In this document: in pieces, positions 1 through 41,515 of the stretch | How positions within the stretch are numbered: the stretch's first letter is position 1 | Layout of the letters: each line of letters opens with the position of its first letter | Assembly (NCBI GenBank): GCA_021295715.1 | Contig: JAGWBV010000016.1 | Coordinates: forward strand, 364 to 41,878 | Direction of reading: 5' to 3' | DNA from: Candidatus Poribacteria bacterium | GTDB lineage: Bacteria > Poribacteria > WGA-4E > WGA-3G | Length of the DNA stretch: 41,515 nt | The notes under the pieces: generated by a model | What the model was told of the DNA's origin: nothing | Databases searched by the model: none | What the model saw: the letters and a program-made list of their open reading frames with translations, nothing else | Made by a program: the position numbers and the translations under genes

Positions 1-460
1 CCAGAATCGGAATATCCGGAAAACCACCGATCTTCTCGAAGTCGGGGCGTGCTACAAAAATACCGCTATCCCCATAAAATACTTTTAGGTATTTACCTCG
101 GGCGTTTCCTGCTATTTCAATCACACGATAGAGAATATTTTTGCCATCGATTTTCTGCCGGAATCCACCACCGATGTAACCTGACGACAGTGCTGATTCT
201 ACTGCCTTCAATGCCCCGGGTTCAAGCCAAATATCTGCATGTAGGAAAATCAGGATATCGCCTGTTGCTGCCGCTGCCCCTGCGTTTAACTGCTTTGCTC
301 TTCCGCGTGCTGACGTGAGCACCACTCCGTATTTCTCCGCAATACAGACAGAGTTATCATTGCTTCCACCGTCTACGATGATAAGTTCATGGCGTTCCAA
401 TTCAATTTTTGCTTCGTTCAGAATCGGAATAATGACTGATATTTTTCGTGACGTTTCCAT
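1..460 (-). CDS. Family 2 glycosyltransferase (TIGR04283-like), 3' part outside the window
   Basis: My own reverse-strand translation from the ATG at 458-460 stays open to the left edge (about 153 residues). It starts METSRKISVIIPILNEA, the GT-A N-terminal strand, followed by ELIIVDGGSNDNS, the nucleotide-binding VDGGS block, and later GDILIFLHADI, whose HAD corresponds to the metal-binding DXD-type site. The alternating Ala/Gly stretch (QLNAGAAAATGD) is typical of the TIGR04283 group of GT2 enzymes, some of which are linked to arsenosugar or carotenoid-type glycosylation. The spacing between NEA and the VDGGS block is only about 10 residues, where GT2 proteins normally have about 20-25. This suggests a small in-frame deletion that removes part of the first helix, so activity is uncertain. 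The family call is fairly sure; the substrate is unknown. Confidence 0.75.
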   Translation of the reverse strand, partial: METSRKISVIIPILNEAKIELERHELIIVDGGSNDNSVCIAEKYGVVLTSARGRAKQLNAGAAAATGDILIFLHADIWLEPGALKAVESALSSGYIGGGFRQKIDGKNILYRVIEIAGNARGKYLKVFYGDSGIFVARPDFEKIGGFPDIPIL

Positions 461-509
461 GCACAAACCTAAGGGATTGCTGGAATGGAAGAAGAGAAGG
501 CTGGAAGAA

Positions 510-547
510 AAGACTGGAAGGATACGGCCCCCGACCCTTCCAGTCTT
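510..547. repeat. Perfect 12-bp inverted repeat downstream of the terpene cyclase
   Basis: AAGACTGGAAGG at 510-521 is the exact reverse complement of CCTTCCAGTCTT at 536-547, with a 14-nt spacer. Read on the minus strand the right arm is followed by TTTTC, so it could end transcription of the terpene cyclase gene. Flanking purine-rich GGAAG and ACTGATTGCTGATT-type short repeats suggest a small degenerate repeat element between 480 and 615 that also encodes the last few residues of the cyclase (AISNQ). Confidence 0.6.
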
Positions 548-599
548 CCAATCTTCTATCCCAACACTTTCCATCTGCTATCCAAATACTGATCACTGA

Positions 600-2360
600 C
601 TACTGATTGCTGATTGCCATTCTGTTGAGCGCAAGTATCGGAAAAACAGATGCATAAATCGGATCGGCATAACCACCGATAATTTCCCAATAGATACCGA
701 CACACTGTTCAAGCCATGAACCGTCTTCTCGCTGGTGTTTAAGTAGAAACGCTATCCCTCGTTCAGCGGCAGTGTTTTCGGGGTTCGCAAGCAGGAGTGC
801 GTAGGTGCTCCATGCTGTCTGTTCAGCTGTGCTTTCGGTGGGATCCCCAAACATATCTTCTCCCCATCCACCGTCGGCATTTTGCGTGCGTTCGAGCCAT
901 GCGACACCCTGCTGGACTTCAGGAGCATTTTTGAGTCCGACCTTGACAAATGCTGCTATAGCACAGGCAGTGCCATACGTATCCTTTGCTAACCAGAGGT
1001 CTCGCCAATACCCATCGCGATTCATTTGTTTGCGGAGCCAGTAGACGCCAGCAACCATCGCCTCGCGAACATGCGGTATATCAGGGATATCGCTCTGATC
1101 AAAAGCAAGCAGTGCTTCAATCGCATGTGCTGCGATGCTCACGCAACCAACATCTCCTTGCCCGGGTTGATATGTGCTCCAACTGCCATCGCGTCCTTGC
1201 TGTGTCTTTAACCATGTGATGCCGCGGTGAACTGCGTTATCTAATGCCTCACGATCAATAGGTGAACCTACAAGGCGTGAGCGAATCAGTGCGAGGGTTC
1301 CGAGTGCGGTATCATCAGCGTCACTTGGAAGTGTGCTGTCGCCTAACCCCGAAAACGCCCATCCGCCATCTTCATTTTGATGGTTGACGAGCCACTGCGC
1401 GGCACTCTTTACTTTGTCTATGAGTTCATCTGTAAGAGGGATATTTTTGCTTGGGTGTTTCCCCAGTTCATTGTGTGTCGCGTATACCTCTGTCAGGGCA
1501 ATGATGCTCAACGCTGTGTCCCACACATTCAGGTTTAATGCCTCTCGGCACCCACCATCACGATTTCGCGTCGTTCGGAGCCAACCGATACCGCGTTCGA
1601 TAAGTTCCGCGATATCTTCATCTGCTTCCCATTTTTCTTGAAGCTCAATAAGTGCTAAAACAGAAAGGGCAGTAATGTAGTTAACCCGAAACCAACTCCC
1701 GTCGCTGAGAACGTGCGTTTTCAACCATGCCGCGAGAGAGGCTATCATTTCAGGACGTTTTGCCGTGTTCAGTTCAATCATGATGAAGACAGGTACGAGC
1801 GTATGTTGCTCAGCAATGAAGAGGGCATCGAACAGTGGCGTGTTGAAAAGCGCGACAGGTGGCAGGCGATGTCTTGGTGGCTTTAATCGACTGCCAAGGA
1901 ACGGAATTTTCGTCAGTTGTCTTGCGAGTTTCATGAGAGGGAGAGCATTTTCTGACAGCGTCAGTTCCTTCCAATCGAACTGATCAAAAGCGGCATACGC
2001 CAATTTGACTAAGGCGAGGTGTGGGGGAAATTTCGGAACGGATGCCAGCAGTTTTTGGAGGGATGGATCGGGTGAACGTTGATGCGTTTGCTCCAGTATT
2101 AAGTGAGCAAATCGGGTCGCTTCTGCATTTGAGATATTTGCGGTATCTAATCCCCATCCGCCATCTTCCTTCTGATTCGCGATAAACCATTCAATCAGAG
2201 CCTGATCTGGGGTCTCACCTCGGACGAGTTCAATCCACGCGTACGCGCAGGTAGGGAACGTACTCGAGGAGAGTTGTCCCTCAAAGTTACCGTCTTTACA
2301 CTGTTGTGTGAGTAAAAAAGCAGTGCCGCGTGTTAGCGCGGATTTAATTTCCTCTGTCAT
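600..2360 (-). CDS. Squalene-hopene-cyclase-like class II terpene cyclase
   Basis: The 586-residue protein is built of alpha/alpha-barrel repeats with many QW-type motifs (QKEDGGWG, QNEDGGWAF, QQGRDGSW, QNADGGWG, QREDGSW). It contains a DADD sequence at about residues 347-350, the DXDD catalytic acid of class II cyclases, which protonates a terminal double bond to start polycyclisation of squalene or another polyprenoid. Known family members attach to the membrane face. It is shorter than classical SHC (about 630-720 residues), so the substrate may differ. The C-terminus FPILALNRM matches the usual end of the family. The start follows the IsrB-like element directly, with only a weak purine stretch (GAAGA) as ribosome binding site, so an ancestral promoter may have been displaced. 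No squalene synthase genes lie in the window. Confidence 0.8.
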   Translation of the reverse strand: MTEEIKSALTRGTAFLLTQQCKDGNFEGQLSSSTFPTCAYAWIELVRGETPDQALIEWFIANQKEDGGWGLDTANISNAEATRFAHLILEQTHQRSPDPSLQKLLASVPKFPPHLALVKLAYAAFDQFDWKELTLSENALPLMKLARQLTKIPFLGSRLKPPRHRLPPVALFNTPLFDALFIAEQHTLVPVFIMIELNTAKRPEMIASLAAWLKTHVLSDGSWFRVNYITALSVLALIELQEKWEADEDIAELIERGIGWLRTTRNRDGGCREALNLNVWDTALSIIALTEVYATHNELGKHPSKNIPLTDELIDKVKSAAQWLVNHQNEDGGWAFSGLGDSTLPSDADDTALGTLALIRSRLVGSPIDREALDNAVHRGITWLKTQQGRDGSWSTYQPGQGDVGCVSIAAHAIEALLAFDQSDIPDIPHVREAMVAGVYWLRKQMNRDGYWRDLWLAKDTYGTACAIAAFVKVGLKNAPEVQQGVAWLERTQNADGGWGEDMFGDPTESTAEQTAWSTYALLLANPENTAAERGIAFLLKHQREDGSWLEQCVGIYWEIIGGYADPIYASVFPILALNRMAISNQ

Positions 2361-2368
2361 CTATCTTC

Positions 2369-2408
2369 GGGCAGGAGACCCCATCCTTTAGGTTGGGGAG
2401 GAATGCCC
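2369..2408. repeat. Structured hairpin at the 3' end of the IsrB-like element
   Basis: Nested stems are visible: outer GGGCA (2369-2373) with TGCCC (2404-2408), inner CCCCATCC (2379-2386) with GGTTGGGG (2391-2398, one mismatch) around a TTTA loop. The stop codon of the RuvC protein (2388-2390) lies in that loop. A C-rich/G-rich hairpin just behind the ORF is typical of the right end of IS200/IS605-related elements carrying TnpB, IscB or IsrB genes, so this probably marks the element boundary. Confidence 0.65.
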
Positions 2409-3377
2409 GCTCCTGTAATAGAAGTTGAGGCGTGTTAGTACTTTAAAATCAGACCGCTTCGCCCCTGTAGTTAATCGTTTGTTTCCCATACTATATATTG
2501 AAAACAAACCCTTTGCGTTAACGCCAGCAAGTCGTGTTAAACCGTATTTGACATGCTTAATCAATTTATTTTTGACGAGGGTTCCTTGACCGAATACACT
2601 GCCGCCCACCCGTGAGCGTTTACCACCCTTCGCTTCCTGTTGCCTATGCAACTCTCGACGCTTTATCGGTATCGGTGAGATACACATAAGAGTCGTGTTA
2701 TCGGGTGTATCCGAACCGCCTACGATATAATAAGCGAGACACCAGCTATCCACGCAATGAGCATCAAAGGTTTCTGATAGTTTCTTTGACGACTTTTTGA
2801 GTCCTAACCTATCGCGTATCTCTTGGGTTTCCCACCCGTGAAGGGTTCGCAACTGCCACTGCTTGCGGATTTCGGTATAAAACCACTGCTTACCTACTTC
2901 AAGCGGACTAAAGGAGGTATTCCATTTCTTCGCACGTTCTATCGTGCGTGCCTTAATATCTTCTACACAGACGTGTGTGACCGGATACAACTTTGAAAGC
3001 CAATCCAGGATACGAAGTTTCCACTCCCACCTCGCACGCGTGCCTGCCGGGATACGTTCTCTATTCGTAAGGCGGTTGGTTCTATTCTTGCGATTCGGAC
3101 ACTTACGAGAGCGTCTACTCCTACGCAACTCTCGACGCTTTTTAACTTTCTTACCGACTTTATTATGCGCGTCTGCCTGAACATTCAAATAGGTATGAGA
3201 TTCTGATTTGACGGTAAACCCTTCTTTCTTGCTACCCGGGTCTACACCCACAGCAATCTCTTGAGTGTATTGAGAAGTCTCGTAGTTGAGTCGAATACAA
3301 AAGAGTCCGTTATCCCAATATGGCGTTGCCTTCCCACTTTTGATAAGGTGTCTGGCAACCGGCGGGGAAGTTGGCAT
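2388..3377 (-). CDS. IscB/IsrB-type RuvC nuclease homologue (RRXRR protein) without HNH
   Basis: Domains in order: a PLMP-like N-terminus (MPTSPPVARHLIKSGKA), RuvC-I (AVGVDPGSKKEG, Asp46), an arginine-rich bridge helix (about residues 78-103), RuvC-II (THVCVEDIKAR, Glu139), RuvC-III (ETFDAHCVDSW, His207 and Asp210) and a basic C-terminal domain. The 60 residues between RuvC-II and RuvC-III contain no HNH nuclease, which places it with IsrB-like rather than IscB proteins. Known IsrB proteins are RNA-guided nickases carried by IS200/IS605-type elements. In frame upstream of this ATG the codons read KSKEGQRR, which looks like the rest of the family's N-terminus, but I found no ATG/GTG/TTG there, so the gene may be slightly truncated or the true start may be unusual. 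Only 23 nt separate it from the ATPase gene, leaving no free space for an upstream omega RNA. Confidence 0.78.
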   Translation of the reverse strand: MPTSPPVARHLIKSGKATPYWDNGLFCIRLNYETSQYTQEIAVGVDPGSKKEGFTVKSESHTYLNVQADAHNKVGKKVKKRRELRRSRRSRKCPNRKNRTNRLTNRERIPAGTRARWEWKLRILDWLSKLYPVTHVCVEDIKARTIERAKKWNTSFSPLEVGKQWFYTEIRKQWQLRTLHGWETQEIRDRLGLKKSSKKLSETFDAHCVDSWCLAYYIVGGSDTPDNTTLMCISPIPIKRRELHRQQEAKGGKRSRVGGSVFGQGTLVKNKLIKHVKYGLTRLAGVNAKGLFSIYSMGNKRLTTGAKRSDFKVLTRLNFYYRSGHSSPT

Positions 3378-3400
3378 CCGTCGCTGACCTTCTTTAGATT

Positions 3401-4786
3401 TTATCTGTAGATGTTCGTAAAGGTAGCGTGACTTAATTCGTTCAGGATAAATTTTCGCGCCCGTTCAATTTTGTCAACGATTCTTAAATCTAAAAGGAGG
3501 TGCCCGGTTTCGTCCTTTTCCGTTTTTATGGGTACCCAGAAGTCCTCACTTCTCAAATCCCTCGGATTTTCGCGGTACTTGATAGTAAGATCCCTGTTCC
3601 CACAATATTGCTTGATTGCTGCTTCAAAAGCCGTGCGAACGTAAATTGCGCAGGCTTTATAGTCATTGGCATCAAGATATTCCCTTGCCTTTTCAAGATA
3701 TGCCTTATTTTCCACGTATATCGGCACTTCATACTCATCGGTTTGGGAGAAATAGAATTCAACGGCTTTCCACTTTCCGCTACGGGATGTGCGTTGTTTC
3801 ACAATTTCATACCACGCCTTATCGTAAGTCGTCAAAAAGATTTGGTAGTCTGAGAAATACTCGTCAAGGATATCAAGGACTGGGAGCCGATTTGACATGT
3901 CCAAGCCAATGAGGACATCATCTAAGGCGAGAATTTTTAGTGTACTATCAGGTTGGATCAGAATTGATGAAAGATAGATTGCAATTGCCATCGCTGATAG
4001 CTTTGCCTCGTTAAGAAAGATGTGATGTGCAGGTATTTCTGTATCAAAGAATTCAACCTTTAAGAGTATCTCTTGATTATCAAGCGTTTTCTTATCTTGA
4101 TTATATACAATCCCCTGAAAATCTAAGTCGAGCACAACATCATATCCGAACTTGTTGAGAATCTCGTCCACCTTCGGACGTAGGTCCGCTAATCTATTGG
4201 CTAATTCTCTATTAAAATTAACTATCTGTCTTTCAAGAGCGGTAATTTGGGTTTTCGCGTTTCTGCGGGGAAATGGCGGCTGAATGGCACTCCAATCCTC
4301 GGCAAGGCTTCGCTCTGTCACCGGATTGATGGTATTTGCCAGCAGCCCATCAACCAACAAATCGAACAAATTCACGGTATCGTTTTCACGATGAAGATAG
4401 TGTGTTTCTAACAGTGCCTTATAGTCAAGGAACCCCTTTACTTTTGAAGCTTCGGTAATCAACTCGTCATTTGTCTCACCTGTAACACGCTGTGACCATT
4501 CATAGGTATTCTTCTTTGACCACCGGTCGGCGCGGAGAGAAAGCTTAATGTGCCCTGGGTCTTGAATAAAAATATTTTGATGGTTTTCAAAGGCAGGACT
4601 TTTGTTGCCTTCGTTGTTCTCGTCTACACCGGATTCAAGGAAGTGCTTTAGCGCGAGATATAGCGACGATTTGCCGCTCCCGTTTTCACCATAAACCAGT
4701 AGATTCTTGCCTGTTTTGCCCAGATCAATTTGATAAGTTGCAGGAAAGGCTCTGAAGTTTTTAATCTCAATGTCGGTAATTCTCAC
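3401..4786 (-). CDS. RecF/SMC-like AAA ATPase, partner of the TIR-TPR-TRD protein
   Basis: 461 residues. Walker A is YGENGSGKSS (about 32-41), an ABC-like signature is LNEAKLSAMA (about 258-267), and Walker B is LKILALDD (about 283-290) followed by VLIGLDMSNR. The N-terminal ITDIEIKNFRAF is typical of RecF/RecN/OLD-type ATPases that sense or load on DNA. The GTG start overlaps the stop of the upstream gene (GTGA, 4783-4786), with upstream SD-like purines inside that gene, so the two are translationally coupled. The C-terminal about 100 residues form a small helical domain (CAIYVRTAFEAAIKQYC) ending LSHATFTNIYR; in related proteins I expect a further short helix after this block, so insertion of the downstream mobile element may have trimmed the end. 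The role in defence is inferred from neighbours; the ATPase call itself is firm. Confidence 0.8.
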   Translation of the reverse strand: MRITDIEIKNFRAFPATYQIDLGKTGKNLLVYGENGSGKSSLYLALKHFLESGVDENNEGNKSPAFENHQNIFIQDPGHIKLSLRADRWSKKNTYEWSQRVTGETNDELITEASKVKGFLDYKALLETHYLHRENDTVNLFDLLVDGLLANTINPVTERSLAEDWSAIQPPFPRRNAKTQITALERQIVNFNRELANRLADLRPKVDEILNKFGYDVVLDLDFQGIVYNQDKKTLDNQEILLKVEFFDTEIPAHHIFLNEAKLSAMAIAIYLSSILIQPDSTLKILALDDVLIGLDMSNRLPVLDILDEYFSDYQIFLTTYDKAWYEIVKQRTSRSGKWKAVEFYFSQTDEYEVPIYVENKAYLEKAREYLDANDYKACAIYVRTAFEAAIKQYCGNRDLTIKYRENPRDLRSEDFWVPIKTEKDETGHLLLDLRIVDKIERARKFILNELSHATFTNIYR

Positions 4787-7224
4787 AATTTCCCCTGAAT
4801 GACGCGAACAGGTTTTACACTGTCTACAAAGAAAAGGTTACGCCGGATTGGATGCGTTCTTTCATATAGCATCTCAAAGATGTCTCGCAACGCAGGCATC
4901 TTATCTCCTTGAATTTCTTCACACAAAGGCAACTGTTCCTCCAACAACGGTTGGAAAAAGTGCTTGTCTCCTTTGTGAAGATCCTCAGGTAGGTAAGACT
5001 CATAGACCAAACCATCAATAATTCGTTCAAAATACCCGAGCATCACGGCATCGCGAGCGTGTGCCAAATCCTTGCTATCTGTTGTTGGCTGCTGCTGGAG
5101 ATAGATCAGGTAATCAACGATTTTAGCAATTAGTGCTTTCTGTATTGACGTAAGGTCGGGAATCGGAATCTGTTGGATATATCCGCTCCGCGCCCGAAGA
5201 GGATCGATTGTTAATTGCTTCGATACCTGTGAATAAAACCACTCTACTGTGCGGGAATTGAGGAGCCCGCAGAGCCACTTTTCCTCGGTTGGGATAAGAT
5301 AGGCGGTTTTGTCATAATAATAGCCGGCTGTATCAACAGCAAAAGTCTGATGGTTATAGGTATTTGGACAGACCAGTTTCGGTTGTGCAAAACGCTCCAC
5401 ATCCCTAAGAGATACTTGAAGTTCATACCACTTCTGTTTGCCTTTTCTTTTTTCCAGGCTTTCGTTATGCTTTTCCAAATACTTCAGAATTGCTGGGTAG
5501 TCGTCTATCGCGATGCCGCGATGGGTGAAGATTAACCATTGCTGCGGTGTATCAACGTGCCAACGCCTTAAATCCCGCCCGTGCAAAAACGGCTTCAAAA
5601 TATCAGTGGATGAGGGATGTGCCGCAATGAGTTCACTCCGTGTTGTTTTGTTTACCACAAATACCTCAGTGGGTGCCGTGTTGATTCCGAAGGCAGGCTT
5701 TGCCTTGATGTACTCGCTTAATGGTGGCCCAACATTGCGAAGCTGCTCACGTAAATTCACCACATTCGAGGATTTAATAGGATTGCCATCGGCATCCAAC
5801 ACTTTTTGTGTCTTCGGGTAACGGGTCCGCCGACGTTGTGTCAGCAGAAGCGCGAGGTCCTCTGGCAATTTGACGAGGCGATTCTTCTGATACGTCTCAA
5901 CATCTTTGTAGGAATTGTGGAACACTGCAATGATGTCAACGCCCAACCGTTTAGCGGTTATGAAATCAGTTTTGGCTTTGTCCCATTCTTTTTGACATAA
6001 CCACGCTTCCCCACGAAGGTAGTACGCTCGAGCCAACTGAGAGTCCTGTTGAATCGCTGTGGTATAGTCCTCAATAGCCTTATCAAAATCACCTTTGTTG
6101 AAATAGACTATACCGCGATTGTTATAGGCACCAGCAAATTTCGGATTTAGCTCTATTGCTTTGTTATAGTCTTTTATAGCTTTTTCAAACTCGCCTTTCT
6201 CAGCGTAGTTAACCCCGCGTACACTGTATGCCTCGGCATAACCGGGTTTTAGTTGTATAGCTTTGGTAAAATCTTTTATGGCGTTGGCATAGTCATTTTT
6301 GACAGTATAAGCACGGCCTCGATTGTGATATACCTCAGCAAGATTGGGTTTTAGTTTTATCGCTTTGGTAAAGTCGCTGATAGCGTTATCAACCTCGCCC
6401 TTGTCAACGTAAGCATTACCCCGATTGTTATATGCCTCGGCGAAATCTGTTTTGTGTTCTATTGCTTCTGTATAGTCCCTGATAGCATTATCAAAATCAC
6501 CCTTTTTAGTATAGACAATGCCCCGGCCGTAATAAGGGGTGGCATAATCTGGTTTGAGTTGTACCGCCTTACTAAAGTCCGCAATGGCGTTATCAAGATC
6601 ACCTTTGCGACCATAAATAATGCCCCTATTGTTATAGACTCTCGCGTTAAGCGGGTTAAGGTTGATAGCATTGGAGTACGCACCAATTGCCATATCCAGT
6701 TGTCCAAGCAGAAACAGAATATTCCCATGTTGAAAATCCATTTCAGCATGTAGTTCCTTTTCAGAAATTTTGGATGAGGAAGCTGCTTGAATCTGAATCT
6801 TTTTAAGGACTCTTCGAATACCATCTACTACATTTTGCCAACCATCACTTTCAGGTTGCCATTTGTTAATCGGATTTCCTTTATCAGGAAGAGCTTGGAA
6901 ATCACTCAGTTGATGATTTAGCCAATCGCAGTTCTCAAGGATAATTGGAATCACCCTTATCTCTGCATTCAGTGCCGCTGCTAATTCCTTATTACAGTTT
7001 TCAGATTCAAGACTATAAGTGGAAGTGAGATAGAGGAGAAGGTCAGAGTCAGCAAGGTTATTGAAAATAGCGTCACGCCATTTGTCCCCTGGCAGAATTT
7101 CATTGTCATGCCAGATGCTTATTATGCCTTCACGTTTCAGCAAGGCAAGACCTGTTATCAATTTGTCCTTTTCTGCCGTATTTTTATGTGAGTAGGTAAT
7201 AAAAACTTTTAACTGTTGGCTCAC
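4783..7224 (-). CDS. TIR-TPR-TaqI-type target-recognition-domain fusion protein
   Basis: 813 residues from a GTG start with a strong GGGGAGGAAAC ribosome binding site. Residues 1-140 are a TIR domain (KVFITYSHK; IWHDNEILPGDKW; SENCNKELAAAL with Glu80 in the position of the NAD-hydrolase catalytic Glu). Residues 163-430 hold eight TPR repeats of 34 residues (pattern AYNNRGIVYFNKGDFDKAIEDYTTAI, shown here in part). Residues about 490-695 match the C-terminal specificity domain of type IIG enzymes (GPPLSEYIK, ILKPFLHGRDLRRW, KWYELQ, LLNSRTVEWF, GYIQQIPIPD), followed by the helical tail usual for such enzymes. No methyltransferase motifs (DPACGSG, NPPY) are present. It lies 205 bp downstream of a complete type IIG gene on the same strand and is coupled to an ATPase. 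Likely role (inference): a DNA-site-sensing effector that depletes NAD on infection. It could instead be a fusion that captured a restriction-enzyme remnant. Confidence 0.85.
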   Translation of the reverse strand: MSQQLKVFITYSHKNTAEKDKLITGLALLKREGIISIWHDNEILPGDKWRDAIFNNLADSDLLLYLTSTYSLESENCNKELAAALNAEIRVIPIILENCDWLNHQLSDFQALPDKGNPINKWQPESDGWQNVVDGIRRVLKKIQIQAASSSKISEKELHAEMDFQHGNILFLLGQLDMAIGAYSNAINLNPLNARVYNNRGIIYGRKGDLDNAIADFSKAVQLKPDYATPYYGRGIVYTKKGDFDNAIRDYTEAIEHKTDFAEAYNNRGNAYVDKGEVDNAISDFTKAIKLKPNLAEVYHNRGRAYTVKNDYANAIKDFTKAIQLKPGYAEAYSVRGVNYAEKGEFEKAIKDYNKAIELNPKFAGAYNNRGIVYFNKGDFDKAIEDYTTAIQQDSQLARAYYLRGEAWLCQKEWDKAKTDFITAKRLGVDIIAVFHNSYKDVETYQKNRLVKLPEDLALLLTQRRRTRYPKTQKVLDADGNPIKSSNVVNLREQLRNVGPPLSEYIKAKPAFGINTAPTEVFVVNKTTRSELIAAHPSSTDILKPFLHGRDLRRWHVDTPQQWLIFTHRGIAIDDYPAILKYLEKHNESLEKRKGKQKWYELQVSLRDVERFAQPKLVCPNTYNHQTFAVDTAGYYYDKTAYLIPTEEKWLCGLLNSRTVEWFYSQVSKQLTIDPLRARSGYIQQIPIPDLTSIQKALIAKIVDYLIYLQQQPTTDSKDLAHARDAVMLGYFERIIDGLVYESYLPEDLHKGDKHFFQPLLEEQLPLCEEIQGDKMPALRDIFEMLYERTHPIRRNLFFVDSVKPVRVIQGKL

Positions 7225-7328
7225 AGTTTCCTCCCCTCCACAATACGAATTTCTTGAGGTAATAATAACATGCCAGACGAATGGATGTCAACCGAATTTG
7301 GGGATATGATACCCACTTAATTTCAAGT

Positions 7329-7412
7329 GTCACATACCGCTCCGCTGGAGCGGAAGATTGGAAACGCCACGCGGGCTATAGACATATCGCTCCGCTGGAA
7401 CGAGGATGTGAC
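7329..7412. repeat. 84-bp MITE-like element with two internal hairpins
   Basis: Outer inverted repeat GTCACAT (7329-7335) / ATGTGAC (7406-7412). Inside it are two near-identical hairpins: CCGCTCC-GCT-GGAGCGG (7337-7353, perfect) and CGCTCC-GCT-GGAACG (7388-7402, one mismatch). The two ends are therefore mirror images over about 25 bp with some mismatches. It occupies the gap between the type IIG gene and the TIR fusion gene; it could be a mobile repeat, a terminator or an attenuator between the two. The remainder of the gap (7225-7328, 7413-7429) shows only the SD of the TIR gene. Confidence 0.6.
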
Positions 7413-7429
7413 GCATTTACCTATTATCC

Positions 7430-10400
7430 CTATTTTCCCTTCAAACTTCTCGCCTTCCGCAACCGTGATTCCACAAGATTCACAACCGCTTCATACACTC
7501 CATCCCGTTCGCCTTGCGTGAGATTGAGGGTGTCGAAAATAATCGCATCAAGCGCGCGACGGTGATCTGAGGGATCAAGCATTTCCCAAGCAACTGATGT
7601 GAATATTTCTTTATTCTCAAATGCAAAGGTTTTTGGGTCTAAACAAAGCAACTCCGAAACTTCATAGGTCTGAATCTTCAATAAACCACCACCGAAATTA
7701 GAACGTCCCGCTATATTTACCATCAGTTGAAACAATGACGAATTCAAGGAGGCACATAAAGGTAATATTAAATCCGAATCCGTGTGGATTTCCTGAAAAT
7801 TGTCGCTTGTATAACAACCGTCTTGGGCGTACAGAGTTCTTGCAGTTGAGGAAATCAGATAGTTAAAAGAAAGCAATGGAATTTGACGTTCTCCCAAATC
7901 CCACCAGCGTGTGCGGACTCGGCAACTCGGTCTCCGATGATATCCCTGTGACTCGCCCCATTCAATATACGCCAACACCGCAGTGCCGGATAACGCGGCT
8001 TTATCTGCATGGCACATAAACAACTTGAACTGTAACTGACTCGGATCCACACGGATGCTTTTGCATTCCCGTGGACTCTTGATGATAGGCTTCAGAAATT
8101 CATCCTCAATGCCCCATGCCTGAACCCGTTCCGCATCAAGATAGAAGAACTCATTGGCACCTGTTGTGAAACCACGCCGTACCTCCGCAACGTCACTGAG
8201 ACGGACCAGTTTATCTTTCCCTTTCTCCAGAATTGTCCAATAAATGCCAGGGGCGCGTAGATATTTCCCACCCCACTTGTCCCCGGTGTATCTGTTATCG
8301 CGCATGCCCGCTTGTGCCAACTCAGGATAGGTAGGCATTCGCTCGCGACGGTTTTCCACGTTTGGATCGCCTATGAATGTCTTGAAGGTAAGAAAACGGA
8401 TGTGGGAATCCGCATCGGGAGTCCCGTTGTAGAGAATACTGACAATGGTGTTGATGTCCGCACTCTCAAACTCTCGTTCCGCCTCGCTGTAGCAGATAAC
8501 GGCACCCGCGGTGTTGTCCAATAGATACTTCTGTAATGGCGCACCGTAGTTCACATCCAGCCAACTGTTGGAACAGATAAAGGTATGTGTGCCGTTTGCG
8601 TTGAGCAGTTGAAGCCCGCGTTCATAAAAGTAGACGTAGAGGTCTGCAGCTCCCGTGTAACAGGTGTATCGTTTTTTCAATATGGGTTTGAGTGCCTTGA
8701 TTTTCTCTTGACGGACATAAGGCGGATTGCCAATTACGACATCAAATCCGTCTGTGATGCCGAACATCCACTCGGGGTCAAAGAAGTCTGCGGTGGCGTT
8801 CTGGTCGTAAGGATCCCAGTTGGCAATTTTTTCCGTCGTCTCACTCGGAAACCCGTCCGACTGCAACAACGCGCTAATCTCGGCGCGGAGTTCCGTGTCG
8901 CGGTTGCGATACCGGTCTTTGGTACGGGGTGTTCGTGCGGTGAAGTGTCTACGGCGCACCTCCTCCAATGCCTTCTCTTTGGTGTCTATCTCTGGATTGC
9001 GGAGGAGAAGTTGGGTGGGTTTCTCCACATCGAGGAGTGAATTCGCCGCGACGAACTTCGTCTCCAGATTCGGCAACGGACGCACGCCTCGGTTTTCGCG
9101 TGTGTTATCAACCTCCTGCTCTACAATCAGGGAAATGAAGAATCGGAGTTTAGCGATCTGGGTCGCAATCGGTTGGATGTCTACCCCGTAGATGCAGTTC
9201 TCTATCAGGTAAAGTTTTCTGCCGTAGTCGAGTGCGTTGCGTTCAAATGCCTCGTTGATGCTCTCAATTTCGCCCTCTAATTCGTCAATCGTGCTTTCAC
9301 GGATAACGCTGTCGTCAATCTTTTCTGCTGTCGCGATGGTCTTTTCGACTCTGTCAATCTGGCGTTGCCGCCATTGGGCGTTGCGGGGATCGAGTTTACC
9401 GAGCAAAAAGACGAGTTTGTGGAGGATCCCCATCGGGAAGGCACCAGAGCCGCACGCGGGATCGAGGATCTTGAGCGTGTCTATGGCGTTAATGAGATGT
9501 TCCACTTCGGTATCGGTGAATTGATGGGGTTCATCGTTGTAGGACAGGAGGTGACGGAGTTTGGTCTCTGACGGGCAATGAATGGTTTCCCTACTACAAA
9601 CCGCGTTTTTGAGATAGGCGATGAGGGATTCGTCTACCATGTAGTTGACGATCTCACGGGGTGTGTAGAACGACCCGGTCTGTTTACGCGCAGTCGTGCC
9701 GGTTTCGGGGTTATACGCGGCGAGTAGATTCTCAAATACCTGACCGAGTAGCTCTGGATCCAGGGCGACCTCTTCTTCTATCGGTGTGTTCTCAGCAATC
9801 GTGAACTTGTAGCGATTGAGGATGTGGATTAAACCCCGAACGGTATACCGGCTGTTTTTTGTGTCGTAGACGGCGTTGAGATTTACGGCTTGCGGTTCGG
9901 AGAAGAAGAGCTCGTTTGGGACATGGAGCGGGTTATCCTCCCTGTCAGAGAAACCATCTACACGCAAGATCATTTTAGCATCGTCTGGTGCAGGTTTGTC
10001 GAGACATTCAAACAAGCCTCCGTTGAGGAACGGAATCGTCTCAAACAAGCGAAGTGCTACATCTGGATCAGTGAAATAACGTTTGTAGCGATAGAGCGAT
10101 GTGATATTATAGTGTTGTCGCCCCTCGCCGCGGAACTTGCGGGTATTCGGTTTTTCAGGCGTGTTCATCTCTTGATTCAATGTTGCGAAGAACAGGTTCT
10201 GGAGGATCGCCTTGTAATAGGTGCTTTCCTGGGTTTCAACACTCGTGAGTAGCTCTGCAATGTCGGTTTCGTCAAACAGAACGTTCGGCACGAGGTTTTG
10301 CTCCTTGAGAAACCAGACGAAGATGAGCCGTGTTATCAGGCGGATGATGCAGGTGGCGTTGTGGACATCGCGGTTAGAAACCGCTCCCACCGATTCACCG

Positions 10401-11149
10401 GCATCGGGTGGAAACGCCACTTTTCCAACTGCCCAGAAATACCAATCGGCAATCTCTTTGAAGAAGCGTCTGTTGAGTTCGGAGGTATCCAGCGTTTTCT
10501 GCCACGCCTGATGCAGCTCAAGGAAATTCGTAAACCCGTGCTGCTGATAGAGTCCATCCAGCGACAACTCCGCCAAGATGTCAAGGTGTGCGCGATGCGG
10601 ATTCACAACATCAATATCCTTGATGAGCGTTACTTTCTCCAAGACATCACGATCGCTATCACGCTGACTCGGTCTACGGTTGATAATCGCGAAGGTGAGC
10701 GTGCGTCCATGCTGGAAAATCAGCAGTGCGGGCATTGTATAGAGTTTGTTAATCTCTCGCGTGATAGTGGCGAGTGCCGTGCGGGAATAGGTATCCGCCT
10801 TGAGTTTAATGGCGAGAAAGAGATAGGAATAATAGATGGTCTCATCAACGCCTCGGTTTTCATGGAAGATTATGGTTTCTTGTGTATGCTGTCTGATTTC
10901 ATCAGCCGTGAGTTGGAAGAGGAAGTCTACGGTCTGCCATTCATGGAGCAGTGTGTTCTCTCGGTTCATCCGTCTGTGAGTGTCAAAGTCTTCGAGGAAT
11001 GCCTTGACGGTATTGGACGAGCGGTTGAGGGTGCGCTGACTTTCGTATCCTAACAGTTTGAGGAGGTGGGTTGCGTTTTCGGCGAGGTTTCCGTCCGTGA
11101 AGTTGCTGAGTCCTCGCTGAATTTCCATTTTAAGAGGTGTTTCGTGCAT
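7430..11149 (-). CDS. Type IIG (Eco57I-like) restriction-modification protein
   Basis: 1239 residues, the length expected of a single-chain restriction-methylation enzyme. An N-terminal part (1-300), probably nuclease-related, includes a conserved block YYSYLFLAIKLKADTYSRTA; I cannot assign the PD-(D/E)XK residues with certainty. The methyltransferase begins with TGSFYTPREIVNYMV (491-505), motif I ILDPACGSGAF (561-571), YGVDIQPIA (654-662) and catalytic motif IV VVIGNPPYV (804-812), typical of N6-adenine gamma-class enzymes. A TaqI-like specificity domain follows (RRGFTTGANEFFYL, about 1010 onward, to near 1190). It would methylate and cut DNA at one target sequence. It is transcribed toward the TIR-TPR-TRD gene. 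The gene is complete and uninterrupted, so it is probably active. The recognition site cannot be read from sequence. Confidence 0.88.
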   Translation of the reverse strand: MHETPLKMEIQRGLSNFTDGNLAENATHLLKLLGYESQRTLNRSSNTVKAFLEDFDTHRRMNRENTLLHEWQTVDFLFQLTADEIRQHTQETIIFHENRGVDETIYYSYLFLAIKLKADTYSRTALATITREINKLYTMPALLIFQHGRTLTFAIINRRPSQRDSDRDVLEKVTLIKDIDVVNPHRAHLDILAELSLDGLYQQHGFTNFLELHQAWQKTLDTSELNRRFFKEIADWYFWAVGKVAFPPDAGESVGAVSNRDVHNATCIIRLITRLIFVWFLKEQNLVPNVLFDETDIAELLTSVETQESTYYKAILQNLFFATLNQEMNTPEKPNTRKFRGEGRQHYNITSLYRYKRYFTDPDVALRLFETIPFLNGGLFECLDKPAPDDAKMILRVDGFSDREDNPLHVPNELFFSEPQAVNLNAVYDTKNSRYTVRGLIHILNRYKFTIAENTPIEEEVALDPELLGQVFENLLAAYNPETGTTARKQTGSFYTPREIVNYMVDESLIAYLKNAVCSRETIHCPSETKLRHLLSYNDEPHQFTDTEVEHLINAIDTLKILDPACGSGAFPMGILHKLVFLLGKLDPRNAQWRQRQIDRVEKTIATAEKIDDSVIRESTIDELEGEIESINEAFERNALDYGRKLYLIENCIYGVDIQPIATQIAKLRFFISLIVEQEVDNTRENRGVRPLPNLETKFVAANSLLDVEKPTQLLLRNPEIDTKEKALEEVRRRHFTARTPRTKDRYRNRDTELRAEISALLQSDGFPSETTEKIANWDPYDQNATADFFDPEWMFGITDGFDVVIGNPPYVRQEKIKALKPILKKRYTCYTGAADLYVYFYERGLQLLNANGTHTFICSNSWLDVNYGAPLQKYLLDNTAGAVICYSEAEREFESADINTIVSILYNGTPDADSHIRFLTFKTFIGDPNVENRRERMPTYPELAQAGMRDNRYTGDKWGGKYLRAPGIYWTILEKGKDKLVRLSDVAEVRRGFTTGANEFFYLDAERVQAWGIEDEFLKPIIKSPRECKSIRVDPSQLQFKLFMCHADKAALSGTAVLAYIEWGESQGYHRRPSCRVRTRWWDLGERQIPLLSFNYLISSTARTLYAQDGCYTSDNFQEIHTDSDLILPLCASLNSSLFQLMVNIAGRSNFGGGLLKIQTYEVSELLCLDPKTFAFENKEIFTSVAWEMLDPSDHRRALDAIIFDTLNLTQGERDGVYEAVVNLVESRLRKARSLKGK

Positions 11150-11257
11150 CGTTCGTTTTCCCTTCAGGTTTATATCTGTTTAGTCTATACGAATTCTCAC
11201 AGAGATGCAAGCGATAATTGTTTGAATCTACGAGTCCTTATTGTCTGGGATTCTCAA

Positions 11258-11287
11258 TTGACTGCAACGGTCAGGATATGCTATAAT
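11258..11287 (+). promoter_or_regulatory. Sigma70-type promoter for the TonB receptor gene
   Basis: TTGACT (11258-11263), 18-bp spacer, TATAAT (11282-11287). The predicted transcript starts near 11294 and gives a leader of about 40 nt with a GAGG ribosome binding site about 10 nt before the ATG at 11333. The opposite-facing type IIG gene shares this 183-bp gap; I did not find an equally clear promoter for it. Confidence 0.75.
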
Positions 11288-11332
11288 TCTATGTTAGGAG
11301 CAGATAGATTTAAACCCTTGAGGTGTGCCTAA

Positions 11333-13363
11333 ATGTGCAGTGCCAATTTTCTGAGACCCGTGTATTTGGCTTTTTATATTCTGTTTTTTGGGGTAGTGGG
11401 TCGGTTTACTGCTCTCGCGGAAGATGATGCTGCGCCTGTCCAATTGGAGAAGATTGTTGTAACGCCGGGTCGTTTTACGATTTACGATGGCGCGTCGGCG
11501 AAAATCTCCCTATCTAAGCAGGAAATTGAACGTTTTCCGCTCATTGATAACGATGTCATGCGGGCGGGTCATATTTTCCCGGGCGTGGCTTCGAGCGATT
11601 ATAGCACACGCTTCAGTGTGCGAGGTGGAGAGAAGGACGATATCTCAGTTAGATTAGATGGTATGGAACTCTATAATCCGTATCATCTCCAAGACTTCGG
11701 TGGTGCAGTCTCACTGATAGGTTTAGGTCTCATTCAGAACACCAATTTGCTGATAGGTGGATTTCCTGCGGAATATGGAGAAAAGATGTCCGGTGTCTTT
11801 GACATCACGACGAGGACCCCAAACGCTGAGAAATTTTCCGCTAATTTTGGTGTAGACTTAATTAACGCAACCGCCACACTCGAAGGACCTCTATCCCAAA
11901 AAGGGAGTTGGCTTTTGTCAGCCCGCCGTGGGTATATTGATCTCATTCTCACGCTCATGGATATTGACGAGAACTATAAACCGCAATACGCTGACCTCTA
12001 TAGCAAATTAACCTATCAAGTTACACCCACAGATACAATCACCTTAAATGGTTTATACGGTTGGGATACGAATCGGATTCGCGTGGACGATGTAGACAAT
12101 AACTTAGATTCCCGATACGACAATTCGACAACATGGGCGAAGTGGCGGCATATTTTTGGGGATTCATATTGGACGGACCTTTTTGTTTTCGCTGGCACAT
12201 CCAGTCAGGATAGAACGACAGGGAAAGCAGATATTGATAATCGCAATTTTGGATTCTTTGGGACGAAAGCAGAACTTACAGCAAATCTTTTTGACAAACA
12301 CACCCTCCGCAGTGGTGCCACATGGCGTTGGTTGACTGCGCAGTATCAATATAATGTTCAGGAACGGCAGGCGGGTATAAACGTCTACACGCCAATTCTC
12401 GCGGATATTGACGATAAGGGGAATGAATTCAATCTATTTCTCCAAGATGAGTGGCAGCTCCATTCCAAACTTGCGCTCAATGTCGGGGGACATTACCTCT
12501 ACCAACATTATCGAGAGGAAGGTATTCAGCGGTATGAAGTTGGTCCACGAGTCGCACTTGCTGTAAAACCAACGAAAAGTCTCGTTTTGCGGGGGGCATG
12601 GGGTATTTATCACCAACCCGTTCACCTGATGGGTATTCCTGTGGAAGATGGCATTGAAACGGTCGGACGCGCTGAGCAAGCCGTGCATTACATCCTCGGG
12701 GTTGAGTATACCCCCGTTGATAGCTTCTTGGTGCGTGTTGAAGGCTATTACAATACCTTCGATAATCTTGTTGGGCGAATTCGTGAGTTTGGAAGGCAGA
12801 ATCAGATTTTTAATTCACCTGAGTCCGGAGATGCCAAAGGCGTTGATGTGTTCATGACCCATGTCGTATCAAATCGTTTGACGTGGACACTCGGCTACGC
12901 GTTTGGGATCGCAGAAGAGATCGCAAATGGAACAAAACGCTTCCGTCAACATGATCGGCGACATTCTTTCGCTGTTAGCAGTAATTATCAGTTCGCACCG
13001 ACGTGGTATCTCTATCTGAGTTGGCGTTTCCATACAGGTGAACCGAGAACCCCTCTTATTCACAGGGAAATTAGGTTACCTGACGGCAGTATTGTCTGTG
13101 ATCGGCAGTTTGGTGATATACACTCGGCACGGATGCCTGCTTACCACAGTCTCGATTTTCGCATTACAAAGCAGAGTCCTTATCGACGGTGGGAGTTGTC
13201 TTGGTATTTTCAAATATTGAACTTATATAACCAACCCAACCTGGACCAGTATGCGTTTAGTCAACTACGCGATGAAAATACAGATGCAGTTATCGGGTGT
13301 GCGATTGAAGAGGAACCTCTCTTCCCGATTGTCCCTACATTAGGGGTTACGGTAACCTTCTGA
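11333..13363 (+). CDS. TonB-dependent outer-membrane receptor
   Basis: 676 residues. The N-terminal hydrophobic stretch (LRPVYLAFYILFFGVVGRF) is a signal peptide, followed by a TonB-box-like segment (QLEKIVVTPGRF) and the plug domain (SRQ-like FSVRGGEKDDISVRLDGMEL, NTNLLIGGFPAEYG, SGVFDITTRT). The rest has the alternating pattern of a 22-strand barrel and ends in TLGVTVTF, with a C-terminal Phe as recognised by the BAM machinery. It imports a scarce large substrate (siderophore, cobalamin, glycan or similar) at the outer membrane using TonB energy. No carboxypeptidase-like or STN domain is present. No substrate-specific neighbour, TonB/ExbBD gene or SusD partner occurs nearby, so the ligand cannot be named. 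Confidence 0.9.
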   Translation: MCSANFLRPVYLAFYILFFGVVGRFTALAEDDAAPVQLEKIVVTPGRFTIYDGASAKISLSKQEIERFPLIDNDVMRAGHIFPGVASSDYSTRFSVRGGEKDDISVRLDGMELYNPYHLQDFGGAVSLIGLGLIQNTNLLIGGFPAEYGEKMSGVFDITTRTPNAEKFSANFGVDLINATATLEGPLSQKGSWLLSARRGYIDLILTLMDIDENYKPQYADLYSKLTYQVTPTDTITLNGLYGWDTNRIRVDDVDNNLDSRYDNSTTWAKWRHIFGDSYWTDLFVFAGTSSQDRTTGKADIDNRNFGFFGTKAELTANLFDKHTLRSGATWRWLTAQYQYNVQERQAGINVYTPILADIDDKGNEFNLFLQDEWQLHSKLALNVGGHYLYQHYREEGIQRYEVGPRVALAVKPTKSLVLRGAWGIYHQPVHLMGIPVEDGIETVGRAEQAVHYILGVEYTPVDSFLVRVEGYYNTFDNLVGRIREFGRQNQIFNSPESGDAKGVDVFMTHVVSNRLTWTLGYAFGIAEEIANGTKRFRQHDRRHSFAVSSNYQFAPTWYLYLSWRFHTGEPRTPLIHREIRLPDGSIVCDRQFGDIHSARMPAYHSLDFRITKQSPYRRWELSWYFQILNLYNQPNLDQYAFSQLRDENTDAVIGCAIEEEPLFPIVPTLGVTVTF

Positions 13364-13433
13364 CCACGAACGATTTGGGTGGCTAAGCTATTTTTGAATA
13401 AGAAATCTTCTAACCTTTGAAGAGAACTGAGAA

Positions 13434-13877
13434 ATGTTTCATCATATCCAAAAAGCAGTAAAAAGGATCTGGCGACGGTATATCAGGAATATGCGAGATC
13501 GGAAATTGCCGAAGGTTGCGCCAAGCGTAGCAGAGGCGATTCTCCCCTTAGAGACGGACGCGTATGCTATTGCTCCGAATCAGCTTAAGGACATGATGAG
13601 CAGAGGTGCCCCCTTCGTTTTGTTGGATGTTCGGGAAGAATGGGAGTATCAAATGGTTCACCTTGAAGGGGCTGTATGGATTCCCTTCGGCGAGTTGCCA
13701 AGGCGCTGCAACGAAATTACCCCAGGGGTAGAGGTAGTCGTTTATTGCCACTGGGGCATGCGAAGCCTTGATGCAGCTTTTATTTTGCAACAACTCGGTT
13801 TCAAATCGGTGAAGAGTTTGATTGGTGGTATCGATCGGTGGGCACGCGAAGTAGATACACAAATGCCGCGGTATTAG
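13434..13877 (+). CDS. Rhodanese-domain protein
   Basis: 147 residues. A basic, non-signal N-terminus (about 40 residues, IQKAVKRIWRRYIRNMRDRK) precedes one rhodanese domain: FVLLDVREEWEYQMVHLEGAVWIP (CDC25/rhodanese N-motif) and VVVYCHWGMRS, with active-site Cys105 in a CHWGMRS loop. Such domains carry persulfide sulfur to acceptors. The stop codon overlaps the stop of the convergent NtrC-like gene by four bases (13874-13877). Ribosome binding signal is weak (GAGA). The acceptor is not evident from neighbours. Confidence 0.85.
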   Translation: MFHHIQKAVKRIWRRYIRNMRDRKLPKVAPSVAEAILPLETDAYAIAPNQLKDMMSRGAPFVLLDVREEWEYQMVHLEGAVWIPFGELPRRCNEITPGVEVVVYCHWGMRSLDAAFILQQLGFKSVKSLIGGIDRWAREVDTQMPRY

Positions 13878-15262
13878 TCGGCTTTAAAGTCTTGGCTTTG
13901 CAGACCGTATTTCTGCATCCGATGCTGAAGCTTACGTCGCGAAATCCCCAACAGTTTTGCGGCTTGAATCTGTGTCCCATTGCTTTTTGTTAGCGCACTA
14001 CACACGTATTCCTTGATAATTTCGTCAAGGGAAACTCCCTCCTCCGGAATATCAAATTCAACGTCGGTGGTTGGCAGCGATGTGTCTAAAATCTCCGGTG
14101 GCAATTCATCTTTATCAATCACCTCATTTTCTGAGAGCACAAAAATACGACGGAGATAATTTTCTAATTGCCGGATGTTACCGGGCCAGTGATACCGTCT
14201 GAGCACAGATATCGCCTGTGGTGTAACCTGTTTAGGGAGTGCCTCTGCGTATTCGCTGCTGAACTTCTGGATGAGGAAATTCACAAGCAATGGAATGTCC
14301 TCTGGATGCTCTCGCAGCGGTGGAATATGGAGCGGGATAACGTTCAGGCGAAAATAGAGATCTTCGCGAAACGCGCTGTTTCGAACCGCTTGGATGAGAT
14401 TTTTGTTCGTTGCAGCAATCACACAGACATCTACTTTAATGTTCTGAGTCCCACCGATTCGTCGTATCTCGCGCTCCTCTAAGATGTGCAATAGTTTACT
14501 CTGCGTTTGGATCGGCAGATCTCCGATTTCATCGAGAAAAAGGACTCCCTCGTTTGCGACTTCAAAAAGGCCTTTCTTTTGGTGTGATGCATCTGTAAAC
14601 GCCCCCTTTTCATGTCCGAACAATTCACTCTCAATGAGGGTCTCAGGAATCGCCCCACAATTAATTGGGACGAACGGCTTATTTTTTCGGGGACCGTGTT
14701 TATGAAGGGCACGCGCGATGAGGCTTTTTCCAGAACCCGTTTCGCCTGTAATGAGAACTTGCGTAACACCACGGCGCAAAATCCGAGTCATGTTTCTGAA
14801 AAGATCCTGCATCTTCTCACTATCACCCACGATCTCATCAATCTGAATTTCTGGTGTTGCGTCATCGCTTTCTTCTTCAATGCTTCGGAGCGCCCCGCGA
14901 GTCTGTAACGCGTGTTTCACTTCCCGTTTCAGGACTTCAATTTGAATCGGTTTTTCAAGATAATAGAATGCGCCTTCGTGCGCAACAAGATTCACCGCGT
15001 CGTTGAGTTCTGCAAAGGCTGTCATGATAAGCACTGGCAGGTCCGGATCGGTCCGCTTTATTTCCCGAAGCAGATCTCTCCCCTCAAATCGGGAGGACAT
15101 CCACATATCACTGATGACGAGGTCGAACATCTGTTTTTCCAAACTATCAAGTGCGGTTTTGCTATCTCCAACGGTTTCAACTGTGTACCCTTCACGTTTT
15201 AAAATACGCTGTAAAATTGTCAGTTGTGCTTGGTCGTCGTCTACAATCAGTATTGATGCCAT
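13874..15262 (-). CDS. NtrC-family sigma54-dependent response regulator
   Basis: 462 residues. Receiver domain: acidic D8-D10, phospho-acceptor Asp52 (LVISDMWM), Thr81, Lys104. AAA+ domain: Walker A ITGETGSGKS (171-180), sigma54-contact loop GAFTDA (220-225), Walker B FLDEIGDLP, R-finger region REDLYFRLNVIPL. C-terminal Fis-type helix-turn-helix (TQIQAAKLLGISRRKLQHRMQKYGL). It activates sigma54 promoters when phosphorylated, most likely by the histidine kinase encoded 30 bp upstream in the same operon. The target genes are not evident; no clear -24/-12 element was found near the genes inspected. Confidence 0.92.
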   Translation of the reverse strand: MASILIVDDDQAQLTILQRILKREGYTVETVGDSKTALDSLEKQMFDLVISDMWMSSRFEGRDLLREIKRTDPDLPVLIMTAFAELNDAVNLVAHEGAFYYLEKPIQIEVLKREVKHALQTRGALRSIEEESDDATPEIQIDEIVGDSEKMQDLFRNMTRILRRGVTQVLITGETGSGKSLIARALHKHGPRKNKPFVPINCGAIPETLIESELFGHEKGAFTDASHQKKGLFEVANEGVLFLDEIGDLPIQTQSKLLHILEEREIRRIGGTQNIKVDVCVIAATNKNLIQAVRNSAFREDLYFRLNVIPLHIPPLREHPEDIPLLVNFLIQKFSSEYAEALPKQVTPQAISVLRRYHWPGNIRQLENYLRRIFVLSENEVIDKDELPPEILDTSLPTTDVEFDIPEEGVSLDEIIKEYVCSALTKSNGTQIQAAKLLGISRRKLQHRMQKYGLQSQDFKAD

Positions 15263-15292
15263 CGTTTAGTTCTCCTCATTTAAGCCGGGAAT

Positions 15293-16849
15293 TTATGGCA
15301 GTTCTTCTGCATTCAGCGGGAAACTAATTTTAAAAGCGGTTCCCATTCCGATTTTGCTTCGGACTTCAATTTTGCCTTGATGCGCCGTAATAATTTGGTG
15401 AGAAACGGCAAGACCGAGTCCTATGCCACCTGTGGCATCCTTAGTTGTAAAATAGGCATCGTAAATTTGTTCCTGAATTTCTTCTGGGATGCCTATGCCG
15501 GTATCTCTGATTTCAATCACCACATCTCTCGTGTCCTCATCTATCTGCTCCACAAGGGTTGTGATGTAGATACTACCCCCTTTCGGCATTGCTTGGATAC
15601 TGTTTTGCACAAAGTTGAAGAGGGTCTGTCGCATTAAGGCGGCATCGAGTTGGACATCCGGTAGATTTTCATCGTAATTTCTGATGACTTGCACTTTGGC
15701 TTCCTCAGTGATGAGTGCGAATTCAGATAAAACTTGCTCCACAAGCGTGTTGAGGTTTACGGATTCTACATTCAATCTTCTCGGTCGATTTAAAGTGAGA
15801 AACTGCTCCGAAGTCTGTTTCAGTTCGGTTATTTTTTGGTCGACGATTTCTAAGAGTTCCTTCGCTTCTTCGATGTCGTCCTGGCTCACTTTCCGTTGTG
15901 AAAAAACAGACTTTAGGTGCTGAGCAGTCATCCCAATTGAATTAAGTGGATTCCGAATTTCGTGCGCCACGCCAGCGGCGAATTGCCCTAAGGCAGCAAT
16001 CCGTTTTGAATGAGAGTCCCGCAGTTGCCACAGCATCCTTGCGAGATTGTAGGTTGCCCTGCCGATTTCATCTGATGAATACGTCTCTTGAAGTGATAAA
16101 TCCCCATCCTCCGCGCTTTGAATAATACGAGTCATCCGCTCTAAGGGCTTCATAATTAGGTGATTTGTTGTTAGATCGATCAGAATTACGAGTAGTGCAC
16201 CGACAATCACAATCAATATTGCGTGCATCAGCAATGAATATCGAATTGACCTGCCGATATAAGGAACATCGAAAAGTACTTGTATGTAGCCAGAGACTCT
16301 CCAGCCGACATCGTGCTGCAGTGTCCCTTCATCGAGGATTGGTGCGTGTCGGGGATCGCGAGGTTCTAATTCAGTGCGCTGTGGCGCGGTCAAAACAGCC
16401 GTATACTTGATGACAATAGCCGTTGCGTTCTGCCCTTCAACCGCGTCTATTGTCACACCTTTTGTCTCGATTTGTTCGAGGTCTGCTGAATCAAGATTTA
16501 TGTCCCCGGCATCTTCACCGGCGAGCAGGCTCGAACGAATACGAGTATCGTTTAAAGAGATGTGAACATTTAGCACATCCCGCATATCGGGATGTTCCCG
16601 CTTCAGTCCATTCAGCACTTGATCCAGTCGCTGCGCATCAAACCGCCTTGTGGCTTCGATTTCTCTTACAACAGCATTAAGAATTGTGTTCTCAACGATT
16701 TTCCTCAGTTCGGCACCCCGTTCTGCGCCCAAAGCGTGAAGCGCGTTCATCTCATTTCGGACCCGGATGCTGTCGAAAAAGTAAAACGCCACGAGGATTG
16801 CTATAACACAGAGATTAATAACAAGGGAGTACTTCCATTGGAGTCGCAT
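15293..16849 (-). CDS. Membrane sensor histidine kinase
   Basis: 518 residues. Transmembrane segments at about 8-26 and 203-226 enclose a periplasmic sensor of about 175 residues of unrecognised fold. HAMP follows (MKPLERMTRIIQSAEDGDLSL), then HisKA with phospho-acceptor His296 (FAAGVAHEIRNPLNS) and HATPase_c (N-box NFVQNSIQAMPKGG, G1 DTGIGIPEEI, G2 GGIGLGLAVSHQI). It belongs to the NtrB/ZraS-like kinases that pair with NtrC-type regulators, in agreement with the next gene. Its ATG begins one base after the stop of glpK, so the three genes glpK, kinase and regulator are very probably co-transcribed and coupled. Confidence 0.9.
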   Translation of the reverse strand: MRLQWKYSLVINLCVIAILVAFYFFDSIRVRNEMNALHALGAERGAELRKIVENTILNAVVREIEATRRFDAQRLDQVLNGLKREHPDMRDVLNVHISLNDTRIRSSLLAGEDAGDINLDSADLEQIETKGVTIDAVEGQNATAIVIKYTAVLTAPQRTELEPRDPRHAPILDEGTLQHDVGWRVSGYIQVLFDVPYIGRSIRYSLLMHAILIVIVGALLVILIDLTTNHLIMKPLERMTRIIQSAEDGDLSLQETYSSDEIGRATYNLARMLWQLRDSHSKRIAALGQFAAGVAHEIRNPLNSIGMTAQHLKSVFSQRKVSQDDIEEAKELLEIVDQKITELKQTSEQFLTLNRPRRLNVESVNLNTLVEQVLSEFALITEEAKVQVIRNYDENLPDVQLDAALMRQTLFNFVQNSIQAMPKGGSIYITTLVEQIDEDTRDVVIEIRDTGIGIPEEIQEQIYDAYFTTKDATGGIGLGLAVSHQIITAHQGKIEVRSKIGMGTAFKISFPLNAEELP

Positions 16850-16850
16850 T

Positions 16851-18395
16851 TTAACTCATAATTCGTTGTACCGCCTCTTTCCACTGCGCGAGTTTCTCAT
16901 TGCGTTGCTTTGCGTCTATTTGTGGTGAAAAGACGCGAGCATTAAAAGCGGAGTCTTCAAGTTTTGTTTGCTCGATTCTATTTGCCTCAAGCTCTTCGAT
17001 GTCGTTCCACACACCAGCTGTGATACCTGCCAGGTATGTGGCACCCAAACCCGTTGATTCTATTTGTGTTGGACGTTCCACATTTATCCCTAAGATGTCC
17101 GCTTGGAACTGCATGAGGAAATTGTTCGCAGCTGCACCCCCGTCAACACGTAATTGCTCCAGCGTCATCTCTGCGTCAGTCGACATTGCCTTAACAACAT
17201 CTGCGGATTGATACGCAATGGATTCTAACGTGGCTCGGATGATTTGCTCGCGGGTACTCCCGCGTGTTAAGCCGAGGATAGCCCCGCGTGCATCGGGATC
17301 CCAATAGGGCGCGCCAAGCCCGGTAAAGGCAGGAACAACAAAGACACCGCCTGAATCTGGTATAGCGGAAGCCATTTCCTCCGTTTCTGACGCGCTCTTA
17401 ATAATTGAGATACCGTCGCGAAGCCATTGGACAGCAGCACCGGCAACGAATACACTTCCCTCTAATGCATAAACGGGGTTTTCGTCTAAACCACAAGCGA
17501 GTGTCGTCAGGAGTCCAGTTTTTGTTAATACTTTTTCAGTGCCTGTGTTTAGCATGAGAAAACAACCCGTCCCATAGGTGTTTTTCGCCATACCGGGTTT
17601 GATGCACAATTGACCGAAGAGTGCGGCTTGCTGGTCACCCGCCACTCCGGTGATTGGAATCCCATCCAGAGATATATTTTTCCCGAAGGTTTCAAGCCAG
17701 AAGTTCCGATAGAAACTCGCTGTGCCGAAGTTGCTTGCAGAAGGACAGACTTCGGGTAAAATCGCTTTCGGGACGTTCAAAATTTCCAAAAGGGTTTCGT
17801 CCCATGAGAGTGTATTGATATTAAAGAGCAGGGTCCGTGAGGCGTTCGTGTAATCGGTTTTATGAACTGCCCCATCCGTTAATTTCCAGAGGAGCCATGT
17901 ATCTACGGTTCCGAAAGCGAGTTCGCCGCGTTCTGCACGTTCCCGAGCCCCACTCACATGATCCAGGATCCATGCAACCTTTGTTCCAGAAAAATAAGCA
18001 TCAATGACAAGTCCCGTTTTCGCTCTAATCTCTTCAGCAACGCCCTGTTTTTCAAGAAGCGCACATTTATCAGCAGTGCGGCGGCACTGCCACACGATCG
18101 CTGGGTAAATCGGTTTTCCTGTTTGTCTGTCCCAAATGAGTGTCGTTTCACGTTGGTTTGCAATTCCAATAGCAACAATATTCAGGGCATTTTCTTTTGC
18201 AAAAAGTGTGTCTATTGCTTGTAAAGTGGCGTTCCAGATTTCCTCTGGATCGTGTTCCACCCAACCGGGATGAGGATAGTATTGTGTAAATTCTTGGTAT
18301 CCTTGTGCGATAATGTTTCCCTTTACATCGACAAGGAGCGCGGTAGTTCCAGTCGTCCCTTGGTCGATTGAAAGGAGGCAAGCGGTATTCGACAT
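16851..18395 (-). CDS. glpK: Glycerol kinase
   Basis: 514 residues, full length. FGGY-family motifs: LLSIDQGTTGTTALLVD at the N-terminus (phosphate 1 loop), HPGWVEHDPEEIW, IGIANQRETTLIWDR, PITGVAGDQQAALFGQ, NTYGTGCFLMLNTG and GLGAPYWDPDARGAI. It phosphorylates glycerol to sn-glycerol-3-phosphate with ATP in the cytoplasm. An AGGAG lies 13 nt before the ATG (complement of 18409-18413). First gene of an operon with a sensor kinase and an NtrC-type regulator; no glpF or glpD is nearby. The operon makes control by extracellular signals plausible, but this is inference. Confidence 0.95.
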   Translation of the reverse strand: MSNTACLLSIDQGTTGTTALLVDVKGNIIAQGYQEFTQYYPHPGWVEHDPEEIWNATLQAIDTLFAKENALNIVAIGIANQRETTLIWDRQTGKPIYPAIVWQCRRTADKCALLEKQGVAEEIRAKTGLVIDAYFSGTKVAWILDHVSGARERAERGELAFGTVDTWLLWKLTDGAVHKTDYTNASRTLLFNINTLSWDETLLEILNVPKAILPEVCPSASNFGTASFYRNFWLETFGKNISLDGIPITGVAGDQQAALFGQLCIKPGMAKNTYGTGCFLMLNTGTEKVLTKTGLLTTLACGLDENPVYALEGSVFVAGAAVQWLRDGISIIKSASETEEMASAIPDSGGVFVVPAFTGLGAPYWDPDARGAILGLTRGSTREQIIRATLESIAYQSADVVKAMSTDAEMTLEQLRVDGGAAANNFLMQFQADILGINVERPTQIESTGLGATYLAGITAGVWNDIEELEANRIEQTKLEDSAFNARVFSPQIDAKQRNEKLAQWKEAVQRIMS

Positions 18396-18511
18396 ACTAT
18401 AGATGCGGCTCCTAAGCGTTTTCTTTTAGAATAACACCGAATTAGAAAAAAATCAAGTGAAAATCAGTGTTTGGCGCGATCTCAGATTCTAACATTTTTT
18501 CGAGATTCAGG

Positions 18512-18541
18512 TTGACATGATGGCTTTTGTTTTGGTATAAT
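18512..18541 (+). promoter_or_regulatory. Consensus sigma70-type promoter with a long leader
   Basis: TTGACA (18512-18517), 18-bp spacer, TATAAT (18536-18541): both hexamers are perfect consensus. The start of transcription is expected near 18548, giving a leader of about 250 nt before the preferred GTG start at 18799. The same gap must hold the glpK promoter on the other strand, which I could not define. Confidence 0.8.
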
Positions 18542-18798
18542 ATGCTATTATGCTTTGAATGTATCGTAGCATTATATTATACAGAGATATTTCGTTTTCG
18601 CCTGTGATATGCATGGCAGAGAAGTCGGATCACTTTAAAATCCAAATTCGCGGATTGCTCCTACTGGACGGCATCCTTGGTTCGCAAAACGGGGCTGCGC
18701 GGAAACGAATCAAACCGTTCTACTGTTCAAGCAATTTACAAATTAGAATATTGTCGAAATATAAACAGATTCCAATGGTTCAGAGAGGAGTAGACGTT

Positions 18799-20676
18799 GT
18801 GAAAAAGATTTTGCTTTGCGCGTTTGTGATATTCTGCTTGGCTGCATATCAGAGTCACGCGCAGATTGAGTGGGATGCTGAAAAGTTTATGCCGTTGTCG
18901 GAAGTGAAACGGGGCATGACAGGGAAAGGCTACACAGTATTTTCCGGGACAACGGTGGAAGAATTTGAATGTGAAGTTGTGAGTGTCGAATACAACTTTA
19001 TCCCGGGGTGGCATGTCGTATGGATGAAGGGTTTGAGTGACAACTTCAAGCGGACGGGTGTCGCAGGCGGAATGAGTGGGAGTCCAATATACATTGACGG
19101 ACGACTCATGGGTGCGCTTTCCCTCGGTTATTTTAATCAGCGGGAACATGCGAATGGTTTTGGTGTCACGCCGATTGAATTGATGGTTAAGGTGGCACAG
19201 CGTGGCATGGAGCCTAATTTAAGTTACGAAGGTGCTCAACTTTTTAATCTCAATTCAGCTGCTGCACAGGAATATGGATTGGATGCAGGGCAGTCTTTGC
19301 TTCGCGATGGTCAGGTTGCACAGGGACCGCGTGCTTTCGATGAAATGTGGCGTGACAGTATCGCCGATATGCCTTCCCAAGTGAGGTCCGCACGGTTATC
19401 CATTCCTGTCACACTTCCAACGCTTAATTCGGAGGTAATACGGTTTATCAAACCGGTTTTTGATAAACTCAATTTTACCCCCGTTCAAGCGGCAGGCGGT
19501 GGAGGTCCCGTTAAGGAATCACCGGTTGAGGAAGGACAGATAATCGGGACGGAATATGTCCGTGGAGACGTTTCCTTTTTTGGGTATGGAACTATCACTC
19601 ACGTAGAGGGTAATGAACTGCTTGCTTATGGGCACGCTGCGTCTGCAGAAGGTAACGTCAATATTCCGATTTCTGGCGGATATGTGCATTTTATCCTTCC
19701 GAGCCGTTCCCGTTCCTCCAAAATAGCTTCTGCGACGCAGCCCATCGGGACCTTGGTGCAAGACCGGGATCCTGCTATTGCTGGCATCATCGGAAAACAC
19801 CCGAGTTATATTCCTGTAAATGTCAATGTGCAGACTGCTGATGGTAAGCGGCATCAGAAGGCTTACGAAGTGATTCGACATCGCAGTTTCTCTCCAGTTT
19901 ATACAGGCATGGGGGCGTGGATGCTCATGGACACACTTGAGTTTTACCTGGGAGACTACACGCTCAATATGGAAGCGACTATCACTCTCAAAGAACATCC
20001 GAACCTCAAAACACGTGAGTTAGTCTATAAGAATATCTATTCTTCCAGAGGTTCACCCGGGTTTGGGATCATGCAGACGCTCTTGATGCCAATGTTTCAG
20101 TTAGCAACCAACCAGTATACGAGTGTTCCGGTCGAAAATGTCACCATTGATGTGAGCATAGAGGATAAACGGAGAACGGCGAGGATTCAAAGTCTTCAAA
20201 TGGATAAACTCCGCTATCGACCTGGGGATACTGTTGAGGTAGAAATTACTTTGCAACCCTATTTTGAAAACCCGATAGTGCAAACAGGGACAATCACGAT
20301 TCCTAAAGATGTTCCAGATGGGCTTGTGACGCTCCTCGCCACCAATGCCAGTTTTCACGAAGCTTGGCAGCGTAACCGGGCCCCTCTGAACTTTCGGCAT
20401 AAAAATATCAATCAATTAGTCGAATTATTGCAACGAGGCGAAAATAACTCGGATATCATTATGGAACTCTTTGTGCCTGAACCGGGACTCACCGTTCAGG
20501 GTGAAGAATTCGCACACCTGCCGCCTTCAGTCATGTCAGTCATGAATACCGCAAAGCAGATCGGCAATAGCGGATACACTATGGGCACCACACTACACAT
20601 TGATAAAGTGTCAACCGACTATGTGGTCTATGGAAGCGGCATGATTCGGCTCGTTGTGGATAGGAACGCAGAGTGA
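18799..20676 (+). CDS. SpoIVB-type (S55) serine peptidase, secreted
   Basis: I prefer the GTG at 18799: it follows a GAGAGGAG ribosome binding site and begins a classical signal peptide (KKILLCAFVIFCLAAYQSHAQ). The reading frame is open upstream to 18559 but those 80 residues look non-coding. The mature protein has the S55 fold: EVKRGMTGKGYTVFSG, then FIPGWHVVWMK and GVAGGMSGSPIYIDGRLMGALSLG, with Ser93 in GMSGSP as the likely nucleophile. SpoIVB itself cleaves a sporulation checkpoint protein; here no sporulation genes are seen, so the role is likely in envelope protein processing. The remaining 400 residues are beta-rich (TVEVEITLQPYF) and hold no recognisable PDZ domain. Followed by a repeat and a secreted propeller gene. 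Confidence 0.8.
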   Translation: MKKILLCAFVIFCLAAYQSHAQIEWDAEKFMPLSEVKRGMTGKGYTVFSGTTVEEFECEVVSVEYNFIPGWHVVWMKGLSDNFKRTGVAGGMSGSPIYIDGRLMGALSLGYFNQREHANGFGVTPIELMVKVAQRGMEPNLSYEGAQLFNLNSAAAQEYGLDAGQSLLRDGQVAQGPRAFDEMWRDSIADMPSQVRSARLSIPVTLPTLNSEVIRFIKPVFDKLNFTPVQAAGGGGPVKESPVEEGQIIGTEYVRGDVSFFGYGTITHVEGNELLAYGHAASAEGNVNIPISGGYVHFILPSRSRSSKIASATQPIGTLVQDRDPAIAGIIGKHPSYIPVNVNVQTADGKRHQKAYEVIRHRSFSPVYTGMGAWMLMDTLEFYLGDYTLNMEATITLKEHPNLKTRELVYKNIYSSRGSPGFGIMQTLLMPMFQLATNQYTSVPVENVTIDVSIEDKRRTARIQSLQMDKLRYRPGDTVEVEITLQPYFENPIVQTGTITIPKDVPDGLVTLLATNASFHEAWQRNRAPLNFRHKNINQLVELLQRGENNSDIIMELFVPEPGLTVQGEEFAHLPPSVMSVMNTAKQIGNSGYTMGTTLHIDKVSTDYVVYGSGMIRLVVDRNAE

Positions 20677-20677
20677 T

Positions 20678-20787
20678 AGTTATCAGTTTTCAGTTAATTT
20701 TGATTTTATAGTTTTCAGTTAACAGTCTTCAGTGAAGAGAGGCTTTGGATTAAACAACACGCTTCTTGCGGCTGACAACTGATAACT
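20678..20787. repeat. 110-bp inverted-repeat element between two secreted-protein genes
   Basis: AGTTATCAGTT (20678-20688) is the exact reverse complement of AACTGATAACT (20777-20787); allowing one mismatch the arms extend to 16 bp (20678-20693 with 20772-20787). The left half also repeats TTTTCAGTTA directly. It begins two bases after the stop of the peptidase gene and ends five bases before the AGGAGG ribosome binding site of the next gene, so both genes are intact around it. It resembles a palindromic MITE. Confidence 0.6.
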
Positions 20788-20807
20788 GTTACAGGAGGAT
20801 ATTTTCA

Positions 20808-22952
20808 ATGCGCCGTGTCATCTCCTTTTGGAGTCTTATCTTAACCATCTTTATTTATGCAAGCATCGCATCTGCAGTCAATACATCTTTATGGGAGCAA
20901 AAAAATCACGCGGATTTTGCGTCTGGCAAGCCCAAGGACCTTTCACTTACAAGTACCGGGGATGTGATGTTATCTCCCAAAATTGATTCCTTTACGAAGT
21001 TGAAAGAGACCCAAGTTTGGGCACTGGTAGAGGATACAGCCGGAAATCTCTATGCTGGGACCGGGAACGAAGGAAAAATCTATAAAATTGCTGCTGATGG
21101 CGACACTGCTGAACTTTATTACAATTCACCTGAAGTTACCATTTACAGTCTCGCTATCGGACCCGACAATGCACTCTACGCTGGCACTGGACCCGATGGA
21201 TTGATTTACAAAATCACTGATGCTACAACGCCTCCGACGACCCTGCTTAATGAAGGGGACAAATATGTGTGGGCGTTGAAATTTGATGATGCCGGCAATC
21301 TCTATGCCGCGACAGGTACTGATGGTAAAATTTACAAGATCACGCCAGAGGGTGAGTCCAGTGTTCTGTTTGATGCCGAAGAAAAGAATATCATGACGTT
21401 CCTTCTACACGAAAACGGTTTCTATGCGGGAAGCAGCGACAACGGCATTATTTACCATATCATGGACGATGGGACAGCAAAGGTTATCTATCAAGCGACA
21501 GAGAAAGAGGTACGCGCCCTTGAAATGGATACTCAAGGCAACCTCTATGCGGCAGTCGTTACGTCCCAACCGGCTGAACCTTCAAGGGGACGACGCGGTG
21601 GTTCAAGTGGACCGCCAACCCCCTCGGGTCCCCCGCCCCCGGGTGGTGGTGCACCGCAAGAAAACAAGTCCAGTATCTATAAAATTCGTCCGGATGGCAC
21701 GGCGGTTTCAATTTGGAATTCGCCAGAACCCCTTATCTTAGCCATCGTTCTCGAAAGTGACTCGCAAATTTTGGTAGGGACCGGCGATGAAGGAAAACTC
21801 TATCGCGTCAATCCGATGAGCGGAGACTCTGTGGAAGTCGGCAAATGCTCGGCAAATCAGGTCGTAGCCATACACCAGAAAAAAGGGGATGGAGACACCA
21901 AAACGCTCCTTGCGACGGGGAATCCCGGTAAACTTTTTAATCTTACGGACACCTACGTTGAAGAAGGAACGCTTGAATCTGAAGTGCACGATACGAAAAG
22001 TTTGTCTCGCTGGGGGAAACTTTCCTGGGAAGGTGAAATGGCAGAGGGAACAGCGGTTGCCTTTTCAACCCGAACCGGTAATACCAAAAAACCAGATGAT
22101 ACATGGAGCGACTGGTCTGATGAGCTCACGACAGCGGAAGGCTCTCAGATTCCGAATGGAGATGGTCAGTACATCCAGTGGCGTGCGAAGTTCACAACCA
22201 GCGACACGGCGCAAACACCTATTTTGAAGAAGGTTACCCTCGCCTCCGTGCAGACGAACGTTGAGCCGCGCTTTACCAGTATTGAGGTAGATGATGGTAG
22301 TGGTAGCGGGAACCAAGAGAGAGGACGCCGCGCGTCTGGCGGAAGTTTACCTCCCCCAGGGGCACGCGGTGGCGATAGCGGCGGATCAGGCAATGCAGGC
22401 GACGGTCCTTCTAAAACATGGAAGGTGAGCTGGAAAGTTGAAGATGCAAATGCCGATACGTTGCAATATACCCTCTACTACAAAGCGACTGACGAGAGCA
22501 ACTGGCGGCTCCTCAAAAAGGAATTGGCCAAAGCGAACTATGAATGGGATGTCACTACCGTTCCAGATGGACGCTATACCTTAAAGGTCGTGGCAACCGA
22601 TAAACTCAGCAATCCAGTTGGATGGGCAAAATCCGCTGAGAAAGTGAGTATGCCGGTTGAGGTGGACAATACGCAGCCCAGTATTGGAGAAATCCAAGTC
22701 ACTGCGAATGGTGACAACACCTACAAAATTGCCTGTGACGTTACGGATATGACCACACCTATCCAGAAAGCCGTCTATAAGATTGACAGTGATGAACACT
22801 GGAAGGTTATCTTCCCTGACGATGGGATCTTCGATTCCAAAAAGGAGCAGCTCCACCTCGAAACAGGTGAACTCCCCGAAGGGGCACACACGATTATCAT
22901 TCAAGTGACAGACAGGGCAAAAAATACGGCTGTCGGTAGGACAAGTTTCTAA
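20808..22952 (+). CDS. Secreted beta-propeller protein with C-terminal Ig-like domain
   Basis: The ATG at 20808 is chosen because AGGAGG (20793-20798) precedes it and a signal peptide follows (RRVISFWSLILTIFIYASIASA). The N-terminal half has repeated blades with the pattern NLYAGTGNEGKIYKI (also ALYAGTGPDGLIYKI, NLYAATGTDGKIYKI, ILVGTGDEGKLYRV), like two-component-regulator or SMP-30-type propellers. A Pro/Gly-rich linker (near residue 270) and a second Gly/Ser-rich linker (near 510) separate a lectin-like beta domain and an Ig-like domain (YTLKVVATDKLSNPVGW). Function unknown; probably extracytoplasmic binding. A strong terminator lies directly behind it. It follows the S55 peptidase gene and may be co-transcribed across the repeat. 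Confidence 0.8.
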   Translation: MRRVISFWSLILTIFIYASIASAVNTSLWEQKNHADFASGKPKDLSLTSTGDVMLSPKIDSFTKLKETQVWALVEDTAGNLYAGTGNEGKIYKIAADGDTAELYYNSPEVTIYSLAIGPDNALYAGTGPDGLIYKITDATTPPTTLLNEGDKYVWALKFDDAGNLYAATGTDGKIYKITPEGESSVLFDAEEKNIMTFLLHENGFYAGSSDNGIIYHIMDDGTAKVIYQATEKEVRALEMDTQGNLYAAVVTSQPAEPSRGRRGGSSGPPTPSGPPPPGGGAPQENKSSIYKIRPDGTAVSIWNSPEPLILAIVLESDSQILVGTGDEGKLYRVNPMSGDSVEVGKCSANQVVAIHQKKGDGDTKTLLATGNPGKLFNLTDTYVEEGTLESEVHDTKSLSRWGKLSWEGEMAEGTAVAFSTRTGNTKKPDDTWSDWSDELTTAEGSQIPNGDGQYIQWRAKFTTSDTAQTPILKKVTLASVQTNVEPRFTSIEVDDGSGSGNQERGRRASGGSLPPPGARGGDSGGSGNAGDGPSKTWKVSWKVEDANADTLQYTLYYKATDESNWRLLKKELAKANYEWDVTTVPDGRYTLKVVATDKLSNPVGWAKSAEKVSMPVEVDNTQPSIGEIQVTANGDNTYKIACDVTDMTTPIQKAVYKIDSDEHWKVIFPDDGIFDSKKEQLHLETGELPEGAHTIIIQVTDRAKNTAVGRTSF

Positions 22953-22967
22953 CCGATTATAGTTTCA

Positions 22968-22997
22968 GGGCGGGTTTGAAACCCGCCCTATTTTTTT
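22968..22997 (+). terminator. Rho-independent terminator
   Basis: GGGCGGGTTT (22968-22977) pairs with AAACCCGCCC (22979-22988), followed after TA by seven T (22991-22997). The T run is on the plus strand only, so it serves the propeller gene, not the opposing bioA. Confidence 0.88.
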
Positions 22998-23010
22998 GTC
23001 TGAACAATTT

Positions 23011-24369
23011 TCAATGGCTGGGGTCGCTTGTAACAATATCGATTGCGGTATAAATGATGTCCAATAGAGCATCTAACTCTGAAATTGAGATCTGTAGCGG
23101 AGGCATCAAGACGATGGTATTAACAAGCGGTCGAAGGATCGCCCCACGGATGAGTGCCTCTTTGCAAACTCGGATACCTACCTTCTCTTCAAAGGGGTAG
23201 GGCGTGTAGGTGTCCGAATTTTTCATTAATTCTACACCGGCGGCAAAACCACAGACTCGGACATCCCCAACGTGCGGTAAAGCATAGAATTTCTGAAGTC
23301 GATTCTTGAAGTGTTCAATAGTCGGTTGGAGTCGGGAAAGGAGATTTTCACGCTCGAAAATAGCGATATTTTCTAATGCAACTGCACATGCTAATGGATT
23401 TCCAGTGAAGGTATGTCCGTGGAAGAAGGTCTTAAGGTCCCGGTACTCACCGAGGAAGGCGTTATAGATTTCATCGGTGGTTAACGTCGCCGCGAGTGGG
23501 AGATACCCACCTGCGAGTCCTTTTGCTGTACAGAAGAGGTCGGGTGTAACGTCCTCGTGCTCGCATGCCCACATTTTACCGGTGCGCCCGAACCCAGTCA
23601 TCACTTCATCAACGATAAGAAGTGTTTTCCATCGTTTTGCTAATGCCGCAAGTTCCTTTAAAAATCCGTTCGGAGCAATAAGCATACCGCCCGCGCCCTG
23701 GATGAGCGGCTCTAAGATAATACCTGCGATGCGCCCTTCATGTTCAGAGAGTGCGCGTTCTACTGCAGTGAGCCAATGCGTTTTAACCGCAGATTCATTA
23801 GCGTAAGGAGGGTGATAGGTTTCAGGAGCGGACACGCGGATACCTTTGAAAAGGAGGGAATCAAAAGTAGTGTGGAAACTATCAATACCACCGACACTCA
23901 TCGCTCCTATCGTGTCCCCGTGGTATGCATTATCAAAATGGATAAACAGTTTCCGTTGCTGTTCTTCCTTGTGTTGCCAGTACTGATACGCTATCTTCAA
24001 GGCAACCTCAACAGCGGTTGAACCGTTGTCGGAATAAAACACCTTGTTCAATCCCACAGGTGTGAGTTCTACCAATTTCTGTGCCAGCTGAATCGCGGGG
24101 ATGTTACTGTATCCAAGCAGTGTGGTGTGGGCGATCTTGTCTATCTGCGTCTTGAGTGCAGTGTTCAGTGCTGGATGATTATGTCCGTGAACATTCGTCC
24201 ACATGGAAGCGATTCCATCAATATACCGATTTCCGGCAATATCAATGAGGTAGCATCCTTCACCCCTTTCAATGATGACAGGCTCTTCCGCCAGCCAATC
24301 CTGCATTTGTGTAAACGGATGCCAGAGGTAACACCTATCCCAATCGACAAGCGTTTCTTTATCAACCAT
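23011..24369 (-). CDS. bioA: Adenosylmethionine-8-amino-7-oxononanoate aminotransferase
   Basis: 452 residues, the usual length. A class III PLP aminotransferase: LWHPFTQMQDW at the N-terminus is the BioA hallmark, then ASMWTNVHGHNHP, FYSDNGSTAVEVALK (PLP phosphate site), FDNAYHGDTIGAMSVGG, LIVDEVMTGFGRTG (Asp254) and FCTAKGLAGGYLPLAA with PLP Lys283. It makes 7,8-diaminopelargonic acid from KAPA with SAM as amino donor in biotin synthesis. It lies 21 bp downstream of the ferredoxin-fusion gene on the same strand and is probably co-transcribed. No bioB, bioD or bioF is in the window. Its own ribosome binding site is weak. Confidence 0.93.
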   Translation of the reverse strand: MVDKETLVDWDRCYLWHPFTQMQDWLAEEPVIIERGEGCYLIDIAGNRYIDGIASMWTNVHGHNHPALNTALKTQIDKIAHTTLLGYSNIPAIQLAQKLVELTPVGLNKVFYSDNGSTAVEVALKIAYQYWQHKEEQQRKLFIHFDNAYHGDTIGAMSVGGIDSFHTTFDSLLFKGIRVSAPETYHPPYANESAVKTHWLTAVERALSEHEGRIAGIILEPLIQGAGGMLIAPNGFLKELAALAKRWKTLLIVDEVMTGFGRTGKMWACEHEDVTPDLFCTAKGLAGGYLPLAATLTTDEIYNAFLGEYRDLKTFFHGHTFTGNPLACAVALENIAIFERENLLSRLQPTIEHFKNRLQKFYALPHVGDVRVCGFAAGVELMKNSDTYTPYPFEEKVGIRVCKEALIRGAILRPLVNTIVLMPPLQISISELDALLDIIYTAIDIVTSDPSH

Positions 24370-24390
24370 AGCCTATAGCTGCAAGTTTCG

Positions 24391-25650
24391 CTATCCCTTC
24401 AGTTTGGCATAATGCACTATTGGCTCAAGTCCGAGCGATTCACATGTGCCGCTTTTGGAGACGATAATCGTCAATACTTTATTCCGATAAGTCGCCTGAA
24501 AATCTTCTGGCTGTCCTGAGATCGGCATGATGTTTGTGAAACCGTTCGGGAATGAACTCGCGCGACCTACAACGGAAGTGAACCTTGGATCATCCAATTG
24601 GGTCTGAACAGTTAAAATACTTTCAGGTGCGGGGCGTTCACCGGGGACATACGGCGAACTGAGTTGGATTTCATACGCGTAATCCGGCATCCTATCGGGG
24701 AGTTCATGCTCTTCCTTCAAGACCGAATTCGGCACCCACCTCGGAAATTCGATTTCGACCTCGTAGTGATTCGTCAGCTCTGTAACGCGATTTACCATAC
24801 CGTAGCGTCTGTAACGTTCCCGGACGTCGTCAGAATAGATCACACCATTTGTGAGCACCGATCCGGGCACCGTTTTGCGTTCTTCTTGTGGCTGAACGGT
24901 AAGAGCTGAACGCAAGCCACTTAGAAGTGGGGTTGCAATGAGTGATGGAAACCATCCGTAGAAAGCCGCACCGTAGCGCTGTTGTTCAACTTCGGAATTG
25001 AACTCGTCTTTAAATCTGTAGATGCCTTCTGAAATGGCGATGATGATCCCCAAGAAAATCATCAGATTGCCTTCACTTGTAAAAAGGTTAGCACTTTGCC
25101 CTTTGAGCCCGACGAAGAAGAGGATAAGCGGATAGAGTGTCAAGTTGATGAGGCTATTGATACCTGTTGATACCGCAGAACTAAAGACAACCGAATTGCC
25201 TGCCATCTCCTCAAGTCGTGCTTTAAACTTCGCTGAAAAAGCACCGAGCAGCGGTTGTAGAAGCAGTGTTAAGACATTGTATGGTGTGCGAAGTCTTGAG
25301 TCTGGGACCTCCGGTATTTGCGCAAATTCCTCAGGTATACCTTGTTGCTTCCCTTGTGCGGCTTTTCCTGTTTCGCCAGCTCCTTCGTCCATGGTTTCAG
25401 GTTTAACGAAGGTCTCGAAGAATTTACGATTTATCTCAATATACGATTCCCATTCGCTGGGGACATCACTTTCCATGGAGATTGCGTCAACCGGACACGC
25501 AGGTTCGCATGCCGCGCAGTCGATACATTCATCCGGGTTAATATAAAGTTGATTTTCGCCTTCGGTGGTGTGTATACAATCGACCGGACAGACATCAACG
25601 CACGCTGTGTCCTTTACATCGACACACGGTTCGCAAATAATGTAAGCCAT
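24391..25650 (-). CDS. 7Fe-type ferredoxin fused to a membrane and beta-rich extension
   Basis: 419 residues. Residues 1-80 are a complete Thermus/Azotobacter-type ferredoxin: CEPCVDVKDTACVDVCPVDCI and CIDCAACEPACPVDA, followed by the family tail VPSEWESYIEINRKF. Residues about 85-120 are a charged linker, about 130-240 contain one or two hydrophobic segments (LINLTLYPLILFFVG; LMIFLGIIIAISEGIY; WFPSLIATPLLSGL), and 280-419 are beta-rich, ending with a pattern reminiscent of an HSP20-like sandwich (YRNKVLTIIVSKSG). The clusters would be cytoplasmic and tethered to the membrane. The partner is unknown; biotin synthase needs electrons, so the neighbour bioA is suggestive only. Ribosome binding site AAGGAGG just before the ATG. 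Confidence 0.75.
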   Translation of the reverse strand: MAYIICEPCVDVKDTACVDVCPVDCIHTTEGENQLYINPDECIDCAACEPACPVDAISMESDVPSEWESYIEINRKFFETFVKPETMDEGAGETGKAAQGKQQGIPEEFAQIPEVPDSRLRTPYNVLTLLLQPLLGAFSAKFKARLEEMAGNSVVFSSAVSTGINSLINLTLYPLILFFVGLKGQSANLFTSEGNLMIFLGIIIAISEGIYRFKDEFNSEVEQQRYGAAFYGWFPSLIATPLLSGLRSALTVQPQEERKTVPGSVLTNGVIYSDDVRERYRRYGMVNRVTELTNHYEVEIEFPRWVPNSVLKEEHELPDRMPDYAYEIQLSSPYVPGERPAPESILTVQTQLDDPRFTSVVGRASSFPNGFTNIMPISGQPEDFQATYRNKVLTIIVSKSGTCESLGLEPIVHYAKLKG

Positions 25651-25680
25651 TTTCCCCTCCTTTTTGGTGTTTCACTGTTA

Positions 25681-25709
25681 AGTATACCACAATTCAGTGC
25701 CTGTGGCAA
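25681..25709 (-). promoter_or_regulatory. Sigma70-type promoter of the ferredoxin-bioA operon
   Basis: Read on the minus strand: TTGCCA (25709-25704), 17-bp spacer, TATACT (25686-25681), about 31 bp before the start codon, with AAGGAGG at 25662-25656. Confidence 0.65.
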
Positions 25710-25731
25710 GGAATATTGCTGATTTCACAGT

Positions 25732-25760
25732 TTGACAAATAGGTGAATGATGACTATAAT
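25732..25760 (+). promoter_or_regulatory. Consensus sigma70-type promoter of truD
   Basis: TTGACA (25732-25737), 17-bp spacer, TATAAT (25755-25760): perfect hexamers and ideal spacing. The leader to the truD ATG would be about 145 nt. It is back-to-back with the ferredoxin promoter, 22 bp apart. Confidence 0.8.
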
Positions 25761-25911
25761 GGCATCGAGACTCACGGATATAAGAGAAATCAAAGGAATA
25801 CTTAAAATTCATAACATCAAAAACCAAGCACGGAATGAAATGGAGTGCGACTCAAAATCAAAACTTCCTAATAACTGATGACGAAACTTATCCGCAAGGA
25901 ATAATTAAAAA

Positions 25912-26991
25912 ATGATTAAGGAACCTGAAGATTTTATTGTCGAGGAACTACCGCTGTACGAACCTACCCGCTCAGGGACGCACACCTTTTTCGCTATTCG
26001 GAAACGGAATCTCAGCACCTTGGAGGCAATTAACAGAATTGCACGGGATTTACAGGTCCGCACTCAGCAGTTTGGTTACGCAGGCTTGAAGGATAAGAAC
26101 GCAGTCACAACACAAGTGCTATCTGTCGAAGGGGTGCTACCGGAACGGGTTTTGAGAATTGAGCAACCGGATATTGAAGTGCTTTGGGCAGAACGGCATC
26201 CGCATAAATTACGGGTAGGACACCTTCGGGGCAACCGGTTTCAGATAATCCTCCGCGATATTCCCCATGATGCCCTACCTCTTATCGAACCGGCAATGAA
26301 GCGATTGGCAACTGAAGGGGTGCCGAATCGCTTTGGAGCACAGCGGTTTGGGAATAAAAACGATTCACATCTGATTGGCAAAGCACTGGTAAAGTCGGAT
26401 TGGGATGCCGTGATGCGTTATATGCTCACGGATGACGTCCTACAGGTCGATGATATCGCCCGCCGTATGCAACGGGAATTAGCGAAGAAACCCCCAGAAA
26501 AGGTAGTAATGTGTATTCCACACCGGCTCCGCAAGTTGTTTTTGTCGGCGTATCAGGCGTTCCTATTTAATCGCGTTTTGGAAATGCGAACCCCGTGTTT
26601 GGGTAAACTTCTTGAAGGCGACATCGCTGTGAAACACGATAACGGAGCCCCTTTTCTCGTTGTGGATGCTACCGCTGAGCAACCGCGAGCGGATGCGTTT
26701 GAAATTAGTCCTTCAGGCCCGATTTTCGGGTATAAGATGCGCTTACCAACCGGCGACGTGCTCGCATTGGAGATATCGCTCCTTGCAGATGAAGGGGTTC
26801 GATTTGAAGCCTTTCGTAAGGTTGTCGGTATCCGTTTACCGGGGACGCGCAGACCTTTACGGATGGCGATGCAATTGCATGACGTGTCTGCTGTCAAGGG
26901 TGAGGGAGTCCATCTCAGTTTTATGCTGCCTGCGGGTGGGTATGCGACTGTCGTATTGGAAGACGTTATGTCCAATATACAGGTCCCTTAA
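25912..26991 (+). CDS. truD: tRNA pseudouridine(13) synthase TruD
   Basis: 359 residues. KEPEDFIVEELPLYEP is the TruD N-terminus, FGYAGLKDKNAVTTQ carries the catalytic Asp61, NRFGAQRFGNKNDSHLIGKAL is the family signature, and AYQAFLFNRVLEMR follows the inserted TRUD domain. The enzyme isomerises U13 in tRNA(Glu). The start is the ATG preceded by AAGGAA. A stand-alone gene on the plus strand, facing the PEGA-protein gene. The insert domain is of normal size and all motifs appear intact. Confidence 0.92.
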   Translation: MIKEPEDFIVEELPLYEPTRSGTHTFFAIRKRNLSTLEAINRIARDLQVRTQQFGYAGLKDKNAVTTQVLSVEGVLPERVLRIEQPDIEVLWAERHPHKLRVGHLRGNRFQIILRDIPHDALPLIEPAMKRLATEGVPNRFGAQRFGNKNDSHLIGKALVKSDWDAVMRYMLTDDVLQVDDIARRMQRELAKKPPEKVVMCIPHRLRKLFLSAYQAFLFNRVLEMRTPCLGKLLEGDIAVKHDNGAPFLVVDATAEQPRADAFEISPSGPIFGYKMRLPTGDVLALEISLLADEGVRFEAFRKVVGIRLPGTRRPLRMAMQLHDVSAVKGEGVHLSFMLPAGGYATVVLEDVMSNIQVP

Positions 26992-27033
26992 ATGGTAGGT
27001 GTGGTTTCCGAGTCGCGTTGGAGGGTAGCGTCT

Positions 27034-28665
27034 TCAATCTGCCGGTGCAGTTCGCTTGGATTTTCGGAATCTAAAGAACGTCCACGCCCCTGATGCCAAT
27101 AGGACGACCAGTAATACAATCAGACCGATATTCAAAAGATAACGTCCACGATTCAGTTGCCATAGCCGCTGGCTTGCCAGTTTAGCGGCGGAACTTCCCT
27201 TGTCTGCTTTCATTTTCGTCTCTTCCCAATACCTTTTTGCAAGGGCAGGCTGACCGAGTTGCTCCGCGAGTTTTGCTGTAACAATGAGATAGGTGACATC
27301 CTGAACGTCTTGTTTCTCTACGGCATCAGCGAAGGAACTGAGGAGTAGAACTGTTAAGTCAGCGGACATTTGCGGGAAATCGCTCGTGAGTTCAATCCCA
27401 TTCTGAAAAGCAGTGACAGCCCCTTGATGGTTATGTCGGTCGAATTCGATTTGTGCCACTTCAAACCAGGTTCGTTTCACAAGTTGCAGGGGTTGTACTA
27501 TGTCGGTATAGCCGTCAAACGTGAAAGTTGCCGAACCGTAATTCAGGGCACCCTGTTTCACAAAGAGCGTGTAAGTTTCGCCGAGACGCAATAAACCTGA
27601 ATCCTCCCACTCATCAAACCGGTAGACTCCATCCGCTTCCACGGTCTGTTGATGCGCCGTTCCATCAATCCAAACAACAGCTTCGACAGGTGATGCACCT
27701 GAAACGCCTATAACGGTTCCGTGAATAGCAATAGACTCAAGTACCCAAGCAATATGGACGGATTCTCCAAGTTCTAACTGGAGTTCAGCGGTCTTGGATG
27801 GCGGGATGACGTATCCTGCTTTCTTCACGGTTACAGTAGAAGTGCCTTGTTGCAGATTTTCTGTGATGAGTTTCGGTGTGCTTCCGATCTCTACGTCGTT
27901 GATGGAAATATCTGCGCCTTCGGGGAATGTTGTGACCTTAAGCGCAGGACTGAGTTTAAGCAGTGCCATTTCGACATCCCCAGTGGGTGCAAGGATACCA
28001 TCCAAAAAATCAGGATTCATTCGCAATAATTCGTAGCTTTCTATAATACTGAGTTGTCGATTGTCATCTGCATCGGTTGTATCTACCGTGAGCGTATCGT
28101 GGAGTTGCTGAAGGAGGGCTGTTGTGTTTGCTGTCTCTGCCGATTGAATTGAGTTGAGCGCAGCAGTACCGAGCGTCTCGCGGTTCGCGTAGTAGGCGTT
28201 TAGGTTCGTGTCCTCTGTGTAACCATCGACAATAACAACGGTGTGCTTTCTTTCTGTCTCTCTGAACCAGTCGTTGAGGGTAGCATCTTGGATGCCTTGT
28301 TCGTCTCCAGGTGTTAGCAGATGCATAGCGTTCATACCTCTCGGCTTGGTAACTATCCCATGATATAGAAAAATCAGGGTATCCTGAACGGCTGTTTGCC
28401 TTCCAATTTCCTGAATCATGGCATGGATCTCTTCAGAGGTGGCACTGTCCCCTTCAAGGTGGTGGATCTGTTCACTCGGTATTTTTCCGCGAGTCGTTAG
28501 GAGTTCAATCAGTAAGTTCACCGGTTCATGGGCACGTGCTTCCGGTGTTGCGTCCACAATTAGCCAGTATGTACCAGAATCAGCCGAGAGTTCTGGTGTT
28601 GATACGAAAACAACCAATGCGACAGAAATAAAGATGGAGATAAAAGTAATCTTCTGCTTTGACAT
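27034..28665 (-). CDS. Membrane-anchored caspase-like/PEGA domain protein
   Basis: The ATG at 28665 is preferred because it opens a signal peptide (KITFISIFISVALVVFVS); the frame is open to 28797. 543 residues: a caspase-like (C14-type) fold at about 30-230 with the His motif LIFLYHG (His102) and the strand VVIVDGYT, where active caspases have DxC; the Cys is replaced by Tyr149. A PEGA domain follows (LKVTTFPEGADISINDVEIGSTP, about 242-290), then carboxypeptidase-regulatory-like beta repeats (TVIGVSGASPVEAVVWID), a helical part (400-505) and a C-terminal membrane segment (LLNIGLIVLLVVLLASGAW, 510-528) with a basic tail. Probably an extracytoplasmic binding or scaffold protein, not a protease. 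It stands alone, convergent with truD. Confidence 0.7.
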   Translation of the reverse strand: MSKQKITFISIFISVALVVFVSTPELSADSGTYWLIVDATPEARAHEPVNLLIELLTTRGKIPSEQIHHLEGDSATSEEIHAMIQEIGRQTAVQDTLIFLYHGIVTKPRGMNAMHLLTPGDEQGIQDATLNDWFRETERKHTVVIVDGYTEDTNLNAYYANRETLGTAALNSIQSAETANTTALLQQLHDTLTVDTTDADDNRQLSIIESYELLRMNPDFLDGILAPTGDVEMALLKLSPALKVTTFPEGADISINDVEIGSTPKLITENLQQGTSTVTVKKAGYVIPPSKTAELQLELGESVHIAWVLESIAIHGTVIGVSGASPVEAVVWIDGTAHQQTVEADGVYRFDEWEDSGLLRLGETYTLFVKQGALNYGSATFTFDGYTDIVQPLQLVKRTWFEVAQIEFDRHNHQGAVTAFQNGIELTSDFPQMSADLTVLLLSSFADAVEKQDVQDVTYLIVTAKLAEQLGQPALAKRYWEETKMKADKGSSAAKLASQRLWQLNRGRYLLNIGLIVLLVVLLASGAWTFFRFRKSKRTAPAD

Positions 28666-28828
28666 GTTTTCATCCGAAGTGTGTATTTCAGAGTCTCTAA
28701 TTTGGTAATAATTTAACAGAAATTCTGAATAATTGCAAGAAAAAAGAACCTCTTTGGGTGTTAAAATGTCTAAACTTTTATCAAGAAACTGCGTCATAAT
28801 GTTATAAACAAGATCTCTTTGGCGTGCC

Positions 28829-28856
28829 TTGAAAGTTTAAACTAAAATGTTATAGA
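28829..28856 (+). promoter_or_regulatory. Probable promoter of the TolC-like exporter operon
   Basis: TTGAAA (28829-28834), 16-bp spacer, TATAGA (28851-28856). Transcription from here gives a leader of about 240 nt (28863-29102) without a convincing ORF. The leader holds possible small stems but nothing I can match to a named riboswitch. Confidence 0.45.
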
Positions 28857-29102
28857 ATTTCGGAGTCTGTCTTGTATTAAGCATTCAGGTCTGCTGTTAG
28901 GAATTCCGCCCACAGATTTGCAGCAGCCAGCCTTAGGCAAAATTGGAGAGACTCGCATAGCAGCTGCAATTCAAATAATAATAATACGGTTTTGGCGAAA
29001 CGCATGGGTTCCCAAAACTTCCTGTTAGAAAGTGTTAAAACCGACACTAGGCGTCTGCCAAGAAGCACGTCTACAACTGTTGGAACAGACAAGGAGATGT
29101 TA

Positions 29103-30494
29103 ATGATTCACGGGAAAGTTATGTCGATTGTTTTGTCAAAGTTTAAAGGAATACCCCATTCAAGTTTCCGAAGCTTGCTCTTAAAATTCATCCTCGCTGT
29201 TCAATTTGCAGTCGTTCTTTGTGTCAATGCGCAGGAACCTGCCACCGAAATTGACTTAACCCAGCCTTTGACCCTTGAACAATGTATCCAGGTAGGTTTG
29301 GAAAAATCGACGAGTATGCGAAATGCGCGTTTGAATCTTGCGATACAGGAACTTCGGGTAAAAACTGCGCGTGCTGATTATTTTCCACGTGTTTTTTCAA
29401 CCGGTGCTTACGATTTCTCTGATCGAATCGACTTCGGCTTTGAGCCTGAAAACTACAATTTAGGATTGGGGGCACAATACACAATTTGGGACAATGGTCA
29501 ACGCGAGGGCGGGTTCGCGCAGGCAAAAGAATCCCTGAGCGCCACTGTGAGCCGCAATGAGGGGATCAAACAAAGTTTAATTTTGCAAATCACTGAAGCT
29601 TACTATGATGTCCTTCAATTCCAAGCGTTGGTTGAAGTGAGTGAGCAAAATTTGGCAAGGGCGCAAGAGAACACGCAACGGACTAAGGATTTTGTAGAGG
29701 CAGGTTCGCTCATTCCAGCGGATGTAGCGACGGCTGAGGTGCGAGAGGGAAATAATAGATTAGCACTGCTAAATAACCAAAATTCACTTCAAGTTGCCAA
29801 AGCCAGGTTACCGCGGCTCCTCGGTTTAGATCCGGGTGTTTTAATTACTGTTGCGGCGGATGAAGCGTTTCAGTTATATCAACAACGCGGCACCATTGAA
29901 AGATTACAAATACCGGTTGAGGAAGCTATCCAGATAGCACTTGACAATCGTCCGGAATTTAAAGAAACGGAATCGCAATTGAGATCACAGGAATGGTCCT
30001 TAACGCTCGCGAAATTACAGCGTTGGCCCCGTCTGAATGCCGATGTTGACTACAACGTTAACCTCGACGATTACCTCCGCGAACGCGAGAATTTCTCTGA
30101 CTTCCGGAGTTGGAGCGCAGGTGTGTCCCTTAATTTTACGTTTTTTGACGGTGGTATTTTGGGAAATCGGGTCAAAGAGTTAGCTATGCAATTAGAGCAA
30201 ACCCGTGAAAACGCAAGCGACTTGGAACGTTCCGTCGCGTTAGATGTCCGGCAATCGTATCTCAATCTCAAGCGCAGTGAAGCCTCTGTTGATATCGCCA
30301 AAACACTGGTTGTCAATGCCCGGCTCAGTTTAGAGGTTATTCAAGGGCGTTTTGATGTTGACAAAGCCATCCTGCTTGAACTCCTTGATGCCCAAACCAG
30401 TTATGCGCAAGCACTATCAGATGAAGTGAATACTTTCTACGATTACAAGATCTCACAAACCCGTTTACAAGATGCCATGGGAGTATTACAGTAA
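29103..30494 (+). CDS. TolC-family outer-membrane efflux channel
   Basis: Start set at the ATG 29103, six bases after AAGGAG (29091-29096); the frame is open further upstream. 463 residues with a signal peptide (LLLKFILAVQFAVVLCVNAQ), then LTLEQCIQVGLEKSTSMRNARLNLAIQE, the first OEP repeat, and a second repeat from about residue 265 (EEAIQIALDNRPEFKETESQLRSQE). Long helices and the YNVNLDDYL beta segment fit the trimeric channel-tunnel. It ends three bases before the adaptor gene. Exports substrates handed over by the adaptor and ABC pump. Confidence 0.88.
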   Translation: MIHGKVMSIVLSKFKGIPHSSFRSLLLKFILAVQFAVVLCVNAQEPATEIDLTQPLTLEQCIQVGLEKSTSMRNARLNLAIQELRVKTARADYFPRVFSTGAYDFSDRIDFGFEPENYNLGLGAQYTIWDNGQREGGFAQAKESLSATVSRNEGIKQSLILQITEAYYDVLQFQALVEVSEQNLARAQENTQRTKDFVEAGSLIPADVATAEVREGNNRLALLNNQNSLQVAKARLPRLLGLDPGVLITVAADEAFQLYQQRGTIERLQIPVEEAIQIALDNRPEFKETESQLRSQEWSLTLAKLQRWPRLNADVDYNVNLDDYLRERENFSDFRSWSAGVSLNFTFFDGGILGNRVKELAMQLEQTRENASDLERSVALDVRQSYLNLKRSEASVDIAKTLVVNARLSLEVIQGRFDVDKAILLELLDAQTSYAQALSDEVNTFYDYKISQTRLQDAMGVLQ

Positions 30495-30496
30495 CC

Positions 30497-32470
30497 ATGA
30501 AAGATCGAAAAAAATGGATTATCATCGGAGTCGTCGCCTTGGTTGTTATCGCTGTTGGCGCAATTGGTGCGACTCGGATGGACTTCAGTTTCGGTCAAAA
30601 TAAGAAGGAAACTGAGGTAAAACAGGAAATTGTGCGTCGCGGTGAATTCATCGTTCGCGTCCGTGAGTCTGGCAATCTGCGTTCCTTCCTTGAAGTGGAT
30701 GTCCGCTCGAACGTGGAAGGCGAGATCGTTGAAATTTTCGTTGATGAGGGAGACGAGGTCAAAATAGGCGATCGTTTGCTCCGAATTGATGATGAGCAAA
30801 TTCTGGAACAAAGGAAACAAGCGGAAGCGAATCGTGATGCCCAAAAAGCCCAACTCCAACGGGCAGAACTCCAAATTCAAATTACTGAAAAACAGGAAGA
30901 AAGTGGTCTTGCGCAAGCACGCAACTCCGTCGCTGTGGCACAGGCGACTTTGGATTCATTTGTTGCAACGACGCAGCAACGAATTACTGAAGCAGAAACA
31001 CAAGTAGCGACGACACAAATTGACCTGAATCGAGATAAGATTGGCTTAAAGCAGGCTGAGATCGCATTATCACAAGCAGGACTCATGTTTGATCGGGCGG
31101 AAACGAGTGTTGAATCCGCAAAGGTGGCACTCGAAACAGCGGCGTCCGAGTACAATCGAAACAAAGAACTGTTTGATAAGAAGTTAGTTTCAAAGCGGAC
31201 GTTAGAGGAATCACAAAACCAACTCGCCGGGGCGCGATCGCAGTATGAAAACGCACAGAAAGAGGTGGAGTCCCAAAAGGAAACCGTTAAGTCCCAGGAA
31301 GAAAATATCAATGTCCGGCAAGAAGCAATTCAGAGCCGCGAATCTACCTTGGAACTCAATAAAAAGAATGTTCTGACCCTTAAAGAATCGGAAGAAGCCC
31401 GGAAAAAGCAATTGGAAGCGGAATTGGAGAACGCTCGCACACGGCTCCGTCAATTGGAAGAAACGACTGAAGAAGAAAAGGAATTAACCCGTCATGCAAG
31501 AGTCGGCGCGGAGGCGAGTTTGCTCCAAGCACAAAGTCAGCTTGAATCACAACAAGAACGCTACGAATGGACGACAGTTATAGCTCCTATAGCGGGGACG
31601 GTTACGCGCCTCACTGTTGAGGAGGGAGAAATTATCACCTCGGGACGTTCCGCTTTTTCACGTGGCGATGCAATTATGCGCATTGCCGACCTCAATCAGA
31701 TGATTGTGAGGACGCAAATAAATCAGGTAGAAATCGGGAAGGTTAAAGAGGAACAACGCGCCGAAATCAGCGTTGATAGTTATCCTGGACAGGTCTTTCC
31801 GGGAAGGGTTAGCGAGATTTCACCGAGTGCGACCCCCCGTGGTCCCCAGAATCAGAGTTCCGTCATCACTTTTGAGGTAGATGTAGAGGTTATCGGTTCT
31901 CCATCAGAACTCCTGCCCGGTATGTCTGCGGATGTTGACATTATTGTGTTTGAAGAATCCGATATCCTTCAACTGCCAATACCGGCTGTGCTGAGTCCAA
32001 AGGTTTTTACTGTAAGAGCAAAGGTCAATTCCACGGATCTTGGACAATTTCAGGAAGGTCAGGAACTCAAAATCCGGAATTTGATTGGTAACGAGTTCGA
32101 TGGAAATGTCGGCAAGATTGATCCAGAGGAAACGCGTGGTAATCTTGAAATCTTGCTCGAAGGTGCGCAGAAAGGCTTGAAGAACGGTCCGACTGAGATC
32201 TCTATTGTTATTTCTGAACAGAATGTACTCTCCGATATAGAAGCGGAAGTGAGTAGCGAGCGGCAGTATTTTGTTATGTTAGATACAGGTGAACCCAAAA
32301 AAGATAAAAAAGAGCGAAAAGGCGTCAAAACTCACATTACAATCGGACAGCGTAATAACACCCACTTTCAAATCACTGGTGGTTTGAAGGAGGGAGACCG
32401 CGTTTTTGTGCCTTCTATGCAAGAATTGACAGAAGGACAAGGAAATGATTCAGAAGAAGAAGGCAAATAA
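30497..32470 (+). CDS. HlyD/MacA-type periplasmic adaptor with extended coiled coil
   Basis: 657 residues, much longer than the usual 350-450. A membrane anchor at the N-terminus (WIIIGVVALVVIAVGAIGA) precedes half of the lipoyl domain (VDVRSNVEGEIVEIFVDEGDEVKIG), a hairpin of very long heptad-rich helices at about 95-340 (QKAQLQRAELQIQITEKQEE to LEENARTRLRQ), the second lipoyl half (TVIAPIAGTVTRLTVEEGEII), a beta-barrel (MIVRTQINQVEIG) and a membrane-proximal part with a second barrel-like region near 500-560. Starts two bases after the TolC stop. It should bridge an inner-membrane ABC transporter to the TolC channel; the ATPase gene follows, but no permease. Confidence 0.85.
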   Translation: MKDRKKWIIIGVVALVVIAVGAIGATRMDFSFGQNKKETEVKQEIVRRGEFIVRVRESGNLRSFLEVDVRSNVEGEIVEIFVDEGDEVKIGDRLLRIDDEQILEQRKQAEANRDAQKAQLQRAELQIQITEKQEESGLAQARNSVAVAQATLDSFVATTQQRITEAETQVATTQIDLNRDKIGLKQAEIALSQAGLMFDRAETSVESAKVALETAASEYNRNKELFDKKLVSKRTLEESQNQLAGARSQYENAQKEVESQKETVKSQEENINVRQEAIQSRESTLELNKKNVLTLKESEEARKKQLEAELENARTRLRQLEETTEEEKELTRHARVGAEASLLQAQSQLESQQERYEWTTVIAPIAGTVTRLTVEEGEIITSGRSAFSRGDAIMRIADLNQMIVRTQINQVEIGKVKEEQRAEISVDSYPGQVFPGRVSEISPSATPRGPQNQSSVITFEVDVEVIGSPSELLPGMSADVDIIVFEESDILQLPIPAVLSPKVFTVRAKVNSTDLGQFQEGQELKIRNLIGNEFDGNVGKIDPEETRGNLEILLEGAQKGLKNGPTEISIVISEQNVLSDIEAEVSSERQYFVMLDTGEPKKDKKERKGVKTHITIGQRNNTHFQITGGLKEGDRVFVPSMQELTEGQGNDSEEEGK

Positions 32471-32477
32471 ATCAAAC

Positions 32478-32596
32478 TTATAGTAAAGTTTAGAATTAAT
32501 TAGACACTCTAAAGAGGCGAGGGTACAATCCTCGCCAGCGGCGGGGAGGGTTGTTTCGCTGCGCAACTGTCTACATATTTTCCGACTTTACTATAA
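32478..32596. repeat. 119-bp MITE with perfect 12-bp terminal inverted repeats
   Basis: TTATAGTAAAGT (32478-32489) is the exact reverse complement of ACTTTACTATAA (32585-32596). Inside, GGCGAGG (32516-32522) pairs with CCTCGCC (32530-32536). TA at both ends suggests insertion at TA, as in IS630/Tc1-type elements (inference). It fills almost the whole gap between adaptor and ABC ATPase genes. Confidence 0.7.
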
Positions 32597-32661
32597 ACGT
32601 GCTAAATTGTATTTCTTGTTCATGCTTACCTTCATAAAATCAAGGTTAAGGAGGAAACGTT

Positions 32662-33366
32662 GTGTTAATAGATGTGCGAGATTTGACGAAAATCTATCAA
32701 ATGGGTGATGTGCAGGTACATGCCTTACGGGGTGTGTCCTTCGAGATCACACAAGGTGAATTCATTGCGATTATGGGACCATCCGGCTCTGGAAAATCAA
32801 CCATGATGGATATTCTGGGGTGTCTTGCAACGCCGACATCGGGGCAGTACTACCTTGAAGGTGAAGAGGTCGGCAAGCTTTCCGATAATCGCCTGGCTGA
32901 CATTCGGAATAAAAAGATCGGTTTTGTGTTTCAGTCGTTTAACCTGCTCCCACGAACCAGTGCTCTCAACAATGTTGAATTACCGCTGATTTACTCGGGT
33001 TTGGGTAGAAAAGAACGCAAACGGCGCGCATTTGAATCCCTGGAGGCAGTCGGTTTAGCAGACCGCGTCGATCACAAGTCGACCGAGCTGTCTGGTGGTC
33101 AAATCCAGCGTGTGGCCATTGCCCGTGCTTTAGTCAATAGACCTTCAATGATCTTCGCTGATGAGCCGACAGGTAACTTGGATACCCGTTCTGGCACCGA
33201 AATTATGGCGATTTTCAACCGTTTGAATGATGAAGGCAATACCATCATCATGGTGACACATGAAGCTGAAGTCGCTGAACACGCCAAGCGCGTTCTCCAC
33301 ATTCGTGACGGTTTAATCGAGCGAGATGTCAGACGAAATGGCGATAATGGCGGGGATACTGGCTAA
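32662..33366 (+). CDS. MacB/LolD-type ABC transporter ATPase
   Basis: 234 residues from a GTG start (AAGGAGG at 32648-32654). Walker [11 protein letters not shown]-loop [21 protein letters not shown], signature [17 protein letters not shown], Walker [14 protein letters not shown]-loop [12 protein letters not shown]. These are the marks of the LolD/MacB/FtsE group (FNLL and EPTGNLD). It should drive a MacB-like permease, but the next gene is a GHMP-type enzyme, so the permease must be elsewhere or lost. The TolC, adaptor and ATPase order supports an export role. Confidence 0.92.
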
Positions 33367-33399
33367 TCTACGGAAAGTCCACAATGATCCGACACGACT

Positions 33400-34368
33400 A
33401 TGCACCACGTCAAAATTACCACTCCATCCCGCTTACACTTTTCTCTGCTTGATCTGAATGGTGTGTTGGGACGAGTTGATGGAGGGTTCGGTCTCGCAAT
33501 TGCTAAGCCCAATTTTCAAATTATTGCTGAGCGGGCAACTGGCATTCATCTACCATCTTCCGTATATCGCGATCGGACTGCTGCAGTACTTAAGCGACTT
33601 CAAGAAACCTATCCCTTTCCCGGCATTAAATTAACATTTCAATCTGAAATCCCGATGCACTGCGGATTCGGGTCTGGAACGCAACTTTCTCTCGGTGTTG
33701 CCCAGGCAGTCAATCTGCTATATGAACTTGGATTAGATGTGCAAGCATTGGCAAAAGTCGTCGGACGCGGTGGCACTTCAGGTATCGGTATAGCGGCATT
33801 CCAAACAGGCGGTTTCATTGTTGATGGCGGACATCGTTTTCCAGAACAGAAGGCATCGTTCCTGCCCTCCTCTGCACTTGGAGATATTCCGCCACCTCCT
33901 GTTTTGCTCCGTTATTCGTTTCCAGAAATGCCATTACTCATTGTCATGCCGAATTGTTCACGAATTTATGGTGACACAGAGATCGAATTGTTTCAGACCC
34001 TCTGTCCACAACCAGAATGGGTGGCACAGAAGCTTTCACACATCCTATTGATGCGAGTACTTCCTGCCTTGGTTGAAGGAGATATGCGCACTTTTGGCAA
34101 AGCCTTAAATCAAATTCAAACGTTTGGATGGAAAAAAGTGGAAATTGACGCACAAGGCACTGAACTCCAATTGACGCTTGACTTCTTACGCGACAGTGGA
34201 GCTTTCGGTGCGGGTGTTAGCAGTTGGGGCTCGGCAATTTGCGTGGTGGGTGAAGATATTGATAGGTTAAAGCGAGGCACCGAAGCATTCCTAAAAACAC
34301 TTCCAGATGGTGGTTCATGTTTTGTTACGCGGGCGAACAACTTGGGCGCGCGCGTTGTGCCGAGTTAA
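33400..34368 (+). CDS. GHMP-family protein like beta-ribofuranosylaminobenzene 5'-phosphate synthase
   Basis: 322 residues. The N-terminus VKITTPSRLHFSLLDLNGVLGRVDGGFGLAI and the glycine-rich IPMHCGFGSGTQLSLGVAQAVN (about 84-105) are the GHMP substrate and phosphate-binding motifs; GRGGTSGIGIAAFQTGGFIVDGGH and FGAGVSSWGSAI match the beta-RFAP synthase (MptG/MptN) group rather than sugar kinases. In archaea and C1-metabolising bacteria beta-RFAP synthase joins p-hydroxybenzoate or pABA to PRPP in tetrahydromethanopterin synthesis. It lies 33 bp after the ABC ATPase gene. No other methanopterin gene is in the window, so a different ligand is possible. Confidence 0.7.
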   Translation: MHHVKITTPSRLHFSLLDLNGVLGRVDGGFGLAIAKPNFQIIAERATGIHLPSSVYRDRTAAVLKRLQETYPFPGIKLTFQSEIPMHCGFGSGTQLSLGVAQAVNLLYELGLDVQALAKVVGRGGTSGIGIAAFQTGGFIVDGGHRFPEQKASFLPSSALGDIPPPPVLLRYSFPEMPLLIVMPNCSRIYGDTEIELFQTLCPQPEWVAQKLSHILLMRVLPALVEGDMRTFGKALNQIQTFGWKKVEIDAQGTELQLTLDFLRDSGAFGAGVSSWGSAICVVGEDIDRLKRGTEAFLKTLPDGGSCFVTRANNLGARVVPS

Positions 34369-34376
34369 AAATAGAA

Positions 34377-34402
34377 ACGGGCGGATGTTACCATCCGCCC
34401 GT
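34377..34402. terminator. Terminator hairpin between convergent genes
   Basis: ACGGGCGGATG (34377-34387) pairs perfectly with CATCCGCCCGT (34392-34402) around TTAC. On the minus strand it is followed by TTCTATTTTTA, so it suits nfuA; on the plus strand the T content is weaker. Probably bidirectional between the GHMP gene and nfuA. Confidence 0.8.
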
Positions 34403-34414
34403 CATCTGTATTAT

Positions 34415-35029
34415 TTATCCCTTACTTGGGGAATAGTACGGGTTATCTCCAGCATCGTGATCAGTCGTGTCAATCACGTGCTTAATCTCAGGAAATACTT
34501 CTTGAATCATCGCCTCAATGCCGTGTTTGAGGGTAACATTAGCCATGCCGCAGCCTTGACAACCGCCGCCCATGTGAATGTACACAGCATCCTCCTCGAC
34601 GTTCAGGAGTTCTATCTGTCCGCCGTGTGCCGCTACAGCCGGATTAATCCGTTCGTCAATCAGTTTCTGAACCTCTTGTGCTTTTGGATTGTCCCATGTT
34701 GGTGTATTTGGGTTTTCAATATTGAATCCACTGGAATTCAGGTCATCGACATAGTCAATCACAGCCCCTTTAAGGTCAGGTGCGCTTTCTGCATCGACGA
34801 GTACATTGAAATGCTCACATTCAACAACAATATCATCCGCTTGTGCTTCAGTCGCTAAACCCAAGCTGTATTGGAAAGCGGTAGCAGTTCTGCCTTGAAT
34901 ACTGATGCGAAGTCCTTCAACTTCAACCTCTTCAGTTTCTACCACTGCTTGAATCTTCTCTTGTGCGGCTTCTGTGACTGTAAGCAAAGGGGTTTCAGAT
35001 CCTTTGATTTTCTTCAAGAAATTCTTCAT
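34415..35029 (-). CDS. nfuA: NfuA-like iron-sulfur carrier protein
   Basis: 204 residues with the two-part NfuA layout: an N-terminal degenerate IscA/HesB-type domain (LTVTEAAQEKIQAVVETEE to LVDAESAPDLKGAVIDYVDD) lacking the carrier cysteines, and a NifU C-terminal domain (QKLIDERINPAVAAHGGQIELL) with the cluster-binding CQGCGM (Cys157, Cys160). Two subunits share one 4Fe-4S cluster and pass it to target proteins. It starts 21 bp behind the sigma factor gene and is probably co-transcribed with it. Confidence 0.88.
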   Translation of the reverse strand: MKNFLKKIKGSETPLLTVTEAAQEKIQAVVETEEVEVEGLRISIQGRTATAFQYSLGLATEAQADDIVVECEHFNVLVDAESAPDLKGAVIDYVDDLNSSGFNIENPNTPTWDNPKAQEVQKLIDERINPAVAAHGGQIELLNVEEDAVYIHMGGGCQGCGMANVTLKHGIEAMIQEVFPEIKHVIDTTDHDAGDNPYYSPSKG

Positions 35030-35050
35030 AGTTACCTTCCATGAGCGGTA

Positions 35051-36334
35051 TTATGCCGCAGTTTTCCCTGCCCAGGATTGAGAGTTTGACCGAAATTCGC
35101 CCATTTCATCATAAAGGTCATACAATCGTTTGATTGCATCTATTTCCAGTTGACGGACTCGTTCGCGGGTAACCTGCAAAGCAACACCGATTTCTCGGAG
35201 TGTTTTCCGTTCTCCATCCTCGAGTCCGAAGCGCATTTTCAATACTCTCTGTTCGCGCTCTGGGAGTCTTTTGAGAAATTGAGCAGTCAGATCCTGATTA
35301 ATCATTTCAGCGATCGGACCATCTTCTCCACTCGTTATTGGATCTTCGATTAAGTCGCCCAATGTAGCAGCGGAACGTTCATCGCTCAGCGGCAAATCCA
35401 TTGAGATGGTATCAGCGTTAAACGTTAGGATTTCTTCGACCTGTTTCAACGTCAAATCTAAAGCGTCTGCGATTTCGTCGCGCCGCGGTTCGCGTTGTAG
35501 CTCTTGACACAACGATGCATAGACAGCGTCGAACTTGTTCATTTTTGCAACTACGTAGGAAGGTAATCGAATGGAGCGGGAAAAATTGTCAAGCGTACGC
35601 ATAATGGCTTGTTTAATCCACCAAATTGCGTACGTGCTGAATTTAAAGCCCTTCTGATAGTCAAATTTGCTCGCTGCTTTAATCAGACCAATGTTTCCTT
35701 CTTGAATCAAATCTTCGAGTGGAACGTTGTGACCTTGGTATTTAACTGCGATAGAAATAACGAGTCGTAGATTCGCTTGGACAAGTTCATCACGCGCGGT
35801 ACGCGCTTCGCTCTCGGCTGCTCTAATCCGTTTCGCCAGTTCCTGTTTTCCTTCGTCAGATAATGCGTCACTTTTCACCAGCGCGTCTTGTAGTTCGCTT
35901 ACCAGTGTTTTTCTTGCTTCGCTCCTGCCAGCTTCAATTTGTTCTGTCAGTTGCTCTTTTTTCTCGCGAGCTAATAGGTCTACTTCTACTAAGGCACCTA
36001 AGAGTTCGCCTAATGCTTTAACCTCTACAGCTTCAATCCGTTTTGCCAATTGCTTTTTCTTCTCACGAGCTAATAGGTCTACTTCTACTAAGACATCTAA
36101 GAGTTCGTCTAACGCTTTAGCCTCTGCAGCTTCAATCCGTTTTGCCAATTGAACTTCTTCCTCGCGGGTTAACAGACGGTGGCCTGCTACGCTCCGAAGC
36201 CAGCTCGTTAAAGCACTCTGATCGCTACCTTTATAACTTTCCGAGGGTTCTGCCTCATCTGGCGGATATGTTGCCTCCATATATGGATCAACACTTTCAA
36301 GACTCGCTGTTTCACCGAAATACTCGGCTTCCAT
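35051..36334 (-). CDS. Primary-type sigma70 factor with amplified region 1.2
   Basis: 427 residues. Region 2 (NLRLVISIAVKYQGHNVPLEDLIQEGNIGLIKAASKFDYQKGFKFSTYAIWWIKQAI), region 3 (RSIRLPSYVVAKMNKF) and region 4 (LPEREQRVLKMRFGLEDGERKTLREIG, HTH VTRERVRQLEIDAIKRL) are standard for group 1/2 sigma factors (quoted in part). The unusual feature is residues 54-192: the block LLTREEEVQLAKRIEAAE, which starts region 1.2, appears four times (starts 54, 87, 120, 157). The first two copies are nearly identical even in DNA. Region 1.1 is replaced by a short acidic tail. Strong AGGAGAGG ribosome binding site and a promoter upstream. Upstream of nfuA in one operon. Confidence 0.9.
   Translation of the reverse strand: MEAEYFGETASLESVDPYMEATYPPDEAEPSESYKGSDQSALTSWLRSVAGHRLLTREEEVQLAKRIEAAEAKALDELLDVLVEVDLLAREKKKQLAKRIEAVEVKALGELLGALVEVDLLAREKKEQLTEQIEAGRSEARKTLVSELQDALVKSDALSDEGKQELAKRIRAAESEARTARDELVQANLRLVISIAVKYQGHNVPLEDLIQEGNIGLIKAASKFDYQKGFKFSTYAIWWIKQAIMRTLDNFSRSIRLPSYVVAKMNKFDAVYASLCQELQREPRRDEIADALDLTLKQVEEILTFNADTISMDLPLSDERSAATLGDLIEDPITSGEDGPIAEMINQDLTAQFLKRLPEREQRVLKMRFGLEDGERKTLREIGVALQVTRERVRQLEIDAIKRLYDLYDEMGEFRSNSQSWAGKTAA
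35963..36160 (-). repeat. Tandem 99-bp direct repeat inside the sigma factor gene
   Basis: Units 35963-36061 and 36062-36160 differ at about ten positions and both keep the frame; for example GAGCTAATAGGTCTACTTCT and TTCAATCCGTTTTGCCAATT occur in both. Two more diverged copies of the encoded motif follow toward 35759. Confidence 0.88.
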
Positions 36335-36378
36335 CTTTCTCCTCTCCTTATTACAGAATTTTGATAAAACAAAAATTA

Positions 36379-36408
36379 ATGATACATTATGTTAAAACGT
36401 TTTGTCAA
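36379..36408 (-). promoter_or_regulatory. Promoter of the sigma factor-nfuA operon
   Basis: On the minus strand: TTGACA (36408-36403), 18-bp spacer, TATCAT (36384-36379), about 45 bp before the ATG at 36334. The remaining gap to 36616 is AT-rich and contains no gene I can support. Confidence 0.65.
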
Positions 36409-36616
36409 GCAAAATGTTTAATAAAAAGCGACATTTCACAAAAAAACTTGAAAAAACTGTGATTTTAGCAGGATTTCACCGAAAAAAGAGCGCAATAGCG
36501 GTGCTGCGTCATCATTTCGCGTAAGAAATCGCGCGAAGCACTCTCAATTACAGGAAAAGAACGCTATAGGTCTCAGCAAAAGAATCTCCACATAGCCGAA
36601 AAATGGGCAAAAGATA

Positions 36617-37111
36617 CTATGTAGAATGTCCGATTAAGAGCACCGCTGTTGGGAGTGAAGTTTCTGCCGCCTGTTCAAATGCTCTTGCGATGCACGGAAC
36701 ATCCGCGTCTGTTTCAAGCATTTCATAAGGGAGATTCCACGCTTTCAACGTCGGTTCAAGGAAAGTTGCTACGGAATCAATCCATTGTCCATTTTTATCT
36801 CGATTGTGATAACCACGATATCCAATGAATACCACCACTGGCACTTGCATGTTGACAACGGTGCCTCGGATCGCATCGCCTGATTCCAAGAACCCGGTAT
36901 TTTGGATGATGATCACAGGCTTTTTGCCACCAACGTATAACCCTGATGCAATGGCAAATGCTTCACCTTCACGGGTGACCGTAATGACTTCGATATCAGG
37001 CTCTGATCGTAAGCGTTCATAAATCCGGGCACTGCCGTTATCTGGAACGCCTACAGCGTGGGTGATCCCCTGTTTTTTTAGTTCATTTACTATCTTCTGT
37101 GCTGATGCCAA
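36617..37111 (-). CDS. ComD-like TPP-binding (Pyr domain) subunit
   Basis: 164 residues, one Pyr domain of the thiamine-diphosphate enzyme fold: GITHAVGVPDNGSARIYERL, then VTREGEAFAIASGLYVGGKKPVIIIQNTGF with the cofactor-activating Glu near residue 48-50, and MQVPVVVFIGYRGYHNRDKNGQW. It is closest to the alpha subunit of sulfopyruvate decarboxylase (ComD) or the first half of phosphonopyruvate decarboxylase. These need a PP-domain partner (ComE or a C-terminal half), which does not lie on either side. Substrate therefore open. It is downstream of acs on the same strand with a 270-bp gap. Confidence 0.78.
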   Translation of the reverse strand: MASAQKIVNELKKQGITHAVGVPDNGSARIYERLRSEPDIEVITVTREGEAFAIASGLYVGGKKPVIIIQNTGFLESGDAIRGTVVNMQVPVVVFIGYRGYHNRDKNGQWIDSVATFLEPTLKAWNLPYEMLETDADVPCIARAFEQAAETSLPTAVLLIGHST

Positions 37112-37231
37112 TTTTTAATTTTTCCTTATTTTAATCCTACCTTGCGGAGGAAGGACGGACGTTTCGATTATCAAATGCGTTCCTTAAACCCGCCCTCCGC
37201 TACGCTTACGGACTACGGGGTTTGATACTAT

Positions 37232-37349
37232 AGGACTTACACATTTCCTCTTGAAATCTGCCTAATCAGGGGATTTAGGGGGTTAAATAACTGCAATATG
37301 ACTTTTTTGGTGAAATATATTGCTGTTTTACGCAATTTGCGTAAGTGCT
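37232..37349. repeat. 118-bp MITE-like element with imperfect inverted ends
   Basis: AGGACTTACACA (37232-37243) matches the reverse complement of TGCGTAAGTGCT (37338-37349) with two mismatches, and TTACGCAA/TTGCGTAA forms a further palindrome at the right end. Between it and the ComD-like gene (37140-37220) is a second GC-rich palindromic segment (CCCGCCCTCCGC ... CTACGGGGTTT). Nothing coding is seen in the 270-bp gap. Confidence 0.5.
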
Positions 37350-37381
37350 GACTCTCTTAAGAAACCCCTTTGTTGTGATTT

Positions 37382-39295
37382 CTACCGTCTGCCTTCAACC
37401 AAATCATCAACCACTGTTGGATCGGCGAGGGTGGAGGTATCACCGAGGTTGGAGATGTCGCCTTCGGCGATTTTCCGGAGGATACGCCGCATAATCTTGC
37501 CGGATCGCGTCTTTGGCAGTGCCGGGGTAAACTGAATCTTGTCAGGCGTGGCAATAGGTCCAATTTGTTGTCGGACTGCCTGTTTGATGCCTGTTTCCAC
37601 TGCATCTGATGCCGCTTCGCCTGTCATGAGCGTAACATACGCATAGATGCCTTGTCCCTTGATGTCGTGTGGGTAACCGACGACTGCGGCTTCTGCGACT
37701 GCGTCGTACTGCCCGATTGCCCCTTCCACTTCTGCTGTGCCTAATCGGTGTCCAGAGACGTTCAGAACATCATCGACGCGTCCTGTAATCCAATAATAAC
37801 CATCTTCATCGCGTAGGACTCCATCGCCTGTCATATAATAGCCGGGGAATCTGCGGAAATAGGTGTCTAAAAACCGTTCATGGTCGCCGTAGACAGTTCG
37901 CATGATACCGGGCCATGCCGTTTTAATACAGAGATAGCCGGTTGCCGGGTTACCTTCTACTTCGTTACCCTCTTCATCAAGTATCACCGGTTCAATGGCG
38001 AAGAACGGGAAGGTCGCCGAGCCGGGTTTCAGTGGTGTTGCGGCGGGCAGTGGTGTCATCAGAATCCCACCCGTTTCGGTTTGCCACCATGTATCTATGA
38101 TTGGACACCGTTCTTCACCGACGATATTGTAGTACCACAACCACTCCGGTTCTTTGATCGGTTCACCGACTGTGCCGAGCAGTCTGAGCGTGGATCTGTC
38201 GTATTTTTCGACCCATGTATTCCCTTCTTTCATCAGGGCGCGTAGTGCCGTCGGAGCAGTGTAGAAAATATTAATGTTGTGCTTCTCAACGACCCGCCAA
38301 AAGCGTCCAAAGTCGGGATAGTTTGGCACACCTTCAAACATCACACTGATCGCACGATTTGCAAGTGGACCGTAGATAATGTAAGAATGCCCAGTGATCC
38401 AACCGATGTCGGCTGTGCACCAGTAAACATCGCCCTCGTGATAGTCAAAAACTTGTTGGTGTGTATAAGAAGTGTAGACGAGATAACCCCCTGTCGTATG
38501 CAAAACCCCTTTCGGTTTACCGGTCGAACCGGAGGTATACAGGATAAAAAGCGGGTCCTCCGCATTCATAACTTCTGGTTCGCATTCTGTATCGGCGGTC
38601 GCCATTGCTTCGTGCCACCAAATATCCCGCGAATCATCAAAATCGACCGTATCTCCAGTGCGCTCCACGACGACTACCTTTTCAATAGAGGGACATTCCG
38701 CAACCGCGGCATCTGCATTTACCTTCATCGGTATATCGCTACGCGGACCCCGCATTGCGGTATCTTGCGTAATTAGCAATTTACATTCAGAGTCATTAAT
38801 TCTGTCTCGGAGGGATTCTGCTGAAAATGCGCCGAAAACGATAGAATGGACAGCACCAATCCTCGCACACGCTAACATCGCGATTGCCAACTCTGGAACC
38901 ATCTGTAAGTAGATACAGACGCGATCGCCTTTCTCAATGCCTTGTGCCTTCAGGACATTGGCAAACTTCTTGACCTCAGCGAGAAGTTCACTGTAACTGA
39001 AGGTCTTATCTTCGGACGGATCGTTCCCTTCCCAGACAATGGCGGTTGCCTCGCCGTGCCCAGCTTCGATATGCCGATCAAGGCAATTATAGCAAGCGTT
39101 CAGTGTGCCGCCATCGAACCATTTAATCTCGCCCTTAACAAAATCGTACGTCAGTCGTTCCGCGATCGTTGCCCAAAATGCTTCCGGATCTTGAATGGAT
39201 TCGGCGTATTGTGCCTGATATGTTTCTAAACTGTTGACGTGAGCATTCTCTATGGGATAAGCAGTTTCTGCTGGTGGAAAAACGTTATTAGCCAT
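37382..39295 (-). CDS. acs: Acetyl-CoA synthetase
   Basis: 637 residues, full length. ACS motifs: [23 protein letters not shown], the ATP loop [21 protein letters not shown], the acetate-pocket region [46 protein letters not shown], and the C-terminal [11 protein letters not shown] with Lys600, the residue regulated by acetylation in known enzymes. It activates acetate to acetyl-CoA via acetyl-AMP. The ribosome binding site GAGGAG lies upstream of the ATG. Divergent from the toxin-antitoxin genes. No acetylase or deacetylase gene is adjacent. Confidence 0.97.
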
Positions 39296-39407
39296 CTTAT
39301 ATCATCATCTCCTCTACAAATCAATCTGGAACACGCGCTTAGAACGCTCTGAAAGTTGTATTGAACATATTTTATAGGAAAACCGTTTCCGAAATTGCCA
39401 ATATACC

Positions 39408-39437
39408 TTGCGTTTTTAATAAAAAATGAAGTATAAT
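39408..39437 (+). promoter_or_regulatory. Promoter of the HigBA-like operon
   Basis: TTGCGT (39408-39413), 18-bp spacer, TATAAT (39432-39437), 29 bp before the toxin start codon. TA operons are usually autorepressed at such a site; I saw no obvious operator palindrome. Confidence 0.5.
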
Positions 39438-39465
39438 TACCAATCAACAAACCGTTTATTTATCA

Positions 39466-39828
39466 TTGCATAGCAGGTATGGAACGATTGTCAATAGGGA
39501 CGGACAACCAATAGAAATACAATACTACCGCGGTCCAAATGGTAGACAACCTTTCATTGAATGGTTTGAATCCATCCGAGATAGAAAGACGCGAAACAGA
39601 ATTGACAAACGGCTTGCGAAACTTGAAGATGGCAATTTTGGTGATTGCCGATCTGTCGGTGGAGGTGTCTTTGAATTGCGTCTGCACTTTGGACCAGGAT
39701 ATCGCATCTATTTCCGTCAAATTGAAAATATACTCGTCCTTCTGCTTTGTGGTGGAGACAAAGCATCACAGCAGCGGGATATTGAACTCGCGAAGGCCTA
39801 TTGGCGAGAATATGAGGAGACACATTAA
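39466..39828 (+). CDS. RelE/HigB-like toxin of a type II toxin-antitoxin system
   Basis: 120 residues from a TTG start; no ATG is available before the conserved part and no good ribosome binding site is visible, so the start is uncertain. EIQYYRGPNGRQPFIEWFESIRDRKTRNRIDKRLAKLEDGNFGDCRSVGGGVFELRLHFGPGYRIYFR (in part) is the phage-derived Gp49/HigB-like addiction-module pattern; basic residues near the ends of the strands would cut ribosome-bound mRNA. LLCGGDKASQQRDIELAKAYW is the usual C-terminus. Toxin precedes antitoxin, as in higBA. Confidence 0.85.
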   Translation: MHSRYGTIVNRDGQPIEIQYYRGPNGRQPFIEWFESIRDRKTRNRIDKRLAKLEDGNFGDCRSVGGGVFELRLHFGPGYRIYFRQIENILVLLLCGGDKASQQRDIELAKAYWREYEETH

Positions 39829-40241
39829 TGAGAGAAATGGGGAACTGGCGCGAGTATCAAATTAGAAGACTTGCTAATGATCGAGAGGAAGCAATTGACT
39901 ATCTCCAATTGACATTGGAGGAATACCGTGTTGACAGTGATTTGTCTTTTTTTCTGAAGGAACTTCGGGTCTTTATAGCATCACAAGGTGGGGTTTCCGA
40001 ACTTTCCAAACGCACCAGTATTGATGCTGAAACACTCTTGGATGCTCTCTCTAACGCGGATGCCCCGCTATTCGACATACTCAACACTATATTAAATGCC
40101 TTTGGGTGTCAGTTGCCAACTGCCAATCCTTTTAAGCGCACACCCCTACATCGGCTAATTGACTGGATACATCCGGCCCGAAGGACTCAAAGAGCAGCTT
40201 ACAGACTAACTTCAAATAGTGTCGTAACATTTTCGGATTAG
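39828..40241 (+). CDS. HigA-like antitoxin
   Basis: 137 residues; its ATG shares one base with the toxin stop (TAATG). ANDREEAIDYLQLTLEEYRVDSDLSFFLKELRVFIASQGGVSELSKRTSIDAETLLDALS (in part) matches the addiction-module antidote family with an HTH: GGVSELSKRTSI-DAETLLDALS is the helix-turn-helix. It has about 35 extra basic residues at the C-terminus (HPARRTQRAAYRLTSN) beyond the usual ~100-residue length. Expected to bind the toxin and repress the operon. Its stop overlaps that of the convergent gene by four bases. Confidence 0.82.
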   Translation: MREMGNWREYQIRRLANDREEAIDYLQLTLEEYRVDSDLSFFLKELRVFIASQGGVSELSKRTSIDAETLLDALSNADAPLFDILNTILNAFGCQLPTANPFKRTPLHRLIDWIHPARRTQRAAYRLTSNSVVTFSD

Positions 40242-40873
40242 TACACCTTGGGGATATCTTCATCCGATATCCAATCTCCCAATAATTTGGTGAGTCCTGG
40301 ATCATATTCCTTGAGAGCATCCCTCGTTTCAAATTCACCCGCGTAGTACCACATCCTAACCCCTTCTGCCCAATATGATCCAACGTCTTGCAAGGACCTC
40401 GGATTACAATCCCATGTTTTTGAGGCGACACTTGCTTTGTAAGATTTTTCTAATGAACTATAAAAGTTTAGATCTATTTGGCAAATTGCATAGTTTATTG
40501 CACAGGCTAAGACAAAAACAAAAACCCCCATGTTTGGCTCACCGTCCCATTCAATAACCGATGCCAGATATCCTGGAAACTCTTGATTTTTTTCTGGTAA
40601 GAAAGCACATCCATATTTATAGTTTGGATCGTTTTCATCCAATTCCAAATAAGCTGCAACACTTTCCCCTTGTGCAACAAGAATACATACAAAACCAATT
40701 AGTTCCGTGCGGATTTCAGGGCGTTTGGAGGTGATTTTCAAAATTATTTCCTGTGCTACATAAAAAGCCTTGTCATCCACATTCTTAGAACCGATTATCA
40801 CCATATCTTCGACTTCCAAGTGTTTTGTGATTTGTACTTTATTTTTTGCTTTCAGAGGCTTTGGTGCCAGCAT
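40238..40873 (-). CDS. Zincin-like domain protein lacking the HEXXH motif
   Basis: 211 residues with no signal peptide. The layout recalls a family of bacterial zincin-like metalloproteins: NVDDKAFYVAQEIILKITSKRPEIRTELI at the start, a middle with EWDGEPNMG, and the C-terminal YWAEGVRMWYYAGEFETRDALKEYDPGLTKLLGDWI, whose (E/Y)xAEGVxxW and TRxxLxxYDPxLxxLL patterns are typical of that family's last helices. Where HEFAH would be expected there is FVFVLACAINYAICQIDL, so zinc and protease activity are probably lost. This relation is pattern recognition only, with moderate certainty. It converges on the HigBA-like pair. Confidence 0.5.
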   Translation of the reverse strand: MLAPKPLKAKNKVQITKHLEVEDMVIIGSKNVDDKAFYVAQEIILKITSKRPEIRTELIGFVCILVAQGESVAAYLELDENDPNYKYGCAFLPEKNQEFPGYLASVIEWDGEPNMGVFVFVLACAINYAICQIDLNFYSSLEKSYKASVASKTWDCNPRSLQDVGSYWAEGVRMWYYAGEFETRDALKEYDPGLTKLLGDWISDEDIPKVY

Positions 40874-41237
40874 TTTAAATTTCCTTTTGTAGAACTTACT
40901 TATCCGTTCAGATCAAACATGGACTATTTTATAGTCGTTTTCAGATACATTATACCATTGTTGAAGTGCCGATGCAAATTCAGATTCACCTTATGCCTTG
41001 GTAATCTTTTGAAGATTTACTATACCTACCGGGTATCAATGTAGATGTTATGTGTTTCGGAACCGCTCATCGAACCAGAATCTGTAACCGATCTCAGGAA
41101 GGCAACCAAAAAGACGAATGAAGGGCTGCCGTCTCTGAAACAGATTCTAACCAGTCTATAGCGGTTGCTCGTTCTGTTCAGTGGTGATTTCGACTGCGCG
41201 TTTGGCATGTTCTAATCCGTTGCGGCTATGGATATTT
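40874..41237. other. Gap with no supported gene
   Basis: About 360 bases, AT-rich. On the minus strand a 39-codon ATG reading frame (41275-41156, starting MEFYHQELVTSCKNI and ending NEQPL) overlaps the 3' end of the right-edge gene; it has a poor ribosome binding site and no recognisable family. I found no terminator or repeat in this gap. Confidence 0.4.
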
Positions 41238-41515
41238 TTACAAGAAGTAACGAGTTCCTGATGATAAAATTCCATATTCTCTACATTTGTCGATTATTAC
41301 TTCCCTATTTTTACAATTTTCCAGAATAAAGTAGTTTTCCTTCAAATCGCTAATTCTATTAATAGAAATGCTCTTCTGATTGAGTTCCTCAATGAGGACG
41401 GTTGGAACAAAGTATAACTCAAAAGCGTTATCGCCTATTGGATGCACTCCGATAACAACGTCTGAGGTCGCTGTGGATTGCGTATAAGTCTTGACACCCG
41501 ATTTGTACTCTCTGT
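41238..41515 (-). CDS. Hypothetical protein, C-terminal part; start beyond the right edge
   Basis: The frame is open from the stop at 41238 to the window end (about 91 residues), beginning REYKSGVKTYTQSTATSDVVIG and ending SSGTRYFL. A GTG at 41445-41447 exists but the open frame upstream makes it unlikely to be the true start. The TYTQSTATSDVVIG and ELYFVPTVLIEELNQKSISINRI segments look like a folded alpha/beta protein. I do not recognise the family. Confidence 0.5.
   Translation of the reverse strand, partial: REYKSGVKTYTQSTATSDVVIGVHPIGDNAFELYFVPTVLIEELNQKSISINRISDLKENYFILENCKNREVIIDKCREYGILSSGTRYFL

Follow-up and report, generated by a model that had tools for sequence, protein, structure and literature searches.

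An archaeal-type RFAP synthase, close to a core gene of Poribacteria, that may serve a pathway other than methanopterin synthesis

Within a 41,515-nucleotide stretch of a Candidatus Poribacteria genome (GenBank assembly GCA_021295715.1, contig JAGWBV010000016.1, positions 364 to 41,878 of the forward strand; hereafter the window), a gene predicted to encode a beta-RFAP-synthase-type C-riboside synthase (RFAPS) comes last in a same-strand run that starts with exporter genes:

28992-30494, plus strand: TolC-family outer-membrane channel, listed with a TTG start (translation may in fact begin further inside)
30497-32470, plus strand: HlyD/RND-type periplasmic adaptor (membrane-fusion protein), identified by profiles
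32662-33366, plus strand: MacB/LolD-type ABC ATPase, identified by profiles, 33 bp upstream of RFAPS
33400-34368, plus strand: predicted RFAPS, a beta-RFAP-synthase-type C-riboside synthase of 322 aa with an ATG start and a GHMP fold, identified by open reading frame (ORF) and profiles
34377-34402, plus strand (found on both strands): strong hairpin terminator after RFAPS, -25 kcal/mol, z -7.2

An earlier note on this DNA had called the ORF at 33400-34368, which is indeed complete, and had described it as following a TolC/adaptor/ABC set, in agreement with the run listed above. The genes downstream of RFAPS (NfuA-like and sigma-70) lie on the opposite strand.

The assignment of the protein to the beta-RFAP-synthase-type GHMP proteins, made in the same note, was borne out by family scores and by residues of archaeal RFAP synthases. 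RFAPS scored 279.9 bits against the NCBIfam beta-RFAP synthase family TIGR00144 (cut-off 113.5; E 2.7e-83) and 324.4 bits against the MptG equivalog NF040726, 3.6 bits below the cut-off of 328, and Pfam identified GHMP_kinases_N and GHMP_kinases_C in the protein and nothing else. When the sequence was searched against solved structures, three entries of the formycin C-nucleoside synthase ForT came out best, followed by eight GHMP kinase sequences with far weaker E-values. For the AlphaFold2 model of RFAPS (mean pLDDT 91.9; 14 sequences, its own and fetched ones), the top three PDB matches were the ForT entries 6YQQ, 8AOZ and 8AP0 (TMq 0.87–0.91, 27% identity), with mevalonate and homoserine kinases ranking below them. 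A GHMP sugar or mevalonate kinase is ruled out by this ranking of the predicted fold together with the scores of the kinase families, which reached 15–31 bits compared to 280–324 bits for RFAPS. We read the gene as one that encodes a putative archaeal-type RFAP synthase.

Within the phylum Poribacteria, RFAPS comes close to being a core gene. It was detected above cut-off in 80 of 84 poribacterial genomes (54/55 among the good ones), and given this spread, the gene isn't there by chance. The best 39 named matches all came from Candidatus Poribacteria (44–91% identity), and identity dropped with kinship, from 91% within the genus to 41–56% in the deeper lineages f5–f10; contamination or recent transfer is ruled out by this tracking of kinship together with the 80/84 genomes. 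In Chloroflexota, the other phylum sampled, RFAPS is rare, with a match at E <= 1e-40 in 4 of 400 genomes, including the Caldilineaceae genome used as centre. Archaeal matches were 35–47% identical to the window protein. One Methanosarcinaceae genome (L116, 6897-8963) carries two tandem RFAPS genes, one of them 47% identical to it.

In a tree of 68 RFAPS rows, the 20 poribacterial sequences grouped together, save for a two-row branch made up of ForT and the sequence of locus L076. This branch, with a length of 2.48, was placed inside the poribacterial group by two unstarred forks (89/95 and 86/91). As it is long and its forks are unstarred, its position is uncertain, and the tree leaves the relation of the window RFAPS to ForT less sure. 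The sequences of Caldilineaceae, one Chloroflexi and two Deltaproteobacteria formed one clade (100/99), three copies from bacterial C1 clusters branched with Halobellus (99/99), and a constraint joining all 29 bacterial rows of the poribacterial RFAPS kind was not rejected (p-AU 0.314).

At the active site, the pABA-linked residues D18 and R25, as well as R11, H87 and S127 of the PRPP site, were kept in 20/20 poribacterial rows. D18 and R25 correspond to D19 and R26 of MTH0830, described as pABA-site residues in the accessible part of PMC6787355, and roles of the PRPP-site residues in the family are given for ForT in the accessible part of PMC8183095. The latter also disputes a direct contact of R26 with the aromatic substrate, so that the role of this residue is less sure than its conservation. 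D27, H145, K245 and E248 were in the archaeal state in 20/20 poribacterial rows, while the three C1-cluster enzymes differ there.

With archaeal MptG of group 1 (MTH0830, MJ1427, AF2089), the window RFAPS shares the family score, the full-length alignment, the D and R of the pABA site, the PRPP loop and the archaeal residue states, at 35–47% identity for the archaeal matches; it differs in following an exporter, in coming from a phylum in which Mch, Fae and Ftr were absent from the genomes searched, and in its score 3.6 bits below the NF040726 cut-off. The methylotroph-type copies (on plasmids of Phyllobacterium, Azospirillum and Thiodictyon) belong to the same family but to a separate branch, are clustered with mch, fae and an H4MPT dehydrogenase gene (and fhcD in 2/3 of the stretches shown), and differ from the window RFAPS at D27, T126, H145, K245 and E248. 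ForT, in turn, has R19, L24, R33, H99, T138, S139 and E211, all with equivalents in the window RFAPS by alignment, whereas at D18, D27, Q95, G130, A133 and E248 the poribacterial rows differ from one or both ForT-type sequences. In its aligned active-site residues, the window RFAPS is of the archaeal and not of the methylotroph type. The second ForT-grouping gene (L076) is located on plasmid MesoLjLa4 of Mesorhizobium sp. L-2-11, beside purH, a SAICAR-synthetase gene and a PRAI-family gene, a neighbourhood suggestive of a C-nucleoside cluster in this rhizobium.

To judge the exporter neighbourhood, we compared 41 fetched loci, the window included, out of the 80 genomes with an RFAPS match; 30 of them belong to f1–f4, one order of sponge symbionts, and 11 stretches to the deeper lineages f5–f10. 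The exporter ATPase was encoded no more than two genes upstream of RFAPS in 27 of the 30 f1–f4 loci (24 by ORF call and three more, L061, L064 and L071, by tblastn), with overlapping ends in at least four of these by ORF call (G018, G021, G023, G025); among the remaining loci it lay further off in G014 and G016 and was not seen in G013. The 11 f5–f10 stretches, which span 3.1–20 kb (four of them are shorter than 4 kb), yielded no relative of the ATPase. Given the presence of the ATPase in 27/30 loci of one order compared to 0/11 in deeper lineages, RFAPS appears to predate its association with the exporter, and the exporter is therefore weak evidence for function. The exporter neighbourhood is a late arrangement and does not define what RFAPS does. 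The earlier note's idea that the enzyme modifies an exported molecule is weakened accordingly: the proximity holds within the order and was not seen in the deeper stretches.

Among the components of a MacAB-TolC system, the TolC channel, the adaptor and the ATPase are present at the locus, and no FtsX/MacB permease was found between or beside their genes, or anywhere else among the window's 29 gene calls. The permease-less run (28992-33366) was kept in most of the f1 and f3 loci fetched. Two candidate permeases were ruled out, namely the gene that five relatives have between ATPase and RFAPS, which is Peptidase_S55-like (judged on the G028 copy), and a 983-aa gene of G014, which encodes a WD40 protein. 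The window has its own Peptidase_S55-like gene at 18559-20676, a relative of the one that sits between ATPase and RFAPS in G028, G058, G061, G063 and G066. The gap between adaptor and ATPase, which ranged from -56 to 252 bp across 22 genomes, measures 191 bp in the window (32471-32661) and contains a GC-rich hairpin with, by eye, matching TTATAGTAAAG and CTTTACTATAA ends; a repeat search reported no inverted repeats in 32400-32700.

Several other features of the window were recorded. Genes at 2388-11149 on the minus strand encode an RRXRR protein, an SMC-like ATPase, a TIR-TPR protein with a TaqI-type C-terminal domain and an Eco57I-type methylase, a possible defence island. At 603-2360 (minus strand) lies a gene for a 586-aa protein with a match to the squalene-hopene-cyclase C-terminal domain (159.8 bits), and at 36617-37111 (minus strand) one for a stand-alone 164-aa TPP_enzyme_N protein, kept in f1 relatives, which is presumably the size of the alpha subunit of archaeal sulfopyruvate decarboxylase. 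A gene pair at 39466-40241 (plus strand) has weak Gp49-like and HI1420-type antidote matches, both below cut-offs, and is a possible toxin-antitoxin system. Rfam returned nothing at gathering scores for the window.

RFAP synthase is commonly used as a marker of methanopterin, and the earlier note had considered that the organism may use this C1 carrier. Such a use was not supported: none of the 81 poribacterial genomes searched, the window's own among them, had a match to Mch (PF02289), Fae (PF08714) or FTR (PF01913, covering FhcD/Ftr), in searches in which archaeal controls matched. Three of the four C1 genes that the note had proposed for a genome check (fae, mtdB, mch and fhcD), namely fae, mch and fhcD, were hence found neither in the window genome nor in the others of the 81, and the placement of the protein gave a split outcome, since it lies inside the RFAPS family while these enzymes are absent. 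None of 20 Poribacteria had DUF447 (PF04289), the sole bacterial match in that search being one of 20.8 bits, below cut-off, in the deltaproteobacterial genome of L121. For TIGR00284, 0 of 20 Poribacteria were over cut-off and three had weak matches of 20–25 bits, in a search in which controls in ordinary bacteria also match below cut-off; the three archaea tested were all above cut-off for both profiles. With Mch, Fae and FhcD/Ftr absent from 81 genomes and DUF447 and TIGR00284 missing where tested, methanopterin C1 metabolism is not supported, and as RFAPS is kept without the methanopterin enzymes looked for, it probably feeds a different, so far undescribed pathway. A likeness exists in the archaeon Haloferax volcanii, whose RFAPS homologue HVO_2628 occurs in an organism judged to be without methanopterin biosynthesis and is thought not to catalyse the RFAPS reaction, according to the accessible part of PMC8305020. 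A search by title and abstract start, with subscription journals mostly outside its reach, yielded no paper on a poribacterial RFAPS or a PRAI partner, and the accessible parts of PMC3505017, PMC6306507 and PMC2474590 contain nothing on poribacterial RFAPS.

A candidate for a second enzyme came from RFAPS loci in other bacteria, in which a divergent phosphoribosylanthranilate isomerase (PRAI), here named PRAI2, is linked with RFAPS. In Caldilineaceae, a PRAI-family gene follows RFAPS in 6/6 loci, and an FtsX-type-cluster gene lies upstream of RFAPS in all six, preceded by a LolD-type ATPase in four of them by ORF call (Pfam was run on the neighbours in L122 alone). In L119 (Chloroflexi), L120 and L121 (both Deltaproteobacteria), RFAPS is found with genes for a PRAI, a zinc-dependent alcohol dehydrogenase (Zn-ADH) and an LsrF-like aldolase (3/3, in two gene orders). 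PRAI2 accompanied RFAPS in all nine of these loci, and no Mch was found in the nine genomes. Three further Chloroflexota RFAPS loci had no PRAI2, ADH or LsrF in the stretch, which extended up to 1.5 kb on either side, and in Poribacteria PRAI2 was beside RFAPS in none of the 41 loci fetched. We know of no link of HVO_2628 to PRAI2.

Elsewhere in the genome, PRAI2 was matched with at least 200 bits in 21 of the 23 Poribacteria examined; in the window genome (G000) it is in two pieces, and G012 has a fragment only. The copy of the window genome (contig C15, L231, 5017-5669) is split over two frames with about 10 residues missing between them, through either a real loss or an error of the draft assembly. 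A second, TrpF-like match (57–126 bits) was present in 13/23 genomes, 12 of which also have PRAI2 at 200 bits or more. The other ten, including all eight f1 genomes, have trpA and no full second PRAI (G028 has a 22-bit fragment). As PRAI2 is the only full PRAI in these ten trpA-bearing genomes, it may simply serve as TrpF there.

PRAI2 and TrpF (phosphoribosylanthranilate isomerase) belong to the same Pfam family and have C7, R35 and D128 in common, and R35, which in TrpF presumably faces the anthranilate carboxylate, is kept in PRAI2. In a tree of 46 rows made by a quick method, without G000 and G012 and with rows from 17 of the 20 TrpF loci fetched, the PRAI2 sequences of all groups lay on one side of a single branch and TrpF on the other (length 1.11, SH-aLRT 96). 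C7, R35 and D128 were kept in 28/28 PRAI2 rows, whereas other residues occupy positions 26, 28, 80, 100 and 106: position 80 is L in 23/28 PRAI2 rows and H in 17/17 TrpF rows, W100 occurs in 28/28 and 0/17, and P106 in 28/28 and 1/17, respectively. Read from the alignment, such a combination fits an isomerase that is still active and has an altered pocket. PRAI2 is further set apart from TrpF by its position with RFAPS in the nine bacterial loci.

The aldolase of the four-gene loci was likewise compared with known families. LsrF (3-hydroxy-5-phosphonooxypentane-2,4-dione thiolase) was the best NCBIfam match of the L119–L121 aldolase, with 262–264 bits in L119 and L121; unlike LsrF itself, the aldolase stays below the equivalog cut-off of 297 and lies beside RFAPS and PRAI2. 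A reading as a BagB/FevI-type aminohydroxybenzoate maker was weaker (122–131 bits versus 262–264), and no partner gene for it was seen in the scanned neighbours. No LsrF-like match was found in the six Caldilineaceae genomes searched, and an LsrF-like step in the window's organism is ruled out, with no match in 8/8 f1 genomes. In L160, L161, L162, L166 and L172, from two Poribacteria (G005, G016), two Methanoperedens-type genomes and G086, an LsrF-like aldolase gene adjoins a Zn-ADH gene with no RFAPS or PRAI2 in the stretch; the LsrF-like/Zn-ADH pair is a wider module.

On these grounds we tentatively favour, as quite possible though short of probable, that the archaeal-type RFAPS serves a separate small pathway that is not methanopterin synthesis and whose second enzyme would most likely be PRAI2. 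In the initial step, RFAPS would join PRPP and an acid of the 4-amino- or 4-hydroxybenzoate type into an aryl C-riboside 5-phosphate and release CO2 and PPi, the C-C bond being formed before decarboxylation, as argued for ForT in the accessible part of PMC9832568. The general reaction, in which PRPP and an aromatic acid would yield a C-riboside, CO2 and PPi, is well supported by family, residues and predicted fold, and the particular acid is our suggestion. TrpF acts on an N-riboside, opening its ring so that the carbonyl ends up at C2; in a C-riboside, an aryl group with an amino or hydroxy substituent in the para position could drive ring opening in a similar manner, so that PRAI2 might catalyse a quinone-methide-type 'carba-Amadori' reaction to 1-aryl-1-deoxyribulose 5-phosphate. 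An oxidoreductase dependent on Zn or flavin, joined in some lineages by an LsrF-like aldolase/thiolase, may then process the PRAI2 product, either by reduction to an aryl-deoxyribitol like that of methanopterin or, with the four-gene set, by oxidation at C4 to an aryl homologue of the LsrF substrate. In the latter form, the TDH/IolM-like ADH would oxidise the product to a 1-aryl-3-hydroxy-2,4-dione 5-phosphate, which the LsrF-like enzyme with CoA would cleave to arylacetyl-CoA and dihydroxyacetone phosphate. As the window's organism has no LsrF-like match, its version of the pathway could comprise no more than the RFAPS and PRAI2 steps and a redox step of some kind. We infer the cooperation of PRAI2 with RFAPS in Poribacteria, the PRAI2 reaction (by analogy with TrpF), the later steps and the end product. 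Against the proposal stand the separation of PRAI2 from RFAPS in all 41 poribacterial loci, the ten genomes with PRAI2 as the only full PRAI, the R35 that PRAI2 shares with TrpF, the split copy of the window genome, the lack of an LsrF-like match in the f1 and Caldilineaceae genomes searched, the LsrF-like/Zn-ADH pairs away from RFAPS and PRAI2, the three further Chloroflexota loci, the shortfall of 3.6 bits on NF040726 and the two unstarred forks that bring ForT in among the Poribacteria. The widest version, a new pathway of at least three bacterial groups in which RFAPS would make a C-riboside, PRAI2 would open it by a carbon Amadori reaction, a four-gene form would lead to arylacetyl-CoA and the whole would be near-core in Poribacteria, appears doubtful to us.

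Other explanations have to be weighed against this proposal. RFAPS could start the synthesis of a modified-pterin, methanopterin-like C1 carrier used with enzymes unrelated to Mch, Fae and Ftr, which would suit an archaeal-type enzyme with the tested RFAPS residues and a near-universal presence in the phylum that fits a cofactor gene more than a secondary metabolite. We consider this unlikely given that Mch, Fae and Ftr occur in none of the 81 genomes, that the 20 Poribacteria are without DUF447 and a full-score TIGR00284, and that no pterin gene was seen among the scanned RFAPS neighbours. Near-core status is, by the same token, unusual for a natural product, which is one of the points against RFAPS making a C-nucleoside-like or aryl-riboside compound exported by the adjacent TolC/adaptor/ATPase system. 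The nearby, partly overlapping ATPase genes of the sponge-symbiont order, the FtsX-type and LolD-type genes upstream in Caldilineaceae, the C-nucleoside synthase ForT as closest solved structure and the (unstarred) position of the ForT branch inside the poribacterial group would all fit export. However, no relative of the ATPase was found in 11/11 deeper stretches (four below 4 kb), no permease was found at the locus, ForT differs at the six positions named above, and, unlike at the Mesorhizobium ForT-like locus, Pfam found no duplicated purine genes or purine-type tailoring genes among the window's 29 called genes, and we hold the export of such a product to be improbable.

The neighbours of RFAPS in f5–f10 suggest yet another route. 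A nitroreductase gene lies directly downstream of RFAPS in 6/11 loci, followed in five of those six by a Zn-ADH gene, and a cyclase-family gene lies directly upstream in 3/11, with a further copy nearby in G003. If PRAI2 were only a TrpF and its linkage outside Poribacteria unrelated, poribacterial RFAPS together with cyclase, nitroreductase and Zn-ADH might open the ribose by reduction, in the way that the methanopterin side chain is formed, and PRAI2 being the only full PRAI of the f1 genomes would agree with this. PRAI2 nevertheless carries its own residue signature and coexists with a TrpF-like PRAI in 12/23 Poribacteria and in all six Caldilineaceae genomes searched, and we regard this combined reading as hardly probable. 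The preferred reading remains a small non-methanopterin pathway with PRAI2 as the candidate second enzyme.

We know of no enzyme that opens the C-riboside ring in methanopterin synthesis; work by White from 2011 reportedly deals with the 1-(4-aminophenyl)-1-deoxy-D-ribitol part. The linked PRAI2 offers a concrete, testable candidate for such a ring opening. That a phylum keeps a putative archaeal-type RFAPS without the C1 enzymes searched for shows that RFAP synthase can be a misleading marker of methanopterin, and suggests that aryl C-ribosides are put to another use. If the proposed pathway is true, its four-gene form would be a new way of lengthening a benzoate side chain, and its RFAPS part would be a near-core function of Poribacteria outside methanopterin.
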